Of a stretch of DNA of 64,000 bases, positions 1 through 64,000 are shown piece after piece. The position numbers were made by a program, and so were the translations under genes. The stretch spans positions 2,666,001 to 2,730,000 of the forward strand of contig NZ_AP022614.1 of NCBI RefSeq assembly GCF_010730575.1, in the 5' to 3' direction. The DNA is from Mycobacterium parmense. GTDB taxonomy: Bacteria; Actinomycetota; Actinomycetes; Mycobacteriales; Mycobacteriaceae. The stretch's first letter is position 1. Every line of letters begins with the position of its first letter. The notes under the pieces are model-generated. The model was not told where the DNA came from and did no database searches. It saw only the letters and a program-made list of their open reading frames with translations.

Positions 1-293
1 ACCGGGGTCGCGTACAGCAGCAGCATGATGGTGCCGTGCATGGTGAACAGCTGGTTGTACTGCTCATTGGACAGGAACTGCAGCCCCGGGGCGGCCAGCT
101 CGGTGCGCATCAGCAGCGCCATCAGCCCGCCCACGAAGAAGAAGACGAAGCAGGTGACGGTGTACATGATGCCGATCATCTTGTGATCGGTGGTGGTGAT
201 CAGCTTGTAGACCAGGTTCCCTTTGGGACCCGTGCGTTCGGGATAGGGACGAACGGCGTCCAGATCTCCCCGCGGGGGCGCTTCGGCTGTCAA
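1..293 (-). CDS. ctaD: Cytochrome c oxidase subunit I (aa3-type), N-terminal part
   Basis: This is the first 97 codons of CtaD; the rest lies outside the window. CtaD is the heme-copper catalytic subunit of the aa3 terminal oxidase in the cytoplasmic membrane. The reading frame gives [20 protein letters not shown], then [18 protein letters not shown] and a first membrane segment (about residues 45-67). It ends in the conserved [12 protein letters not shown] stretch containing a heme-ligand-region His. I chose the TTG at 291-293 because GGAG lies about 6 nt upstream and the N-terminus matches the mycobacterial protein. It is divergent from fecB, as in M. tuberculosis (Rv3043c/Rv3044). Confidence 0.93.
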
Positions 294-468
294 CAGCTTC
301 TCCAAACATCCGGGTCGGACAGGGCCCAAAATCGGTAATGCCCAAAATCTTAGCGGCCGATCATGACGACGTCAGGGTTGGTCCTACAAACTGTCGTAAA
401 TGGGCCCGCGGCGCGGCGTGTCGGCTCGCCGGGCGGCCGCCGGGCCGGCCGGTGTTAGCGTCGGACGC

Positions 469-1584
469 GTGCGTTTCGGGGTGATCCGGCGGGTTTCCGC
501 GGTGGCGGCGGCGTCGATGTGGGCCGCGGTGTGGGCCACACTGTGCGTGGGCTGCGGCGCCGACCATCCGGGCCCGGCCGGCAGCGCCCCGACGCGGTCG
601 CTGGTCACCCCCACCACGCAGGTCGCGGGTGCCGGAGTGCTGGGCAACGACCGCCGGCCCGACGAGTCCTGCGGGCGGGACCCCGCCGCGGCCGACCCGG
701 GACCGCCCACGCGCCAGGTCCCCAACGCGTCGGGATTCACCCCGGACGCGGTGCAGGTCCCCGCCGAGGCGCAGCGCATCGTCGTCCTCTCCGGCGACCA
801 GCTCGACACCCTGTGCGCGCTCGGCCTGCAGTCGCGGGTGGTGGCCGCCGCCGAGCCCGACGGCGCGGGAGGGCAGCCCTCCTACCTGGGCGCCGCGGTG
901 CGCGGCCTGGCCGGGGTGGGGACCCGCACCAACCCCGACGTCAAGGGCATCGCGGCGGCACACCCGGACCTGATCCTGGGCTCGGCCGGCCTGACCCCCA
1001 GCCTCTACCCGCAGCTCGCCGCCATCGCTCCCACGGTGTTCACCGGCGCGCCCGGTGCGGCGTGGGAGGACAACGTGCACGAGGTCGGCGCCGCCGTCGC
1101 GCGCGCGGCCGCGGCCGACGCGCTGATCGGCGGCTTCACCAGGCACGCCACCGAAACCGGCGACAGGCATGACGCACCTCACTATCAGGTGTCCGTTGTG
1201 CAATTGACCACCGGCGCACTGCGCGTCTACGGGTCCCGGAACTTCGCCGCCAGCGTGCTGGCCACGGTCGGGGTCGACCGTCCGGCGTCGCAGCGGTTCA
1301 CCGACAAGCCCTACGTCGAGTTCGGTGCCTCCGACGCCGACCTGGCCAAGACGCCGGATTTCTCGGCCGCCGACGCCGACATCGTCTATGTGTCGTGCGC
1401 TTCCCCCGCGGCCGCGCAGCGGGCCGCCACCGTCCTGGACAGCGCTTCGTGGCGCAAGCTGTCCGCCAATCACGACAACAGAGTGTTCGTGGTCAACGAC
1501 GAGATATGGCAGACGGGCGAGGGCCCGGTCGCGGCCGGCGGCGTCGTCGACGACCTGCGCTGGGTCAACGCCCCTATCAATTAG
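469..1584 (+). CDS. fecB: Iron-siderophore/ABC substrate-binding lipoprotein FecB
   Basis: Periplasmic-binding lipoprotein of the FecB/BtuF class (Rv3044 orthologue, about 370 aa). It is exported and lipid-anchored, and in M. tuberculosis is linked to siderophore/heme iron handling. Basic residues, a hydrophobic stretch and Cys in LCVGCG (about residue 30) form a signal peptide with lipobox. The mature part has family signatures ITPTTQ-like, RIVVLSGDQLDTLCALGL, GVGTRTNPD, IAAAHPDLILGS and the C-terminal VFVVNDEIWQTGEGPVAAGG. The start is uncertain: GTG 469 gives a compact signal peptide, while 400 and 481 are alternatives without clearly better ribosome sites. The family is safe; the ligand is not shown by the sequence. 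Confidence 0.9.
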   Translation: MRFGVIRRVSAVAAASMWAAVWATLCVGCGADHPGPAGSAPTRSLVTPTTQVAGAGVLGNDRRPDESCGRDPAAADPGPPTRQVPNASGFTPDAVQVPAEAQRIVVLSGDQLDTLCALGLQSRVVAAAEPDGAGGQPSYLGAAVRGLAGVGTRTNPDVKGIAAAHPDLILGSAGLTPSLYPQLAAIAPTVFTGAPGAAWEDNVHEVGAAVARAAAADALIGGFTRHATETGDRHDAPHYQVSVVQLTTGALRVYGSRNFAASVLATVGVDRPASQRFTDKPYVEFGASDADLAKTPDFSAADADIVYVSCASPAAAQRAATVLDSASWRKLSANHDNRVFVVNDEIWQTGEGPVAAGGVVDDLRWVNAPIN

Positions 1585-1621
1585 CCCTAAGCTGAACAGG
1601 GGCCGCCTGGCCTCAGAACAT

Positions 1622-1634
1622 TACCTTAGCTAAG
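1622..1634 (+). promoter_or_regulatory. Putative adhC promoter -10 with overlapping CTTAGCTAAG palindrome
   Basis: TACCTT at 1622-1627 fits the mycobacterial TANNNT -10 element about 37 nt upstream of the adhC initiation region. The perfect 10-bp palindrome CTTAGCTAAG (1625-1634) overlaps its downstream end and could be an operator half. The assignment is by position and motif only. Confidence 0.35.
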
Positions 1635-1670
1635 CTTTTGGCGACGCAACGACAGCGAAGAGGGATATTG

Positions 1671-2711
1671 ATGCGCACCGTTTCCGCTTATGCCGCCACG
1701 TCGGCCACCGCACCACTGACCAAGACCACCATCGAGCGCCGGGACCCGGGCCCGCGCGACGTCGCGATCGACATCAAGTTCGCCGGCATCTGCCACTCCG
1801 ACATCCACACCGCCAAGGGCGAATGGGGCACGCCGAACTACCCCGTGGTCGTGGGCCACGAGATCGCCGGCGTCGTGACCGAGGTCGGCTCCGAGGTCAC
1901 CAAGCACAAGGTGGGCGACCACGTCGGGGTGGGCTGCATGGTCAACTCGTGCGGCGAGTGCAGCTCCTGCCGCGCCGGGCTCGAGCAGTACTGCAAACGC
2001 GGCGCGATTTTCACCTACAACTCGATCGACAAGGACGGGACCCCGACACAGGGCGGCTACAGCCAGGCCATCGTCGTCGACGAGAACTTCGTCCTGCGCA
2101 TCCCCGACTCCATTCCGCTGGACAAGGCCGCACCGCTGCTCTGCGCGGGCATCACGCTGTTCTCCCCGCTGCGCCACTGGAAGGCCGGCGAGAACACCCG
2201 GCTGGCGATCATCGGCCTCGGCGGCCTGGGGCACATGGGGGTCAAGCTGGGCGCGGCGCTGGGCGCGCCGGTGACGGTGCTGTCGCAGTCTCTGAAGAAG
2301 ATGGAGGACGGGCTGCGGCTGGGCGCCAGCAACTACTACGCGACCTCGGACCCCGACACCTTCAAGAAGCTGCGCTCAAGCTTCGACCTCATCCTGAACA
2401 CCGTGTCGGCGAACCTGCCGCTCGACGACTACATCAACCTGCTCGACGTCGACGGCACCCTGGTCGAGCTGGGCATCCCCGAGCACCCCATGAAGGTGCA
2501 CGCCTTCCCGCTGGCGCTGGCGCGGCGCAGCCTGTCGGGTTCGAACATCGGCGGGATCGCCGAGACGCAGGAGATGCTGGACTTCTGCGCCGAGCACGGC
2601 GTGACGCCCGAGATCGAGCTCATCGAACCGGACTACATCAACGAGGCCTACGAGCGGATGCTGGCCAGCGACGTGCGCTACCGCTTCGTCATCGACATCT
2701 CGAAGCTATGA
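1671..2711 (+). CDS. adhC: Zinc-dependent NADP alcohol dehydrogenase AdhC
   Basis: 346-aa cinnamyl-alcohol-dehydrogenase-type medium-chain reductase, the Rv3045 orthologue, catalysing NADP(H)-dependent aldehyde/alcohol conversion in the cytosol. Visible features are the catalytic zinc ligands in GICHSD and GHE (GHEIAGVV), the structural-zinc cysteines [15 protein letters not shown] (about 97-112), the Rossmann motif [12 protein letters not shown] (about 184-195) and the NADP-type [12 protein letters not shown] start at the ATG at 1671, behind AGAGGG; an in-frame upstream start at 1638 would add 11 residues not seen in the family. It follows fecB on the same strand by 86 bp and meets the next gene tail to tail with a 6-bp overlap. 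Confidence 0.94.
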
Positions 2712-3134
2712 CGCGACCCCGGAGGCCTTCGCGGGGGCCCGTGCCACAAGTTCCGCGTTCTCCGCGTCGTCGTCACCGGGAATGACCTCGCTGACGTCGA
2801 TGCCGGCCAGCGGCCATCCGGCCGCGGCCAGCGTCGCGGCCACCCGGATCACGTTCTCCTTGCCGGCGTCGTAGTGAGTCATGCCGGAGATGAACTCGGC
2901 GATCTCGTCGCGATCGATCGGGTGGTCGATCGTCTCGGGGGATCCTTCGTGCGCGGTGATCTGGCGCACCACCTCGCGGATCTGCTCTTCGGTCAGCGGG
3001 GTGCTGCGCAGCAGCGCCATCAGCGGCACGCGGTCGGGTCCGGGAACACCGTCGGGATAGCCGACCTGCAGCCAGCGCACGATCGAGCAGAGAAAGTTGT
3101 GGGAGTGAGAGGAAGAGGAGTTCGTCACCCCCAC
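2706..3134 (-). CDS. DUF3349-family protein (Rv3046c-like)
   Basis: 142-aa conserved mycobacterial protein of the DUF3349 family, orthologous by position and sequence to Rv3046c. Hallmarks are [42 protein letters not shown] and the C-terminal [25 protein letters not shown]. The fold is small and helical with no known enzymatic residues; function is unknown. The GTG at 3134 gives a Ser-rich N-terminus; GTG 3128 is an alternative start. It converges on adhC, sharing six bases at the stop codons. Confidence 0.85.
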
Positions 3135-3190
3135 AGTCTCAGGGGTCTGCCGTCACCGGCGCTACCGCGGCGTCGCGCCGTCCCGACAAT

Positions 3191-3580
3191 TCATGCTGTG
3201 TTCACTAAGCCCTTAAGCGGGCCGATTTCGCCGCCTGCCTGCTGAAACCCCGGCTTGCCGCCCTGCTTCTTGGGGGTGCCTTGCGTGTACTGCGGGCAGT
3301 AGGCCTGGATGGCGGCGCCCGTGAAGTAGGCAGCCGCGTTCATCGGCCAGCTGGTGGCGCTGGTGACCTTCGCGATCAGGTCTGGGTTGCTGGTGTTGGG
3401 GTTGTCGTTGAGGGTGCCGCAGACGACGGTCTTCGCGACCTGGATCGCCTTGTCGGGCGCGCCGTAGTTCATGCCCGAGGTGCTGAGGTTGGCGATGAAG
3501 GCGTCGTCGGTGTTGTCGGCGTACGCCGGCGCGGCCAGACCCACCGCGGCGATCATCAGCGCTAGGACTTTGCGCACCAT
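3191..3580 (-). CDS. Secreted DUF732-family protein
   Basis: 129-aa small exported protein. The N-terminus VRKVLALMIAAVGLAAPAYA-D is a Sec signal peptide with an A-Y-A cleavage motif. The mature DUF732 domain contains DDAFIANLSTSGMNYG, an early Cys (TVVCGTL) and a later one (QAYCPQY), presumably a disulfide. The C-terminus is rich in Gly, Gln and Lys. It occupies the position of the small Rv3047c between the DUF3349 gene and nrdF2, but I do not claim orthology. DUF732 proteins are abundant in mycobacteria and none visible here has a catalytic motif. The divergent gene on the other side is the cyclase. Confidence 0.82.
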   Translation of the reverse strand: MVRKVLALMIAAVGLAAPAYADNTDDAFIANLSTSGMNYGAPDKAIQVAKTVVCGTLNDNPNTSNPDLIAKVTSATSWPMNAAAYFTGAAIQAYCPQYTQGTPKKQGGKPGFQQAGGEIGPLKGLVNTA

Positions 3581-3687
3581 GACTTGCTCCTCGTCTGCTC
3601 CGGCGCGGGAACGCGCCCGGTTCCCGACCTCCTTTCTAGATCATCCGCCCCGTTCCCGCGCGGGACGATGCGAATTACGTTGGAGCC

Positions 3688-5097
3688 ATGAGCGACACCC
3701 CGCCCCAGTTGTCGGTTCTCGAGCAAACCGCCGATCGGGCCGTCGCGCAGGCCATCGCACGGCTGATCCGAGACGGCGAGGATCACGAGCTCAACCGGAT
3801 CAACGCGCTGGACTTCTCCAAGTGCACCGGCTTCGACGAAGAGAAGGCGATCTCCGGCTTCCTGCATGCCTCGAGGCTCGGGCTGTTCGATCTGACGTGG
3901 AACGTGCTCTGTCCTGGATGCAGCGGCGTCCTGGACGCGCACGACACGCTGAAATCGCTGCGAAACGACGACTACTGTTGCGGATTCTGCGCCTGTGGCT
4001 ACGAACCTTCCGTCGACGAGCAGGTCGAGGTTGCCTTCACGGTCAGTCCCAAGATCAGGCGGATCGCCGCCCACGATCCCGACACGCTGCCGCTGTGGGA
4101 TTACTACAGGCAGGTGTTCTGGAGTTCGGGCATCGACCTCGATGAGGAGTCCTTCGCCTCGCTGACCGCGGAACTGACGCTGGATGCGGCGGAGCTGACC
4201 GCCGGCCAGAAGGCCGTGCTGGCCATCGACCTGCCGCCGGAATTCATCATCGTTTTTGAGCCGGTGACGCATTCGGCGCATTTCATCGACGTCCAAGGCG
4301 AGCCGACCGAGGAACCTCAGCAGATCGGCCTGGTCTTCAACAAAGCGCATCCGCCGACCGAGTCGACCACCCTGCGGCCGGGTCCGTTGCGCCTCGCCGT
4401 CAACAACGAATCCGGCCGGCGGACGCTGCCCACCGTCTTTGTCGCGGGCGACACGCTGCACAATCTGTTGGGCAAGCGCAGGCCGTTCCTGACCGCCAAG
4501 CGGATGCTGTCGAACCAGACCTTCCGCGACGTGTTCAAGGCCGACAACCTCAACATCGATCAGCGTCTGAAAATCACGTCGTTGACCTTTTTGTTCACCG
4601 ACCTCAAAGGGTCGACCGCGCTCTACGAGCGGGTCGGCGACCTCGCCGCGTTTGACTTGGTGCGCGCGCATTTTCGCGCTCTGCTGGAAATCATCGCGGC
4701 CGAAAAAGGCGCCGTGGTCAAGACCATCGGGGACGCTGTGATGGCGACCTTCGTCCAGCCGGACCATGCGCTGGTCGCGGGCCTGCGCATGCGGGCCGCG
4801 ATGGACAAGCTCAATGCCGAGCGCGGCAAGTCCGACCTGATTGTGAAGATCGGCATTCACGAGGGGCCGTGCCTTGCGGTGATGCTGAACGAGCGGCAGG
4901 ACTATTTCGGCCAGACCGTCAATATCGCGGCGCGGGTGCAGAGCCTGTCGACCTCGCAGGAGATCCACGTCACCGGATCCGTCATGGAGGCGCCCGGCGT
5001 CGCCGCCCTCCTGGCGAGCAAGGCGATCCGGCCCATTCGCAAGGAGGCCGCCCTGCGGGGCATCGCCGACAAGATGGTGGTTTACGAGATCCCGTAG
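3688..5097 (+). CDS. Class III adenylate/guanylate cyclase with Cys-rich DUF5939-like N-terminal domain
   Basis: 469-aa soluble protein. Residues about 291-469 form a class III cyclase homology domain that makes cAMP (or cGMP) from NTP. Both metal-binding Asp are visible (LFTDLKGST and TIGDAVMATF, the latter after the conserved Lys), as are the transition-state Asn and Arg in GQTVNIAARV. The N-terminal part (about 1-290) has a zinc-ribbon-like cluster CPGC...CCGFCACG near residues 75-115 and resembles the domain annotated DUF5939 in other cyclases. It inserts between the Rv3047c position and nrdF2, facing nrdF2 tail to tail (4 bp between stops). It is an accessory gene relative to M. tuberculosis. 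The input sensed is unknown. Confidence 0.9.
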   Translation: MSDTPPQLSVLEQTADRAVAQAIARLIRDGEDHELNRINALDFSKCTGFDEEKAISGFLHASRLGLFDLTWNVLCPGCSGVLDAHDTLKSLRNDDYCCGFCACGYEPSVDEQVEVAFTVSPKIRRIAAHDPDTLPLWDYYRQVFWSSGIDLDEESFASLTAELTLDAAELTAGQKAVLAIDLPPEFIIVFEPVTHSAHFIDVQGEPTEEPQQIGLVFNKAHPPTESTTLRPGPLRLAVNNESGRRTLPTVFVAGDTLHNLLGKRRPFLTAKRMLSNQTFRDVFKADNLNIDQRLKITSLTFLFTDLKGSTALYERVGDLAAFDLVRAHFRALLEIIAAEKGAVVKTIGDAVMATFVQPDHALVAGLRMRAAMDKLNAERGKSDLIVKIGIHEGPCLAVMLNERQDYFGQTVNIAARVQSLSTSQEIHVTGSVMEAPGVAALLASKAIRPIRKEAALRGIADKMVVYEIP

Positions 5098-5101
5098 TCG
5101 G

Positions 5102-6140
<1,039 letters not shown>

Positions 6141-6156
6141 CCGACAAGCAGGCGCA

Positions 6157-6172
6157 ACACAAGTACTTGTGT
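6157..6172. promoter_or_regulatory. NrdR box 2 (distal) of nrdF2
   Basis: ACACAAGTACTTGTGT is a perfect 16-bp palindrome, extending to 18 bp as AACACAAGTACTTGTGTT (6156-6173). It matches the NrdR consensus acaCwAtATaTwgtgt very well. NrdR is the ATP/dATP-sensing repressor of nrd genes; nrdR itself is not in the window. Confidence 0.85.
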
Positions 6173-6208
6173 TTACGTGTCGTGGCGCCCGCGTCGCGTC
6201 GTGGGCGC

Positions 6209-6853
6209 TCACATGCCGAAACGGGTGCGACGCACCGCCGCGACGGCCACGGGCGGGCCGCCGGCGTCGACCCGGGCCGCCGCCTGACGCCCGAACAGAT
6301 ACAGCAGCAGTTCGCCCGGCGCACCAAGAAGCGTGGCCACCGGCCGGCCGGGTCGCAGCGTCACCCGCTCCCCCGTCCCGGCCCACTGCGCCTCGAGCCC
6401 GCAGGGACCCAGGCGCCGGCTCAGAAAGCGGCCACCCCGACGCACGTTGCGCCACAACGCGGCGTCCATCGCAGGCGAAAGTGCGCGCGGCGCAAGCCCG
6501 TTTGCCCTGCGGACGTCCTCGTGATGAACGAAGAACTCGTTGAGGTTGGCCAGGTCGCGCACCCAACCGATCCGGAAGAAGCCGACGGGCGGGCCGGACC
6601 GGATCCGCGCCACGAGCCATGGGAACGTCGCGGCCCGGACCAGCGCGGCCCTGCGCCGCTCGGCGAAGCGCTCGAAGGGGCCCGGGAGGACCAGACAGGG
6701 GCCCGCGACCGGGTCGCGTTCGCGCAACACGAGGTGGGCGGCCAGATCGAGCGCGGTCCAGCCCGCGATCAGCGTGGGAACCGAGGGGCCGAGCCCGTCG
6801 AGCAGGGCGCAGAGCGCAAGGCGCTCTTGTGCATCGCACGGCACGTCGCTCAC
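6209..6853 (-). CDS. TIGR03085-family metal-binding (maleylpyruvate-isomerase/DinB-fold) protein
   Basis: 214-aa protein of the actinobacterial TIGR03085 group, related to mycothiol-dependent maleylpyruvate isomerases and the DinB four-helix fold. Signatures are ERLALCALLDGLGPSVPTLIAGWTALDLAAHLVLRERDP (metal-ligand His in DLAAHL), NEFFVHHEDVRRAN (His pair near residue 110) and LLLYLFGRQAA near the C-terminus. The metal or mycothiol chemistry is inferred from the family; the substrate is unknown. It lies 3 bp downstream of a TetR gene on the same strand, so the two are probably one transcript. Confidence 0.82.
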   Translation of the reverse strand: MSDVPCDAQERLALCALLDGLGPSVPTLIAGWTALDLAAHLVLRERDPVAGPCLVLPGPFERFAERRRAALVRAATFPWLVARIRSGPPVGFFRIGWVRDLANLNEFFVHHEDVRRANGLAPRALSPAMDAALWRNVRRGGRFLSRRLGPCGLEAQWAGTGERVTLRPGRPVATLLGAPGELLLYLFGRQAAARVDAGGPPVAVAAVRRTRFGM

Positions 6854-6856
6854 GCT

Positions 6857-7498
6857 TCAGTCCAGCCCGGCGCGCCGCAGCGTTTGGGTCAGGCCGTCCT
6901 CGAGCGCGCTCAGCGCGATGTCGGTCAGGCGGCCCAGCTCGTCGATGTCGTTGCCGCCGTTGTGTTCTGCCGAGCCCATCCAGGCTTCCAGCGCGGCGAA
7001 CACCGCGGTGGCCAAACTGTGCGCGGCGATCTCGGCGACCATGGCCCCGTCGGCCGCTGGCCTGGATCGTTCGTGGATGAAGCGGCCGATCTCGTCGGCG
7101 ACCTGATCGCGCATCCGGCGGATGTGGGTGGTGATGATGGCCTGGTCGAGGTCACGCGAGCGGATGGTCGCCGCCTCACGCACCATCGTGAAGTCAAACG
7201 GGAAGGCGTCCATGGCTTTTCGCACCGACAGAGTGACCGGCTCGCCGTGGGGACGCATCGCGAGCGCGCGGGCGAACCACTCGAAGCCGATGTCGTAGTC
7301 GGCGAAGATCACCGCGTGCTTGGACGGGAAGTGCCGGTAGAAGGTCCGCTCGGTCACCCCGACGTCGGCGGCGATGTCGGCGACGCTGGTCGGGTGCACG
7401 CCGTCGGCAACGAACCGTTTCATGGCCGCCTGCTGCAGCGCCCGGCGGGTGCGCTCGCTACGGGTTTCCCGGGACCTCACCCCGTCAGCACACACCAA
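6857..7498 (-). CDS. TetR-family regulator of the divergent CrtI-like oxidase
   Basis: About 213-aa TetR protein. The helix-turn-helix is VADIAADVGVTERTFYRHFPSKHAVIFA (about 42-68), followed by an all-helical ligand domain. It is divergent from the FAD oxidoreductase at 7565 and followed by the TIGR03085 gene. The intergenic region holds inverted repeats typical of TetR operators, so autoregulation and control of the oxidase are likely. The start is uncertain: TTG 7498, GTG 7495 and GTG 7480 are in frame, and the last would give the cleanest TetR N-terminus (VRSRETRSERTRRAL). Confidence 0.85.
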   Translation of the reverse strand: MVCADGVRSRETRSERTRRALQQAAMKRFVADGVHPTSVADIAADVGVTERTFYRHFPSKHAVIFADYDIGFEWFARALAMRPHGEPVTLSVRKAMDAFPFDFTMVREAATIRSRDLDQAIITTHIRRMRDQVADEIGRFIHERSRPAADGAMVAEIAAHSLATAVFAALEAWMGSAEHNGGNDIDELGRLTDIALSALEDGLTQTLRRAGLD

Positions 7499-7518
7499 AT
7501 GTCACCGTTGACGCAAAT

Positions 7519-7534
7519 ATGTCAGATGTGACAT
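7519..7534. promoter_or_regulatory. Putative TetR operator in the TetR/oxidase intergenic region
   Basis: ATGTCA-GATG-TGACAT is a perfect inverted repeat with a 4-bp spacer. A second AATGTCAC (7498-7505) pairs with GTGACATT (7528-7535). A TTGACG (7508-7513) followed 16 bp later by GACATT suggests that the plus-strand promoter overlaps the operator. The regulator is inferred to be the adjacent TetR. Confidence 0.6.
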
Positions 7535-7564
7535 TGTGCCTTTCAGCCGATCGAAGGAGTGGCG

Positions 7565-9139
7565 ATGTCCGACTACGACGCGATCATCATCGGCGCCGGC
7601 CACAACGGCCTGGTGGCGGCGAACGTGCTCGCCAAGTCCGGGGCGAAAGTGCTTGTGCTGGAACGGGCCAACTTCCTCGGCGGCATGGCCGCGACCCGCG
7701 AGCTGTTCGACGGCTACAAGCACAGCGTCGGCGCCTGGGCGGTCCTGATCTGGCGCCAGGAGATGACCGAACGCCTCGAGCTCACCAAGTGGGGCTTCGA
7801 GCTGATGGAGCAGTGGACGTCGACGTGCACGTTCGGCGACGCCGAAGACACTCCGTTCGTGATGTACAACGACCTCGAGCGCATGGGCCGCCACCTCATC
7901 GAGGACCACGGACCCGACGTCGCGACCGCCCTCGGCGGCCTGTTCGCACACATCGGCCGGTACGCGCCCTACTTCGTCGACTCGGCGTTCGGGCCCCCGC
8001 CCGACATCATCGAGGTGATCGCCGCGCAGCCCACGCCCGAGGCTCGGCACGACTTCGCCCAGATGTGGTACGGCAGCACGATGGACACGGTCCGCCGCTT
8101 CCTGGCGCCCGACCAGGGCCGCTGCATCCAGGGCTCGCTGGCCGCGATGTCGATCGACGCCTTCGACGGCGGACCCTGGACGCCGGGCTCGAACGCCTCG
8201 ACGCTTTATCACTACCTGATCGGCGGCGGCAGCGTCGAATACATCATGCCGCGCGGCGGCATCGGCTCGCTGAGCGCGGCGCTGTGCCGGCGCGCCGAAT
8301 CGCTGGGCGCCGAGGTGCAGCTCAAACACCACGTCAAGGAGATCCTGGTCGCCGACGGGCGCGCCACGGGCGTCCAACTCCGCGACGGCACAACGATTTC
8401 CGCCGACGCCGTGCTGTCGTCGCTCGACCCGTACACCACATTCGTGAATCTGGCCGGCGCGCAGCACTTCCCACCGGACTACATCCGCAAGGTCAAGGAG
8501 ATCAACTTCAACCTGGGTTACATCCAGGCCCACCTGACCATTGACCAGGCGCCGCAATGGATCGAGCGGCTGCAGCCCTTCATGCATGACAACGGACAGT
8601 GGTGTCCCACCGTGGCCTACGCGCCGTCACCGGAGTACATCAGCGACGCCTGGGAGCAGTACCGCAAGGGACAGCTTCCCGACGCCCCGCCCACCTATCT
8701 GTACATACCCAGCATGGTCGACTCGTCACTGGCCCCCGAAGGCAAGCACAGCGCGACGATCTTCACGCCCTACTTCCCCACCGGCCTGGACGCCGACGAG
8801 AACCGAAGCTGGAAGGAGCAATACGCCGACACCTGCGTGCGGATCTTCGACACCTTCGCCCCCGGGTTCGCCGAGTCGGTCACCAACCGCGTGGTGTTCT
8901 CCAACCGGTACTTCGGCAGCACCTTCAGCGCACATGCCGGCGACTACTCCCACGGCCTGCTGCAGCCCAACCAGCTGTGGACGGGCCGCGTCGTCGAGGG
9001 CGAGGACAAGTTCGCCACCCCGGTCGACGGGCTCTACCTCTGCGGCCAGTGCACCCACCCGGGTCCGGGGGTGACCGGGATCCCCGGGTGGAACGGCGCC
9101 GAGGCCGCCCTCAAGCATCTCAACGCGCGCGTCGCCTGA
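7565..9139 (+). CDS. Phytoene-dehydrogenase-like FAD oxidoreductase (CrtI/PYROXD2 type)
   Basis: 524-aa flavoprotein. The N-terminal FAD-binding motif is IIIGAGHNGLVAANVLAKSG (about 7-26), followed by VLVLERANFLGGMAATREL. The C-terminal second flavin segment is LYLCGQCTHPGPGVTGIPGWNGAEAA. This is the COG1233 group, which includes carotenoid desaturases and the PYROXD2-like clade; with no carotenoid genes beside it, the latter seems likelier. The substrate is unknown. The start at ATG 7565 is set by AAGGAG 6 nt upstream; GTG 7559 overlaps that site. It is divergent from its probable TetR repressor. Confidence 0.87.
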   Translation: MSDYDAIIIGAGHNGLVAANVLAKSGAKVLVLERANFLGGMAATRELFDGYKHSVGAWAVLIWRQEMTERLELTKWGFELMEQWTSTCTFGDAEDTPFVMYNDLERMGRHLIEDHGPDVATALGGLFAHIGRYAPYFVDSAFGPPPDIIEVIAAQPTPEARHDFAQMWYGSTMDTVRRFLAPDQGRCIQGSLAAMSIDAFDGGPWTPGSNASTLYHYLIGGGSVEYIMPRGGIGSLSAALCRRAESLGAEVQLKHHVKEILVADGRATGVQLRDGTTISADAVLSSLDPYTTFVNLAGAQHFPPDYIRKVKEINFNLGYIQAHLTIDQAPQWIERLQPFMHDNGQWCPTVAYAPSPEYISDAWEQYRKGQLPDAPPTYLYIPSMVDSSLAPEGKHSATIFTPYFPTGLDADENRSWKEQYADTCVRIFDTFAPGFAESVTNRVVFSNRYFGSTFSAHAGDYSHGLLQPNQLWTGRVVEGEDKFATPVDGLYLCGQCTHPGPGVTGIPGWNGAEAALKHLNARVA

Positions 9140-9163
9140 GGGCTGTTGTTGACCGCGAAGTTG

Positions 9164-9183
9164 CATGTACCATTTGGTACATG
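9164..9183. promoter_or_regulatory. 20-bp palindromic operator overlapping a leaderless start codon
   Basis: CATGTACCATTTGGTACATG has perfect 8-bp arms around ATTT, and its last three bases are the ATG of the SRPBCC gene. TACCAT (9168-9173) within it is a TANNNT -10 box 7 nt before that ATG, so the transcript probably begins at the start codon. The TetR encoded as the second gene is the obvious candidate ligand. Confidence 0.7.
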
Positions 9184-9627
9184 ATTATCGAAGACAGCAT
9201 CCGGATAGACGCGCCGCCCCAGGTCGTGTGGGATGTCTTCAGCGACGTCGAGCACTGGCCCCAGTGGACCGCGTCGGTAACCTCCCTGGCGGGCCTCGAC
9301 GGATCCGCCCTCGCCGTGGGCAACCGATTCGCGATCAAGCAACCCGGCCTGCAGAGGCTGATCTGGAAGGTCGCCGAGATCGAACCCGGTACCTGCTGGA
9401 CCTGGGTGCACCGCTCCCCCGGCGTGCGGGTGATCGCTCGCCATCACGTCACCGGCCTCCCCGGCGGCCGCACCCTGGTGCGCCAAGAACTCGATCAGCG
9501 GGGTCTGCTCGGCGCGCTGGTGGGGCGCTTGACGGTCAAGCGGACCAAGCGATTCCTCGCGATGGAGGCCAACGGCCTCAAGGCCCGGTCCGAGCAGGTC
9601 AGCGGCGCCAATGGCCCGCGCGCCTGA
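9181..9627 (+). CDS. SRPBCC-family (polyketide cyclase/START-like) protein
   Basis: 148-aa single-domain helix-grip protein: MIIEDSIRIDAPPQVVWDVFSDVEHWPQWTASV is the classic SRPBCC start, followed by alternating strands and a long C-terminal helix (LVGRLTVKRTKRFLAMEANGLK). These domains bind hydrophobic ligands in a central cavity; no catalytic residue is evident. The gene has no ribosome site and its ATG lies inside a palindrome with a -10 box, indicating leaderless translation. Its last 17 bp overlap the downstream TetR gene, making a two-gene autoregulated unit. It lies 41 bp after the CrtI-like gene. Confidence 0.86.
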   Translation: MIIEDSIRIDAPPQVVWDVFSDVEHWPQWTASVTSLAGLDGSALAVGNRFAIKQPGLQRLIWKVAEIEPGTCWTWVHRSPGVRVIARHHVTGLPGGRTLVRQELDQRGLLGALVGRLTVKRTKRFLAMEANGLKARSEQVSGANGPRA

Positions 9628-10171
9628 CACCGAACGGCGCCGCGAACTACTGCACGCGCTGTTCGACGAGTTCGCCGCGAACGGTATCGGTGACCGCTCG
9701 CTGCGCGACGTCGCCGCCGCGGTCGGCACGAGTCACCGGATGCTGTTGCACCACTTCGGTTCCCGAGAAGACTTGTTGATCGCGATCGTCGGGGAGGCCG
9801 AGCGGCGCCAGATGGCCCTCGTTCCCGGATTGCCGGAGGATCCGGCCGACGGCTTCGCCGCGATGTGGGCCGACCTCCGTCGCCCCGAACTGCGGCAGTT
9901 CGAACGCCTCTTCTTCGAGTGCTACTCGCGCGCGGCCCAGGGCGAAAAGCCGTTCACGCGAATGGTTCCCGCCGCCGTCGACGGCTGGCTCGGCGAGGTC
10001 GAGTCGGCCGCCGGTGCCGCATACGATGGCCCGATGGCCAGGCTCGGGCTGGCGGTCACCCGTGGACTGCTGCTGGACCTGGTCGCCACCGACGACGAGG
10101 CCGGCGTGGATGCGGCCGCGGGCGCGTTCATCCGGCTGCTGCGCGGACACGGCCCGACGCCTGGCGCGTGA
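9611..10171 (+). CDS. TetR-family regulator, coupled to the SRPBCC gene
   Basis: 186-aa TetR protein; the helix-turn-helix is SLRDVAAAVGTSHRMLLHHFGSREDLLIA (about 29-57), and the rest is helical. It starts at ATG 9611, inside the SRPBCC gene, so translation is probably coupled. It is the likely binder of the palindrome at 9164-9183, giving a repressor that senses a ligand possibly shared with its SRPBCC partner. Convergent with the stress-protein gene at 10202. Confidence 0.87.
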   Translation: MARAPDTERRRELLHALFDEFAANGIGDRSLRDVAAAVGTSHRMLLHHFGSREDLLIAIVGEAERRQMALVPGLPEDPADGFAAMWADLRRPELRQFERLFFECYSRAAQGEKPFTRMVPAAVDGWLGEVESAAGAAYDGPMARLGLAVTRGLLLDLVATDDEAGVDAAAGAFIRLLRGHGPTPGA

Positions 10172-10201
10172 CGACAGCGCCGAACCATCCTCAACGATGC
10201 C

Positions 10202-10660
10202 TCAGTCTGTGGTGTGGACGATCAGCACGTCGGTCTTGGCCCTGCGGGAGACTTCGGATGGGACTGAGCCCAGCAGCCGCCCGGCGACGCTGCTGAGCCC
10301 GACATTGCCGACGACGAGCAGGTCGGCGGCGACCTCCTCGGCAAGCTGCACCAGCGCATTGATGGGGGCACCGACGATCGGCTTCTCCTCCACGTTCTTG
10401 GCCCCGGCCTGGTGCGCCCGCTCCCTGGCGTTCTGCAGGATCGCGTAGAAGGGGGCCTCGCCCACCGTCCGGTAGTCCTGACCGTGGTCGCTCCCCGGCG
10501 GGATGGCGTAGCGGCCCTTTTCCACCGAGACCGGGGAATGCGCGGTCGCAACGATCAATTTCGCGCCGTGCTCCGCGGCGATCGCGGCTGCGCGGTCCAC
10601 CGCACGCAGCGACGAATCCGAACCATCGGTGCCGACCACGACGGTCTGATAGGCGCTCAT
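10202..10660 (-). CDS. Universal stress protein (TB15.3/Rv1636-like)
   Basis: 152-aa UspA-fold protein, start ATG 10660 behind GGGAGG. It closely resembles Rv1636: SAYQTVVVGTDGSDSS at the N-terminus, ERAHQAGAKNVEEKPIVGAP in the middle, and the nucleotide-loop motif VVGNVGLSSVAGRLLGSVPSEVSRRA at the end. Rv1636 and its relatives are reported to bind cAMP in preference to ATP, so this may buffer cAMP, of interest because two class III cyclases lie in the same window. That link is inference. It differs from Rv1636 by a longer, divergent segment around residues 42-70. Confidence 0.9.
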   Translation of the reverse strand: MSAYQTVVVGTDGSDSSLRAVDRAAAIAAEHGAKLIVATAHSPVSVEKGRYAIPPGSDHGQDYRTVGEAPFYAILQNARERAHQAGAKNVEEKPIVGAPINALVQLAEEVAADLLVVGNVGLSSVAGRLLGSVPSEVSRRAKTDVLIVHTTD

Positions 10661-10712
10661 TTCCCTCCCAGTGTAAATCCCGATGGCTCTGGGAAACGTG
10701 AACTCGTTACGC

Positions 10713-12260
10713 CTACCCGGTGGGGCTCAGGTCCTTGTGACGGCGGCGTACCCCGAAGAACCGGTACTCGTCGCGCTTGACCCCGCGGGTGGCCCGCCAG
10801 TACTGCCACGTGTAGCCGCCCCAGAGCACGGTGTTCCTGCCGTGCTCGTCGAGGTACCAGCTGCTGCAGCCGCCGCTGTTCCACACCGAGTGCGACAGTT
10901 TGCGTTGCAGTTCGTCGTTGAAGGCGTCCTGCGCTTCGCGGGTGGGCGCGAGCGCCTGTGCGCCCATCTTGTCGCAGGTCTTGATCGCGTCGGTGACGTA
11001 GTGGATCTGCGATTCGATCATGAACACCACGGAGTTGTGCCCGAGCCCGGTGTTGGGTCCCAGCAGGAAGAACAGGTTGGGCACGTCGGCGACGGTGATG
11101 CCGCGATGCGCGCCGATGCCCTCGCGGTTCCAGCGATCGACGAGGTCCTCCCCGTGTCGCCCCTTGATCTGGACGTAGGTGTAGGAGTCGGTGACGTGGA
11201 AGCCGGTGGCATAGACGACCACATCCGCCTTGCGTTCCCGGCCGTCGGCGGTGACGATCCCGTCGGGCGTGATGCGGCTGATGGGATCGGTGATCAGGTG
11301 GGTCTTGGGATCCGCGACCGCACCGTAATAGGTGGAGGAGTTCAGGATTCGCTTGCACCCGATCCGGTAATGCGGCGTCAGCTTGCGGCGCAGCTCGCGG
11401 TCCCTCACCGAGCGGCGAATGTTGTATTTGCAGTAGGCCTCGATGAACTTCAGCGCGTTCGGCCGCTTGGTCATGCCAAAGGCCAGCGCCTCCTGGGCCC
11501 AGTAGATCCCCAGGCGCGTCAGCGCGCGCAGCCCGGGGACGTTCTCCATGGCCCGGCGCAGCACCGGCGGGATATCCGGGTTGGAGCGCGGCACCACCCA
11601 CGGCGGGGTGCGCTGGTAGAGCTGCAGCTCGGCGACCTGACCGACGATCTCGGGCACGATCTGAATCGCGCTGGCGCCGGTGCCGATGATCGCCACGCGC
11701 TTGCCGGTCAGGTCGACGCTGTGGTCCCACTCCGCGGAATGGAAAGCGGGACCGGCGAATTCGTCGCGACCCTCGATGTCGGGGAACGACGGGATGTGCA
11801 GCGCGCCCGCGCCGGAGATCAAAAACTGCGCGACGTATTCGCGGCCGTCGGCGGTGAACACGTGCCACCGGTTCTCGTCGTCGTCCCAGTGGGCGCGGTC
11901 GACATGCGAGTTGAACACGATGTAGCGGCGCAGCCCGTACTTGTCGGTGACGCCCTGGAGGTAATCCCAGATCTCGGGCTGGTAGGAGAACGGGTTGCGC
12001 CAGTCCGGCTTGGGCTCGAACGAAAACGAGTACAGGTGTGACGGGATGTCGCAGGCGCAGCCGGGGTAGCTGTTATCCCGCCAGGTGCCCCCGATGTCGC
12101 CGGCCTTCTCCAGGATGACGAAGTCTCGGTCGGTGAAGCCCTGCTTTTGCAGCGCGATCGCCATGCCGAGACCGGAGAAGCCGGTCCCGATGATCAGGGC
12201 CCGGGTGTGCACCGGTTCGCGCGTCTGAGTCGGCTCGACATGTGTCATGGCATCGGTCAC
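10713..12260 (-). CDS. Flavin-containing Baeyer-Villiger-type monooxygenase (Rv3049c)
   Basis: 515-aa class B flavoprotein monooxygenase orthologous to Rv3049c. It uses FAD and NADPH to insert oxygen into ketones or oxygenate similar substrates. Features are FAD Rossmann GTGFSGLGMA (about 25-34), GGTWRDNSYPGCACDIPSHLYSF, the BVMO fingerprint region FAGPAFHSAEWDHS (FxGxxxHxxxW) and the NADPH Rossmann IIGTGASAIQ. The initiating GTG 12260 has AGGAAG about 11 nt upstream. It reads in the same direction as the TetR gene upstream (Rv3050c), separated by 105 bp. The natural substrate is unknown. Confidence 0.92.
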   Translation of the reverse strand: MTDAMTHVEPTQTREPVHTRALIIGTGFSGLGMAIALQKQGFTDRDFVILEKAGDIGGTWRDNSYPGCACDIPSHLYSFSFEPKPDWRNPFSYQPEIWDYLQGVTDKYGLRRYIVFNSHVDRAHWDDDENRWHVFTADGREYVAQFLISGAGALHIPSFPDIEGRDEFAGPAFHSAEWDHSVDLTGKRVAIIGTGASAIQIVPEIVGQVAELQLYQRTPPWVVPRSNPDIPPVLRRAMENVPGLRALTRLGIYWAQEALAFGMTKRPNALKFIEAYCKYNIRRSVRDRELRRKLTPHYRIGCKRILNSSTYYGAVADPKTHLITDPISRITPDGIVTADGRERKADVVVYATGFHVTDSYTYVQIKGRHGEDLVDRWNREGIGAHRGITVADVPNLFFLLGPNTGLGHNSVVFMIESQIHYVTDAIKTCDKMGAQALAPTREAQDAFNDELQRKLSHSVWNSGGCSSWYLDEHGRNTVLWGGYTWQYWRATRGVKRDEYRFFGVRRRHKDLSPTG

Positions 12261-12284
12261 GGTGGATCGGTCTTCCTGTTAGCT

Positions 12285-12312
12285 CCCCCGAATACCTAGT
12301 ACCGAGGGTATC
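12285..12312. promoter_or_regulatory. Imperfect inverted repeat upstream of the monooxygenase
   Basis: The gap between the monooxygenase start and the TetR stop contains ATACC-N10-GGTAT within about 12290-12311, 30-50 bp upstream of the monooxygenase start. It could be the operator of the neighbouring TetR. Arms are only 5 bp, so this is tentative. Confidence 0.3.
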
Positions 12313-12365
12313 GGATGGCACGAGTGTTGACGATCGCCGGACCGATGTCAACGTGCCGAAAGTCC

Positions 12366-13109
12366 TCAGCTGGCGGCGGAGTTGATGGGCACGACGCTGT
12401 GGATCGGCTGGTCGGGATCCATCGAGATGCCCAGCGCCTCAGCGGTGCCGACGATCACCCCGATCATGATCGTGGTCAGGTGCGCGACGAACCGGTCGCG
12501 CGGCATCCGCCGCGGGCTGTCCGCCTCCGGGCCCAGCCACCACTCGGTGGACGACGCGGCGGACCCGAACGCCGCGTGCCCCGCCAGTTCGATCGCGGCG
12601 TGGTCGAGCTCCATCTCGCGCAGCTCGTTGTCGAACATGTCGGCCACGGCCAGGGTGATGCCGCGGCCCTCGTCGAGAATCTGGGGGCTGGCCGCGGACC
12701 GGCCTTCGATGAAGACCCGCAGCACGTTGGGGTGCTCGTCGACGAGGTTGACGTACTCCTCGACGGCGCGGTGGATCACTTCGCGCGCCGAGTCGGTCTT
12801 GAGGTCGATCGAGGAGAAGATCGCCCCCCACAGCATGTCGCGCAGCCGCTCCCCGATCGCCTGGAACAGGTCGGACTTGTCGTGGAAATGCCGGTAGATC
12901 TTCGGCTTGGCGGTGCCGGCCTCCTCGGCGATCTCGCGCACGCTGAGCTCGGGCCCGAGCCGGTCGATCGCGCGGAACGCGGCGTCGACGATCTCGCCGC
13001 GCACCTTCTTGCGGTGTTCGCGCCAGCGCTCGCTGCGCGCGTCGACCTTGACCCCGGGCTTGACGCTGGGGTGCGGCGGTCGCGGAATTCTCACCACATC
13101 AAGCACCAT
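12366..13109 (-). CDS. TetR-family regulator (Rv3050c)
   Basis: 247-aa TetR protein, the Rv3050c orthologue. A basic N-terminal extension (IPRPPHPSVKPGVKVDARSERWREHRKK) precedes the DNA-binding domain, whose helix-turn-helix is LSVREIAEEAGTAKPKIYRHFHDKSDLFQA (about 55-84). The C-terminal domain contains EGRSAASPQILDEGRG. It sits between nrdE and the monooxygenase, transcribed with the latter, and is the probable regulator of that gene. The ATG at 13109 is the longest start; internal GTGs exist. Confidence 0.88.
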   Translation of the reverse strand: MVLDVVRIPRPPHPSVKPGVKVDARSERWREHRKKVRGEIVDAAFRAIDRLGPELSVREIAEEAGTAKPKIYRHFHDKSDLFQAIGERLRDMLWGAIFSSIDLKTDSAREVIHRAVEEYVNLVDEHPNVLRVFIEGRSAASPQILDEGRGITLAVADMFDNELREMELDHAAIELAGHAAFGSAASSTEWWLGPEADSPRRMPRDRFVAHLTTIMIGVIVGTAEALGISMDPDQPIHSVVPINSAAS

Positions 13110-13164
13110 ACCGCGCAGGACCCGCTGACCTGGGCGGACTGGCGCTCCCGCGGCGGGACCGCCT

Positions 13165-13228
13165 TCGCCGAGCGTGCACTGGTTGCGAAAAACAACCCCA
13201 AAATTCGCAATGAATGCACGTTCGGCGA
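13165..13228. repeat. Extended intergenic palindrome downstream of nrdE
   Basis: TCGCCGAGCGTGCA (13165-13178) pairs with TGCACGTTCGGCGA (13215-13228) with one mismatch in 14. Inside, TTGCGAA pairs with TTCGCAA. The 64-bp element lies 13 bp beyond the nrdE stop. It resembles palindromes with GAGCGTGCA-type ends that I recall as recurrent between mycobacterial genes. It may terminate the nrdHIE transcript. Confidence 0.6.
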
Positions 13229-13241
13229 GATGTCGAGCCGC

Positions 13242-15407
13242 CTACAGCATGCAGGAGACGCAGCCTTCGACCTCGGTGCCCTCCAGGGCCATCTGCCGCA
13301 GCCGGATGTAGTACAGCGTCTTGATGCCCTTGCGCCAGGCATAGATCTGCGCCTTGTTCACGTCGCGGGTGGTGGCCGTGTCCTTGAAGAACAGCGTCAG
13401 CGAGAGCCCCTGGTCCACGTGCTGGGTGGCCGCCGCGTAGGTGTCGATGATCTTCTCGTAGCCGATCTCGTAGGCGTCCTGGTAGTACTCCAGGTTGTCG
13501 TTGGTCATGTAGGGCGCCGGGTAGTAGACCCGTCCGATCTTGCCCTCCTTGCGAATCTCGATCCGGGACACGATCGGGTGGATCGACGACGTCGAATGGT
13601 TGATGTAGGAGATCGACCCGGTCGGCGGCACCGCCTGCAGGTTCTGGTTGTAGATGCCGTGCGCCTGGACCGACTCCTTGAGCCGCTTCCAGTCGTCCTG
13701 GGTCGGGATCCGGATCTCGGCGTCGGCGAAGAGCTGACGCACCTTCGGGGTCGCCGGCTCCCACACCTGGTCGGTGTACTTGTCGAAGAACTCCCCCGAC
13801 GCATACTTGGACCGCTCGAAACCCTTGAAACGCGAACCGCGTTCGATGGCGATGCGATTCGAGGCGCGCAGGGCGTGGTAGAGCACCGTGTAGAAGTAGA
13901 TGTTGGTGAAGTCGATGCCTTCCTCGGACCCGTAGAAGACGCCCTCGCGAGCCAGGTACCCGTGCAGGTTCATCTGCCCGAGCCCGATCGCGTGGGAGTC
14001 GTTGTTGCCCTGCTCGATTGATGGCACCGACGTGATGTGCGTCTGGTCGCTCACCGCGGTCAGCGCGCGGATGGCCACCTCGATGGTCTGGGCGAAGTCC
14101 GGCGAGTCCATGGCCTTGGCGATGTTCAGCGACCCGAGGTTGCAGGAAATGTCCTTGCCCACGTGGGCGTACGACAGGTCCTCGTTGAACCGCGACGGCG
14201 TGGACACCTGCAGGATCTCCGAGCACAGGTTCGAGTGGGTGATCTTGCCCTCGATGGGATTGGCCCGGTTCACCGTGTCCTCGTACATGATGTACGGGTA
14301 GCCGGACTCGAACTGCAGCTCGGCCAGCGTCTGGAAGAACTCGCGCGCCTTGATCTTGGTCTTGCGGATGCGCGCGTCGTCGACCATCTCGTAGTACTTC
14401 TCGGTCACCGAGATGTCGGCGAACGGAACCCCGTAGACGCGCTCGACGTCGTACGGCGAGAACAGGTACATGTCCTCGTTGCGCTTGGCCAGCTCGAAGG
14501 TGATGTCGGGGATCACGACCCCGAGGCTCAGCGTCTTGATCCGGATCTTCTCGTCGGCGTTCTCCCGCTTGGTGTCCAGGAAGCGGTAGATGTCGGGGTG
14601 GTGCGCGTGCAGGTACACCGCGCCGGCGCCCTGGCGTGCCCCGAGCTGGTTGGCGTAGGAGAAGGAGTCCTCGAGCAGCTTCATGATCGGGATGACGCCC
14701 GAGGACTGGTTCTCGATGTTCTTGATCGGGGCGCCGTGCTCGCGAATGTTGCTCAGCAGCAACGCGACCCCCCCGCCACGCTTGGACAGCTGCAGCGCCG
14801 AGTTGATGGAACGCCCGATGGACTCCATGTTGTCCTCGATGCGCAGCAGGAAGCAGGACACCGGTTCGCCGCGCTGCTTCTTTCCCGAGTTCAAGAAGGT
14901 CGGGGTGGCCGGCTGGAACCGCCCGTCGATGATCTCGTCGACGAGCTTCTCGGCAAGCACGGTGTCGCCGGCGGCCAGCGTCAGCGCGACCATCACGACG
15001 CGGTCCTCGAAACGCTCCAGGTAGCGCTTCCCGTCGAAGGTCTTCAGCGTGTAGGAGGTGTAGTACTTGAACGCGCCGAGGAACGTCGGGAACCGGAATT
15101 TCTTGGCGTAGGCGCGGTCCAGCAGCGTCTTGACGAAGTTGCGGCTGTACTGGTCGAGCACCTCACGCTCGTAGTAGTTCTCCTTGATCAGGTAGTCGAG
15201 TTTCTCGTCCTGGTTGTGGAAGAACACCGTGTTCTGGTTGACGTGCTGCAGGAAGTACTGATGAGCGGCCTCGCGGTCCTTGTCGAACTGAATCTTGCCG
15301 TCGGCGTCATACAGATTCAGCATCGCGTTGAGCGCGTGGTAGTCCGTCTCCCCCGGTAGCGCGTGGGCGCCGGACGTTACAGGCTCTGCAGTGACGGTTG
15401 GTGGCAC
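13242..15407 (-). CDS. nrdE: Class Ib ribonucleotide reductase alpha subunit NrdE
   Basis: 721-aa catalytic subunit of the NrdEF reductase. Visible motifs are the substrate-site [17 protein letters not shown], active-site [26 protein letters not shown] with [18 protein letters not shown], and the C-terminal redox pair CVSCML, which is re-reduced by NrdH. The GTG at 15405-15407 has GGAAGG about 8-13 nt upstream. The start overlaps the end of nrdI by 31 bp, so translation is likely coupled. Last gene of nrdH-nrdI-nrdE (Rv3053c-Rv3051c), under the NrdR boxes at 16333-16380. Confidence 0.97.
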
Positions 15408-15841
15408 GTCTGTTCCTTCCAGAATTCAGCCCAGAAATTTGCCAGGCCCGCGCGGACGGCTTCCACGTCGTCCGGGGTTCCCATCAGTTCGAAGCGGTAC
15501 AGGTACGGAACGCCGCATTTGCGGGAGACCACGTCGCCCGCGTAGGCGAATTCCGCGCCGAAGTTGTTGTTGCCCGCGGCGATGACGCCGCGGATCAACG
15601 ATCGGTTGTGCTCGTCGTTCAAAAAGGCGATCACCTGTTTGGGGACGTAGCCGCCGGCGTTGAGGTCGGGCGTGGCCCGTCCCCCGCCGTACGTCGGCAG
15701 GATCAGCACGTACGGCTGATCGACCTCGATGCGGCCGTGCAGCGGGATCCGCGTGGCGGGCAGACCCAGCTTCTCCACGAAGCGGTGGGTGTTCTCCGAC
15801 ACGCTGGAGAAATAGACCAGGTTGGGCCCCGTGACGTCCAT
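15377..15841 (-). CDS. nrdI: Flavodoxin-like NrdI, activator of the class Ib reductase
   Basis: 154-aa FMN protein that supplies oxidant for assembling the dimanganese-tyrosyl radical in NrdF. The FMN phosphate loop is [16 protein letters not shown] (about 9-24); PTYGGG (about 51-56) and [17 protein letters not shown] are also family motifs. The ATG at 15841 is the only plausible in-frame start, and GGAAGG lies about 12 nt upstream. It overlaps nrdE and lies 44 bp after nrdH. Confidence 0.95.
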
Positions 15842-15885
15842 GGCACCGCAACCTTCCTTGTCTATCGTCTTTCGTCCGCCGACGT

Positions 15886-16125
15886 TCAGGCGCTCAGCTC
15901 GGCGGCCGAGATCGCCTTGATGCGGTCCGGCCGGAAACCCGACCAGTGGCCGTCGGCCGTCACCACCACGGGGGCCTGCAGGTAGCCCAGCGCCATCACG
16001 TAGTCGCGGGCCTCGGGGTCCAGCGTGATGTCGACCTTGTCGTAGGCGATGCCCTGCTTGTCGAGGGCCTTGTAGGTGGCGCTGCACTGCACGCATGCCG
16101 GCTTGGTGTAGACGGTGACACTCAT
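15886..16125 (-). CDS. nrdH: Glutaredoxin-like NrdH electron donor
   Basis: 79-aa redoxin (normal family length) that transfers electrons from thioredoxin reductase to NrdE. It shows the redox motif CVQC in [18 protein letters not shown], cis-Pro region APVVV, and the NrdH-type tail [10 protein letters not shown]. The ATG at 16125 has AAAGGAG about 8 nt upstream. It is the first gene of nrdHIE, with a roughly 200-nt leader between the NrdR-controlled promoter and the start. Confidence 0.96.
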
Positions 16126-16332
16126 GAATGCCGCTCCTTTGCGGAAGGGGGTCTGGGGACTGGCAACTACCTGAATCTGCGTCTTTGCTATGTACAGCGG
16201 TCCGTCATGGCCCCTGATTCCCGGGGAGCGGCTCTGCGGAGCGAAGACCTGGCTTCGACATCTTCGAGCCGATTCCGGGGGGTCCTCCGAGCCGTTCTGG
16301 CTGGATCGCCCTGGGATCTGCCGGTCCCCGGA

Positions 16333-16348
16333 ACACTACACCTAGTGG
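16333..16348. promoter_or_regulatory. NrdR box 1 (proximal) and -10 element of nrdHIE
   Basis: ACACTACACCTAGTGG is an NrdR-like box. On the minus strand it contains TAGTGT, a -10 box preceded 11 nt upstream by CTTGTC, the same arrangement as at nrdF2. The core CTTGTC(A/G)G-N9-GTAGTGTTC is nearly identical in the two promoters. Confidence 0.75.
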
Positions 16349-16364
16349 CTGACAAGAGGTAGAG

Positions 16365-16380
16365 ATACAACATGTTCTGA
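16365..16380. promoter_or_regulatory. NrdR box 2 (distal) of nrdHIE
   Basis: ATACAACATGTTCTGA is a degenerate NrdR box centred on the palindrome ACATGT. It starts exactly 32 bp from box 1, the same phasing as the pair upstream of nrdF2. Confidence 0.65.
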
Positions 16381-16535
16381 ATAACATTTTTGAAATTCCC
16401 TGGTCGTAAGTGCTGTCGCGGATTTCGCCCCGGCGTGTCGCACGTCACAAACGGCGCCGGGGGCACCCGTGTGCACCGGTATATCACCGGCCACCGACAA
16501 CGCGGGCGGAAACGACGCCGGGGCGAGCAGCCAGC

Positions 16536-16563
16536 AAAGCCGCCGGCGGGCGCCGGCGGCTTT
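16536..16563 (-). terminator. Strong hairpin downstream of the FMN reductase gene
   Basis: Perfect 12-bp arms AAAGCCGCCGGC and GCCGGCGGCTTT flank a 4-nt loop, 62 bp beyond the stop of the FMN reductase gene. There is no T tract, as is common for mycobacterial terminators. It also insulates that gene from the nrd promoter. Confidence 0.7.
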
Positions 16564-16624
16564 GGGTAATGCCAGGAACGAAGGTGGCTCGTCGCCACCG
16601 AGCGGCTTTTCGATACCGCCGGAG

Positions 16625-17179
16625 TCAGCCGACTTCGGCGGCGAGTTTGCCCACGATGTCCCGCACATTCGCCGACAGCTCGGCGTGCTCCGCGGGCGCC
16701 TTGCCTTCCAGCGTCGTGAACGGCACCGAGAGCTTCAGGTCCTCGACGACCCGCGCGCCGGCGATTCCGAAGGACTTGCGCGTGTCGTCGTGCGCCCACA
16801 CGCCCCCGTACCGACCGAAGGAGCCCCCGATCACCGCCAGCGGCTTGCCCTTGAGGGCGCCGTCACCGAACGGGCGGGACAGCCAGTCGATCGCGTTCTT
16901 GACGACGGCCGGATAGCTGCCGTTGTACTCCGGGGTGACCACCAGGGCTGCGTCGGCGTCGGCCGCCGCGGCGCGCAACGCGGCCACCGGAGCCAGCGGG
17001 GGCGCGTCGGCGGTCATCACGTCGTCGATCTCCTCGTTGTAGAACGGCAGGTCGCCGAGCCCTTCGAAGATCGTGACCGTGACGCCGTCCGGAGCCACCG
17101 CCGCCGCCAACTCGGCGATCTGGCGGTTGACCGACGCCGCACGCAGGCTGCCCACGAACGTCAAAATCTTGGTTGCCAC
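16625..17179 (-). CDS. NADPH-dependent FMN reductase family protein (Rv3054c)
   Basis: 184-aa flavodoxin-fold quinone/chromate-reductase-like enzyme, the Rv3054c orthologue. The FMN phosphate loop is FVGSLRAASVNRQIAELAA (about 8-26); TPEYNGSYPAVVKNAIDWLSRP (about 81-102) is the family signature, followed by GKPLAVIGGSFGRYGG. Expected to reduce quinones, flavins or similar acceptors with NADPH in the cytosol. It is divergent from the TetR gene at 17271 across a 91-bp region with an inverted repeat, so that regulator probably controls it. Confidence 0.92.
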   Translation of the reverse strand: MATKILTFVGSLRAASVNRQIAELAAAVAPDGVTVTIFEGLGDLPFYNEEIDDVMTADAPPLAPVAALRAAAADADAALVVTPEYNGSYPAVVKNAIDWLSRPFGDGALKGKPLAVIGGSFGRYGGVWAHDDTRKSFGIAGARVVEDLKLSVPFTTLEGKAPAEHAELSANVRDIVGKLAAEVG

Positions 17180-17227
17180 TGTCGGACTCCCCTTCGATAG
17201 TTGGTGTTGATCCTCGCACGGCCCAAC

Positions 17228-17241
17228 CGGACTATGGTCCG
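17228..17241. promoter_or_regulatory. Putative operator between FMN reductase and TetR genes
   Basis: CGGAC-TATG-GTCCG is a perfect inverted repeat inside a looser symmetric context (AAC...GTTT). It lies 49 bp from the FMN reductase start and 30 bp from the TetR start. Confidence 0.55.
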
Positions 17242-17258
17242 TTTTATTCCGGCAGCGT

Positions 17259-17264
17259 TACAGT
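17259..17264 (+). promoter_or_regulatory. Leaderless -10 box of the Rv3055-like TetR gene
   Basis: TACAGT (TANNNT) ends 6 nt before the ATG at 17271, which places the predicted transcription start at or next to the start codon. No ribosome-binding site is present. Confidence 0.5.
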
Positions 17265-17270
17265 GCACTC

Positions 17271-17879
17271 ATGAGCGAGCCCCTGGCCGCGTTGCCCGTA
17301 TTCGCCCCACAGGCGTCCCAGCGCGAGCGGGGCGACGCGGCACGCAACCGCGCCCTGTTGCTGGACGCGGCGCGCCGCCTCATCGCCGAGCGCGGCGCCG
17401 ACGCCGTCACCATGGACGACGTCGCCGCGGCCGCCGGGGTCGGCAAGGGCACCGTGTTCCGCCGGTTCGGCAACCGGGCCGGCCTGATGATGGTGTTGCT
17501 CGACGAGGACGAGCGGGTCAACCAGCAGGCCTTCCTGTTCGGGCCGCCGCCGCTGGGTCCCGAGGCGCCGCCGCTGGAGCGGTTGGTGGCCTTCGGCCAC
17601 GCGCGGATCCGCTTCGTGCACACCCATCGTGCACTGCTGTCGGCGGCCAACCGGGACCCGCAGAGCCGGCACAACGCGCCGGCCATGGTGGCTCGCACCC
17701 ACGTGCGCATGCTGCTGCAGTCCGCGGGCACCACCGGCGACCTCGACGCGCAGGCCGACGCGCTGCTGGCGCTGCTCGACGTGCACTACGTGGAGCATCA
17801 GCTCAACGAGGGCGGCCACACCCTGCAGACCCTGGGTGCCGCGTGGGAGAGCCTGGCCCGCAAATTGTGCGGAAAGTGA
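17271..17879 (+). CDS. TetR-family regulator (Rv3055)
   Basis: 202-aa TetR protein, the Rv3055 orthologue. The helix-turn-helix is VTMDDVAAAAGVGKGTVFRRFGNRAGLMMVLL (about 47-78), and the C-terminal domain starts near RLVAFGHARIRF. It is divergent from the FMN reductase, and its TGA (17877-17879) overlaps the ATG of dinB (TGATG), so regulator and polymerase are coupled. The same order occurs in M. tuberculosis (Rv3054c, Rv3055, dinP). Confidence 0.9.
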   Translation: MSEPLAALPVFAPQASQRERGDAARNRALLLDAARRLIAERGADAVTMDDVAAAAGVGKGTVFRRFGNRAGLMMVLLDEDERVNQQAFLFGPPPLGPEAPPLERLVAFGHARIRFVHTHRALLSAANRDPQSRHNAPAMVARTHVRMLLQSAGTTGDLDAQADALLALLDVHYVEHQLNEGGHTLQTLGAAWESLARKLCGK

Positions 17880-18928
17880 TGGGCACCGCGTGGGTGCTGC
17901 ACGTGGACCTCGACCAGTTCCTCGCGTCGGTGGAGTTGCGCCGCCATCCCGAGTTGGCCGGCCTGCCGGTCATCGTCGGCGGCAGCGGCGACCCGACGGA
18001 ACCGCGCAAGGTCGTGACGTGCGCCTCCTACGAGGCACGCGAGTTCGGCGTGCACGCCGGAATGCCGCTGCGCGCCGCCGCGCGGCGCTGTCCCGGCGCG
18101 ACGTTCCTGCCGTCCGATCCCGACGCCTACGACGCGGCGTCCGAGCGGGTGATGGGCGTGCTGCGCGACCTGGGGCACCCGGTCGAGGTGTGGGGCTGGG
18201 ACGAGGCCTATCTGGGCGCCGAACTCGACGGCCCCACTGACGCGCTGGCCCTCGCCGAACACATCCGCGCGGTGATCTCGGCGGAAACCGGCCTGTCGTG
18301 CTCGGTCGGCTTCAGCGACAACAAGCAACGGGCCAAGGTGGCCACCGGGTTCGCCAAGCCCGCCGGCGTATTCGGCCTCACCGACGCCAACTGGATGACG
18401 TTGATGGCCGACCGCCCCGTCGACGCGCTCTGGGGCGTCGGCCCGAAGACAGCGAAAAAACTTGCCTCACTTGGTATTACAACCGTCCGGGAGCTCGCCG
18501 ACAGCGACTCGGAGCTGCTCACGTCGACGTTCGGCCCGCGCACGGGCCTGTGGCTGCTGCTGCTCGCCAAAGGCGGCGGGGACGCCCGCGTCAGCGCGCA
18601 ACCGTGGATCCCGCGCTCGCGCAGCCACGTCGTCACCTTTCCTCGCGACCTCACAGAACGGCACGAGATGGATTGCGCCATAACCGAGTTAGCACACCGT
18701 GCGCTGGACGACGTCACCCGCGACGGGCGGACCGTCACCCGGGTGGCGGTCACCGTGCGGACCGCGACGTTCTACACCCGCACGAAGATCCGCAAGCTCG
18801 ACGCGCCCACCACCGACCGCGACGCCATCACCACCGCCGCGCTGCGCGTCCTGGACCTGTTCGAGCTCGACCGGCCCGTCCGCCTTCTCGGCGTTCGCCT
18901 CGAACTGGCCATGCCGGTCCAGTGGTGA
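17879..18928 (+). CDS. dinB: DNA polymerase IV (Y-family, DinB/DinP)
   Basis: 349-aa translesion polymerase of the DinP (Rv3056) type, without a long C-terminal tail. The palm metal site is HVDLDQFLASVE (Asp pair about 8-10); VVTCASYEAREFGVHAGMPLRAA is the steric-gate/fingers region; WGWDEAYLG carries the second acidic cluster where most DinB proteins read S-I-D-E. The helix-hairpin-helix is ALWGVGPKTAKKLASLGI (about 183-200), and FYTRTKIRKL lies in the little finger. The ATG overlaps the TetR stop; the in-frame GTG at 17876 is an alternative start. The stop lies in the first copy of a tandem repeat. Confidence 0.94.
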   Translation: MGTAWVLHVDLDQFLASVELRRHPELAGLPVIVGGSGDPTEPRKVVTCASYEAREFGVHAGMPLRAAARRCPGATFLPSDPDAYDAASERVMGVLRDLGHPVEVWGWDEAYLGAELDGPTDALALAEHIRAVISAETGLSCSVGFSDNKQRAKVATGFAKPAGVFGLTDANWMTLMADRPVDALWGVGPKTAKKLASLGITTVRELADSDSELLTSTFGPRTGLWLLLLAKGGGDARVSAQPWIPRSRSHVVTFPRDLTERHEMDCAITELAHRALDDVTRDGRTVTRVAVTVRTATFYTRTKIRKLDAPTTDRDAITTAALRVLDLFELDRPVRLLGVRLELAMPVQW

Positions 18929-19087
18929 TCGCGAGCGCGGCGCAGCCGCGCGAAGCGGGTCGCCACCATCGGCGCCAGTGGTGATCGCGAGCGCGGCGCA
19001 GCCGCGCGAAGCGGGTCGCCACCATCGGCGCCAGTGGTGATCGCGAGCGCGGCGCAGCCGCGCGAAGCGGGTCGCCACCATCGGCGC
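18920..19087. repeat. Three-copy 56-bp tandem repeat between dinB and the facing SDR gene
   Basis: Three essentially identical 56-bp units start at 18920, 18976 and 19032. The first contains the dinB stop codon (18926-18928), and the last ends on the first base of the SDR stop codon (19087). Each unit contains GCGCGGC-GCA-GCCGCGC, a 7-bp stem with a 3-nt loop, so each can fold into a hairpin between the converging genes. The unit length and setting are those of a MIRU/VNTR-type locus, and the only visible difference is a C-to-T next to the SDR stop. Confidence 0.93.
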
Positions 19088-19995
19088 TAGGGCCGATTCC
19101 CCGCCTCCTCCTCAGGCCGCTGGGCGGCCTGCATCGCCGGCGCGGGCCGCAGCACCCTGGTGAAGATCACGTTCACCTGGCGCATCGCCACGCTGTAGGG
19201 CCACCACGCCAGCCGCTTGAAGGCATAGAAGGCCCGGATGTCCTGCGACGTGTAGATGAGGTACCGGTTCTTCGCGACGCCGGCCAGGATCTTCTCGGCC
19301 GCCTTCTCCGGGGCGATGGCGTGGCCGGTGAACCGGTTCACCCAGCGGGCGACGTTCGGGTCCGACCGGTCCACACCGGCGATCTCGACCGTGTCGACCA
19401 GCGGGGTGTGCACGGCGCCGGGCACCACGACCGACACCCCGATGCGGTGGCGCGCCAGGTCGAAGCGCAGCACCTCCGACAGGCCGCGCAGGCCGAACTT
19501 GCTGGCGCTGTAGGCGGCATGCCAGGGCAGCGCGACCAGCCCCGCGGCCGACGACACGTTGACCAGGTGGCCGCCCCGCCGCGCCGCCACCATCGGCGGC
19601 ACGAAGGTCTCGATCACGTGAATGGGTCCCATCAGGTTGACCGAGACCATCTTGGTCCACTGCTCGTGGGTCAGGCGGTCGACGGTGCCCCAGGCCGACA
19701 CCCCGGCGATGTTCAGCACGACGTCGACGCTCGGGTGCACGTCGTGAACCTCGGCGGCGAACGCGGCCACCTCGGCGTAGTCGGCGATGTCGAGGGCCCG
19801 GTGCCGGGGCACCCGGGCGCCCAGCGCGCGGGCGTCGGCGACGGTCAGCTCGAGGCCGTCGGCATTGCGGTCGGTCAGATAAAGCTCGGCGCCCTGCGCG
19901 GCCAGCCGCAACGCGGTCGCGCGGCCGATGCCGCTGGCCGCGCCGGTGACCAGGCACCGCTTCCCCGCGAAATATCCGGATGCCTTCTGCGCCAT
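19087..19995 (-). CDS. Short-chain dehydrogenase (Rv3057c)
   Basis: 302-aa SDR, the Rv3057c orthologue. It has the cofactor motif TGAASGIGRATA (about 18-29), NIAG (about 95), the catalytic Ser in NVSSAAG and Tyr/Lys in YSASK (about 160-164), and a C-terminal segment with aromatic residues (FYAFKRLAWWPYSVAM) that may contact membrane. The substrate is unknown. The ATG at 19995 follows a GC-rich region with no clear ribosome site. It lies 20 bp downstream of the TetR gene, so the pair is probably co-transcribed. Confidence 0.9.
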   Translation of the reverse strand: MAQKASGYFAGKRCLVTGAASGIGRATALRLAAQGAELYLTDRNADGLELTVADARALGARVPRHRALDIADYAEVAAFAAEVHDVHPSVDVVLNIAGVSAWGTVDRLTHEQWTKMVSVNLMGPIHVIETFVPPMVAARRGGHLVNVSSAAGLVALPWHAAYSASKFGLRGLSEVLRFDLARHRIGVSVVVPGAVHTPLVDTVEIAGVDRSDPNVARWVNRFTGHAIAPEKAAEKILAGVAKNRYLIYTSQDIRAFYAFKRLAWWPYSVAMRQVNVIFTRVLRPAPAMQAAQRPEEEAGNRP

Positions 19996-20015
19996 GGCCG
20001 TGACGATACCGGCGG

Positions 20016-20678
20016 CTACGGGTCGGCCCGGGGTCCGCTCCACAGCGCGTGCAGCCACAACCGCTCGAGCACCCGGACGCGGCGGTCCCGATCGGTGTCG
20101 CGGCCGGCCAGGACCGGGTCGCCGGTGAGCATCAGCGCGGTCGTTCCCGCCAGGGTGCGGATCAGCGTCGGGAGGTCGTCGCTGATGGGGCTGGCCGTGC
20201 CGGCCGCCAACTCGGCTTCCACGATGGCGACGATCTGGTGCAGCACGACCTCGAACTGCCGGTCCATGATGTCGCGGATCTCGACGTCGGTGTTGCGCGC
20301 GTCGTTGCAGGCGGTCATCACCGGGTCGTTGTGCGCGAACACCGCCGCTGCGCTGCCGACCATCCGCTTGGCGAACTCCTCGGGCGTCTCGCCCGGGGAG
20401 CGGGGGGCGAAATCCTGGGTGAGTTCCTCGAGCTCTTCGGTCGCCTCGGCCATCAGCTGGGCGAGCACCGCGTATTTGGAGTCGAAATAGAAGTAGAAGC
20501 CCGACCGGGCGACCCCGGCGCGCACGCTGATCGTGCTCACCGACAACTCGGCGAACGGCTTCTCCTGCAGGAGTTCGCGCACGGCAGCCAGGATCGCTTG
20601 CCGCTGCTTGTCGCCGCGCCGGCGGGCGCCCGGCTCCGGATTTGCGGCGTGGCGGCTCACCCCCCGACCTTGCACCAC
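20016..20678 (-). CDS. TetR-family regulator of cyp136 (Rv3058c)
   Basis: 220-aa TetR protein, the Rv3058c orthologue. The helix-turn-helix is LSVSTISVRAGVARSGFYFYFDSKYAVLAQL (about 46-76). It is divergent from cyp136 and followed by the SDR gene. A perfect 9-bp-arm operator lies in the 97-bp intergenic space. Starts at GTG 20678 or GTG 20660 cannot be separated by ribosome sites. Confidence 0.9.
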   Translation of the reverse strand: MVQGRGVSRHAANPEPGARRRGDKQRQAILAAVRELLQEKPFAELSVSTISVRAGVARSGFYFYFDSKYAVLAQLMAEATEELEELTQDFAPRSPGETPEEFAKRMVGSAAAVFAHNDPVMTACNDARNTDVEIRDIMDRQFEVVLHQIVAIVEAELAAGTASPISDDLPTLIRTLAGTTALMLTGDPVLAGRDTDRDRRVRVLERLWLHALWSGPRADP

Positions 20679-20692
20679 GCCGCCGGAAAAGC

Positions 20693-20714
20693 AAACTTGA
20701 CAGGCGTCAAGTTT
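20693..20714. promoter_or_regulatory. 22-bp perfect operator between the TetR gene and cyp136
   Basis: AAACTTGAC (20693-20701) and GTCAAGTTT (20706-20714) form a perfect inverted repeat around AGGC. It lies 15 bp from the TetR start and 62 bp upstream of the cyp136 start, where it could repress both. The TTGACA-like half site may also be a -35 element. Confidence 0.8.
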
Positions 20715-20775
20715 CTGTCGAAGGATAGGGATCGGTGACTGCCGTCACCCAACCCGGGCACGCAAAGGAGCGCGT

Positions 20776-22257
20776 ATGGCCGCCACCATCAGCACCCCGA
20801 ACTACCTGCTGGACCAGGCCCGGCGCCGGTTCACCCCGTCGTTCAACAACTTTCCCGGCATGGGGATGGTCGAGCGCCGGCTGCTCAACACCAAGTTCCC
20901 GGAGCACACGCTGGCCGAGCCGCCGGCCGGCAGCGGACTCAAGCCGGTCGTCGGCGACGCGGGCCTGCCGCTGATCGGGCACATCATCGAGATGCTGCGC
21001 GGCGGCCCGGATTACCTCATGTTTCTCTACAACACCCGCGGCCCGGTCGTGTTCGGCGACTCGCCCGTGCTGCCGGGTGTCGCGGCGCTGGGCCCCGACG
21101 CCGCGCAGGTCATCTACTCCAACCGCAACAAGGACTATTCACAGCAGGGCTGGGTCCCGGTGATCGGGCCGTTCTTCCACCGCGGGCTGATGCTGCTCGA
21201 CTTCGACGAGCACATGTTTCACCGCCGGATCATGCAGGAGGCGTTCGTGCGCTCCCGGCTGGTCAGCTACGTCGAGCAGATGGACAAGGTGGTGTCGCAG
21301 ACGGTCGCCAACGACTGGGTGCCAAATGACGCGCGCTTCCTGCTCTATCCGGCGATGAAGGAACTGACGCTCGATATCGCCTCGATGGTGTTCATGGGCC
21401 ACGAGCCGGGCACCGATCGGGAACTGGTCACCAAGGTGAACAAGGCCTTCGCGGTCACCACCCGCGCGGGCAACGCGATAATCCGGACTCCCGTCCCACC
21501 GTTCACCTGGTGGCGCGGCCTCAAGGCGCGCGAACTGCTGGAGAACTACTTCCGCGAGCGGGTGGCCGAACAACGCGGCAAGAACGGCAACGACCTGCTG
21601 TCGGTGCTCTGCCAGACCGAGGACGAGGACGGCAACAAGTTCTCCGACGAGGACATCGTCAACCACATGATCTTTCTGATGATGGCCGCGCACGACACGT
21701 CGACGTCGACCGCGACCACCATGGCCTATCAGCTGGCCGCCAACCCGGACTGGCAGGAGCGGTGCCGCGACGAGTCCGACCGGCTCGGCGACGGTCCGCT
21801 CGACATCGACTCGCTGGAGAAGCTGGAGTCGCTGGACCTCGTGATCAACGAGTCCATCCGGCTCGTGACGCCGGTGCAGTGGGCCATGCGGCAAACTGTC
21901 CGCGACACCGATCTGCTGGGCTACTTCATCCCCAAGGGCACCAACGTCATCGCCTACCCGGGGATGAATCACCGGTTGCCCGAGATCTGGACGGATCCGC
22001 TGAAGTTCGACCCCGACCGGTTCACCGAGCCGCGCAACGAGCACAAGCGGCACCGCTACGCGTTCACCCCCTTCGGTGGCGGCGCCCACAAGTGCATCGG
22101 AATGGTGTTCGGGCAGTTGGAGATCAAGACGATCCTGCACCGCTTGCTGCGCAAGTACCGGATCGAACTGCCCCGCCCGGGATACGAAGCGGAGTGGGAT
22201 TACGGCGGCATGCCGGTGCCCAAGGACGGCATGCCGATCGTGCTGCGCCCGCTCTGA
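20776..22257 (+). CDS. cyp136: Cytochrome P450 CYP136
   Basis: 493-aa P450, the Rv3059 orthologue. The heme-binding Cys is in FGGGAHKCIGMVFG (about 435-448), the oxygen-activation helix reads MMAAHDTSTSTATT (about 298-311) and the ExxR motif is INESIRL (about 358-364). The N-terminus is long with no membrane anchor. The family resembles CYP51-like and other sterol/lipid P450s, but no physiological substrate can be read from sequence. The ATG at 20776 follows AAAGGAG. Redox partners are not adjacent. Confidence 0.95.
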   Translation: MAATISTPNYLLDQARRRFTPSFNNFPGMGMVERRLLNTKFPEHTLAEPPAGSGLKPVVGDAGLPLIGHIIEMLRGGPDYLMFLYNTRGPVVFGDSPVLPGVAALGPDAAQVIYSNRNKDYSQQGWVPVIGPFFHRGLMLLDFDEHMFHRRIMQEAFVRSRLVSYVEQMDKVVSQTVANDWVPNDARFLLYPAMKELTLDIASMVFMGHEPGTDRELVTKVNKAFAVTTRAGNAIIRTPVPPFTWWRGLKARELLENYFRERVAEQRGKNGNDLLSVLCQTEDEDGNKFSDEDIVNHMIFLMMAAHDTSTSTATTMAYQLAANPDWQERCRDESDRLGDGPLDIDSLEKLESLDLVINESIRLVTPVQWAMRQTVRDTDLLGYFIPKGTNVIAYPGMNHRLPEIWTDPLKFDPDRFTEPRNEHKRHRYAFTPFGGGAHKCIGMVFGQLEIKTILHRLLRKYRIELPRPGYEAEWDYGGMPVPKDGMPIVLRPL

Positions 22258-22262
22258 CGGCC

Positions 22263-22778
22263 TCAGCCGTCGGACGCCAGCCGGTTCGCAGAGGCGATCA
22301 CCGCGCGCAGCGCCGACTGCGTCGGGTCCTCCGACAGGCCCATGGCCCACCGCGCGCGGCCGTCGCTGGCGGCGCACACCAGCGTTGCCGTCGGCCCCTC
22401 GGACCGCATTTGGTGAAAGCTCATGATCTCCAAGGTGATTCCGCGCTCGTGCAGCATCGCGGTGAGCGCCGCGACCGGCCCGCCGGCGGCGGCCGTGGAG
22501 GTGGTGATGCGGTCGCCGACGGCGATCACGGCGCGGTAATTGCGGGCCTGCGGGCCGATCCGGCCCGCCGGCCGGTCGGCGTCGACGCAGGCCCAGTGCC
22601 CCAACCGCAGCGGACCGGCGGTGGGCGCGTACGTGGCCACGAAGGTCTCCCAGGACATCGCGGCGGACTGTTCTCGCAGACCGCGGGGCAGTCCGACACC
22701 GAAGTGGCGACGGAACGAGGCGCCGGCATCGGGGGCGCCGGCCGGTGCGGACGGGAAAACGGGCTTGGTGAGCGGCAT
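22263..22778 (-). CDS. Stand-alone LeuA regulatory (dimerisation) domain protein
   Basis: 171-aa protein resembling only the C-terminal allosteric domain of 2-isopropylmalate synthase. DRITTSTAAAGGPVAALTAMLHERGITLEI, ATLVCAASDGRARWAMGLSEDPTQSALRAVIASANRLA follows the LeuA pattern (VWGVGI...TTASLKAVISAVNR). The TIM-barrel catalytic part is absent. A regulatory or leucine-binding role, perhaps by mixed assembly with LeuA, is inference. No strong ribosome site precedes the ATG at 22778; instead a short leader ORF and hairpin lie upstream. It converges with cyp136, leaving 5 bp between the stops. Confidence 0.75.
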   Translation of the reverse strand: MPLTKPVFPSAPAGAPDAGASFRRHFGVGLPRGLREQSAAMSWETFVATYAPTAGPLRLGHWACVDADRPAGRIGPQARNYRAVIAVGDRITTSTAAAGGPVAALTAMLHERGITLEIMSFHQMRSEGPTATLVCAASDGRARWAMGLSEDPTQSALRAVIASANRLASDG

Positions 22779-22827
22779 TTCGGTTTTCTCTGCTCTGAAG
22801 AAGGAGAGCGACCGACGGCAGTGACGT

Positions 22828-22849
22828 CCGACCCGCAGCGGGGGGTCGG
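22828..22849 (-). promoter_or_regulatory. Hairpin between leader peptide and LeuA-domain gene
   Basis: Read on the minus strand, CCGACCC and GGGTCGG form a 7-bp stem beginning 7 nt after the leader-peptide stop. A short alternative pairing, GGTC/GACC, is possible at the leader stop itself. The layout suits ribosome-mediated attenuation, but the terminator has no T tract. Confidence 0.4.
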
Positions 22850-22855
22850 TCCGGA

Positions 22856-22918
22856 TCAGACCCCGCTACGGGTGCTGGCTACTACCGCGTTGGTGAAAAG
22901 ACGCACGAGCGCCGACAT
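22856..22918 (-). CDS. Putative leader peptide upstream of the LeuA-domain gene
   Basis: A 20-codon ORF, MSALVRLFTNAVVASTRSGV, contains four Val (two in tandem) and two Leu codons, and ends 77 bp before the LeuA-domain gene. A stable hairpin follows its stop directly. Leader peptides rich in branched-chain codons precede ilv and leu genes in other actinobacteria. No strong ribosome site is seen, so the reading frame itself is the weak point. Confidence 0.4.
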   Translation of the reverse strand: MSALVRLFTNAVVASTRSGV

Positions 22919-23052
22919 TAGACGCCGCGCGCGGGCAATGCAAACCCCCTGACGGCCCAGCGGGTGGGGGCGCAATGTGATCAGACGTTAGTATCTGGCG
23001 CGGAACGATTTTGGGGGTCACGGATCGTGACTCGGAGACGAAAGGCCACTCG

Positions 23053-23202
23053 ATGACCGCGAAGAAGACCAGCATGGGCACGTCGTCGATCCGCGTCCTG
23101 GTTGCGGTGGGGGCTGCCGTGTTCGCCTTGTTCGCCGCGGGCTGCGCCGCCGGAGCACAGCCCGCACCCGTTCCCTCACCCGCGCCGACGAGCAACCGTT
23201 AG
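23053..23202 (+). CDS. Very small lipoprotein
   Basis: 49-aa protein starting at ATG 23053 behind GAAAGG. A basic N-terminus (MTAKKTSMG), a hydrophobic core and FAAGC give a lipoprotein signal with Cys near residue 29. The mature part is only about 20 residues, rich in Ala and Pro. TAGTAT near 22990-22995 is a candidate -10 box. No function is recognisable. Confidence 0.6.
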   Translation: MTAKKTSMGTSSIRVLVAVGAAVFALFAAGCAAGAQPAPVPSPAPTSNR

Positions 23203-23212
23203 GGCTCGCGCG

Positions 23213-24205
23213 TCAGCTGATCGGCAGCGGCGACGGCGCCAGCCGCAGGTAGGCCTGGATCGTGGTGCCGCGGCTGGTGGTGTGCGTGCGCACCAGGTCC
23301 GCGATGGCGTTGATCAGGTACAGGCCGCGGCTGGCTGCTCCCTGGGGTCCCGGTTCGAGACGCCCGACCAGCGGGTCGTCGAAGCACCCCGAATCGCGCG
23401 CCTCGCAGACCAGATGCTCGCCGGTGCGCCAGAATGCCAGCCGGCAGCCGCCGCCGCCGTACATCAGGCTGTTGGTCGCCAGCTCGGTGGCGATCAGCTG
23501 CAGGTCCTCGATGTCGTCGGGTGACAGTCCGACCCAGCCGGCGTAGCTGAGCGCGAAGTTGCGTGCCGGCCGGAGGTCCGCCGAACTGCCGACCAGATAG
23601 GTCACCGCCCCCGGATTCGTCGGCAGCGGCCGGTTGCAGCGCCGCAGGGCGTCCTCGGGGGCGTACTCGGGGCTGTGGTCCAACGAACCGCAGCTCCACA
23701 GCATCGGGTGGGTGGCGCGGGCCTCGGCCAGCATGCCGTCGTCGAGCCGTTCGGCGTCGTAGAGACAGACACCGGTCACCGGGTAACCCTCCAGGGCCGC
23801 GTTGACCAGCGCCTCGTGCTCCACGCAGGCCTGCATCTCCTCCTCGCTGCGGCCGGGCCAGGCGATCTGGCTGACGATCCGCACCCGCCGGCCGGGGTGG
23901 TCGTCGACGAAGCATCCCTGCATCGCCATGAAGCGGGTGGGGTTGCGCGCGGCCTCGGCCACGTCGGCCAGTCGCAGGTCGTCCGGCAGCCCCCCGCCGT
24001 CACACAGCGCGTCGCGCAGGAGCGCCAGTTCGGCTCTCGGCACGGCGATCAGCACCGCCTCGTTCCTAGCGAGACCCTCGACCACGAAATGTTCGACGAA
24101 GTCCACACACTCCCGCTGGGAGTGGTAGAAAAGCGCCGAATGCACGAATTCAGGCCCTCCGCCTTCGGTGCCCGCGGTCATCCCGGCGCTCTCACTCTCG
24201 ATCAC
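23213..24205 (-). CDS. MEDS-domain/HATPase anti-sigma-type regulatory protein
   Basis: 330-aa two-domain protein. Residues about 17-185 form a MEDS (DcmR-type sensory) domain: HSALFYHSQRECVDFVEHFVVEGLARNEAVLIAVP, VDDHPGRRVRIVSQIAWPGRS, EALVNAALEGYPVTGVCLYD. Residues about 210-325 form an RsbW-like GHKL ATPase: N-box ELATNSLMYGGGG, G-box EARDSGCF and GPQGAASRGLYLINAIAD. Such proteins bind or phosphorylate anti-anti-sigma factors in partner-switching control of alternative sigma factors. No sigma or STAS gene is adjacent, so the target is unknown. Confidence 0.88.
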   Translation of the reverse strand: MIESESAGMTAGTEGGGPEFVHSALFYHSQRECVDFVEHFVVEGLARNEAVLIAVPRAELALLRDALCDGGGLPDDLRLADVAEAARNPTRFMAMQGCFVDDHPGRRVRIVSQIAWPGRSEEEMQACVEHEALVNAALEGYPVTGVCLYDAERLDDGMLAEARATHPMLWSCGSLDHSPEYAPEDALRRCNRPLPTNPGAVTYLVGSSADLRPARNFALSYAGWVGLSPDDIEDLQLIATELATNSLMYGGGGCRLAFWRTGEHLVCEARDSGCFDDPLVGRLEPGPQGAASRGLYLINAIADLVRTHTTSRGTTIQAYLRLAPSPLPIS

Positions 24206-24300
24206 TGCTGCCGCCCCCCTGCTGGACCGGCGCGTCCACTGTTCGTACTTCCATACCCGCCGAGCGCCTCGGCTATGCCGCGCAACGCGTCACACCTGGA

Positions 24301-25746
24301 CTAGAGCCACCACGAGGCGGCGGCGTCGAGGTGACGACGGACGCGGTAGCGCGCCAGGCTGTCGTCGCCGGCTTCGATCGCGTCGAGGATCCGCAGGTGC
24401 GCGTGGTCGACGGCCACCACGTCGGCCCAGGTGGGCAGCGCCTGGCCGGTGCTGGTCCAGTGCCGGCGGAACAACTCGACGATGATGCGCAGGAACAGGT
24501 CCAGCAGCGCGTTGCCGGCCAGTTGCGCCAGTCCGACGTGAAACCGGAACTCTTCGACCGCCCCCTGGCGAACGTCGCCGCCGGTCCGCTCGGACACCGC
24601 GCGGTCGGCTGCTCGGTGCGCCGCCAGGAAGGCCCTCACCTCCGGCTCGGCGCGCCGTTTGACGACCTTGGCCACGTCGTCGATCTCGATGGCGTCGCGC
24701 ACGCAGCGCAGGTCCTCACGGCTCGGGTTGCGGTACTGCAGGTACAGGGCGATGGTCTCGATGCTGGCCTGCGCCCGTGGCTGGGTGACGACGAGCCCGC
24801 CGCGGGGGCCGCGGCGCATCTGCGCGATCGAGTGGTACTCGAGCAGCCGGACCGCCTCGCGGAACACCGCGCGGCTCACCTGGTAGCGGTCCAGCAACGC
24901 CGTCTCGCTGCCGAACACCGAGCCGATCTGCCAGCCGCCCGCGGCGATGTCGTCGCCGATGGTCGCGGCCAGCGTCTCGGCGAGCTTGCCGCGGGGCACG
25001 TCCGGAGGGGGCCGGCGGGTGGGGCGCGTCGCGCGCGCACGGCTCCCGTGGCGCTGCAGCCAGGCGGTGACCGCCTCCACGTGGCGCTCGGTGAGCGTCC
25101 TGGCGCGGGCGGCGTCGCCGGCGGTGACGGCCGCGACGACCTCGGCGTGGTGCTGGTGCATGTGGTCCACCGCCTCGATCGCGGCGCTGGGCGACTCCGC
25201 ACGCGACTGCAGGGCGTAGCGCGTGGTGAGCCGCATCAGGATGTCGATGAACAGCTGCAGGACCGGGTTGTGCGACTGCTCGGCGAGGGCGATGTGGAAC
25301 TCGTCGCGCGGCGCCGGCGCTCCCGGGCGCCAGCGCTGCTCGGCGCTCAGGACGGCCCGCAGCCGGGCGATGCCGGCCTCGTCGATCCGATCCGCGGCGA
25401 GGGAGGCCGCGAGGGGCTCGAGCACGAGGCGCGCGGTGAGCAGGTCGGGCAGGGTCGTGCCCAGGTATTCGAGGTAGATGACCACGGCGCGGGTGGCCGG
25501 GCCCGCGTCGGGCTCACAGATCAGCAGCCCGCCGCCCGGCCCGCGGCGCATCCGGGCCACGCGGTGGTGTTCGACCAGCCGGACGGCCTCCCGCAGCACC
25601 GAACGGCTCACCCGAAAGCGTTGCTGCAGAGCCTGTTCGGAGCCCAGCGATTCGCCGACCACCCAGCCGCGACGAGCGATGTCCGCCTCGATGTCGCGGG
25701 CGGTCTTGGCTGCCAGTTTGTCCGCCTGGCCGGTCTGTGGGCTCAA
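24301..25746 (-). CDS. Tandem-duplicated GntR/FadR-family regulator (Rv3060c)
   Basis: 481-aa protein made of two complete FadR-type units in one chain, the Rv3060c orthologue. Unit 1 has winged helix GSEQALQQRFRVSRSVLREAVRLVEHHRVARMRRGPGGG (about 36-74) and an FCD domain. After a Arg/Pro-rich linker (about 232-250), unit 2 repeats this with GSETALLDRYQVSRAVFREAVRLLEYHSIAQMRRGPRGG (about 278-316) and another FCD domain. It is essentially a covalent dimer. It lies 22 bp beyond the stop of the upstream thiolase-like gene and probably controls the fatty-acid genes around it. Confidence 0.93.
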   Translation of the reverse strand: MSPQTGQADKLAAKTARDIEADIARRGWVVGESLGSEQALQQRFRVSRSVLREAVRLVEHHRVARMRRGPGGGLLICEPDAGPATRAVVIYLEYLGTTLPDLLTARLVLEPLAASLAADRIDEAGIARLRAVLSAEQRWRPGAPAPRDEFHIALAEQSHNPVLQLFIDILMRLTTRYALQSRAESPSAAIEAVDHMHQHHAEVVAAVTAGDAARARTLTERHVEAVTAWLQRHGSRARATRPTRRPPPDVPRGKLAETLAATIGDDIAAGGWQIGSVFGSETALLDRYQVSRAVFREAVRLLEYHSIAQMRRGPRGGLVVTQPRAQASIETIALYLQYRNPSREDLRCVRDAIEIDDVAKVVKRRAEPEVRAFLAAHRAADRAVSERTGGDVRQGAVEEFRFHVGLAQLAGNALLDLFLRIIVELFRRHWTSTGQALPTWADVVAVDHAHLRILDAIEAGDDSLARYRVRRHLDAAASWWL

Positions 25747-25768
25747 CTACGCGCTCGCACAGGCTCGT

Positions 25769-26962
25769 TCAGCAGGTGAGTAGCATGCACCCGGCGACGG
25801 GCCCACCGCCCACCGAGACGACGCCGACCTGCGGGCGGCGGGCCACCTGCCGCTCCCCCGCGTCGCCACGCAACTGCAGGCACCCCTCGTGCAGCGCCCA
25901 GTAGCCGTGCATGCGGCCGGCCGAGAGCTGGCCGCCGTACGTGTTCAGCGGCAGCTCACCGTCGCGGGCGATGCGCGCGCCGCCCTCGACGTAGGGCCCG
26001 GCCTCGCCGTCGCCGCAGATGCCCAGCGCCTCCAACCACGCCAGGGTGAGAAACGTGAACCCGTCGTACAACTCGGCGACGCCGAGGTCGGCGGGCTTGA
26101 GCTGCGTGCGCGACCACATCTGCGCGGCCGCGTCGGACATCGCCATCTTCGGGTAGTCGGCGCGGTGAAACCACCCTCCGGCGCCGTCCGACCCGCCGAT
26201 CGCCTCCACCGCGACCGCGCGGTGCGGGCAGTCGACGGCGTACTCGGCGTGCGACACGACCACGGCGACGGAGCCGTCGATGGGGACGTCACAGTCCAGC
26301 AGCCCGAATGGCGTGGACACCGGCCGCGCGCCCAGGTAGTCGGCCATGGTGATCGGATCGCGATAGACCGCAAGCGGATTCAGCGCCGCGTTACGCCTGC
26401 CGTTGAGCGCCAGCCAGCCCAGCTGTTCCTTGGTTGTCCCGTACATCTGCATGTGGGCGCGGCAGTTGAGTGCCAGCCAGTTCGCCGCGGAGTAGGCGTG
26501 CGCCGCGACGAGGTCGTTGACGTCGTCCATCGCGCCGACGGCGGGCTTCGGCTCGCCCTCGGGTGTGGAGAACATGCGCGCCAGCGGCGGGACGGGCGCG
26601 TTCTCGTCCTGCTTCACGGGGACGGTGCCGCCCAGCATCTGAATCGTCCGGTACACCACCACATGGCGGGCGCGCCGCTCGGAGACCGCGCGGCACGCCG
26701 ACATCACCGGGCTGAGCAGGCCGCCGGTCCCGAAGCCTGCTCCGCAGTCGGCCGCGTCGATGCGCAGCTCGGCGTTGACCTCCCCCGCCGGGGTGTCGCC
26801 GAGCGTCGCGATGCCGTCTATGTCGGACGCCGCCAGCCCGGCGTCGGCGATCGCCCCCCGAACCGCCTCCATGGTGAGCTCGAGCCCCGCAATGCCGGTG
26901 CGGCGGCCGATGCGCGAGATACCGACGCCGGACAGGATCGCGTCCTTCTCGAAATGCGTCAT
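25769..26962 (-). CDS. Thiolase-like lipid-transfer (SCP-x/Ltp type) protein
   Basis: 397-aa non-specific lipid-transfer/thiolase-like protein: AILSGVGISRIGRR at the N-terminus, a Cys region ADCGAGFGTGG, AELYDGFTFLTLAWLEALG (about 310-328), and NTYGGQLSAGRMHG near the end. Ltp proteins of this class pair with DUF35 proteins, as in the Ltp2-ChsH2 retro-aldolase of sterol side-chain degradation. A divergent DUF35 gene here supports such a complex. The Cys context is atypical for a thiolase nucleophile, so carbon-carbon lyase or transfer chemistry is likelier than thiolysis. The ATG at 26962 is preferred; GTG 26968 is in frame. Confidence 0.87.
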   Translation of the reverse strand: MTHFEKDAILSGVGISRIGRRTGIAGLELTMEAVRGAIADAGLAASDIDGIATLGDTPAGEVNAELRIDAADCGAGFGTGGLLSPVMSACRAVSERRARHVVVYRTIQMLGGTVPVKQDENAPVPPLARMFSTPEGEPKPAVGAMDDVNDLVAAHAYSAANWLALNCRAHMQMYGTTKEQLGWLALNGRRNAALNPLAVYRDPITMADYLGARPVSTPFGLLDCDVPIDGSVAVVVSHAEYAVDCPHRAVAVEAIGGSDGAGGWFHRADYPKMAMSDAAAQMWSRTQLKPADLGVAELYDGFTFLTLAWLEALGICGDGEAGPYVEGGARIARDGELPLNTYGGQLSAGRMHGYWALHEGCLQLRGDAGERQVARRPQVGVVSVGGGPVAGCMLLTC

Positions 26963-26991
26963 GTGCACCGCCCGTCCCAGCCCGCCGAAGT

Positions 26992-27005
26992 CTAAAAAGT
27001 GTACT
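26992..27005. promoter_or_regulatory. Shared CTAAARAGTGTACT element, thiolase/DUF35 divergent promoter
   Basis: CTAAAAAGTGTACT differs by one base from CTAAAGAGTGTACT at 29588-29601 upstream of fadE22. On the minus strand it supplies TACACT, a -10 box 36 nt from the thiolase start. On the plus strand the overlapping TACTGT (27002-27007) lies 6 nt before the DUF35 GTG. Confidence 0.55.
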
Positions 27006-27013
27006 GTATTGCG

Positions 27014-27349
27014 GTGCCCGACAGTTCCTCGCAGCTGCTCATCGAATACTGCGACGCCTGTGTGCACTGGGTGCACCCCGCCGCCGGCGAATGCCGCGAC
27101 TGCGGCAGCGCGATCGAGGCGCGTCCGGTATCCGGGCGGGGCACGGTGTTCACCTACACCGTCAACCACCACCCCTACAACCCGGAGATCCCGGTTCCCT
27201 ACGTCATCGCGATCGTCGAGCTCGCCGAGCAGCAGGGCCTGAGGGTGGCCGCTAACATCGTTGACTGCGACCCGGATTCGGTGACGTGCGGGATGGCCGT
27301 CGAGCTCCGGCCGGCCGGCGGCGGCGCGCCGGCGTTCGCGCCCGTCTAA
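27014..27349 (+). CDS. DUF35 zinc-ribbon/OB-fold protein
   Basis: 111-aa acyl-CoA-associated OB-fold protein. An N-terminal rubredoxin-like zinc ribbon has CDACVHWVHPAAGECRDCG (two CxxC), then the OB fold GTVFTYTVNHHPYNPEIPVPYVIAIVEL. DUF35 partners bind acyl-CoA and complete the active site of lipid-transfer aldolases, and the divergent Ltp gene is the evident partner. GTG 27014 is chosen because TACTGT lies 6 nt upstream, a leaderless arrangement; GTG 26999 would lie inside the promoter. Its TAA (27347-27349) overlaps the TAG of fadE22 on the other strand. Confidence 0.85.
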   Translation: MPDSSSQLLIEYCDACVHWVHPAAGECRDCGSAIEARPVSGRGTVFTYTVNHHPYNPEIPVPYVIAIVELAEQQGLRVAANIVDCDPDSVTCGMAVELRPAGGGAPAFAPV

Positions 27350-29523
27350 TTGATCAGCGGGTCGCGCGGCATGCCGAGGATCCGCTCGGCGATCTGGTTG
27401 CGGGTCACCTCGGAGGTTCCGCCGGCGATGGCCATGCCTCGGGCGCCCATGACCAGCCGGCCCGCGGCCGCGCCGGGCCCGTCGACCAGCGCGACCTCCG
27501 GCCCGGTGAGGGCCGCCATGATCGCGGCGCCCTCGACCATGTGATCGGCCAGCTTGAGCTTGGTGACGTTGCCTTCGGGGCCCGGCCCCGCGCCCTCGAC
27601 GCTGCGCGCCACCCGGCGCAGGTTGAGCAGCCGCAGCGCGGTCTCGTCGGCGAGGTAGGACCCCACGCGAACCTCCGCGCCCGCCAACCGGTCCGCGTGC
27701 GCTTTGGTCAGGTCCACCAGCGCGGTGGCCAGCCCCTCGTAGAACGACCCGCTGCCGCCGATGCTCACCCGCTCGTTGCCCAGTGTCGCGCGCGCCACCG
27801 TCCAGCCCGAGTTGGGTTCGCCGACGACGTCTTCATCGGGGACGAACAGGTCGTTGAAGAACACCTCGTTGAAATCCGAGCCGCCGGTGATCTGCCGCAA
27901 CGGCCGCACCTCGACCTCGGGCGCCTTCATGTCGACGATCACCGTGGTGATCCCGGCGTGCTTGGGCGCCTCGGGGTCGGTGCGCACGGTGGCCAGGCCG
28001 CGCGCGCAGTAGTGGGCGCCGCTCGTCCACACCTTCTGCCCGTTGATCTTCCAGCCGCCGTCGACCCGGGTGGCCCTGGTCTTGATGGACGCCGCGTCCG
28101 ACCCCGCCTCGGGCTCGGAGAACAGCTGGCACCATATCTCGTCCTTACGCAGCGCCTTCTCGACGAATCGTTCTATCTGCCAATCGGTTCCGTGCTGGAT
28201 CAGGGTCAGGATCACCCATCCGGTGATCCCGTAGTCGGGCCGCTTGATGCCGGCGGCCCGGAACTCCTCCTCGATCACCAGCTGCTCCACGGCGTCGGCG
28301 GCCAGGCCCCATGGCTTGGGCCAGTGCGGCATCACGTAGCCGGTCGCGATCAGCTTGTCGCGCTGCGCCTGCTTGTCCAGCGCCGCCAGCTCCTGGGCGT
28401 CGGCGCGGATCCGGGTGCGCAGTTGCTCGGCCTCGGGCGGCAGGTCCAGGCTGTTCTCCCGGACCGCGCCGGCGGCGGTGCGGTCGAACACATCCCGGGC
28501 CGGGGCGTCGCCGCCGAACAGCGCCGAGGTCACCAGCGCCCGCCGCAGGTGCAGGTGCGCGTCGTGCTCCCAGGTGAAGCCGATGCCGCCGTGCACCTGG
28601 ATGTTGAGCTCGGCGTTGCGCGCGTAAGCGCCGAAGGCCAGCGCCGCCGCGGCGGCGGCGGCCAGCCGGAACTGCTCTTCGTCCTGCGAAGAGTCCTCCT
28701 CCGCGGCGCGCGAGGCGTCCCACACCGCGGCCAGCGCCGACTCGGCCGCCACCAGCATGTTCGCGCAATGATGTTTCACCGCTTGGAAAGTGGCGATGGT
28801 GCGGCCGAACTGCTGGCGGACCTTGGCGTAGTCGACCGCGGCGTCGACGCAGTCCGACGCCCCGCCCACCGCCTCGGCGGCCAGCAGCGTGCGGGCCCGG
28901 GCCAGGGCCGACTCGCGCGCCCCGGTCAGGACGTCGTCGGCGGTGACGCTCACGCTGCGCAGGCGCACTCGCCCGGAGCGCCGGGTGGGGTCCAGGTTCT
29001 CCGGCACCTCGACAGACACACCGGCGCGGTCGCGCTCGAGGACCAGGACGTCGTCGCCGGCGGCGATCAACAGCACCTCGGCCAGCCCGGCGCCCAGCAC
29101 GATCCCGGCGTCGCCGTCGGCCGCGCCGTCGGTGACCCGCACCTGCGAGTCGAGACCGATTCCGGCCGTGACGGTGCCGTCGACGAGTCCCGGCAGCAGC
29201 CGCGACTTCTGTTCGGGGGTACCGGCTTTGGCGATCACCGCCGACGCGATCACGGTGGGCACGAAAGGCCCGGGCGCCACCGCGCGACCGAGCTCTTCGA
29301 TCACGACCACCAACTCGGGCAGGCCGTAGCCCGACCCGCCGTGCTCCTCGTCGAGGTGCAGGCCGAGCCAGCCCAACTCGGCCAGGTTCTGCCAGAACCC
29401 CGGCCGGCCTTCCTCGGGTGCGTCGAGCAGCGATCGCGCCGCCCAGCGCGCCTTCTGCGAGGTGAGGAACGCGCGGGCCACCTCGGCGAGTTCGCGGTGG
29501 TCGTCGGTCAGTGCGATCGCCAT
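27346..29523 (-). CDS. fadE22: Double-domain acyl-CoA dehydrogenase FadE22
   Basis: 725-aa protein with two acyl-CoA dehydrogenase modules in one chain, the Rv3061c (FadE22) orthologue. Module 1 (about 1-370) shows the Leu/Gly-rich N-terminal half LGWLGLHLDEEHGGSGYGLPELVVVIEELG and ends with RQQFGRTIATFQAVKHHCANM...VHGGIGFTWEHDAHLHLRRA. Module 2 (about 400-725) has the middle-domain CQLFSEPEAGSDAASIKTRA and GGTSEVTRNQIAERILGMPRD at the end. It oxidises acyl-CoA with FAD; the fused form may act as an internal heterodimer. The ATG at 29523 has GGAGG about 6 nt upstream. The stop overlaps the DUF35 stop. Confidence 0.94.
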   Translation of the reverse strand: MAIALTDDHRELAEVARAFLTSQKARWAARSLLDAPEEGRPGFWQNLAELGWLGLHLDEEHGGSGYGLPELVVVIEELGRAVAPGPFVPTVIASAVIAKAGTPEQKSRLLPGLVDGTVTAGIGLDSQVRVTDGAADGDAGIVLGAGLAEVLLIAAGDDVLVLERDRAGVSVEVPENLDPTRRSGRVRLRSVSVTADDVLTGARESALARARTLLAAEAVGGASDCVDAAVDYAKVRQQFGRTIATFQAVKHHCANMLVAAESALAAVWDASRAAEEDSSQDEEQFRLAAAAAAALAFGAYARNAELNIQVHGGIGFTWEHDAHLHLRRALVTSALFGGDAPARDVFDRTAAGAVRENSLDLPPEAEQLRTRIRADAQELAALDKQAQRDKLIATGYVMPHWPKPWGLAADAVEQLVIEEEFRAAGIKRPDYGITGWVILTLIQHGTDWQIERFVEKALRKDEIWCQLFSEPEAGSDAASIKTRATRVDGGWKINGQKVWTSGAHYCARGLATVRTDPEAPKHAGITTVIVDMKAPEVEVRPLRQITGGSDFNEVFFNDLFVPDEDVVGEPNSGWTVARATLGNERVSIGGSGSFYEGLATALVDLTKAHADRLAGAEVRVGSYLADETALRLLNLRRVARSVEGAGPGPEGNVTKLKLADHMVEGAAIMAALTGPEVALVDGPGAAAGRLVMGARGMAIAGGTSEVTRNQIAERILGMPRDPLIN

Positions 29524-29556
29524 GAGGCCCTCCTCGCGACTGGGGTGTGACCGCCG

Positions 29557-29581
29557 GCCCCGCTCCGAGGGGGAGCGGGGC
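29557..29581 (-). terminator. Hairpin between the SDR gene and fadE22
   Basis: GCCCCGCTCC and GGAGCGGGGC form a perfect 10-bp stem with a 5-nt loop. It lies 56 bp beyond the SDR stop, where it can terminate SDR transcription. It is also downstream of the proposed fadE22 -10 box, so it would sit in the fadE22 leader. Confidence 0.55.
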
Positions 29582-29587
29582 GGCTGC

Positions 29588-29601
29588 CTAAAGAGTGTAC
29601 T
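29588..29601. promoter_or_regulatory. Shared CTAAARAGTGTACT element upstream of fadE22
   Basis: CTAAAGAGTGTACT; on the minus strand it gives AGTACACT with -10-like TACACT about 71 nt upstream of the fadE22 ATG. The match (13 of 14) to 26992-27005 suggests co-regulation of fadE22 and the thiolase/DUF35 pair. Confidence 0.5.
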
Positions 29602-29636
29602 TAATGCGAGGAGAGCACCGGCCGCGGGGCAGCCGC

Positions 29637-30395
29637 CTACTTGGGCGCGAAGCGCTGCCCGGCGTCCAGTCGCAGGCACTGGCCGTTGAGCATCGGGTTG
29701 TCGATGATGGCCGCGGCCAGCTTGGCGTACTCGATCGGCCGGCCCATCCGCTTGGGGAAGGCGGCGTCCCTGGTCAGGGCCGCTGCCATCTCGTCGGGAA
29801 CCATGGCCGTGATGCCGGTCAGAAACAGGCTCGGCGCGATCGCGAGTACCCGGATGCCCAGCGAACCGAGGTCGCGGGCCATCGTCAGGCACATGCCGGC
29901 GATCCCGGCTTTGGCTGCGGTATAGGCGATCTGGCCGATCTGGCCCTCGAACGCCGCGATCGACGCGGTGTTGATGATGACGCCACGCTCCTCGTCCTCG
30001 GGCTCGTTCTTGGCCATGTGCGCGGCCGCCAGCCGGCTGATGTTGAAGCTGGCGATCAGGTTGAGGTCGATGACGGATTGGAAGGATTCGAGGTCGTGGG
30101 GGCCGTCCTTGGTCAGGGTCCGCTTGGCGATCCCGCCGCCGGCCGTCGTCACCACCACGTGCAGGCCACCGAGCTTGTCGACGGCGGCCTGCAGCGTCTC
30201 CTCGGTGCCGGTGAAGTCGGTGATGTCGACCGGGTAGAACGCCCCACCCAGGCCCTCGGCGACGGTCTTGCCGTCGGACCCCTCGCGGTCGAGCACCGCG
30301 ACGTCGGCGCCGCGCTCGGCCAGCAACTCGGCGGTCGCGCGGCCCATGCCCGACGCGCCGCCGATGACGACGACCTTCTTCCCGTTGATCTCCAT
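29637..30395 (-). CDS. Short-chain dehydrogenase, 3-hydroxyacyl-CoA dehydrogenase type 2-like
   Basis: 252-aa SDR: cofactor motif IGGASGMGRATAELL (about 11-25), acidic LDREGS after the second strand (NAD preference), TTAGGGI, NTASIAAFEGQIGQIAYTAAKAGIAG with catalytic Ser, Tyr and Lys. Overall it resembles HSD17B10-like 3-hydroxy-2-methylacyl-CoA dehydrogenases, which fits its place upstream of fadE22 on the same strand. It could supply the third step of beta-oxidation there; exact specificity is inference. It is divergent from ligB. Confidence 0.85.
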   Translation of the reverse strand: MEINGKKVVVIGGASGMGRATAELLAERGADVAVLDREGSDGKTVAEGLGGAFYPVDITDFTGTEETLQAAVDKLGGLHVVVTTAGGGIAKRTLTKDGPHDLESFQSVIDLNLIASFNISRLAAAHMAKNEPEDEERGVIINTASIAAFEGQIGQIAYTAAKAGIAGMCLTMARDLGSLGIRVLAIAPSLFLTGITAMVPDEMAAALTRDAAFPKRMGRPIEYAKLAAAIIDNPMLNGQCLRLDAGQRFAPK

Positions 30396-30434
30396 CCGGA
30401 CCTCTCCTTAGGCGTGTCAGAATTCCTGCGATCT

Positions 30435-30461
30435 GTAACGTTACGCAGGCACGCTAGCGTG
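30435..30461. promoter_or_regulatory. Two adjacent perfect palindromes between the SDR gene and ligB
   Basis: GTAACGTTAC (30435-30444) and CACGCTAGCGTG (30450-30461) are each perfect palindromes, 5 bp apart, 40 bp upstream of the SDR start and 45 bp upstream of the ligB start. No known mycobacterial consensus was recognised. Confidence 0.4.
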
Positions 30462-30505
30462 TCGAGCCACCAGGGTTGTCACCGAGTCATGCCAAGCTGG
30501 CAACC

Positions 30506-32035
30506 GTGCTTCTCCACGACGTGGCGGCCACCTCCGCCGAGGTCGGCGGCACCGCGTCGCGGCTGACCAAGGTGGCGTGCATCGCCGCGCTGCTCGGCCG
30601 CGCCGCACCGGACGCGGACGCCGTCGCCATCGTCGTGTCGTGGCTCTCCGGCGAGCTGCGGCAGCGGCAGATCGGCGTGGGCTGGGCGTCGCTGCGCTCG
30701 CGGCCCCCGGCCGCGCCGCACCCGACACTGAGCGTCACCTCGGTCGACGCCATGTTTTCCCGGATCGGCGCGGTATCGGGCAAGGGCTCACAGGCCCGGC
30801 GCGCCGAACTGCTGGCCGGGTTGTTCGCCGCCGCGACCGAGACCGAACAGACCTTCCTGCTGCGCCTGCTCGGCGGCGAGCTGCGCCAGGGCGCGCTGGC
30901 CGGGATCATGGCCGACGCCGTCGCCCGGGCCGCCGAGCTTCCGGCCGCGTCAGTGCGACGGGCCGCGATGCTGGGCGGCGACCTGCCGGCCGTCGCCGCC
31001 GCAGCGCTGGCGGGCGGGCCCGCGGCCCTCGAGGCGTTCACGCTGCGGGTCGGCCGGCCCATCGGGCCGATGCTCGCCCAGACCGCGACCGGGGTTGCCG
31101 AGGCCCTCGAAAAGCACGACGGGGCAACGATATTCGAAGCCAAGCTGGACGGCGCACGCGTCCAGATCCACCGGTCCGGTGACGAGGTGACCGTCTACAC
31201 CCGCAGCCTCGACGACGTCACCGCCCGGCTGCCGGAGGTGGTGGAGGCGACGCTGGCGCTGCCGGTGCGCGAGCTGATCGCCGACGGCGAGGCGATCGCG
31301 CTGCGGCCCGACAACCGCCCGCACCGCTTCCAGGTCACTGCGTCGCGGTTCGGGCGTTCGGTCGATGTGGCCAAGGCCGCTGCGGCGCAACCGCTTTCGG
31401 TGTTCTTCTTCGATGTCCTGCACCGCGACGGCGCCGACCTGCTGGATGCGCCGACCACCGAGCGGCTGGCCGCGCTGGACGCCCTGGTGCCGCCCACCCA
31501 ACGCGTCGACCGCCTGCTCACCTCCGACCAGGCCGACGCCGAGGCGTTCCTGGCCGCGACGCTGGCCGCCGGACACGAAGGGGTGATGGCCAAGGCGCCA
31601 GCCGCGCCGTACCAGGCGGGACGGCGCGGCGCGGGCTGGCTCAAGGTCAAGCCGGTGCACACCCTGGATCTGGTGGTGCTGGCCGTGGAGTGGGGGTCGG
31701 GCCGCCGCCGCGGCAAGCTGTCCAACATCCACCTCGGCGCGCGCGACGCGGCCACCGGCGGCTTCGTCATGGTTGGCAAGACGTTCAAGGGGATGACCGA
31801 CGCCATGCTCGACTGGCAGACCGCGCGGTTCACCGAGCTCGCGGTCGGCCCCACCGACGGGTACGTGGTCGACGTGCGCCCCGAGCAGGTCGTCGAGGTG
31901 GCCCTGGACGGCGTGCAGAAGTCGTCGCGCTACCCGGGCGGGCTGGCGCTGCGGTTCGCTCGCGTCGTGCGCTACCGCGACGACAAGGGTCCCGCCGAGG
32001 CCGACACCATCGAAGCGGTGCGGGCCATGTACTGA
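30506..32035 (+). CDS. ligB: ATP-dependent DNA ligase LigB
   Basis: 509-aa ATP-dependent ligase, the Rv3062 orthologue. The N-terminal helical DNA-binding domain (about 1-200) contains [26 protein letters not shown]. The nucleotidyl-transfer domain carries the adenylated Lys in [14 protein letters not shown] (about 212-225) and [28 protein letters not shown] and [20 protein letters not shown] are later nucleotidyltransferase motifs, and the OB fold follows. Nick sealing is the expected activity; LigB is dispensable in M. tuberculosis because LigA is the NAD enzyme for replication. GTG 30506 matches the known N-terminus [12 protein letters not shown] 30476 is an alternative. Confidence 0.93.
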
Positions 32036-32119
32036 GGTTCGCACCTGTGCATTCCGGGGCGAGACACACCGGTCGGGCATCGGTAGATTCACACTCGCGA
32101 CGGAGGATGAGGAGGGTTC

Positions 32120-34372
<2,253 letters not shown>

Positions 34373-34447
34373 CCGGCTACTCGCGCCCCCGGGCCCTTTC
34401 CCGCCGTACGGTCGTTTCCAGGCAAGACGGCAAGGGAGGCGGGCCAC

Positions 34448-34555
34448 ATGTCGCGTACGGGAAACAATCCCTTCGGCGCTGCCGCCGACCACAGCGCGCC
34501 GCGGCCGGCCACGGTCGGGGCATCGCCGGTTCTCGGCGTCCCGGGGCGACCGTGA
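34448..34555 (+). CDS. Small protein 1 downstream of cstA (35 aa)
   Basis: A 35-codon ORF beginning MSRTGNNPFGAAADHSAP and ending VLGVPGRP. Support comes from a strong ribosome site, AAGGGAGG 8 nt before the ATG, and from its TGA (34553-34555) overlapping the next start in a GTGA junction. It has no hydrophobic segment and no domain I recognise. It lies 75 bp after cstA and may be on the same transcript. Confidence 0.55.
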   Translation: MSRTGNNPFGAAADHSAPRPATVGASPVLGVPGRP

Positions 34556-34668
34556 ACATCGTCGTCACGCTGACCTCCGCCGTGCTGATGGTGATCGCCG
34601 CCAGGGGGATCTACACCCTGCAATGGTGGCTCGAGCGCACCGACTACGAGCGCCACTTCGAGGACTGA
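34552..34668 (+). CDS. Small single-span membrane protein downstream of cstA (38 aa)
   Basis: A 38-codon ORF, VNIVVTLTSAVLMVIAARG at the N-terminus (one predicted transmembrane helix), then IYTLQWWLERTDYERHFED, a charged amphipathic tail. The GTG start overlaps the preceding stop by GTGA, implying coupling. Some CstA-family transporters have small partner genes (YbdD/YjiX in E. coli), but this sequence is unlike YbdD. A subunit role for CstA is a guess from position only. Confidence 0.55.
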   Translation: MNIVVTLTSAVLMVIAARGIYTLQWWLERTDYERHFED

Positions 34669-34734
34669 CCGAACCGGTCGCGGCGGCGGCGGCGCGCGGG
34701 CAAATTGGTCGTGCCGAAATCCCCGCCACGGTCC

Positions 34735-34740
34735 TAAGAT
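34735..34740 (+). promoter_or_regulatory. Leaderless -10 box of the Hsp70-like gene
   Basis: TAAGAT (TANNNT) ends 6 nt before the ATG at 34747. No ribosome site precedes the ATG, so leaderless translation is likely. Confidence 0.6.
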
Positions 34741-34746
34741 TTTGCG

Positions 34747-36270
34747 ATGCGAGTCGGTATCGACTTTGGCACCACCCACACCGTCGTCGCCGCCGTCGAC
34801 CGGGGCAACTATCCGGTCGTCTGTTTCGACGGGCTCGACGCCTGGCCGTCGGTCATCGCCGGCAACGCGGCCGGCGAGTTGCGCTACGGCGCCGACGCGG
34901 CGGCCGTCCGCCACGAGCCGGGATGGTCGGTGCTGCGGTCCTTCAAGCGCCTCCTCAACGACGCGGGACCGCAAACCGAGGTGAACCTGGCCGGCCGCCG
35001 GCACCGGCTGACCGACCTGCTCACCGGGTTTCTCGCGGCGCTCAAGCGCGACCTCGTCGCGCGCTCCAACGCCGGCCTGCCGGTCGGTGAGACCGTCGAG
35101 GCCGCGATCAGCGTGCCGGCCAACGCCTCGAGCGCCCAGCGCCTGCTCACCCTGGATGCCTTCGTGGCGGCGGGTTTCCACGTCGTCGCGCTGCTCAACG
35201 AGCCGTCCGCGGCGAGCCTGGAGTACGCACACCGGTACCGCTCCACCATCACCGCCAAGCGCGAGTACGTCCTCGTCTACGACCTGGGCGGCGGCACCTT
35301 CGACGCCTCGCTGCTGAAGATGACCGGGCATGCCCACGAGGTCGTCGTCAGCGAGGGCATCCAGCGCCTCGGCGGCGACGATTTCGACGAGGCGATTCTG
35401 GACCTGGTGACGACCCGGTCCGGCCTGCGTGGGCTCGACACCGCCGCGCGCGACCTGCTGAGGGAGGAGTGCGCCGCGCGCAAGGAGTCGGTCGGCCCGC
35501 AGACGCGCCGCTTCCTGGTGGACCTCACCGGCGTGGACGGGGCCGACCGGCCGCCGTTCGCCTGCCCGGTCGACGACGTCTACGCGGCGTGCGCGCCGCT
35601 GGTCGACAAGACCATGCAATTGCTCGAGCGGGTCCTGCACGATCCCAGCGGCAGGGACGTGACGTGGTCGGAGGTGGCCGGCATCTATGTGGTGGGCGGC
35701 GCGGGCAGCTTCCCGCTCGTGTCGCGGATGCTTCGCACCACCTTCGGCGAGAAGCGCGTGAAGCGCTCGCCCCATCCCTTCGCGGCCACGGCGATCGGTC
35801 TGGCCGTCTTCCTCGACAGCGAGGCCGATTTCGCGCTGTCCGAACGCTTCTCGCGCAACTTCGGGGTGTTTCGCGAGGCGGAGGCCGGCGCCGGCGTCGT
35901 CTTCGACCCGATTGTGTGCAAGGACGTGTCCCTCCCCGCCGACGGGCAGACCCCCCTGGTGGTCAAGCGGACCTATCGCGCCGCGCACAACATCGGGCAT
36001 TTCCGGTTCGTGGAATGCAGCCGCCTGGTCAACGGCCGGCCCGACGGCGACGTGACGCCCTACGACCCGGTCCTGTTCCCGTTCGACCCGGCCCTGCGCG
36101 ACCGCGACGACCTCGGGCGCCAGCCCGTCGGCCGGTGGAAGGACGGCCCCGACGTCGAGGAGCGCTACGTCATCACCCCGAGCGGCACGGTCGAGGTGAC
36201 GCTGACGACGCGGCCCGCCGGCTTCGAGCGCACCTTCCGGCTGGAACGCCGGGCCCCCGCCGGCGTGTAG
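34747..36270 (+). CDS. Hsp70-family actin-fold ATPase, atypical C-terminus
   Basis: 507-aa protein with a complete Hsp70 nucleotide-binding domain: phosphate-1 GIDFGTTHTVVAAVD (about 4-18), VEAAISVPANASSAQR, NEPSAASLEYA, phosphate-2 LVYDLGGGTFDASLLK (about 177-192) and adenosine motif YVVGGAGSFPLVSRML (about 315-330). The C-terminal ~150 residues form a short beta-rich segment rather than the usual substrate-binding domain plus helical lid, so it is not DnaK. No DnaJ or GrpE is near. It starts the rightward side of the accessory island, followed 9 bp later by the nitroreductase. Client unknown. Confidence 0.88.
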   Translation: MRVGIDFGTTHTVVAAVDRGNYPVVCFDGLDAWPSVIAGNAAGELRYGADAAAVRHEPGWSVLRSFKRLLNDAGPQTEVNLAGRRHRLTDLLTGFLAALKRDLVARSNAGLPVGETVEAAISVPANASSAQRLLTLDAFVAAGFHVVALLNEPSAASLEYAHRYRSTITAKREYVLVYDLGGGTFDASLLKMTGHAHEVVVSEGIQRLGGDDFDEAILDLVTTRSGLRGLDTAARDLLREECAARKESVGPQTRRFLVDLTGVDGADRPPFACPVDDVYAACAPLVDKTMQLLERVLHDPSGRDVTWSEVAGIYVVGGAGSFPLVSRMLRTTFGEKRVKRSPHPFAATAIGLAVFLDSEADFALSERFSRNFGVFREAEAGAGVVFDPIVCKDVSLPADGQTPLVVKRTYRAAHNIGHFRFVECSRLVNGRPDGDVTPYDPVLFPFDPALRDRDDLGRQPVGRWKDGPDVEERYVITPSGTVEVTLTTRPAGFERTFRLERRAPAGV

Positions 36271-36279
36271 AAACGAGGC

Positions 36280-36945
36280 ATGGACCTCTACGACGTGATG
36301 CGGACGACGTTCGCGGCGCGCGAGTTCACCGGCGACCCCCTGCCCGACGAGGTGTTGTCGCGGATCTTCGACAACGCGCGCTTCGCGCCCAGCGGCGGCA
36401 ACCGGCAGGGCGCACACATTACCGTGGTCCGCGACCCGGACACCCGTCGCTGCCTCGCCCAACTCGGGATCCCCGCTGCCCGGCGCTACTTCGCGCAGCG
36501 CCAGGCGGGCGAAAACCCTTGGAACGCGGTTAATCCCACCGCAGTCCCGCAGGACGTGATCGACGCCACGGAAGTACCCGACACCTTCGTCGCGCCGATC
36601 GCCAACGCGCCGGTGGTCCTGGTGGTGTCCGTCGACCTGGGTGTGGTCGCCGCCGTGGACCAGGACCTCGACCGCGTCGGCCTCGCGGGCGGCGCGTCGG
36701 TGTATCCGCTGATCTGGAATGTCCTGCTGGCCGCGCGCAACGAGGGCTACGGCGGCACCTTCACCACCATGGCCGTCGCGGCCGAGGACCAAGTGCGCCC
36801 CCTGCTCGGCATCCCCGATCAGCACGCGATCGCCGCGGTCGTGCCGCTGGGCAAGCCCGTGCGACAGCTGACCAAACTGCGCCGGCGCCCGGTCGGCGAC
36901 TTCGTCACCCGTGACCGCTTCGACGGCCCCGCCTTCGCAGGGTGA
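36280..36945 (+). CDS. Nitroreductase-family FMN oxidoreductase
   Basis: 221-aa nitroreductase-fold protein: MDLYDVMRTTFAAREFTGDPLPDEVLSRIFDNARFAPSGGNRQGAHITVV carries the phosphate-binding Arg and the SGGN loop contacting FMN. GGASVYPLIWNVLLAARNEGYGGTFTTM and the closing GKPVRQLTKLRRRPVGDFV are typical C-terminal motifs. It reduces nitro, quinone or enone groups with NAD(P)H; the substrate is unknown. It lies 9 bp after the Hsp70-like gene, so co-transcription is likely. A degraded oxidoreductase relic faces it. Confidence 0.86.
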   Translation: MDLYDVMRTTFAAREFTGDPLPDEVLSRIFDNARFAPSGGNRQGAHITVVRDPDTRRCLAQLGIPAARRYFAQRQAGENPWNAVNPTAVPQDVIDATEVPDTFVAPIANAPVVLVVSVDLGVVAAVDQDLDRVGLAGGASVYPLIWNVLLAARNEGYGGTFTTMAVAAEDQVRPLLGIPDQHAIAAVVPLGKPVRQLTKLRRRPVGDFVTRDRFDGPAFAG

Positions 36946-36990
36946 GGGGCAAGGTGCCTGGCTCAGCGGCGACGGTTTTCAGCTGACGTT

Positions 36991-37163
36991 TCAGCCCCGC
37001 AGCTGCGGCAGCACGTCTCGCTGGTACGCCGCGAAGAAACCGTCCATGTGACGCTCTCGGCGACCTTCTCCGGCGCCACCTGCGGCATGAGTGCGCCGAA
37101 GTCTTTGGGGCGCGGCAGGATCTGCGAGCTCTGCCCGGGCAGGGCCTCGTTGGGCGCCGTCAC
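36991..37163 (-). pseudogene. Relic of an F420-dependent LLM-class oxidoreductase (C-terminal fragments)
   Basis: Read from 37163, one frame gives NEALPGQSSQILPRPKDFGALMPQVAPEKVAES, and a second frame then gives MDGFFAAYQRDVLPQLRG and a stop at 36991-36993. Both pieces match the C-terminal region of G6PDH-like F420-dependent luciferase-family oxidoreductases (TIGR03557 type). Roughly 30 residues between them (the part around GPD...IGPDQ) and about 230 N-terminal residues are missing. The relic starts in a GTGA overlap with the FAD gene stop, probably by chance. It marks a deletion or insertion boundary. Confidence 0.6.
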
Positions 37164-39199
37164 GGCAGATAGTAGCCGCGGATGCCGTAGTGGCGGCCGC
37201 GGCCGAGCAGGACGTTGGCGGCCTGCAATCCGGAGCGCACGGCCGCCTCGATGCACCCGGCGTTCATGCCGCAGTCCGTCCAGTCGCCCGCCAGCACCAG
37301 GTTGTCGTAGCCGCTTTCGTCGGGCCTCAGCCGGTAGCGGTCCGAGCCGGGCACGGATTGCACGTAGCGGTCGGACGGGTCGATGTTCACGCTGACATGC
37401 TGGCCGGCGAGCAGGTGCCACGCAAAACCCCCGTCGCCGACCGCGTCGGGAAACCACAGTCCCACATCGCGATTCAGGAACTTGACGGCGTCGGCGCGAA
37501 CCTGCTCGTCGTAGCGGCGGACGTAGCCGGCCGGGTCATCCTCGACGGGCCAGGGCGCGTCGAGACTGCCGCAGAAGTAGGCGACGGTGCGCGCCGGGTC
37601 GTCGTGGGGCCACTGCTCGGCCCACAGCGTCTGCCCCATCGACGCCCACGTCTCGAACGGCGGGAGGTAGGCGCTGGTCGTCACCGCGGGCTTGCCGCGC
37701 CAGCCCAGCGACGCCTCGTCGCACCGCAGCCAGATCTGCAACGCCTGGGTGGCGACGGTGCGCACATGGGTGGTCATGTCACGCCACTCGGGCCGGTCGT
37801 CGACGAGTTCCCGCGCGACGATGTCGAGCATTCCCAGGGAGACGGCCAGCACGACGTGGTCGAAGTCGGCGCCGCGGCGCAGCACCCTGGTCTCGGCGTC
37901 AGCCGCACCGCCCCAATGTGTTTCGAGTGCCCGCCAGTCACGGACCGGCTCGGAGACCGACAGCTGGTCGACGAGCGGGCGGGCGGGAAACACCGGAAGT
38001 CCCCGCACCTCGGTGAGCGGCTCGTAGCGTTGTGTGCCGTCGGCGAGCCGGACCTGCCGGCCCATGGTGATCGACTCGATGCCGCGGCGCTGCGCGTCCA
38101 GATGCAATCCGTCGAGGCGGTGGAAGAACTCGAACTGCACGCCGCGCTGCCGCAGGGCCTGGTAGAGCGGGGCGATGACGACGTCGCCCATGCCCGCCGT
38201 CATCTTCCAGAACACCGCACCCTTGTATTCGAACAGGACGAGGCCGGTGAGGAAGACGGCCAGGCCGGCGCCGAAAGCCGGCCGGGCCGGATCGGCGTCC
38301 TCGTAGCCGAACACCAGGTCGTAGAGGCCGCGAATCAGCGGGAATTCCAACACGTCCGGGTGCCCACCGTGGCGCAGCAGCCACGCCCCGAAGTCTTCGT
38401 CGTTGATCGCCCGGAACCCGCGGGGGTCGGTGATCAGCTTGTCGGCGACGATCCCCCGGGCCGTCGCGGTCACCAGAGACATCAGCAGCCAGGCGCGCTT
38501 GTGGGCCGGGCGCCGTTCGTAGTCGAGCGCGCCGCGGATGGCGTCGAGGACGGCGCCGAGCAGGTCGGTCGCCGCCGCGCCGGCCGGCGGCGCCTCGGTC
38601 AGGGCCAGCAGCGCGGCCAGCGCGCCGCGCCGCACGGCCTCGGCGGCATCGTTGCCGGCGGGCGGATCCGGTGAGGTGGACAAGGCGAGGCCGTCGGCGG
38701 GTACGCCGCGCAGGGACTCGGCGAAGTCGACGAGCAGGTCGAGCGCGCGCCGCAGGAATCCCACCGCCGTCATCTCACGACCGCTGCTGCCCGGCTCGCC
38801 CGGCAGCTCGTCGTTGCGGGTGAAGGTGCCCAGCCAGACCAGCCACTCGGTGCCCCAGCGCTCGGCCAGGCCGAGGTTGTCGGCGGGGATCAACGCCTGG
38901 TCCCAGGTTTGCACCGGCGCCGCCGGATCGGTTCGCGCCCTGTCTAATTCGGCGTAGCACTGGCGAAGCAACGCGAACGCGTTCTCGTAGGAGCCCAGCC
39001 AGATGTGCAGGCCGTGCTCTTCGATGCGCCCGTGGGCGCCGCGGCTCGAGGCCGCCTTGCCGCCCAGGCGCCAGCCGCGCTGGTAGACGGTGATGGACTC
39101 GAATCGCCCGCGCCAGCCCGGCTCGCTGAGCCGCCACGCCGCGGCGAGCCCGGCCATGCCGCCACCCAGGATCGCGACGCGGCCCTTGCTGCGGCTCAC
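37160..39199 (-). CDS. Large FAD/NAD(P)-binding oxidoreductase (amine oxidase/phytoene desaturase superfamily)
   Basis: 679-aa flavoprotein. The N-terminal nucleotide-binding motif is GRVAILGGGMAGLAAAWRLSE (about 6-26), followed by YQRGWRLGGKAASSRG and HGLHIWLGSYENAFALL. The C-terminal flavin motif is LAGDWTDCGMNAGCIEAAVRSGLQAANVLLG (about 635-665). The layout is that of desaturase/hydroxysqualene-dehydroxylase-like enzymes of isoprenoid metabolism, in keeping with the polyprenyl synthase of the same module, but the substrate is unproven. GTG 39199 is fixed by its GTGA overlap with the upstream stop. It is the last intact gene of the leftward operon. Confidence 0.85.
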   Translation of the reverse strand: MSRSKGRVAILGGGMAGLAAAWRLSEPGWRGRFESITVYQRGWRLGGKAASSRGAHGRIEEHGLHIWLGSYENAFALLRQCYAELDRARTDPAAPVQTWDQALIPADNLGLAERWGTEWLVWLGTFTRNDELPGEPGSSGREMTAVGFLRRALDLLVDFAESLRGVPADGLALSTSPDPPAGNDAAEAVRRGALAALLALTEAPPAGAAATDLLGAVLDAIRGALDYERRPAHKRAWLLMSLVTATARGIVADKLITDPRGFRAINDEDFGAWLLRHGGHPDVLEFPLIRGLYDLVFGYEDADPARPAFGAGLAVFLTGLVLFEYKGAVFWKMTAGMGDVVIAPLYQALRQRGVQFEFFHRLDGLHLDAQRRGIESITMGRQVRLADGTQRYEPLTEVRGLPVFPARPLVDQLSVSEPVRDWRALETHWGGAADAETRVLRRGADFDHVVLAVSLGMLDIVARELVDDRPEWRDMTTHVRTVATQALQIWLRCDEASLGWRGKPAVTTSAYLPPFETWASMGQTLWAEQWPHDDPARTVAYFCGSLDAPWPVEDDPAGYVRRYDEQVRADAVKFLNRDVGLWFPDAVGDGGFAWHLLAGQHVSVNIDPSDRYVQSVPGSDRYRLRPDESGYDNLVLAGDWTDCGMNAGCIEAAVRSGLQAANVLLGRGRHYGIRGYYLP

Positions 39200-42100
39200 G
39201 CGAGCAACGCCCGCGCGCGCGCCAAGTCCGGCCATGCGCCATCGGCGGGGAAGCGGGACACGCTGTCGCGCAAAGCTTCCCGTGCCACCTCGCCGCAAAG
39301 CTCGAAATACTCTATAGCGCAGCGTATTTCGAATATCGTGGCGTGCTGCTCGCGCGCCAGTTCGATGGCCGCCCACAACTGGGCGTGCCGTTGCGCCGGG
39401 TCGCGGTGAGTGTGCGCGAGGATGCGCAACAGCTCCGCGTCATAGCAGTGCATGCCGGTGTTCTGCGCCAGCGCCAGCGCGGTGACGAGCCGCTCCCGGG
39501 CCTCGGCCGGTTGGCCGGCGGCAAGCAGCAGGCGCGCGAGCACGCCGTCGTAGAACGTGATCATCGACTGCAGGCCGATCTCCCGCCAGGCATCGACGAT
39601 GCCGGTCACCGTTGCGATGTGGCCGCGCAACGCATCTCGGTCGGCGGGGCGTGCCGTCATGGCCCGCAGTGCGTCGACGACGGCTTGCTGGGCCAGGCCG
39701 AGCGCCACCCAGGAGTCGAGGCCGTGGGCCCGGGCGTCGGTGACCAGGGCGGCGGCCACGGCGGCGGCGCGGTCGAGATCGCCGGCGTCGACGCGCATCA
39801 GCACCTCCATCTGCCTTGCGTACGCCAGGCTGAACGGGCCCTGCGGCAGACCGATGGATGCGCACCGCGGCACGCATTCGGCCAACTCGTCCTCCGCACC
39901 GCGCAGATCGCCCTGGACGAAGCGCGCCAGTGCGAGATGGGTGTGCATCGATGCGATCGGATCGGTCGCCATGAACCAGGCCGCCATGACTTCCCGGCGC
40001 ACGTTGCGCCGGTGCGAGGCGGCCGCTTCCAGCTTCTCCCGGGCCAGGTCGAATTCGCCTCGATACCAGGCGAGCATCCCGAATCCGGCCGTCAGGGTGG
40101 GCCATTGCGTCGACTGCCCCTTGACGATGCCCGCGTCGATCGCCTGCAGCACCTGATGCGCGTGGCGCAGGTCGGCCCGGATCACGTAATGCCCCCACAG
40201 CGCGGTCAGTATCGAGAACAGGTCGTCGGTGATCTCCGTCCCCCGCAGCTGCAGGCAACGTTTGAAGTCGGCGGCGGCATTCTGGCTCACCGCACCCTCG
40301 GCCGCATAGAACAGGAAGCCACGCCGCAGGCGCAGCGCGATCTCACGGTTGTTGCGGTCGGGACCGACGGGCAGGCATTCGATCTGCGAAATCGCCTGTC
40401 CCAGATAGGAAAGGGCTTCTGCAAGGGCACCCCTGCGGCGGGCCGCCTTCGATGCCTTCTGATAGGCCGTCGCCGCCGCTTCGTAGCGCTGCGCGCCTTC
40501 GTAGTGGCTGGCGATCAGCGGCCAGTCGGCGATCGCGTCGGACGTCGACGCCAGCAGCGCGTCGGCGACCCGTCCGTGCATCCGGCGACGCAGCGTCGGC
40601 GGCGAGAGTTCGGCGGCGATGTCGCGAAGGAGTTCGTGGCGGAATCGCCAGGCGTCCTGCCCCACCGGTTCGAGAACCCGCCCCTTGCAGAGCTCGTCGG
40701 TCGCGCAATCCAGTTCCGCGCCGTCGATTTCGACCGCCGCGGCCAGCAGACGGCGGTCGATGACGTCGCCGACCACCGCGGCGCCTTCGACCACGCGGAC
40801 CGCGTGATGGGACCGCAGCCGCGCAAACAGTGCCTCGTACAGCGAGTCGGGGACGTGGGCAAAGTCCGCGGCGTCGGCGGGTTGCTCCCTGAGCTTGGCG
40901 ACGACCTCCTCGATGAACAGCGGCAGCCCGTCGCAGCGCCGGCGCACCGCCCGGCGCCCCTCCTCGCCCAGTTCGGGAAAGAGCGCGGCGATCAGCTCCT
41001 CGCTCTGCGGATCCGACAGCGGCGCCAGCGCGAAGTGGGCGACACGCGGCCCGGCCGGCAGGGATTCGACTGCGCGACTGGTCATCACGACCAGGAGCCG
41101 GCCGGATTCGTCGTCGAGCAGCGCCTCGACCACCCCGGTGGTGTCCTCGTCGAACCAGTGCATGTCGTCGGCGACGAAGAGCGCGGGGCCGGCGCCGAGG
41201 CGGGCGCGCAGATATTCGAGCACCGCGCGAGTGACCCGCCGATACAGCTTGGCGCCGTCGGTTTCGGCCGCCTCGTAACCCGCGTCGGGGGAGATCCCCA
41301 ACACCGGCGCCAGCAGCGGCACGATGCTCGCCGGGTCCAGGCCGCTCCCGGCGACCTCGGCGGTCAGGCGGGCGACGACCTCGGTCTGCGGTGTGTCGCG
41401 ATCGATCCCGCAGCGGCGTTCGAGCAGCCGGCGCACCGGATGCAGGCCGACATCGGTGTGCAGTGGCGAACCGGCCAGCTCGATCACCACGGACCGCGAC
41501 GCCTCCGCCTGTTCCACGGCCGCGGCCGCCAGCCGGCTCTTGCCTATGCCGGCCTCCCCGCTGATGGCCAGCCCCACGGCATCCAGCGTCCCCGCGCGGG
41601 CCCGCTCCCAGCAGTCCGCGAGATACGCCAGTTCGCGCTCGCGCCCCACAACCAGCCGGTGGGACGCGCGCGCTGCGTCAGCCCGCTCGCCCAGGACCTG
41701 CGAGTGCTCGACCGGTCCCGAGATACCCTTCACCAGTTGAGGTTTCAGGCGCTTGAAAGCGAAGTGCTTGCCCGTGATCCGTTCGACCGCGGACGAGACG
41801 ACGACACCCCCCGGCGGGGCCAGACCCGAAACCCGCGCCGCCAGGTTGGCGGCCAGTCCGTAGACGTCGTCTTGTTGCAGGTCGAGGTAGACCACCCCGC
41901 GATGCACGCCGACGCGGACCGCGACCGTGAAGCCGAACCGGCGCTGGATCCGTTCGCTGAGGCTCGCGACGTCGCGCGCGATATCGAGGCCCGCGAGCAC
42001 CGCCCGCCGCGCGTCGTCCTCGTGCGCCCTGGGGTGACCGAAGACGATCAGCAGCCCGTCGCCCTTGATCGAGGCCACGTGTCCCTCGTAGCGGTCGACG

Positions 42101-42393
42101 ATCTGGCGAACCTGCTCCTTGTAGCGGCCGACGGCGGCGCGATAGGTCTCGGGCTCGACCCGGGTGGACAGCGCGGTGGAATCGACGAGATCGACGAACA
42201 TGATGGTCAGCCGGCGGATCTCGCCATGGTCGGAGGGCGCGGAGAGCAGCCCCTCGGCGTCGGCGTTGCCGTGGTCGATGGCCAGCACCTGCTCGGCGAG
42301 GTCTCGAGCCGCGGTGCGTTCCCCCCGGCTGATGGCCTCGAACGCCCTGTCAAGCAGCTCGTCGATCGACAGCCGGGGCTGGTCGTCGCTCAC
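39196..42393 (-). CDS. Class III cyclase - P-loop ATPase - helical repeat sensor protein
   Basis: 1065-aa multidomain protein. After a short helical N-terminus, about residues 50-235 form a class III cyclase domain: FVDLVDSTALSTRVEPE and KGDGLLIVFGHP carry the two metal Asp, and YGLAANLAARVSGLAPPG the Asn and Arg. A STAND-type ATPase follows: VGRERELAYL, Walker A SGEAGIGKSRLAAAA (about 305-319), Walker B ALFVADDMHWFDED. The last ~450 residues are TPR-like helical repeats. Both start (GTG 42393) and stop overlap neighbours by 4 bp. Such proteins couple ligand or partner sensing to cAMP output; catalysis is possible from the residues present but unproven. Confidence 0.9.
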   Translation of the reverse strand: MSDDQPRLSIDELLDRAFEAISRGERTAARDLAEQVLAIDHGNADAEGLLSAPSDHGEIRRLTIMFVDLVDSTALSTRVEPETYRAAVGRYKEQVRQIVDRYEGHVASIKGDGLLIVFGHPRAHEDDARRAVLAGLDIARDVASLSERIQRRFGFTVAVRVGVHRGVVYLDLQQDDVYGLAANLAARVSGLAPPGGVVVSSAVERITGKHFAFKRLKPQLVKGISGPVEHSQVLGERADAARASHRLVVGRERELAYLADCWERARAGTLDAVGLAISGEAGIGKSRLAAAAVEQAEASRSVVIELAGSPLHTDVGLHPVRRLLERRCGIDRDTPQTEVVARLTAEVAGSGLDPASIVPLLAPVLGISPDAGYEAAETDGAKLYRRVTRAVLEYLRARLGAGPALFVADDMHWFDEDTTGVVEALLDDESGRLLVVMTSRAVESLPAGPRVAHFALAPLSDPQSEELIAALFPELGEEGRRAVRRRCDGLPLFIEEVVAKLREQPADAADFAHVPDSLYEALFARLRSHHAVRVVEGAAVVGDVIDRRLLAAAVEIDGAELDCATDELCKGRVLEPVGQDAWRFRHELLRDIAAELSPPTLRRRMHGRVADALLASTSDAIADWPLIASHYEGAQRYEAAATAYQKASKAARRRGALAEALSYLGQAISQIECLPVGPDRNNREIALRLRRGFLFYAAEGAVSQNAAADFKRCLQLRGTEITDDLFSILTALWGHYVIRADLRHAHQVLQAIDAGIVKGQSTQWPTLTAGFGMLAWYRGEFDLAREKLEAAASHRRNVRREVMAAWFMATDPIASMHTHLALARFVQGDLRGAEDELAECVPRCASIGLPQGPFSLAYARQMEVLMRVDAGDLDRAAAVAAALVTDARAHGLDSWVALGLAQQAVVDALRAMTARPADRDALRGHIATVTGIVDAWREIGLQSMITFYDGVLARLLLAAGQPAEARERLVTALALAQNTGMHCYDAELLRILAHTHRDPAQRHAQLWAAIELAREQHATIFEIRCAIEYFELCGEVAREALRDSVSRFPADGAWPDLARARALLA

Positions 42394-42923
42394 AGCTCGA
42401 CGGTGACCAAGCGATCGACGTAACTCGCGGGGACCAGGTTGCCGGTCAGCGTCGTCAGCCGAACCGTTCCCGTGTAGCTGGCGCCCATGTACCGGGCGTC
42501 GAGGAGGCGGACGGAGAACGACGTCGCGCCGGCCGCCAGGACGTTGGTGGGGTGGAATGCGATCTTGGAGTCGGGAATGCCGACTTGCCCACCCACCTGC
42601 GTGAACTGCTGTTGGATCGACAGCTGGCGCGAGTAGCCCGGATCGGCCGCAACGTGAATCGGGCCGCTGGGTTGCAACCCGCACGCCGCCTCCTGCGTAG
42701 GCGCCGTGGTGCCGCAGCCGTGGGCCACCGCGGTCCGGAAGTGGCTGGCCGAACCGCGCGCGACGATGTCGAAGAACTTGACCATCGACCGGCCCCAGGC
42801 CTCGCACCCGAACGTGCCGGCGTCGATCTGCGCTACCGCGTCGTCGGCGAGGAGCCGAGCCTGCGCGACGGCCGCGTTCGTGGTCGCGGTGAATTGCCGT
42901 ACCGTATCGGGTGATTCGCTCAT
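42390..42923 (-). CDS. Unknown protein with helical N-terminus and beta-sandwich-like C-terminus (177 aa)
   Basis: I do not recognise a family. Residues about 1-85 are predicted helical and alanine-rich: VRQFTATTNAAVAQARLLADDAVAQID, then CEAWGRSMVKFFDIVARGSASHF. Residues about 95-177 look like a beta-sandwich: QLSIQQQFTQVGGQVGIPDSKIAFHPTNV, TSFSVRLLDARYMGASYTGTVRL, ending VDRLVTVEL. No signal peptide. ATG 42923 overlaps the upstream stop (ATGA), and its own stop overlaps the cyclase start (GTGA), so it is stoichiometrically tied to both neighbours. The architecture parallels the 225-aa protein on the other arm of the module. Confidence 0.75.
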   Translation of the reverse strand: MSESPDTVRQFTATTNAAVAQARLLADDAVAQIDAGTFGCEAWGRSMVKFFDIVARGSASHFRTAVAHGCGTTAPTQEAACGLQPSGPIHVAADPGYSRQLSIQQQFTQVGGQVGIPDSKIAFHPTNVLAAGATSFSVRLLDARYMGASYTGTVRLTTLTGNLVPASYVDRLVTVEL

Positions 42924-44410
42924 GTGTCGCCTCCGCCCTGGACGGGGCCCGCGCCCGGCGCGGTCGCGGGCAACTGGGCAAGCCTCGCCAGGAACCGCCA
43001 CGGTTCGCTGGCCATCCGCGCGCCGAATTTGGCGCTGAACGTGACGAGATCGTCGACGGTGAGGTCCTTGTCGGCGAACTTCGCCGCGAGCGCGGCGCTC
43101 TGGTTGGCGGTTTCCGCGAGGTATTCCGACATCATGCTGACCGCCAGTCCGGCCGCCGTCTTCGGGACGGCGCCGCCCGAGGCACCGGCGGTGGCCGCGG
43201 CAGGCTTCGCGGCCTCCTCCTTTCGGGCCGCTGGGGGCGGCAGCACCGCCTCGGCGCCGCCCTGGGGCGCCGAGAAAAAGCTCTGCATCGCCTGGTTGTT
43301 CGTCAGCGGCGCGGGCGGATCGGCCCACGCGACCAGGTTCGGCGGCGGATTCTTGGCGTGGCCCAGCAGCATTTCCGCCGCGGCCTGCCCGTACCCCATG
43401 ACGCAGACGAAGATCTTCTGGGCGATCGGCCACAGCGTCTTGATGTGCACGACTTTCCTGGTGGTGACGGTCACGCCGGCGCTCGGGTTCGCCGCCGTCC
43501 CCGTGACGACCTTGAGCCAGCCCTTGTCGACAGTGACCTGACCGTCGCCCCCGTTGGGGTTCGCGCCGCTGAGGTCGTATTGCACGACGGCCCCGTCGGA
43601 GTACTGCGCCTTGAAGAACCGCAGGTCGGTCCTCAGCTCCGGCATTCCCGAACCGCACCAGGCGCCCACCGTCTCGAGAACATGTCCCCAGTTCTCATAA
43701 GGGATGGCCGGCGCCGGATCCGGGGGGCTGGTGAGACCGTCCATGCTGCAGAAGAACTCACCGGCCGTCTTGTCCCAGTTGCGCGGATCGAGGATCGCTT
43801 CCACCTGGCCTACGGTCAGCGAATCGTCGTCGAACGTTGTGTCGACGACGACGCACTCGACGCCGTCCTGGGTCGTCAGACACGCGTTGCAGAGCGGCAC
43901 GCGGGCAACCATGGGATCGAGGCATCCGAGCTCCAGCGCGTAGGCGATGGCTTTGTTCCAGTCCCGTCCGGCATGGAAGTGCGCCAGCAGCACATCGAAC
44001 AGTTGGCGCGCCGGGTCGGGCTGTTGTCTCACGTAGCCGGGGATCGTCTCTGTTTGCGGGACGGCCAGGCCGAGCCCTTGCACGTACTGGTCCGGCCCGA
44101 TTCCGACCAGGCCCGGCACGTGCATGAGCGCTCCGAGAATGTACACCAGCCGCGACACCTGTGGCACGCTCAGCGGCGCCGCGTCCGTGAGGGCAAGCAA
44201 CGCATCATCGACAGGCGGGAACTGGCGCTGAAGAAAGTCCTCGAGATTGCCCGACCAGCCCCGCTGGCCTTCTCCGGTGCTGCCGGGGAGATAGCCCTCG
44301 ACGATCGGCGCGACGTGCGGATTCGAGGATGCCGTTACGGCCTTGTCGAGCGCGGCGTAAAGGGCGAGCAGGTTGTACAACCGTCCGGGAGATCGTGCCG
44401 GTTCCGTCAT
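42920..44410 (-). CDS. Unknown 496-aa protein, possible START-like core and helical tail
   Basis: No family recognised. The N-terminal ~170 residues are helical (SPGRLYNLLALYAALDKAV, RDWNKAIAYALELGC). The middle (about 170-350) has a Cys pair PLCNACLTTQDGVEC and a strand-rich stretch VVDTTFDDDSLTVGQVEAILDPRNWDK...LRFFKAQYSDGAVVQYDLSG...VTVTTRKVVHIKTLW that reads like a SRPBCC/START fold. After an Ala/Pro-rich linker (about 390-425) a helical tail ends WRFLARLAQLPATAP. It is the first gene of the leftward four-gene operon; the ATG at 44410 faces the shared promoter. Confidence 0.75.
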   Translation of the reverse strand: MTEPARSPGRLYNLLALYAALDKAVTASSNPHVAPIVEGYLPGSTGEGQRGWSGNLEDFLQRQFPPVDDALLALTDAAPLSVPQVSRLVYILGALMHVPGLVGIGPDQYVQGLGLAVPQTETIPGYVRQQPDPARQLFDVLLAHFHAGRDWNKAIAYALELGCLDPMVARVPLCNACLTTQDGVECVVVDTTFDDDSLTVGQVEAILDPRNWDKTAGEFFCSMDGLTSPPDPAPAIPYENWGHVLETVGAWCGSGMPELRTDLRFFKAQYSDGAVVQYDLSGANPNGGDGQVTVDKGWLKVVTGTAANPSAGVTVTTRKVVHIKTLWPIAQKIFVCVMGYGQAAAEMLLGHAKNPPPNLVAWADPPAPLTNNQAMQSFFSAPQGGAEAVLPPPAARKEEAAKPAAATAGASGGAVPKTAAGLAVSMMSEYLAETANQSAALAAKFADKDLTVDDLVTFSAKFGARMASEPWRFLARLAQLPATAPGAGPVQGGGDT

Positions 44411-44438
44411 CAGGCCTCCAGCCCCCCGTTTGCGCAGC

Positions 44439-44465
44439 TAGCATACCCTGTTGCGGGTGTGTATG
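44439..44465. promoter_or_regulatory. Bidirectional promoter of the six-gene module
   Basis: TAGCAT on the plus strand (44439-44444) and TATGCT on the minus strand (44445-44440) are overlapping TANNNT boxes pointing outward in both directions. The imperfect inverted repeat CATACCC...GGGTGTGTATG (44442-44465) covers them, so one regulator could control both arms. Confidence 0.45.
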
Positions 44466-44491
44466 GCGTGCCGGTGCGGAGGAAAATTCAC

Positions 44492-45169
44492 GTGAACGAC
44501 GGCGTCACCAACGACGGTACGATCAGCGACTTACCCTGGGTGAGCGTGTTCGATCCGGTCGCCAATGCCCGTGCATTGACCGCCATCCAGGCAAGGGGTT
44601 TCTCGGCGGCGACACAACTCGTCGACCGATTCGTCCGGATCGCCGAATCGGCGGCCACCGGCGGGGCTGCGGAGTCCGCGGGCAGCAAAGCGGAAACGAC
44701 CGCTGCGGTCGGTGCCGGCGGCGATGTGGACGCGATGCTGACCGCGTGGTGGTCGATGTTCGGCCGGCTGCTCCGGTCGATGCCCGGGGCGGCCGCCCTG
44801 CGCGGCGACGGGGCTGCGTTCGACTTCGCGGGCCGAAGCGCCGAGGGCGGTGTGCGCCTGACCGCGGACGGCAGCGGCGTGGCCGCCGCGGAGGTGTGGC
44901 TGCACAACCGCGGCGCCGAGGACATCGATTCGGTCGCGCTAAGGTGCGGTGATTTGCTCGCGCACGACGGCACCTCGGTGAGCTCCGCCGCCGTGCGGTT
45001 CTCCCCCGAGCGGCTCGCGCTGCCCGGCCGGTCGAGCCGCGGCGTGACAATCGAGGTCGAAGTGGCGCCCTGCGCGGCGCCGGGCTGTTACCGCGGAACC
45101 CTGCTCGCCGAGGGATATCCCGATCTGTGGCTGCCGGTGACGCTGACGCTGCGGGCCCCGGCCGGATGA
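44492..45169 (+). CDS. Unknown 225-aa protein with helical N-terminus and Ig-like C-terminus
   Basis: No named family recognised. Residues about 1-115 are helical: SVFDPVANARALTAIQARGFSAATQLVDRFVRIAE and DAMLTAWWSMFGRLLRSMPG. Residues about 130-225 form an Ig-like beta-sandwich: VAAAEVWLHNRGAEDIDSVALRC, VRFSPERLALPGRSSRGVTIEVEVAP, GCYRGTLLAEGYPDLWLPVTLTLRAP, the pattern of bacterial Ig-like or NEW3-type domains. The GTG at 44492 follows GGAGG. No export signal. The stop overlaps the polyprenyl synthase start (ATGA). Confidence 0.78.
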   Translation: MNDGVTNDGTISDLPWVSVFDPVANARALTAIQARGFSAATQLVDRFVRIAESAATGGAAESAGSKAETTAAVGAGGDVDAMLTAWWSMFGRLLRSMPGAAALRGDGAAFDFAGRSAEGGVRLTADGSGVAAAEVWLHNRGAEDIDSVALRCGDLLAHDGTSVSSAAVRFSPERLALPGRSSRGVTIEVEVAPCAAPGCYRGTLLAEGYPDLWLPVTLTLRAPAG

Positions 45170-46218
45170 CCACCGCCGCCGACGCGACGGAACTTGCCGC
45201 GGCCGTGGAGGACCGGTTGCGCGAGGTCGCGCGCAGCGTGCGCCGGTCGATGCTCGACGCCATGCCCGACGGCGAGCCCGTTGCCTGGCTCTACGGTCCG
45301 ATGCGCGATTACCCGTCGCGGCCCGGCAAGGCGTTGCGGCCCGCGCTGTGCCTGTCGGCCGGCCGCGCGTTCGGGGGGAACCCCGACGACCTACTGGGCA
45401 TAGCCGTCGCAATCGAGTTGTTGCACAACGCTTTCCTGGTGCACGACGACATCGCCGACGGCAGCGAGATGCGCCGCGGGCGCCCCACCCTGGCGGCCGC
45501 ACACGGTCTGGCGGTGGCCCTCAACGCCGGGGACGGCCTGGCGATCGTGGCGAACCAGGTGCTGCGCCGGGCGGCCCGTCGCCTCGACCGCGACCTCGCC
45601 GACCTCGTGCTGGCGGAGTTCGACACGATGGCCATGCGCACTCTCGAAGGCCAGGCCACCGAGGCCGGCTGGCAGGCCGACGATGTCGAGAGCCTGGGCC
45701 CGGAGGATTACCTCGAGCTGATCATGCACAAAACCTGCTGGTACACCACGATTCACCCGCTGCGGGTGGGGGCGATGGTGGGTTCGGGCGGCACCGCCGA
45801 CCTGGATCCCCTGGTCCGCTTCGGCTTCCACTTCGGGGCGGCATTCCAGATCCGCGACGACCTGCTGAACCTGATCGGCGACGAGCGGGTGTACGGCAAA
45901 GAGATCCTCGGCGACCTCTACGAGGGGAAGCGGACGCTGGCCCTGGTGCACCTGGCCGCGACCGCACGGGGCGAGGACCGCACCGTGCTGAAGGATTATT
46001 TGCGCAGGACGCGGGTCCAGCGTTCGGAAGTACTCGTTCGGACCATTCGAGCGTTGATGGACGACTACGGCAGCATCGCTTTCACCCGCGAGTACGCCGA
46101 GGGCATCCTGCTGGTCGCCGAGCAGTGTTTCGAGCGGGCCTTCGCGCAGGCGCGACCGGGACCTGATCTGGATTTCCTGCGCGCGCTGGTGCCCTACGTC
46201 TGGGCGCGCTGGCGCTGA
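45166..46218 (+). CDS. E-type polyprenyl diphosphate synthase (GGPP synthase-like)
   Basis: 350-aa trans-isoprenyl diphosphate synthase. The first Asp-rich motif is in [19 protein letters not shown] (about 97-115), and the second region reads [32 protein letters not shown] (about 228-259), where the usual DDxxD is DDLLN. It should condense isopentenyl diphosphate with allylic diphosphates to a C15-C25 product; chain length cannot be read safely. The ATG overlaps the upstream stop. It may feed the FAD oxidoreductase of the divergent arm. Confidence 0.9.
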
Positions 46219-46238
46219 TCCGCCGCGAGGCGATTGAA

Positions 46239-46274
46239 GAGAATACCTTTGCTTTTTTAGAGAAGGTTATTCTC
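46239..46274. promoter_or_regulatory. Inverted repeat upstream of the acyl-CoA degradation operon
   Basis: GAGAATACCTT (46239-46249) is nearly complementary to AAGGTTATTCTC (46263-46274), and GAGAA-GGTTA-TTCTC (46260-46274) is a perfect inner repeat. It lies 29-64 bp before the thiolase start, in an unusually AT-rich patch. A related TTCTC-N7-GAGAA occurs at about 52619-52641 beside the SDR gene, hinting at a shared regulator. Confidence 0.45.
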
Positions 46275-46302
46275 CTAAGTCGAGAGACGCTTTACGATCG
46301 GT

Positions 46303-47541
46303 GTGATCGAAGGAGCAGACATCGACGCCTGGATTGTCGACGCGGTCCGCACGCCCCGGGGGCGCGGCCGCCCCGACGGAGCCCTGCACGGGGTCCATCC
46401 GCAAGCGCTGTTCGCCCGGTGCCTGACCGCGCTCGCCGACCGCACCGGGTTCGACCCCGGGGACGTCGACGACGTCATCGCCGGCAACGGCATCCTGTCC
46501 GGCGACCACGCCGACGACATCGCGCGCCTGTCTGTCCTGCTGGCCGGCTGGCCCGAGACCGTTCCGGGCATGACGCTCAACCGCTTCTGCGGGTCGGGCC
46601 AGCAGGCCGTCACGGTGGCGGCGTCGGCGGTCGCCGCCGGCGGCGAGCACCTGGTGATCGCCGGGGGCGTCGAGTCGATGTCCCGCTGGGGCGTCACGGT
46701 CGGGGTGCCGACCATAGACGGCGACAACCCGGACCTTCGCGCCCGCTACCCGACTGTGCCGCAGGGCGTCTCGGCCGACCTCATCGCCACGCTCGAGGGC
46801 TTCACCCGCGAGACGGTCGACGCCTACGCCGCGCAGAGCCAGGGCCGGGCCGCCGCTGCCATCGACGAGGGTCGGTTCGACCGCTCGCTGGTCGAGGTGG
46901 CCACGCCGGGCGGCGCCGTCACGACCGACGAGCATCCCCGCCCCGGCACCTCGGCCGAGGCGCTGGGGCGGCTCAGGCCCGCCTTCGCCGCCATGGGCGC
47001 CGCCCGGGCCGACGGCGAGCGCAAGACGTTCGACGAGATCTGCCTCGAGCGCTACCCGGGCATCGACCTCATCGACCATGTTCACCACGCCGGCAACTCG
47101 TCGGGCGTCGTCGACGGGGCCGCCGCCGTGACGGTCGCCTCCTCCGAATGGCTGCGGGCCCACAAGGTCTCGCCGCGCGCGCAGATTCGTGCCGCCGCGG
47201 CCGTCGGCAGCGAACCGGTCATTATGCTCACCGCGCCCGGACCCGCGGCCCACCGCTGCCTGCAACGCGCCGGCATGGACGTCGCCGACATCGACCTGTG
47301 GGAGGTCAACGAGGCCTTCGCCGCCGTTGTGCTCAAGACGATCCGCGACCTCGGCATCGACCCGGGCCGGGTCAACGTCAACGGCGGAGCGATCGCGCTG
47401 GGCCACCCCATCGGCGCCACCGGCGCGATGCTGATCGGCACGGTTCTCGACGAGCTCGAACGCCGCGACCTGACAACGGGATTGGTGACCATGTGCACCG
47501 GCGGCGGGATGGGCACCGCGACCATCGTCGAACGGCTGTGA
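46303..47541 (+). CDS. Acetyl-CoA acyltransferase (thiolase, FadA type)
   Basis: 412-aa thiolase carrying all catalytic motifs: nucleophile Cys in [13 protein letters not shown] (about 86-98), [10 protein letters not shown] (about 335), [15 protein letters not shown] with His (about 366-380) and [11 protein letters not shown] with the second Cys (about 398-408). It cleaves 3-ketoacyl-CoA in the last step of beta-oxidation. GTG 46303 starts the gene. The stop overlaps the enoyl-CoA hydratase start by GTGA, so this is the first gene of a coupled four-gene operon. Confidence 0.92.
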
Positions 47542-48320
47542 CGGTGCCGGGCACCCTGGAGGTGGACCGCCCGCACGACGGAGTCGTCGTCGTGCGGCTG
47601 AACCGCCCGAAATCCCTCAACGCCATCAACGAGGCGATGCAGACCGAATTGCTCCAGCGGCTGGCCGAATTGGCGGTCGACCGCTGCACGCGCGCCGTCG
47701 TGCTGACCGGCGCCGGGCGCGGCTTCTGCGCGGGCATCGACATGCGCGACTTCGGGCCCGGCGTGCCCGGACCCGACGCGCCCGCGCTGGACCGGATGCG
47801 CTTCCAGGAGAAGATGGCGGCCCTCGCGGAGGCCGTACGCGCGCTGCCGCAACCCGTGATCGCGGCGGTCAACGGCCCGTGTGTCGGCGCGGGTTTCGCG
47901 TTGTGCCTGGCATCCGACCTCCGGATCTGTTCGGCGACGGCATCGTTCGGCAACGCCGCCATCCTGCTCGGGCTGTCCGGCGCCGAGATGGGCATGAGCT
48001 ACCACCTGCCGCGTATCGTCGGCACCAGCGTGGCCGCCGACTGGATGCTCACCGGGCGCACCGTGTCGGCCGCCGAGGCGGACCGGCGCGGCCTGGTCAG
48101 TGAGGTCGTCGAGCCGGACCGGCTGGCCGGCCGCGCCGTGGAGCTGGCCCGGCTGATCGCGGGACACGCGCCGCTGGCCACCGAGCTGACCAAGCGGGCC
48201 CTGCAGGTCAACACCGACGCCGCCGGCCTGTCCCCGGCGCTGGAACTGGAGAACCGCAATCAGGTGATCAGCCACGCCACCGAGGAGGCGGCGCGACGCC
48301 GCGCGAAGTGGTCCTCGTGA
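47538..48320 (+). CDS. Enoyl-CoA hydratase/isomerase
   Basis: 260-aa crotonase-fold enzyme. Oxyanion-hole segments are [17 protein letters not shown] (about 58-74) and [21 protein letters not shown] (about 111-131). [18 protein letters not shown] (about 145) is the active-site loop, with one clear acidic residue (Glu) where hydratases usually have a pair. It hydrates 2-enoyl-CoA or isomerises it. GTG 47538 overlaps the thiolase stop, and the TGA overlaps the next GTG. Confidence 0.9.
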
Positions 48321-49459
48321 CGGGCCCGCTGCGCGGCGTGCGCGTCGTCATGATGGGCGGCCTGGGGCCGGCGCCGTTCTGCGGGATGCTGCTGGGAGAC
48401 CTGGGCGCCGACGTCGTGCGCGTCGACAGCCTCGCGGGTGTGGACGGCGGGCTGCCCATCGACTACACCGTTCGCCGCGGTGAGCGGTCCCTGGCCGCCG
48501 ACCTGAAGGATCCCCGGGGCGCAGACCTGGTGCGCCGGTTGGCCGCCGGCGCCGACGCGTTCGTCGACGTGTACCGGCCCGGCGTGGCCGAGCGGCTCGG
48601 CATCGGCCCGGACGCGCTGCGCGGGCAGAACCCTCGCCTCGTGTACGCCCGGATGACGGGCTACGGGCAGGACGGCCCGCTGGCCGGGCACGCCGGCCAC
48701 GACATCAACTACCTTGCGGTGACCGGCGCCCTGCACGGCATCGGGCCCGCGGAGGCGCCGGTGCCACCGCTGAACCTGGTCGCCGACTATGGTGGCGGCG
48801 CAATGCTGTTGGCCGTCGGGCTGTTGAGCGCGATCCTCGAGGCCCGCGAGTCCGGCACCGGGCAGGTGCTCGACGTCGCGATGGTCGACGGCGTCGCGAC
48901 GCTGCTGGCACCGTATTTCGGCATGCTGCGGGCCGGCACGTGGCGAGACCGGCGGCAGGACAACCTGCTCGACGGCGGCGCCCACTTCTACGGCGTGTAC
49001 ACCACCGCCGACGGCGGCCACATGGCCGTCGGCGCGATGGAGCCGAAGTTCTACGCCGAACTGTGCGCCCGGCTCGGCGTCGACGTGCCGCAGGACGACG
49101 ACCAGCCCGAGACCTGGGCGGCGCACCGCGCCGTCCTGGCCGCACGCTTCGCCGAGCGGACCCGCGACGAGTGGCAGCGGCTGCTGGACTCGCCGGGATG
49201 CTGTGCCACACCGGTCTTTTCGCTTATCGAGGCCATGCGGCATCCGCACCTCGTCGCCAGGCAGACCTTCGTCGACGTGGACGGCATCACCCAGCCGGCG
49301 CCGGCGCCCCGCTTCTCGCGCACACCGGCGGCGGCGCCGTCGTCGCCGTCACTGCCCGGCGACCACACGCGTGAGCTGTTGCGCGAGATGGGTTTCGACG
49401 CCGACGCAATTGCCGGGTTGACCGACGCCGGCGTCGTCGCACAGAGCAGGAAGGGTTAA
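48317..49459 (+). CDS. CaiB/BaiF-family protein, alpha-methylacyl-CoA racemase-like
   Basis: 380-aa family III CoA-transferase-fold protein. The residues that form the racemase site of M. tuberculosis Mcr are conserved: His/Asp in [12 protein letters not shown] (about 122-133), Asp in [11 protein letters not shown] and Glu in [11 protein letters not shown]. It is therefore predicted to epimerise 2-methylacyl-CoA so that branched side chains can enter beta-oxidation, rather than transfer CoA. GTG 48317 is chosen for its GTGA overlap with the hydratase stop; GTG 48308 is in frame. It lies 3 bp before the dehydrogenase gene. Confidence 0.88.
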
Positions 49460-49462
49460 CAG

Positions 49463-50758
49463 ATGTCGTGGGACTTCTCCACCGACCCGGAGTGGGCGGC
49501 ACAGCTGAAGTGGGTCGAGGACTTCGTGCGCGAGGAGTGCGAACCGATCGACCTGATCGTCAAGGAGTCGCATGACCTGAACGACCCGGTGCGCCAGGCG
49601 CTGATCCCGCCGCTGCAGGAAATGGTGAAGGAGCGCGGGTTGTGGGCCACTCACCTCGGTCCGCATCTGGGCGGTCCGGGCTACGGGCAGGTGAAGCTGG
49701 CGCTGCTCAACGAGATCCTGGGCCGCTCGGAGTGCGCGCCGATCGTGTTCGGCTCGCAGGCCCCCGATTCGGGCAACAGCGAGATCCTGGCGCACTACGG
49801 CACACCGGAGCTCAAGGCCCGCTACCTCGAGCCGCTGCTGGACAACCGGATCGTCTCGTGCTTCTCGATGACCGAGCCGCAGGGCGGCGCGGACCCCAAG
49901 GTGTTCCGCACCACCGCGGTGCCCGACGGGGATCACTGGGTCATCAACGGGGAGAAGTGGTTTTCGTCGTTCGCGTCGATGGCGTCGTTCCTCATCGTGA
50001 TGGCGATGACCGATCCGGAGGCGCCGCCCTATCAGCGTTACTCGATGTTCGTCGTCCCCGGCGACACCCCCGGCATCAACGTGCTGCGCGACGTCGGGCT
50101 GGGGTACCAGCCGCTCGGCGGCGGGCGTGAGGGATACGTGCGGTACGAGAACGTGCGCGTGCCCGCCGATCACATGCTGGGCCCGCGCGGCGGGGCCTTC
50201 GTCGTTGCGCAGACCCGCCTGGGCGGCGGGCGGATTCACCACGCCATGCGCACGGTGGGCCTGGTCCGGCGCATCTTCGACATGATCTGCGAGCGCGCGG
50301 TGTCGCGCTACACCCAGGGCGAGGTGCTGGCCAACAAGCAGCTCGTCCAGGAGATGGTCGCCGACTCGTGGATGGAGATCGAGGCCTTCCGCCTGCTGAC
50401 CCTGCAAACCGCTTGGAAGATCGACCAATTCAACGACTACAAGGCTGTGCGGGCCGACATCTCGGCGGTCAAGGCGATGATGCAGAAGGTGCTGCACGAC
50501 GTGTCGTCGCGGGCGCTGCAGCTGCACGGGTCGCTGGGCACCACCCACGAGATGCCGTTCGTGCAGTACCTGGTGGAATCGTTCGTGCTCGGGCTCGCCG
50601 ACGGCCCGACGGAGGTGCACAAGGTGACGCTGGCGCGCATGCTGCTCAAGGATCGCGCGCCGTCGCCCGACCTGTTTCCCTCCGAGCATCTGCTGCGGCT
50701 GCGCGCGGCGGCGGAGGCGAAGTTTGCCGACAAGCTGGCGGGCATCCCCCGCGGCTAG
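49463..50758 (+). CDS. Acyl-CoA dehydrogenase of the ACAD10/11 type
   Basis: 431-aa FAD acyl-CoA dehydrogenase. Motifs are SCFSMTEPQGGADPKVFRTTA (about 132-152), WVINGEKWFSSFAS, the LGGGRIHHAMRTVGLVRRIFDMICERA helix, LQLHGSLGTTHEMPFVQYLVESF and ADGPTEVHKVTLARMLLK. The GGGRIHHAMR segment and overall pattern fit the ACAD10/11 clade. In eukaryotic ACAD10/11 an APH-like kinase is fused to this enzyme; here a kinase gene faces it tail to tail. The ATG at 49463 follows AGGAAGG. Last gene of the coupled operon. Confidence 0.9.
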   Translation: MSWDFSTDPEWAAQLKWVEDFVREECEPIDLIVKESHDLNDPVRQALIPPLQEMVKERGLWATHLGPHLGGPGYGQVKLALLNEILGRSECAPIVFGSQAPDSGNSEILAHYGTPELKARYLEPLLDNRIVSCFSMTEPQGGADPKVFRTTAVPDGDHWVINGEKWFSSFASMASFLIVMAMTDPEAPPYQRYSMFVVPGDTPGINVLRDVGLGYQPLGGGREGYVRYENVRVPADHMLGPRGGAFVVAQTRLGGGRIHHAMRTVGLVRRIFDMICERAVSRYTQGEVLANKQLVQEMVADSWMEIEAFRLLTLQTAWKIDQFNDYKAVRADISAVKAMMQKVLHDVSSRALQLHGSLGTTHEMPFVQYLVESFVLGLADGPTEVHKVTLARMLLKDRAPSPDLFPSEHLLRLRAAAEAKFADKLAGIPRG

Positions 50759-50840
50759 CGCCCCCTTCCACCGCGAGTGCGCGTGTCTGTACGCGACACG
50801 CCGTTTGAACGTGGCATTATGCGTCCACTCGTCACTGGGC

Positions 50841-51788
50841 TCAGCGGCCCAGCATCGTCGCGGCTCGGGTCAGCAATCGCGGCAGCGCCCCCGCCATGGC
50901 CTCCAGTTCGGCTCGCGGCGAAGGCCTTCGGCGGTTGTGCTTGACGATCAGCGACCAGGTCGCGGCCGACTTGTAACACGCCAGCGCGCAAAACCACGCC
51001 AGGTCGGCCACGTCGCAGCCCAGCTCGCGCTCGTAGATCCGGGCCAGCTCCGCGACCGGCGGGGCGACATCGTCGTGCGAAACACGTTGGTAGGTCTGCG
51101 GATCGGAGTTGATCAGAAACCAGCCGGCGTCGATGCGCGGGTCCCCCACCGACCAGATCTCCCAATCGATCACGGCTAGGATGCGCGTCCCGACGGCCAG
51201 CAGGTTTCCCAGCCGGAAGTCGCCGTGCACCACGGCGGGCCCCATCGGGGCCGGCAGCCAACCCAGTAGCGCGTCGCGCACGTCCTGCCAGCCGGGCACC
51301 AGCGTGGCGTCGACGGTCCGCAGCGTGTCCGACCAGCGACGCACCTCGGCGGCCGCATCGGTAACCGGCTCACCGCCCAGCCCGAGGCCGCCCGGCGAGA
51401 CCAGGTGCAGCGCGGCCATGGCCCGCGACGCGTTGCGGTAACGCTCGGCCAGGCCGGGTGCGGGCACGCAGCCGTCGAACAGTGGTTCCAGGCATTCGCC
51501 TTCTACGTGCGACATCACGAACAGCGGCGGGTCATCTACGTCCTCCCACAACACCTCCGGGACCGGAACCGGGCCAGCGGCAAGCGCTTTCATGATGCGG
51601 GCCTGGCGCAGGACGTCACGATGGCCGACGGGTGCGACGCCCGGCGGGGCGACCTTGATCACCACCGCCCGCCCGTCGCGCATACCCCGGAAGGTGAGGC
51701 TGGACGCGCCCCCGTCGACCCCGGCGACGTCGGTGACGCCGGCGGCGGCGAGTCGCCGTCGCAGCTCGGTGAGATCGAGTTCGGGCAT
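50841..51788 (-). CDS. APH-family kinase (phosphotransferase, ACAD10/11 kinase-like)
   Basis: 315-aa aminoglycoside-phosphotransferase-fold kinase. The catalytic loop is VVHGDFRLGNLL (about 195-206, HGDxxxxN), and the metal Asp is in VIDWEIWSVGDPRID (about 214-228). The nucleotide Lys is in AVVIKVAPPG (about 45). It is unlikely to be an antibiotic kinase: the family in lipid-degradation clusters phosphorylates hydroxyacyl-CoA. With the convergent ACAD10/11-type dehydrogenase this suggests 4-hydroxyacid catabolism. The start directly abuts the stop of the upstream SDR gene. Confidence 0.86.
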   Translation of the reverse strand: MPELDLTELRRRLAAAGVTDVAGVDGGASSLTFRGMRDGRAVVIKVAPPGVAPVGHRDVLRQARIMKALAAGPVPVPEVLWEDVDDPPLFVMSHVEGECLEPLFDGCVPAPGLAERYRNASRAMAALHLVSPGGLGLGGEPVTDAAAEVRRWSDTLRTVDATLVPGWQDVRDALLGWLPAPMGPAVVHGDFRLGNLLAVGTRILAVIDWEIWSVGDPRIDAGWFLINSDPQTYQRVSHDDVAPPVAELARIYERELGCDVADLAWFCALACYKSAATWSLIVKHNRRRPSPRAELEAMAGALPRLLTRAATMLGR

Positions 51789-52589
51789 TCAGCCGGCGGG
51801 CTGGAACCCGCCGACTTCGGCGAGGAACTTCTGCGTGTGCGCGATGCGCCCGGTGAGGGTCTTCGGGTCGCCGGTGCACAACCGGAAGGCGGTCTCGGTG
51901 ATCAGTTCGATGTCCTCGGTGTCGGTCTTGGCCAGGTCGAGCGTGCCCGCCCCCGGGGTGGCCACCGGATTGGAGGGAGCCGCGGCGTTGACGGCGATGC
52001 CGTCGTCGTACAGCTCGGCGGCAAGGCTTTTCGTCAAACGGTTCAGCGCGGCCTTGGCCGTCCCGTAGACGCCGAAGCCCGCGGTCCGGTCGAACTCCGA
52101 GAACGGCGGCCCGGGCGGCAGGTCGCCGCCCACCGAGGTCAGGTTCAGGATCCAGCCCCGCCCGCGCTCGCGCATCGCGGGGATCGCCAGCTGCGCCAGG
52201 TGCAGCGGCCCCAGGACGTGCATCTCGATCATCAGCCGCGCCCGCCGGTCCGGGAACGTGTCCAGGGGCCGCAGAAACGTCACCGCGGCGTTGTTCACCA
52301 GAATGTCGGGGGCGCCGACCGTGTCCACGACCTCCGCGTACAGCCGCTCGCGCTCGTCGGCCCGCGACAGGTCCGCCTGCACCGCCACGGCCCGCCCGCC
52401 GGCGGCGACAATCTCGTCGCGGGTCTGGTGCAGCGAGCCCTGGTATTTGGGGTCGGGGTCCATGGTGCGGGCGGTCAACGCCACAGTTGCGCCGCGGGCC
52501 GCGAGCCGCCCGGCGATCGCCTTTCCCAGCCCCCGGCTGCTGCCGGTGACCAGCGCCACCATCCCGTCACAGCATCGGTCAGCGGTCAT
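51789..52589 (-). CDS. Short-chain dehydrogenase
   Basis: 266-aa SDR: VTGSSRGLGKAIAG (about 14-27), ILVNNAAVTFL, NLTSVGGD with Ser, and YGTAKAALNRLTKSLA with catalytic Tyr and Lys (YxxxK). The C-terminus is variable and gives no substrate clue. It is the first gene of a two-gene unit with the kinase; the TGA is followed immediately by the kinase ATG. A TTCTC/GAGAA repeat upstream echoes the one before the thiolase operon. Confidence 0.87.
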   Translation of the reverse strand: MTADRCCDGMVALVTGSSRGLGKAIAGRLAARGATVALTARTMDPDPKYQGSLHQTRDEIVAAGGRAVAVQADLSRADERERLYAEVVDTVGAPDILVNNAAVTFLRPLDTFPDRRARLMIEMHVLGPLHLAQLAIPAMRERGRGWILNLTSVGGDLPPGPPFSEFDRTAGFGVYGTAKAALNRLTKSLAAELYDDGIAVNAAAPSNPVATPGAGTLDLAKTDTEDIELITETAFRLCTGDPKTLTGRIAHTQKFLAEVGGFQPAG

Positions 52590-52640
52590 CGTCGACCTCC
52601 TCGGTCCCCAGCGGAAACCCCTTCTCCTATTCAGAGAATG

Positions 52641-53066
52641 TCATTGCCGCCGCTTGCTGCCGAGTATAGGCAGGGCATCGAACGAATATCTGCCCCCGCC
52701 CAGGAAAACAAGCAGGAAGAACCCGAAGCAGAAGAGGATGGACAGGCTGCCGCCGTTGCCCGCCGGCGGGTCGGCGACGGGCCACAGGGCCCGCGGCTGG
52801 TGCTGCCAGAAGTAGGCGACCGCCATCTGCCCCGAGGCGACGAAAGCCGCAGCGCGGGTGAACAGCCCGCCGGCGATGAGCAGCCCCGCGACGATCTCGA
52901 TCACACCGGCGTACCAGCCGGGCCAGGAACCGAATTCGACGCGAACCGGCGACCGGACCGGCCAGTCGAAGATGGTCCTCGTGCCGTACGCGGCGAACAG
53001 CAGGCCGTAGACCAACCGGAACAGGCTCAGCACGGCCGGTGCGCAGCGGGCCAGAGCGTTCGTCAC
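52641..53066 (-). CDS. DoxX-family membrane protein (Rv3064c position)
   Basis: 141-aa integral membrane protein with four hydrophobic segments: FRLVYGLLFAAYGTRTI, YAGVIEIVAGLLIAGGLFTRAAAFVASGQMAVAYFW, and LSILFCFGFFLLVFLGGGRYSFDAL. GVIEIVAGLLIAGG and the final GRYSFDA are DoxX hallmarks. Some mycobacterial DoxX proteins join membrane oxidoreductase complexes; the role here is unknown. GTG 53066 is the start. Length and position agree with Rv3064c, so it marks the distal edge of the cstA-proximal island. Confidence 0.85.
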   Translation of the reverse strand: MTNALARCAPAVLSLFRLVYGLLFAAYGTRTIFDWPVRSPVRVEFGSWPGWYAGVIEIVAGLLIAGGLFTRAAAFVASGQMAVAYFWQHQPRALWPVADPPAGNGGSLSILFCFGFFLLVFLGGGRYSFDALPILGSKRRQ

Positions 53067-53273
53067 ACCGCCGAGGTTACGGCGGAAACCCAGCCGAGCA
53101 CGACGCCGCCACAACCGCTGCCGGCTCGATGCCGTGTGGTGGCACGACGCCGCCAACGATGCCGGCTCCCCGAGCACGTCGCTGACGTCCAACCGCAACG
53201 GCTGCGCACCACGCGGCCATGGATTGCCAAAGTACCCCGTACTCTCGGTCTGCTCCCCGATGAAGGAGACGCT

Positions 53274-53597
53274 GTGACGTATCTGTTCCTGCTCTGCGCG
53301 ATCTTCGCGGAAGTGGCCGCGACCAGCCTGCTCAAGAGCACCGAGGGTTTCAGCCGGCCGTGGCCGACCGTCGCCTGTCTGGCCGGCTACGCGGTCTCCT
53401 TCCTGCTGCTCGCGCTGTCGATCTCCCGGGGCATGCAGACCGACGTCGCCTACGCGCTGTGGTCGGCGATCGGCACGGCGACCATCGTGGCAATCGCCGT
53501 CGTGTTTCTCGGCTCCCCGGTGTCGGTCGCCAAGGTCGTCGGCGTCGGCCTCATCATCGCCGGGGTGGTCACGCTGAACCTGACCGGCGCGCACTGA
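53274..53597 (+). CDS. mmr: Small multidrug resistance (SMR) transporter Mmr
   Basis: 107-aa EmrE-type proton antiporter with four transmembrane helices, the Rv3065 orthologue, nearly identical in motifs: YLFLLCAIFAEVAATSLLKSTEGF with the essential membrane Glu (about residue 13), MQTDVAYALWSAIGTATI and VKVVGVGLIIAGVVTLNL-like end. It exports lipophilic cations. GTG 53274 follows GAAGGAG. It is divergent from the DoxX gene, as in M. tuberculosis. Confidence 0.95.
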   Translation: MTYLFLLCAIFAEVAATSLLKSTEGFSRPWPTVACLAGYAVSFLLLALSISRGMQTDVAYALWSAIGTATIVAIAVVFLGSPVSVAKVVGVGLIIAGVVTLNLTGAH

Positions 53598-53624
53598 CGT
53601 AACGGACGCGCGCTCTTTTCGGAC

Positions 53625-54326
53625 ATGCATACCGTGACCAGGGTCCGCATCGCGGCGGCGTGCACCGCCGCTGCCGCCGCGCTGGCGCTGACGGCCGGGA
53701 CGGCCCACGCGGCGCCCGACGCGCCGACCGGCATCGGCACCCTCTACGGCGACCCCGCCGCCGCCGCGAAGTTCTGGCGCTACCAGCAGTACGACGACGA
53801 CTGCGTCGAGATGGCCGTCGCCGACGTGGTCGGCGAATTGACCGGTGCGGCACCCGCCGAGCAGGCCGTGATCAAGGTGGCGCAGTCGACCCGCAGCACC
53901 GCGCATTCCGGTCCCGTCTACGTCAAGCCCAGGAAGCACAAGTCCGGTGACGGCACGTCCTTCGACGACGAGCCGGCCCTGCTGGCGCACTACGGCTTCC
54001 ACGCGGTCAGCACCGACAAACCGCGCGCGGCGACGACCGGCGTCCCGACGGGCATGCGGGCGCTCGAGCAGGACCTCGCCGCGGGCCGCAAGGTGATCGC
54101 CGGGGTCAATTCCGAGGTGCTCTGGCGCGAGCCGGTCGAGGACAAGACGGCCGACGGCGAACCCGAGGCCAACCACGCCGTCGTGGTGACCGGTGTCGAC
54201 ACCGCGGCCGCGGTCGTGCATCTCAACGACAGCGGCAGCGAGGTGGGCCGCGACGAGCAGGTGCCGATCGACCTCTTCATGCGCTCGTGGGACACCAGCG
54301 ACGAGCAGATGACCGTCACCGGTTAG
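53625..54326 (+). CDS. Secreted C39-like papain-fold protein
   Basis: 233-aa exported protein. A signal peptide ends at AGTAHA-A (about residue 29). The mature part resembles the peptidase C39-like fold: candidate nucleophile Cys in YQQYDDDCVEMAVADVVGELTG (about 62), His in EANHAVVVTGVD (about 184) and Asn/Asp in VHLNDSGSEVGRD. The usual preceding Gln may be displaced, so protease activity is not assured. It lies 27 bp after mmr. Not recognised as an Rv3066/Rv3067 homologue, so conserved order ends here. Confidence 0.75.
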   Translation: MHTVTRVRIAAACTAAAAALALTAGTAHAAPDAPTGIGTLYGDPAAAAKFWRYQQYDDDCVEMAVADVVGELTGAAPAEQAVIKVAQSTRSTAHSGPVYVKPRKHKSGDGTSFDDEPALLAHYGFHAVSTDKPRAATTGVPTGMRALEQDLAAGRKVIAGVNSEVLWREPVEDKTADGEPEANHAVVVTGVDTAAAVVHLNDSGSEVGRDEQVPIDLFMRSWDTSDEQMTVTG

Positions 54327-54891
54327 GCGGCCCCGGCGCCGGCCCCGTGAGCAGCCGGCGGATCACCGGAGATGCCCAGCGGCTGAGCTCCTCGCGGCTG
54401 AGGTTGGCGATCGGCGGGTTCACCAGTACGTACCGCGTCATGGCGAGGCCGATGACGAACGAGCCCGTCAATCCGATCCGCGCGACGGGGTGGTCCGGGG
54501 TGGCGGCGATGAGTTTCGGCGCGACCTGCGCGGCGAACACCCGCCGCAGGGCGCCGGACGCGATCTCGCTCGTCATCGCCGCCCGCAGCAGCGCCACGAA
54601 CGTCTCGTCCTGTTCCCAAACCGCGAAGAACCGCGGTAGCAGCAGGCCGGCGATGTCGCCGGGATCGACGCCCGACAGGTCCGGCAGGTCGATCGTGAAT
54701 TCGGCTGCCGCGGCGAACAGGTTCTGTTTGCTGCCGAAGTAGCGGATCACCATCGCCGCGTCCACGCCGACGTCCGCCGCCACGGCGCGCAGGGTGGTCC
54801 GGTCGTAGCCCTCCGCAGCGAAGCGGGTGCGCGCGGCCGCGAGGATGTCGGCTCGCGTCTGGCCGGCGTTGCGGGGTCTGGTGACGGGCAT
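54316..54891 (-). CDS. TetR-family regulator, tandem copy 2
   Basis: 191-aa TetR protein; helix-turn-helix TTLRAVAADVGVDAAMVIRYFGSKQNLFAAAA (about 32-63). It is a clear paralogue of the upstream neighbour across its full length (both share NAxQTRADILAAAR, RTTLRA(V/I)AADVGVDAA and PVARIGLTGSFVIGLA-like blocks). The start codon overlaps the neighbour's stop (TAATG). It converges with the C39-like gene, overlapping its end by 11 bp. Confidence 0.88.
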   Translation of the reverse strand: MPVTRPRNAGQTRADILAAARTRFAAEGYDRTTLRAVAADVGVDAAMVIRYFGSKQNLFAAAAEFTIDLPDLSGVDPGDIAGLLLPRFFAVWEQDETFVALLRAAMTSEIASGALRRVFAAQVAPKLIAATPDHPVARIGLTGSFVIGLAMTRYVLVNPPIANLSREELSRWASPVIRRLLTGPAPGPPNR

Positions 54892-55460
54892 TACGGCGGC
54901 GCCGGGCCGACCAGGAGCTGGCGGAACACCGGCCCGGCCCAGCGGCTGAGCTCGGCACGATCCAGCGCGGCGACGGGCGGGTTGGCGAGGACGGACCGCG
55001 TCGCGGCGAGGCCGATCACGAAGGCGTCGGTCAGCGCGACCCGTTGCGTGGGGTTGTCCGGGGTGATGGCCATCAGCGTCGGCGCGACGTGCCTGGCCAG
55101 CGTCTCATTGAGGGCGTCGGCCGCGACGCGGCTGGTCATCGCCGCGCGCAGCAGCGCGAGGAACGTGTGGTCGTCCTCCCACACCGCGAAGTAGCGCGGC
55201 AGCAGCATGTCGGCGATCTGCTCCGGCTCGGCGTGGGTCAAATCCGGTAGCTCGATGGTGAATTCGGTGGCGGTCGCGAACAGGTCCTGCTTGCTGCCGA
55301 AGTAGCGGATCACCAATGCCGCGTCCACGCCGACGTCGGCCGCGATCGCGCGCAGCGTGGTGCGTTCGAAACCTTCCGTCGCGAAACGCCGGCGCGCCGC
55401 CGCCAGGATGTCGGCGCGTGTCTGCGCGGCGTTGCGCGGCCTACCGGTAGCCATCGCCAA
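54891..55460 (-). CDS. TetR-family regulator, tandem copy 1
   Basis: 189-aa TetR protein; helix-turn-helix TTLRAIAADVGVDAALVIRYFGSKQDLFATAT (about 34-65). First of two coupled paralogues produced by tandem duplication; they may form heterodimers. Upstream lies an array of three GTCA-N8-TGA(C/A) sites, beyond which the mmpL relic and the type III PKS operon run in the other direction, so they probably control that operon. Confidence 0.88.
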   Translation of the reverse strand: MAMATGRPRNAAQTRADILAAARRRFATEGFERTTLRAIAADVGVDAALVIRYFGSKQDLFATATEFTIELPDLTHAEPEQIADMLLPRYFAVWEDDHTFLALLRAAMTSRVAADALNETLARHVAPTLMAITPDNPTQRVALTDAFVIGLAATRSVLANPPVAALDRAELSRWAGPVFRQLLVGPAPP

Positions 55461-55467
55461 ACTCTAT

Positions 55468-55548
55468 GTCAGCCACCGTTGACTTCTCGCACCCCACCCG
55501 CGTAAGGTCCAAGTCACCAATTGTTGACAAAAGTCACCGGTTGTTGAA
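55468..55548. promoter_or_regulatory. Three-site operator array GTCA-N8-TGA(C/A)
   Basis: Sites: GTCAGCCACCGTTGAC (55468-55483), GTCACCAATTGTTGAC (55513-55528, nearly perfect palindrome) and GTCACCGGTTGTTGAA (55533-55548). The last two are 20 bp apart (about two helical turns), the first 45 bp away. The two tandem TetR proteins are the natural candidates to bind. Confidence 0.6.
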
Positions 55549-55566
55549 TTCGGGTCTTGAGGACGG

Positions 55567-55950
55567 GTGGTCCCCATGGCATGCGGTATCCGGAGTTCGA
55601 GTGCCGCCATCCGCCCCGCGGCGACAGGCGAGGTGACCCGGCCGCTGAATGCCCTTGTCCGCAATGTGCTTTCGCTGACGTCGATGGACTACGAGGTGTT
55701 CGTCCTGTCCCGCAGCCGCGAATTCCGGCCGGCCGCGGGAGCGGCACAGCCGACGACGTTGAACCGGGCGCACAGCCGCGCCGTTAACGATGAGTGCGTC
55801 GCATCCGGTGTGGCGCAGGCCAGACGGGTGGTGACGAAGACGGCGCTGTTGCCGGCGTTCGTGCCCGCCCGGGCACCTGGTGCCGGTAGGCACCCCCAGG
55901 AATTCCCAGCGGCAATGGCGCCGGTCGGCCATTCACTCCAGGGAAGGTAG
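55567..55950 (+). pseudogene. Relic of an MmpL-family lipid exporter
   Basis: The frame retains disconnected pieces of the second transporter half of MmpL: GEVTRPLNALVRNVLSLT, MDYEVFVLSRSREF (the conserved MDYEVF-loop) and NDECVASGVAQARRVVTKTALLPAFV (normally ...VVTAAALL.AFVF). About 55 residues are missing between the first two, and an unrelated frame-shifted stretch separates the last two. Intact MmpL proteins are about 950 aa. It abuts the type III PKS gene (5 bp), suggesting that a lipid exporter once belonged to that cluster. Confidence 0.6.
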
Positions 55951-55955
55951 AAAAA

Positions 55956-57050
55956 ATGTCGCACAAGACCTTTCAGACTCACAACGCCGGCGGCGTGATC
56001 GTGGGCGTCCAGGGCGCCCTGCCGCCCAACCGCTACACCCAGAGCGAGATCACCGACACCCTCGCGACGCTCCCGGCGTTCGGCGCCTGCGGGGACGTGC
56101 TGCGCAAGCTGCACGCCAGTTCGAAGGTGAACAGTCGCTACCTGGCGTTGCCGCTCGAGCGCTACCCCGCGCTGACCGACTTCGGCGAGGCCAACGACGT
56201 CTACATCGAGACGGCGGTCGAGCTCGGCAGCCGGGCGATCACGGACGCCCTGGACGAGGCGGGCCTGCGTCCGCAGGACGTCGACGTGATCTTCTCCACG
56301 ACCGTCACCGGCATCGCGGCGCCCTCGGTGGAGGCGCGCATCGCTACGCGGATCGGCCTTCGGCCGGATGTGCGCCGCGTGCCCATGTTCGGTCTCGGAT
56401 GCGTCGCCGGCGCCGCCGGGGTGGCCCGGCTGCACGACTACCTGCGCGGCGCACCCGACGACGTCGCCGTCCTGCTCTCCGTCGAATTGTGTTCGCTCAC
56501 CTTCCCCGCCGCCACCGCCTCGGTCGCCGGGCTCGTCGGAACCGCCCTGTTCGGTGACGGCGCGGCCGCGGTGGTCGCCGCCGGAAGCCGTCGCGCGGAG
56601 AAGATCCACGCCGCGGGGCCGGAGATCCTCGGATCGCGCAGCCACCTGTATCCGGACTCCCAGGCCACGATGGGCTGGAACATCGGCTCCAACGGATTCG
56701 GGCTCATCCTCTCCCCCGACGTCCCGGCCATCGTCGAGCGATACCTCAATGCCGATGTGACGCAGTTCCTTTCCTCGTACGGCATCGACATCGTCGACAT
56801 CGGCGCGTGGGTGAGCCACCCCGGCGGCCCGAAGGTCATCGAGTCGATCGTGGCGTCGCTCGGGCTGCCCGAGGACGCGCTGGAGCTGACGTGGCGATCG
56901 CTGAGCGAGGTCGGCAACCTTTCGTCTTCCTCGGTGCTGCACGTGTTGCGTGACACGATCGCCAAGCAGCCGGCCACCGGCAGCCCGGGCCTCATGATGG
57001 CCATGGGGCCGGGCTTCTGCTCCGAACTCGTGATGCTGCGCTGGCGATGA
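55956..57050 (+). CDS. Type III polyketide synthase
   Basis: 364-aa chalcone-synthase-like homodimeric ketosynthase. The catalytic triad is visible: Cys in [15 protein letters not shown] (about 149), His in [13 protein letters not shown] (about 287) and Asn in [13 protein letters not shown] (about 320); GFGP-like loop appears as [15 protein letters not shown]. It condenses an acyl-CoA starter with malonyl or methylmalonyl-CoA to pyrones or alkylresorcinols. It is followed by an ICMT-type methyltransferase and a flavoprotein, as in the Streptomyces srsABC phenolic-lipid operon. The ATG at 55956 has GGGAAGG upstream. Confidence 0.92.
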
Positions 57051-57057
57051 TCGCGCG

Positions 57058-57567
57058 ATGAGTTGGTATGCGCTGTTGATCGGCGCGGTCGCCGCGGAGC
57101 GACTCGCCGAAATGGTCGTCGCCGAACGTCACCGCACCGTGAGCCGGGCGCGCGGGGGGGTCGAGTTCGGGGCGGGCCACTACCCGGTGATGGTCGCCCT
57201 GCACGCCGGCCTGCTGGCCGGTTGCCTGGCCGAGCCCGTTGCGTTGCACCGGCCGTTCGTCGCGGCGCTGGGCTGGCCGATGCTCGCGATCGTGGTCGCC
57301 GCCCAGGCGCTGCGCTGGTGGTGCATCCGCACGCTGGACTACCGGTGGAACACCCGCGTGATCGTGATACCGGGCGACGCCCGGATCACCGGCGGGCCGT
57401 ACCGATTCATGTCGCACCCGAACTACCTGGCGGTGATCGTCGAGGGGTGCGCGCTGCCGTTGGTGCACAGCGCGTACATCACCGCCCTGGTCTTCTCGGT
57501 GCTCAACGCGTCGCTCTTGAGGACGCGGCTCAACACCGAGACCGCGGCGCTGGCAAACCTGACATGA
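57058..57567 (+). CDS. Isoprenylcysteine carboxyl methyltransferase-family membrane methyltransferase
   Basis: 169-aa ICMT-type membrane protein with about four hydrophobic segments (WYALLIGAVAAERLAEMVV, YPVMVALHAGLLAGCLAEP, LGWPMLAIVVAAQALRWWCI). The conserved cofactor region is VIPGDARITGGPYRFMSHPNYLAVIVEGCALPLVHSAY, with the NTR..GPY+..HPNY signature. In SrsB-like members this domain methylates phenolic lipid hydroxyls made by type III PKS. It lies 7 bp after the PKS gene, and its stop overlaps the flavoprotein start (ATGA). Confidence 0.88.
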   Translation: MSWYALLIGAVAAERLAEMVVAERHRTVSRARGGVEFGAGHYPVMVALHAGLLAGCLAEPVALHRPFVAALGWPMLAIVVAAQALRWWCIRTLDYRWNTRVIVIPGDARITGGPYRFMSHPNYLAVIVEGCALPLVHSAYITALVFSVLNASLLRTRLNTETAALANLT

Positions 57568-58580
57568 TCGACCTCCTCGTCGTCGGCGGCGGCCCGGCCG
57601 GGCTGGCCACCGCCGTGCACGGCGCCCGGGCCGGGCTCGAGGTGGTGGTCGTCGAGCGGCGCAGCGGGGTGATCGACAAGGCCTGCGGTGAGGGGCTGAT
57701 GCCCCACACCCTGCGGCACCTGGAACGCCTGGGGGTGCATCCGCACGGCAAACCGATCCGCGGAATCAGTTACCGGGACGGCAGCAGGCACGCCGACGCG
57801 CCGTTTCGCCACGGCGCCGGGCGCGGCGTCCGCAGGACGGTGTTGCACGGAGCGCTCCTGGACGCGGCCGCCGATGCGGGCGTACGGATCTGCCACGACG
57901 AGGCCCCTGACATCACCCAGGACGCCGGATCGATCGGTGCGGGGCGCTGGCGGGCGCGCTACCTCGCCGCGGCCGATGGCCTGCATTCCCCCATCCGCCG
58001 ATCCCTGGGCCTCGAGCAGCCGAGCCCGGGTCCGCGCCGGTGGGGCATCCGCCGGCACGTGCGCGTCGCGCCGTGGTCAGACCATGTGGAAGTGCACTGG
58101 GCGCAGGGCGCCGAGGCGTACGTGACCCCGATCGCCGACGACTGCGTGGGCGTGGCGATCCTGACGTCGCGTCGCGGCGGCTTCGACCGGCACCTCGCGG
58201 AATTCCCCGGCCTAAGCGACCGGATCGCGGGGTCGCCGCACGAACCGGACCGGGCCGCGGGCCCGCTGCGGCAGAAGGTATCGAGCCGCAGGGCGGGGCG
58301 GGTCCTGCTGGTCGGCGACGCCGCGGGCTACATCGACGCGTTGACCGGCGAGGGGCTGGGCCTGGCATTCGGCGCGGCAGAGCTGCTGGTGAAATCCGTT
58401 GTCGCGGAACGGCCGGACACCTACGACCGGCAGTGGCGCCAGATGACGCGGCGCTATCGGCTGTTGACCGCCGCCCTGCTGCACGCGAGTGCGAGCACGC
58501 GCACGCGGTCGGGCATCGTGCCCGCCGCCGCCGCGATGCCGAGCGTGTTCACCGGCGTCGTCAATCTGCTGGCCCGGTAG
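57564..58580 (+). CDS. FAD-dependent monooxygenase/geranylgeranyl-reductase-like flavoprotein
   Basis: 338-aa group A-type flavoprotein: GxGxxG motif DLLVVGGGPAGLATAVHGARAG (about 3-24), KACGEGLMP, RRTVLHGALLDAA (the RxxL element), DG motif AADGLHSPIRRSLGL and GD motif VLLVGDAAGYIDALTGEGLGLAFGAAELL (about 250-278). In the srsABC-type pathway the corresponding enzyme hydroxylates alkylresorcinols to quinone precursors; that role is inferred from context. The ATG at 57564 overlaps the methyltransferase stop. Confidence 0.88.
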   Translation: MIDLLVVGGGPAGLATAVHGARAGLEVVVVERRSGVIDKACGEGLMPHTLRHLERLGVHPHGKPIRGISYRDGSRHADAPFRHGAGRGVRRTVLHGALLDAAADAGVRICHDEAPDITQDAGSIGAGRWRARYLAAADGLHSPIRRSLGLEQPSPGPRRWGIRRHVRVAPWSDHVEVHWAQGAEAYVTPIADDCVGVAILTSRRGGFDRHLAEFPGLSDRIAGSPHEPDRAAGPLRQKVSSRRAGRVLLVGDAAGYIDALTGEGLGLAFGAAELLVKSVVAERPDTYDRQWRQMTRRYRLLTAALLHASASTRTRSGIVPAAAAMPSVFTGVVNLLAR

Positions 58581-58758
58581 CACAGGGCGCGCGGCGATCA
58601 GCCGCAACGCCGTTTCGTTGCCTCGTCGTGGACGCCCGTTCACGTGGCGGACGTCAGTTGCGTGCCTGATGTGCAAACACCGCTGCCAGACTGACGACCT
58701 GCGCGCCGGCGACCACGTCGGTATGGTGCTGCCAAGGCTCTAGGGAATAGGACTCGCG

Positions 58759-61281
58759 ATGACCGATGTCGACCAGACACCCCCCGACGGAATGTCCCCC
58801 AACAGTCCCACCCGAGCCGATCTGGTCGAGCACTCCCGCACGGGCATGAGCGCACCGGCACTGCAGCGGGCGATCACCGACCACCTGCGCTACTCGATCG
58901 GCCGCCCGGCGGCGGCCCTTCGGCCCGAGCACTACTACCGGGCGCTTGCGCTGGCGGTGCGCGACCGGATGCAGGACCGCCGCGTCGCGTCGACGCAGAC
59001 CTCACTTGACTTGGGCCGCAAGGTGACCTGTTACCTGTCGGCGGAATTCCTGATGGGCCCGCAGCTGGGCAACAACCTGCTGAACCTGCGCATGGAACGC
59101 GCGGCGAAGGCCGCCCTGGCGGCGATGGGCCAGGATCTCGACGAGGTACTGGCCTGCGAGGCGGAACCGGGCCTGGGCAACGGCGGCCTCGGCAGGCTCG
59201 CGGCGTGCTACCTCGACTCGCTGGCCACCCTCGAGCGCCCGGCGATCGGCTACGGAATCCGTTACGAATTCGGCATCTTCAATCAGGAGATTCACGACGG
59301 CTGGCAGGTCGAGAAGACCGACAACTGGCTGGTCAACGGAAACCCTTGGGAAATAGCCAAACCCGACGTCAACTATCTGGTCAAGTGGGGCGGCTACGCG
59401 GAGCACTACACCGATGAGGCCGGTAACGACCGCGCCCGGTGGGTGCCCGGGCGGCTGTTGAAGGGCGTCGCGTACGACACGCCCATCCAGGGCTACGGCG
59501 TGAACACCTGCAACGTGCTGACCCTGTGGAGCGCGCGGGCCGTCGAGTCCTTCGCGCTGGAGGCCTTCAACACCGGCGACTACTACAAGGCGGTCGAGGA
59601 CGAGGTGACCTCGGAGACGGTCACCAAGGTGCTCTACCCCAACGACGAGCCGGAGGCCGGCAAGCGGCTGCGCCTGCTGCAGCAGTACTTCTTCGTGTCG
59701 TGCTCGCTGCAGCACGTGCTGCACATCATGGACGACCTCGCCGACGCCGGGGTCAGGGAGCTGCCCCAGCGATTCGCGTTGCAGCTCAACGACACCCACC
59801 CGTCCGTGGCGGTCGCCGAACTGATGCGGCTGCTGGTCGACGAGCGCGACCTGGGCTGGGACGAGGCGTGGGAGATCACGGTCGCGACGTTCGGCTACAC
59901 CAACCACACCCTGCTGCCCGAGGCGCTCGAGACCTGGCCGCTGGAGATGTTCGCCGAATCGTTGCCCCGGCACCTCGAGATCGTCTACGAGATCAACCAC
60001 CGCTTCCTCGACGAGGTGCGTGCCCGGTTCCCCGGTGACGGGAACCGGTTGCGCCGGATGTCGATCATCGGTGAGGACGGCAAGAAGAACGTCCGCATGG
60101 CTCATCTGGCGACCGTCGGCAGCCACGCCATCAACGGTGTCGCGGCGCTGCACTCCGAACTGCTGAAATCCAGTGTGCTCAAGGACTTCTACGAGATGTG
60201 GCCGGAGCGGTTCAGCAACAAGACCAACGGCGTCACGCCGCGCCGCTTCCTGGCCCTGGCCAACCCCGGCCTGCGGGAACTTTTGGACCGCACCGTCGGC
60301 GAGGGCTGGTTGACCGACCTGAGCCGCCTGCGCGGCCTCGAGGCGTTCGTGGACGACACCTCCTTCCGCGCCCAGTGGCACGACATCAAGCGCGCCAACA
60401 AAGCGCGCCTGGCCAAGTACGTCAACGCGGTGGCCGGTGTCGAGCTGAATCCGGACTGGATGTTCGACGTCCAGGTCAAACGGATCCACGAGTACAAGCG
60501 TCAGCACCTCAACGTCCTGCACATCGTCGCGCTCTACCAGCGGCTCAAGCAGAACCCGGGCCTGTCGATCCCGCAGCGCGCCTTCATCTTCGGCGGCAAG
60601 GCCGCCCCCGGTTACTTCATGGCCAAGCGGATCATCAAGCTGATCAACGCGGTCGGGGAGACCGTCAACGCCGACCCGGAGGTCAACCGGTTCCTGAAGG
60701 TGGTCTTCGTGCCGAACTTCAGCGTCAAGAACGCGCACATGATCTACCCGGCCGCCGACCTCTCCGAACAGATCTCGACCGCAGGCAAGGAAGCCTCGGG
60801 GACGGGGAACATGAAGTTCATGATCAACGGCGCCCTGACCATCGGCACGCTCGACGGGGCCAACGTCGAGATGCGCGAGGAGGTGGGACCCGAGAACTTC
60901 TTCCTGTTCGGTCTGACCGAGCAGGAGGTCGAATCGACCAAGGCACGGGGGTACTCTCCGGCAGACTGGATCGACTGCGACGACGAGCTGCGCGGGGCGC
61001 TGGACCTGATCGCGGGCGGGACGTTCTCGCACGGCGACACCGACGTGTTCCGGCCGCTGGTGGACAACCTGCGCTACGACGACCCGTTCCTGGTGTGCGC
61101 CGACTTCGCGTCCTACATCAACTGTCAGGACCGGGTGGGCGCCGCGTGGCAGGACAAGGATGCGTGGACGAAGATGTCGATCCTGAACACCGCGCGCAGC
61201 GGCAAGTTCTCCTCGGACCGCGCCATCGCCGAGTATTGCGACGACATCTGGAAGGTGTGGCCGCTGACCGTCAAGACCTGA
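58759..61281 (+). CDS. glgP: Glycogen/maltodextrin phosphorylase
   Basis: 840-aa PLP-dependent alpha-glucan phosphorylase of the classic GlgP/MalP/muscle type, which releases glucose-1-phosphate from glycogen or maltodextrins. Motifs are LAACYLDSLATLERPAIGYGIRYEFGIFNQEI, QLNDTHPSVAVAELMRLLVDE and the PLP-site EASGTGNMKFMINGALTIGTLDGANVEM with the Schiff-base Lys (about 690). Length matches E. coli GlgP (815) closely. M. tuberculosis GlgP (Rv1328) lies elsewhere in its genome, so orthology is not claimed. The ATG follows a moderate site (AGGGAATAGG). Confidence 0.93.
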   Translation: MTDVDQTPPDGMSPNSPTRADLVEHSRTGMSAPALQRAITDHLRYSIGRPAAALRPEHYYRALALAVRDRMQDRRVASTQTSLDLGRKVTCYLSAEFLMGPQLGNNLLNLRMERAAKAALAAMGQDLDEVLACEAEPGLGNGGLGRLAACYLDSLATLERPAIGYGIRYEFGIFNQEIHDGWQVEKTDNWLVNGNPWEIAKPDVNYLVKWGGYAEHYTDEAGNDRARWVPGRLLKGVAYDTPIQGYGVNTCNVLTLWSARAVESFALEAFNTGDYYKAVEDEVTSETVTKVLYPNDEPEAGKRLRLLQQYFFVSCSLQHVLHIMDDLADAGVRELPQRFALQLNDTHPSVAVAELMRLLVDERDLGWDEAWEITVATFGYTNHTLLPEALETWPLEMFAESLPRHLEIVYEINHRFLDEVRARFPGDGNRLRRMSIIGEDGKKNVRMAHLATVGSHAINGVAALHSELLKSSVLKDFYEMWPERFSNKTNGVTPRRFLALANPGLRELLDRTVGEGWLTDLSRLRGLEAFVDDTSFRAQWHDIKRANKARLAKYVNAVAGVELNPDWMFDVQVKRIHEYKRQHLNVLHIVALYQRLKQNPGLSIPQRAFIFGGKAAPGYFMAKRIIKLINAVGETVNADPEVNRFLKVVFVPNFSVKNAHMIYPAADLSEQISTAGKEASGTGNMKFMINGALTIGTLDGANVEMREEVGPENFFLFGLTEQEVESTKARGYSPADWIDCDDELRGALDLIAGGTFSHGDTDVFRPLVDNLRYDDPFLVCADFASYINCQDRVGAAWQDKDAWTKMSILNTARSGKFSSDRAIAEYCDDIWKVWPLTVKT

Positions 61282-61351
61282 AATCGGACGCCTCGCCCGT
61301 CCCCCGCCCACCGCGGCGGGCCTACACTGGCCGGCGCGAGGAGGAGGGCCG

Positions 61352-61621
61352 TTGCGCACGACGATTGCCGCCTGCGGGCTGATCGGGCTGGCTTGGCTGT
61401 TCGGCGCCGGTATCGCCCGGGCCGACGGCGACAGGGAGAAGGAGGCCTGCGCGTTGATGGACGACCCCGCGGGACCGCAATCGGGCTACTCACCGGCCGA
61501 ATACGCCTTCATGATGCTGCGCGCCAAGATGTCGGCGCAGGCCGCCCGGGACCTGCTCTCAGAGGCGACGTACGACTTGTGCCCCAACCACATCACCGAC
61601 CTGCCGGCCGGCTGGCGGTAG
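61352..61621 (+). CDS. Small secreted DUF732-like protein
   Basis: 89-aa exported protein with a TTG start preceded by GAGGAGG. The signal peptide ends AGIARA-D (about residue 24). The mature part has a Cys pair (EACALMDD and YDLCPNH) and YSPAEYAFMMLRAKMSAQAARDLLSEATYDLCP, the DUF732 pattern. No catalytic motif. A second member of this family lies at 3191-3580. Confidence 0.8.
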   Translation: MRTTIAACGLIGLAWLFGAGIARADGDREKEACALMDDPAGPQSGYSPAEYAFMMLRAKMSAQAARDLLSEATYDLCPNHITDLPAGWR

Positions 61622-61640
61622 ACCTGGAGCCCTCCTCGCG

Positions 61641-61919
61641 TCAGCCCTTCTCGCTGGCGATGTAGACGGAGACGTACCCGATCGGGATGCCGGTGCGGGT
61701 CGCGATGCAACGCCGCGCCGCCATCTCGACCGCGGCCCGGCGGCTCGCGCGGGTGAATCCGCCGATTTCGGGAATCCGGACCGTCCATCCGTCCGTGCCG
61801 CGGGTGACTTCGATGTCGAAGCACTGGCCGACGGTGAGGCGGTTCATCCGGTTGGCGACACGCTGGGTGCGGACGTTGCGCAAGACATGAGGGCGCCGCA
61901 GGGCGGGCTGACTGGGCAT
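61641..61919 (-). CDS. HicB-like small protein
   Basis: 92-aa protein; the ATG at 61919 has AGGAA 6-7 nt upstream. After an Arg-rich N-terminus (PALRRPHVLRNVRTQRV), the segment FDIEVTRGTDGWTVRIPEIGGFTRASRRAAVEMAARRCIA resembles the partially degraded RNase-H-like fold of HicB antitoxins (xxEVxxDGxWWxVxxPELxGxxTxA). No HicA toxin gene lies beside it, so it may be an orphan or regulatory protein. A longer in-frame start at 62024 lacks a ribosome site. Confidence 0.6.
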   Translation of the reverse strand: MPSQPALRRPHVLRNVRTQRVANRMNRLTVGQCFDIEVTRGTDGWTVRIPEIGGFTRASRRAAVEMAARRCIATRTGIPIGYVSVYIASEKG

Positions 61920-62037
61920 AGCTGCTTCCTGAATCGACGACGAACCGCGGGCAAGACTAATCCCAGTCGCGGCAAGATGCCTAATCGGGTGCAGCCGGCT
62001 TCCGTTTCGTAATGTCTCCGGCACCGCAGCGAAACCT

Positions 62038-62178
62038 ATGGTCGGTGCTGTGAAGCCGGAGACGTCCGGGGACTCCGCCTCGAGCTCCGGTCAACGCGGG
62101 CGGCCGCGCCGGCTCAATCGCGAGCTGATCCTGTCGGCCGGGCTTCAGCCGGCGCCCTTGCCGTTGTCGACCCGGTAA
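62038..62178 (+). pseudogene. Truncated TetR regulator (N-terminal fragment)
   Basis: The frame MVGAVKPETSGDSASSSGQR then GRPRRLNRELILSA is the typical extreme N-terminus of a TetR protein (GRPRR-LxREQILxAAL). Homology stops at about 62142, where the sequence becomes the antisense of the SDR 3-prime end and the frame closes at 62178. The helix-turn-helix and ligand domain are gone. The junction with the SDR end marks a deletion that fused two genes. Confidence 0.6.
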
Positions 62179-62885
62179 ACGGCGCCGTGGACGGCGGCCG
62201 CGTCATCGCCGGCCAGGAACGCGATGACGTTGGCCACGTCGGCCGGCGCCATCATGCCGCGCGGCGAGGCCGTGCGCAGGATCAGGTCGAAGTTCGGGTT
62301 CTCGGGGGCACTGAACTGTTCGATCTGCGGGGTCAGCATGCCGCCCGGACACACCGCGTTGACGCGCAACCGGTCTGCGGTGTACTCCACGGCCAGCGCG
62401 CGCGTGAGACCGATCAGCCCATGCTTGGCGGCGCAGTAGCCGGCCGAGTAGGCCTGCCCCTCGACCCCGGCGATCGAGCTGACGTTGACGATGTTGCCGC
62501 CTCGCTCCAGCAGATGCGGCAGCGCGGCCCGGCACAGGTAGAACGGCCCGTTCAGGTTGACCGCCAGGTCCTGCGCCCAGTCGTCGTCGGTCATCGACTC
62601 CGTCCGGCGCATCTGGTGTCGCCCGGCGATATTCACCAAGACGTCCAGTCCGCCCCACTCGCGAACGCACCGCTGCACCGCCTCCCCGCACGCCCGGGCC
62701 GACGCGACATCCGCCGATGCGTACGAACCGGGCTGCACGTCGGCGAAGACCTCGGCCAGACGTGCGGCATCCCGGCCTATCCCGAATACGGTTGCGCCCA
62801 GGCGGGAGAACAGCCGGGCCGTCTCGGCGCCCAGGCCCGACGAGGCTCCGGTCACCAATGCGATCTTGCCCCGTAGTACCGACAT
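62145..62885 (-). CDS. Short-chain dehydrogenase
   Basis: 246-aa SDR: VTGASSGLGAETARLF (about 12-27), Arg after the second strand (GIGRDAAR, NADP tendency), LVNIAGRHQM, NVSSIAGVEGQAYSAGYCAAKHGLIGLTRALAVEY with Ser, Tyr and Lys, and VCPGGMLTPQIEQF. Terminal VYRVDNGKGAG. Substrate unknown. The 3-prime end overlaps a TetR relic, so the last residues may have been changed by that rearrangement; the length is nonetheless normal. Confidence 0.87.
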   Translation of the reverse strand: MSVLRGKIALVTGASSGLGAETARLFSRLGATVFGIGRDAARLAEVFADVQPGSYASADVASARACGEAVQRCVREWGGLDVLVNIAGRHQMRRTESMTDDDWAQDLAVNLNGPFYLCRAALPHLLERGGNIVNVSSIAGVEGQAYSAGYCAAKHGLIGLTRALAVEYTADRLRVNAVCPGGMLTPQIEQFSAPENPNFDLILRTASPRGMMAPADVANVIAFLAGDDAAAVHGAVYRVDNGKGAG

Positions 62886-62894
62886 ACCGCGGCC

Positions 62895-63164
62895 CTAGTA
62901 CGACCGGGCCCGTGCGGCGCCGCCAGGCAACAGGTGCAGCGGGACAACGAGTTTGACGACGTCGGGCAGCAGCCGGCCGATCCGGGCGCTGCGCTGGACA
63001 CGGCGCGCGGTCACCAGCACGAGCAGGCTGATCGCCAGCCTGCCCAGCGCGACTCGGCTGGTGCGTTTGCGCCAGGTGACCCGCGGCGTGCCGGCGCGCC
63101 GCCCGAAGTAGTAGCCCACCGCCGTTGCCGTCGCGAGCGCGGCGATTGCCGCCAGCAACATCAT
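62895..63164 (-). CDS. Small membrane protein, unknown function
   Basis: 89-aa protein with one N-terminal hydrophobic helix (MMLLAAIAALATATAVGYYFG), a basic stretch (RRAGTPRVTWRKRTSRVAL), a second hydrophobic helix (GRLAISLLVLVTARRV) and an amphipathic tail. Family not recognised. It lies 9 bp before the SDR start on the same strand and is probably co-transcribed. The ATG has no strong ribosome site. Confidence 0.6.
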   Translation of the reverse strand: MMLLAAIAALATATAVGYYFGRRAGTPRVTWRKRTSRVALGRLAISLLVLVTARRVQRSARIGRLLPDVVKLVVPLHLLPGGAARARSY

Positions 63165-63304
63165 GCTGTTGAGCGTGCTCGGTCACCGTCGCGGTGAGGT
63201 CACGGCCACGACACACCTCGGCCAAGACCACTCCTTTTACATCCCTGAGCCGATGTGTCAATCTGGGCGGACGCGAGGATCAGACCGAGCGTGGCGGAGG
63301 TTTC

Positions 63305-63703
63305 ATGACGGGCCAGATCCCATTCGTCGACTATCTCGTCCTCGACGACGGCGAACCGCACCTGGTCGCGCAGGAGTGCACCAGCTGCGGCGCCCGCTAC
63401 TTCGACCGGCGCAACGCCTGCGCCGGGTGTTTCGCGGCCGATTTCAAGACCGTCCCGGTCGCGACCGAGGGCACGGTGCGGGCGTTCACGATCGTCACCT
63501 TCGCCGCACCCGGGGTCCCCGTGCCGTTCGTCGCCTCCGTCGTCGACTGCGACGGCACGCAGGTCCGCGCCAACATCATCAACGTCGAACCCGATCCCGA
63601 GCACATCCGCGACGGGATGAAGGTCCGCCTCGCCACCTACCCGATGGGCGCCGACACCGCAGGTACCGAGGCGATCGGCTTCGGCTTCGAGCCCGCCGGC
63701 TAA
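63305..63703 (+). CDS. DUF35 zinc-ribbon/OB-fold protein
   Basis: 132-aa protein: zinc ribbon ECTSCGARYFDRRNACAGCF (two CxxC), then OB fold GTVRAFTIVTFAAPGVPVPFVASVVDCDGTQVRANI and MKVRLATYPMG. DUF35 proteins partner lipid-transfer/thiolase-like enzymes acting on acyl-CoA; the next gene, 26 bp on, is such a protein, so the two likely form one complex. The ATG at 63305 follows GGAGG. Confidence 0.88.
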   Translation: MTGQIPFVDYLVLDDGEPHLVAQECTSCGARYFDRRNACAGCFAADFKTVPVATEGTVRAFTIVTFAAPGVPVPFVASVVDCDGTQVRANIINVEPDPEHIRDGMKVRLATYPMGADTAGTEAIGFGFEPAG

Positions 63704-63729
63704 CCGCCCACCGACGAAGGAGACCGACG

Positions 63730-64000
63730 ATGAGCGCCAGCGACGAGATCTGGATCCTCGGCATCCGGATGACCAAGTTCGGCAAGCACCCGGACAAGGA
63801 CACCGTCGACCTCGCGGCCGAGGCCGCGACCGCCGCGCTGGCCGACGCCGGGGTCACCATGGCCGACATCGGCGTCCTGGCGGCCGGGAACCTGATGGCC
63901 GCCAACGCCGGGATCGGCCAGCAGCTGCAGAAGCAGATCGGCCAGACCGGCATCCCGGTCTACAACGTGGCCAACGCCTGCGCCACCGGGGCGACCGCGC
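63730..64000 (+). CDS. Thiolase-like lipid-transfer protein, N-terminal part
   Basis: First 90 codons of an Ltp/SCP-x-type thiolase, cut by the window end. The N-terminus reads MSASDEIWILGIRMTKFGKH, then DTVDLAAEAATAALADAGVTMADI. YNVANACATGATA at the edge contains the expected nucleophile Cys. The ATG at 63730 follows AAGGAG. With the preceding DUF35 gene it forms the second Ltp-DUF35 pair of the window; the first (25769/27014) is divergently arranged and has an atypical Cys region. Confidence 0.87.
   Translation, partial: MSASDEIWILGIRMTKFGKHPDKDTVDLAAEAATAALADAGVTMADIGVLAAGNLMAANAGIGQQLQKQIGQTGIPVYNVANACATGATA

Follow-up and report, generated by a model that had tools for sequence, protein, structure and literature searches.

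A conserved six-gene module of mycobacteria combines a cyclase-ATPase with a flavoenzyme, a prenyl diphosphate synthase and three proteins of no recognized family

What kind of system brings a cyclase-ATPase, a flavoenzyme, a prenyl synthase and three proteins of no recognized family together on a mycobacterial chromosome? The DNA analyzed (hereafter the window) is a 64,000-nt stretch of Mycobacterium parmense covering forward-strand positions 2,666,001 to 2,730,000 of NZ_AP022614.1 (assembly GCF_010730575.1). Positions 37160-46218 of the window hold six genes in two divergent operons, U496-U178-CYC-FAD on the minus strand and U225-PPS on the plus strand (Table 1), and the window neighbors identified by Pfam were CstA, HSP70, nitroreductase, thiolase, CoA-transferase and acyl-CoA dehydrogenase. 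A previous reading of this DNA from its letters only, referred to here as the sequence-only reading, had described an 82-bp divergent intergenic region with overlapping outward -10 boxes; the divergence was confirmed, the length had to be corrected to 81 bp, and a consensus scan of 44300-44600, which is blind to -10-only promoters, returned no promoter-like site in place of the boxes. The 4-bp overlaps reported at the four same-strand junctions (39196-39199, 42390-42393, 42920-42923 and 45166-45169) were all found at these positions. An in-frame start codon is available at the overlap position in 52 of 56 non-redundant relatives for U225-PPS, in 51 of 56 for CYC-FAD (gene order differs in 4), in 40 of 56 for U178-CYC and in 35 of 56 for U496-U178, and the overlaps may imply tight stoichiometry. 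The component list given earlier (cyclase plus STAND-type ATPase, flavoenzyme, prenyl synthase, three unrecognized proteins) agreed with the Pfam calls, where Guanylate_cyc and AAA_16 in CYC, Amino_oxidase in FAD and polyprenyl_synt in PPS scored above cut-off. U496, U178 and U225 had no family above cut-off in Pfam, NCBIfam, PADLOC or PHROG; a match to described families had been named as evidence that would count against the proposal, and these three proteins match nothing described. No published description of such a module was found in the literature searched.

Table 1. Features of the six-gene module, in window coordinates
Feature	Coordinates	Strand	Description
FAD	37160..39199	-	679-aa flavoenzyme of the amine-oxidase / HpnE-desaturase superfamily; Pfam Amino_oxidase 60.7 bits
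CYC	39196..42393	-	1065 aa: predicted class III cyclase, AAA_16/STAND-type ATPase, weak TPR-type repeats
CYC AAA_16/STAND-type ATPase domain	41086-41652	-	Pfam AAA_16 above cut-off
CYC class III cyclase domain	41725-42219	-	Pfam Guanylate_cyc 60.7 bits
U178	42390..42923	-	177 aa, fast-evolving; no Pfam/NCBIfam/PADLOC/PHROG match
U496	42920..44410	-	496 aa, fast-evolving; no family match
Divergent intergenic region	44411..44491	.	81 bp, from gene coordinates
U225	44492..45169	+	Conserved helical-looking N-terminal segment and C-terminal Ig-like region (alignment); candidate scaffold
PPS	45166..46218	+	350 aa, predicted E-type short-chain prenyl diphosphate synthase; Pfam polyprenyl_synt 188.5 bits

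The co-occurrence of the six genes in other genomes had been named beforehand as the test of the proposal. In a genome-wide search with FAD, U496 and U225 (CYC, PPS and U178 were checked in the fetched neighborhoods), FAD and U496 had identical distributions, both being present in the same 24 of 98 genomes of the genus. U225 was present in all but one of these (23 of 24), the exception falling on a truncated contig, so that these three genes are all-or-none in the genus. The full six-gene set was recovered by profile at 66 of 92 fetched loci. The flanks on the FAD side fall into ten groups, and the cassette therefore occupies several genomic places. Among the mycobacterial loci L013-L082, L084-L086, L089 and L090, PPS was absent solely where a contig end cuts the locus (L024, L035, L045, L051 and L075). 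One mycobacterial locus, L076 of Mycolicibacterium sp. CH28, keeps the five other genes on an uncut stretch and has no CYC, and thus the cyclase has been dispensable at least once. A contig scan with the FAD alignment yielded 72 loci, eight of which (L097-L104) contained distant flavoproteins only and were used as controls, and a scan using only U496 produced 45 pattern matches, none of them confirmed as a relative. Together, these data indicated that the six genes are far more than a chance neighborhood: they form one heritable unit in many mycobacteria, and parts of the set are found far beyond mycobacteria. A saccharopine-dehydrogenase-like neighbor, about 29% identical to counterparts beside distant modules, was considered as a seventh member and rejected, being near the module in just 18 of 56 loci. 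In Kitasatospora, the genes surrounding a PPS match (L116) hold no module.

PPS is assigned as a probable E-type prenyl diphosphate synthase by its family profile and both Asp-rich motifs, the first (DD..D) kept in 57/57 rows and the second (DD..N) in 56/57; its best-scoring solved relative is 1wmw, a geranylgeranyl diphosphate synthetase. In FAD, the motif GGGMAG is kept as G.G..G in 55/57 rows, EEHGLH in 55/57 and AGDWTD in 54/57, and its best NCBIfam profile matches are the isoprenoid desaturase-dehydroxylase flavoenzymes HpnE/CrtP/CrtQ. The top match, the hydroxysqualene dehydroxylase HpnE (TIGR03467), reached 94 bits against a cut-off of 283, and FAD further differs from it in having no association with a squalene/phytoene synthase. 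The latter (PF00494) occurs in 18 of 24 module genomes versus 54 of 74 genomes without the module, and a squalene- or phytoene-derived branch was accordingly dropped. A family-profile search for FAD found no PDB relative at E<=1e-5. The earlier interpretation is partly supported: an isoprenoid link has support from the family and motifs of PPS and from the best match of FAD, which lies far below cut-off. When hydropathy is scanned over 19 residues, FAD and U496 both peak at 1.64, close to the value customarily taken as the limit for a membrane segment, and therefore their solubility is not certain.

By its catalytic domain, metal Asp residues and N...R pair, CYC is most probably a class III nucleotide cyclase: the first metal Asp, GDG and N...R are kept in 57/57 rows, and Walker A/B are conserved across 21 compared rows. 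Its repeats match Pfam TPR_12 below cut-off. At what we take to be the usual position of the purine-binding or -specifying lysine of class III cyclases, three residues before GDG, CYC has S, N or W (21 rows), and a lysine stands directly before GDG in 56/57 rows. Among the distant homologs, the N is missing in L109, a D takes its place in L095, and L147 has neither the metal nor the N/R residues.

The six proteins have diverged to very different extents, with a mean pairwise identity over 57 rows of 78% for PPS, 66% for FAD, 53% for CYC, 46% for U225, 31% for U496 and 27% for U178. Partial distance correlations, which share phylogeny, were 0.43 for U178-U496, 0.39 for U178-CYC, 0.36 for FAD-U225, 0.35 for both FAD-CYC and CYC-PPS, 0.32 for U225-PPS, 0.31 for U225-U496 and 0.28 for U496-CYC; CYC-PPS, FAD-CYC and U225-U496 cross the proposed halves of the module. 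Across the 20 genus loci L013-L032, tblastn detected U178 in 9 and an iterated HMM in all 20, and a phmmer search for U496 returned 46 proteins, the window's own counted. The U496-U178 pair is duplicated in three loci and fused in two; the fused protein of L022 is one such case. In L113, U225 is fused to PPS. A FAD-U225 fusion in L145 was dropped on account of an unresolved residue at the junction. Of 20 U225 members, 18 show a weak match to the GH123 N-terminal domain, the best at E 6.4e-5, and no solved structure matched U496 with note (best E 0.09). A START/SRPBCC fold, prompted by the look of the central region of U496, was rejected at profile level (hhalign probability 0.1-0.2% vs 99.5% for a positive control), as was U178 as a homolog of U225 (18% probability and E 0.0013 for a single comparison over 49 columns).

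Relatives outside the genus showed which parts of the set travel together. Three distant Actinomycetota (L113, L144 and L145) have the operon order U496-CYC-FAD-U225-PPS. Of 25 distant loci, 18 have an AAA_16 signaling ATPase in the vicinity of FAD, versus 0 of 9 controls; none is seen at the other seven, two of which are cut by contig ends. The output domains of these ATPases differ (cyclase, protein kinase, histidine kinase or transcriptional activator). PPS is present in just 11 of the 25 loci, and the substrate of FAD therefore need not be isoprenoid. CRP/FNR genes lie near the cyclase in L109, L113, L142 and L143; there is no CRP gene among the six. The sequence-only reading had suggested that the cyclase reads the assembly or ligand state of an isoprenoid or lipid-linked system. 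The recurrence of AAA_16 near FAD across phyla with differing outputs counts indirectly for this suggestion, while the five genes without a cyclase in L076 count against it.

The reading that we tentatively favor is a self-contained, regulated isoprenoid-processing module or complex whose state is read out by the STAND-type cyclase. Observed are the heritable unit, the gene families, the catalytic motifs, the co-duplication and fusion of U496-U178, the one U225-PPS fusion and the FAD/AAA_16 neighborhood. On this basis, PPS would make a short-chain prenyl diphosphate (perhaps about C15-C25), FAD would oxidize the prenyl or a prenyl-derived chain, presumably as a lipid, and U225 may be the scaffold keeping the two enzymes together. 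The fast-evolving U496-U178 pair might set substrate or ligand specificity and dock to the AAA_16/TPR part of CYC, which, once loaded, could drive a putatively active cyclase, the cyclic nucleotide then reporting pathway state to a CRP-type regulator. This reading is supported by the 24-genome co-occurrence, the 66 of 92 loci, the identity gradient, the partial correlations, the duplications and fusions, the distant operon order, the AAA_16 and CRP/FNR neighbors and the kept motifs. It is weakened by L076, the replaced lysine, the residue changes in distant cyclase homologs, the lack of a CRP gene among the six, the phylogeny shared by the correlations and those that cross the halves, the distant loci lacking PPS or AAA_16, and the hydropathy values. 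A bolder form, rather unlikely as a whole, is a new lipid-sensing system: a relocating cassette with synthase and flavoenzyme on an Ig-like scaffold, in which U496-U178, as a quickly diversifying recognition pair, would link these enzymes to a STAND-type ATPase with an output that differs by phylum, so that a lipid product or state would become an intracellular alarm. If true, a single heritable unit, relatives of whose core occur in several phyla, would tie isoprenoid chemistry to cyclic-nucleotide or kinase signaling by way of a STAND-type ATPase. Three function-unassigned protein families would gain a defined context, many mycobacteria would have a common setting for a group of their 'hypothetical' genes, and the ligand read by such ATPases would become testable.

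Given that PPS stands beside a desaturase-like flavoenzyme, a terpenoid or meroterpenoid metabolite cluster is possible, if on the unlikely side: PPS and FAD would make a natural product, CYC would be an ordinary pathway regulator, and U496, U178 and U225 would serve in binding or tailoring. The patchy distribution fits this explanation, as do L092 and L139, where the module core lies alongside acetoacetate-decarboxylase-like and saccharopine-dehydrogenase-like genes (in L139 also near a P450-like gene, judged by eye). L076, having no cyclase, led us to rate the regulated isoprenoid module slightly lower and the metabolite cluster slightly higher. Against the metabolite cluster, neither a terpene cyclase nor a transporter nor additional tailoring enzymes were recognized by Pfam and NCBIfam among the six proteins, and the module stays constant while its surroundings vary. 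Terpenoid/prenyl clusters such as that for gromomycin share a polyprenyl synthetase with the module and, as far as the available part of the paper goes, have a flavoenzyme in one strain (PMC13010261); compared with what that part describes, the module has no recognized prenyltransferase or triterpene cyclase, and one of its usual partners is a signaling ATPase.

An anti-phage or inter-strain conflict system, in which U496/U178 or the STAND-type ATPase recognizes an invader, the cyclase amplifies, and membranes or lipids are what PPS and FAD work on, is unlikely, even though presence is patchy (24/98) at several genomic sites, U496-U178 is fast-evolving and duplicated, the ATPase is STAND-like and the cyclase domain has weak PycC matches. 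PADLOC picks up this generic cyclase domain only and is silent on the other five proteins, for which reason a defense assignment on its matches was rejected; no known effector is seen, and the Pfam-identified window neighbors are those listed above. The weak PycC matches are the likeness to Pycsar anti-phage cyclases, from which the module differs in having no recognized Pycsar effector among the six, a STAND-type ATPase fused to the cyclase, and metabolic partners. Less probable again is a redox-signaling pair, with the flavoprotein as sensor of the STAND-type protein and the prenyl synthase added later. FAD with AAA_16 is indeed the widest pairing in distant loci, often without PPS, but the mycobacterial loci named above lose PPS solely at contig-end cuts, L076 lacks CYC and not PPS, and PPS is the most conserved of the six proteins. 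A chance neighborhood of unrelated genes has nothing in its favor and can practically be dismissed on the identical 24-genome sets and the conserved order at different genomic sites.

Among described systems, CYC shares its cyclase, AAA_16 and helical repeats with STAND/MalT-like AAA_16 proteins, including TOMM kinase/cyclase fusions (TIGR03903), for which it scored 308 bits against a cut-off of 706; in contrast to these, no kinase domain was detected in CYC and no TOMM gene was recognized among the six. Family 2B encapsulin shells carry cNMP domains, and their operons include polyprenyl-transferase cargo with a disordered N-terminus of 50-100 residues, as described in the accessible part of PMC8346489. 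Of the NCBIfam profiles, PPS scores best with NF041169, an encapsulin-cargo synthase, at 181.4 bits against a cut-off of 450. Compared with the cargo as described there, PPS has no long disordered N-terminus, its 350 residues being matched from residue 12 onward by NCBIfam and from residue 40 by Pfam. At profile level, no Pfam or NCBIfam match to an encapsulin shell gene was found among the six proteins. Membership of PPS among encapsulin cargo was rejected at the NF041169 cut-off, although the plasmid of a Ruegeria relative carries the shell gene of a family 1 encapsulin together with a CYC-type cyclase, a flavoprotein, PPS and a U225-like gene.

We set out the six genes of the module, which take up nucleotides 37160-46218 of the window as two diverging runs of ORFs. 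The order is U496, U178, CYC and FAD on the minus strand and U225 and PPS on the plus strand, and the gene coordinates bear out the 4-bp overlaps read from the sequence at all four same-strand junctions. The intergenic region between the runs, put at 82 bp in the sequence-only reading, is 81 bp long, and a sigma-70 consensus scan indicated no promoter in it. Outside the module, an HSP70-type ORF adjoins a nitroreductase at 34747-36270; the 908-aa ORF that faces it is probably a shadow.

Genes of the module in the window, with assignments from Pfam and NCBIfam
Gene	Coordinates	Strand	Assignment
FAD	37160-39199	-	amine-oxidase-type flavoenzyme; nearest NCBIfam profile HpnE, far under cut-off
CYC	39196-42393	-	class III cyclase, AAA_16, weak TPR
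U178	42390-42923	-	
U496	42920-44410	-	
U225	44492-45169	+	
PPS	45166-46218	+	polyprenyl synthase

For the three proteins first described as unrecognised (U496, U178 and U225), none of the libraries Pfam, NCBIfam, PADLOC and PHROGs gave a match that passed its cut-off. A row-by-row scan of the U496 alignment (31 rows) gave nothing credible, the best E value being 0.014 in one row only, and a START-like reading of this protein failed its test. The same kind of scan of U225 gave a weak Ig-like match, to the GH123 N-terminal domain, in 18 of 20 rows (best E 6.4e-5). A simple hydropathy scan gave peaks of 1.64 for FAD and U496, close to the value customarily required of a membrane segment, and lower ones for the remaining four proteins. 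Searches of the open PMC literature, outside which lie most subscription papers and bioRxiv, found no description of the module, and none stood in passages of PMC8346489, PMC13010261 and PMC2447327.

Genome-wide searches were made with U496, FAD and U225, while CYC, PPS and U178 were judged from fetched neighbourhoods. The results showed U496 in 24 of 98 genomes of the genus (E<=1e-3), including the 5.95-Mb genome of the window, and a second, separate search, made with the profile of FAD (E<=1e-50), returned the identical list of 24. U225 (E<=1e-10) was found in 23, the list lacking only G070, a genome whose contig starts inside U496. Neighbourhoods were obtained for 20 of the other 23 module genomes, with two (L150 and L151) added later and G041, where the module is split across contigs, left out. 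FAD, CYC and U496 were present in all of the first 20, PPS and U225 in 19, being absent only from a cut contig, and U178 in 9 by tblastn and in all 20 by iterated profile. All six genes were detected by profile (>60 bits; U178 >25; L088 excluded by hand) in 66 of 92 loci (L013-L104), a set that includes eight unrelated loci, distant relatives, cut contigs and some double fetches. Together, these data upheld the proposed co-occurrence: the six genes form a unit. Squalene/phytoene synthase does not track it, being found in 18 of 24 genomes with the module and 54 of 74 without. The U496 gene of L150 (genome G087) and the PPS gene of L027 (G009) look frame-broken, through decay or assembly error.

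Gene order was constant save for a swap of FAD and CYC in five loci (L028, L030, L053, L066 and L071). In L053, L074 and L075, U496 and U178 have been duplicated together, and the resulting copies of U178 share only 24-36% of their residues. Fusion of U496 to U178 was seen in L022 and, for one of the copies, in L074. In L053 the extra pair sits even between PPS and U225. One locus counts against strict unity of the module: L076 (Mycolicibacterium sp. CH28) carries PPS, U225, U496, U178 and FAD at 6196-12061, but on this uncut stretch CYC is missing from the 10 kb around FAD.

Loci with identical C-terminal 400 residues of FAD were dropped, leaving 56 complete loci that were aligned with the window (57 rows). 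Mean pairwise identity was 78% for PPS, 66% for FAD, 53% for CYC, 46% for U225, 31% for U496 and 27% for U178. PPS has its first Asp-rich motif in all 57 rows and its second in 56 of them, and the top-scoring solved relative was the geranylgeranyl diphosphate synthetase 1wmw. In CYC the first metal Asp, GDG and N...R were conserved in all 57 rows, and Walker A/B were intact in 21 mycobacterial rows; the lysine that usually stands three residues before GDG is replaced. The conserved enzymes with intact motifs, a U225-PPS fusion in the distant locus L113 and the co-duplication of the fast-evolving pair suggest that the module may split into an enzyme half, which would comprise PPS, U225 and FAD, and a recognition half, which would comprise U496, U178 and CYC. 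The absence of CYC from L076 means that such an enzyme half can persist without CYC, at least once. Partial correlations of the distance matrices (U178-U496 0.43, U178-CYC 0.39, FAD-U225 0.36, FAD-CYC and CYC-PPS 0.35, U225-PPS 0.32, U225-U496 0.31, U496-CYC 0.28) are hints only; they reflect shared phylogeny and run across the two proposed halves.

At family level FAD was found in 6 of 251 genomes, all of the same genus. Scoring in the wider searches was confined to a few top candidates in each genome, so counts beyond the genus are lower bounds: at least 4 of the 296 genomes searched in the phylum (two being of the window's genus), 9 of 296 from the class of an acidimicrobial relative and 5 of 398 from the phylum to which a Granulosicoccus relative belongs (each relative counted), 1 of 24 from the class of G282 (G282 itself), and 11 plasmid records, of which eight are from Azospirillum and one spans 80% or more of the query. 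Profiles detected PPS in 11, a U225-like gene in 8 and a U496-like gene in 5 of 25 distant loci. L113, L144 and L145 carry U496-CYC-FAD-U225-PPS in a single direction; in L088 the genes are arranged as in mycobacteria.

In 18 of the 25 distant loci the gene of an AAA_16-type ATPase stood no more than 9 kb from that of FAD, 11 of which match by construction since their sequences were built into the AAA profile, leaving seven outside it (L083, L094, L110, L112, L114, L140 and L146), in comparison to 0 of 9 controls (eight loci around other flavoproteins, two of them <6 kb, and one around PPS). The output domains of the ATPase vary, from cyclase alone to protein kinase with histidine-kinase parts (Azospirillum L110, L140), kinase with GAF and cyclase (Rufibacter L112), and BTAD with a weak cyclase match (L147). 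The proximity of FAD and AAA_16 in different phyla, where the outputs vary, suggests a role for the ATPase in reading something made or handled by the flavoenzyme. L110, L140 and L112 encode very large kinase-AAA_16-GAF proteins near a FAD-family flavoenzyme in other phyla. Incidental sightings, rather than a systematic count, placed CRP/FNR-type genes near the cyclase in L109, L113, L142 and L143. The distant loci L092, L139 and L147 each have acetoacetate-decarboxylase-like genes close to the flavoenzyme, joined in L092 and L139 by saccharopine-dehydrogenase-like genes. A Ruegeria sp. AD91A plasmid (L115, 4851-13481) carries a CYC-type cyclase-ATPase, the shell gene of a family 1 encapsulin, a DUF3237 protein, a different amine-oxidase flavoprotein (scoring no more than 16.5 bits with the FAD profile), PPS and, at 21.8 bits, a U225-like gene, possibly a nanocompartment version of the module.

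Judged from its flanks (2.5 kb each side, 56 loci and the window), the module evidently changes genomic place. By single linkage, which may over-merge, the 57 flanks on the FAD side fell into ten sequence groups (35, 11, 3, 2 and six singles) and 56 on the PPS side into fourteen. Five site labels placed on a quick FAD and PPS tree (13 of 54 inner branches weak) required eight changes, the minimum being four and shuffles averaging 20.7; the true number may exceed eight, since the six single sites were lumped under one label. The window's flanks had no blastn match among those of the other loci, and its wider surroundings are common to very few. An EccB-like gene (type VII secretion, by eye) was seen near the module in 28 of the 56 loci (e.g., L018, 12532-13872), so that a common site of the module borders an ESX-type gene.
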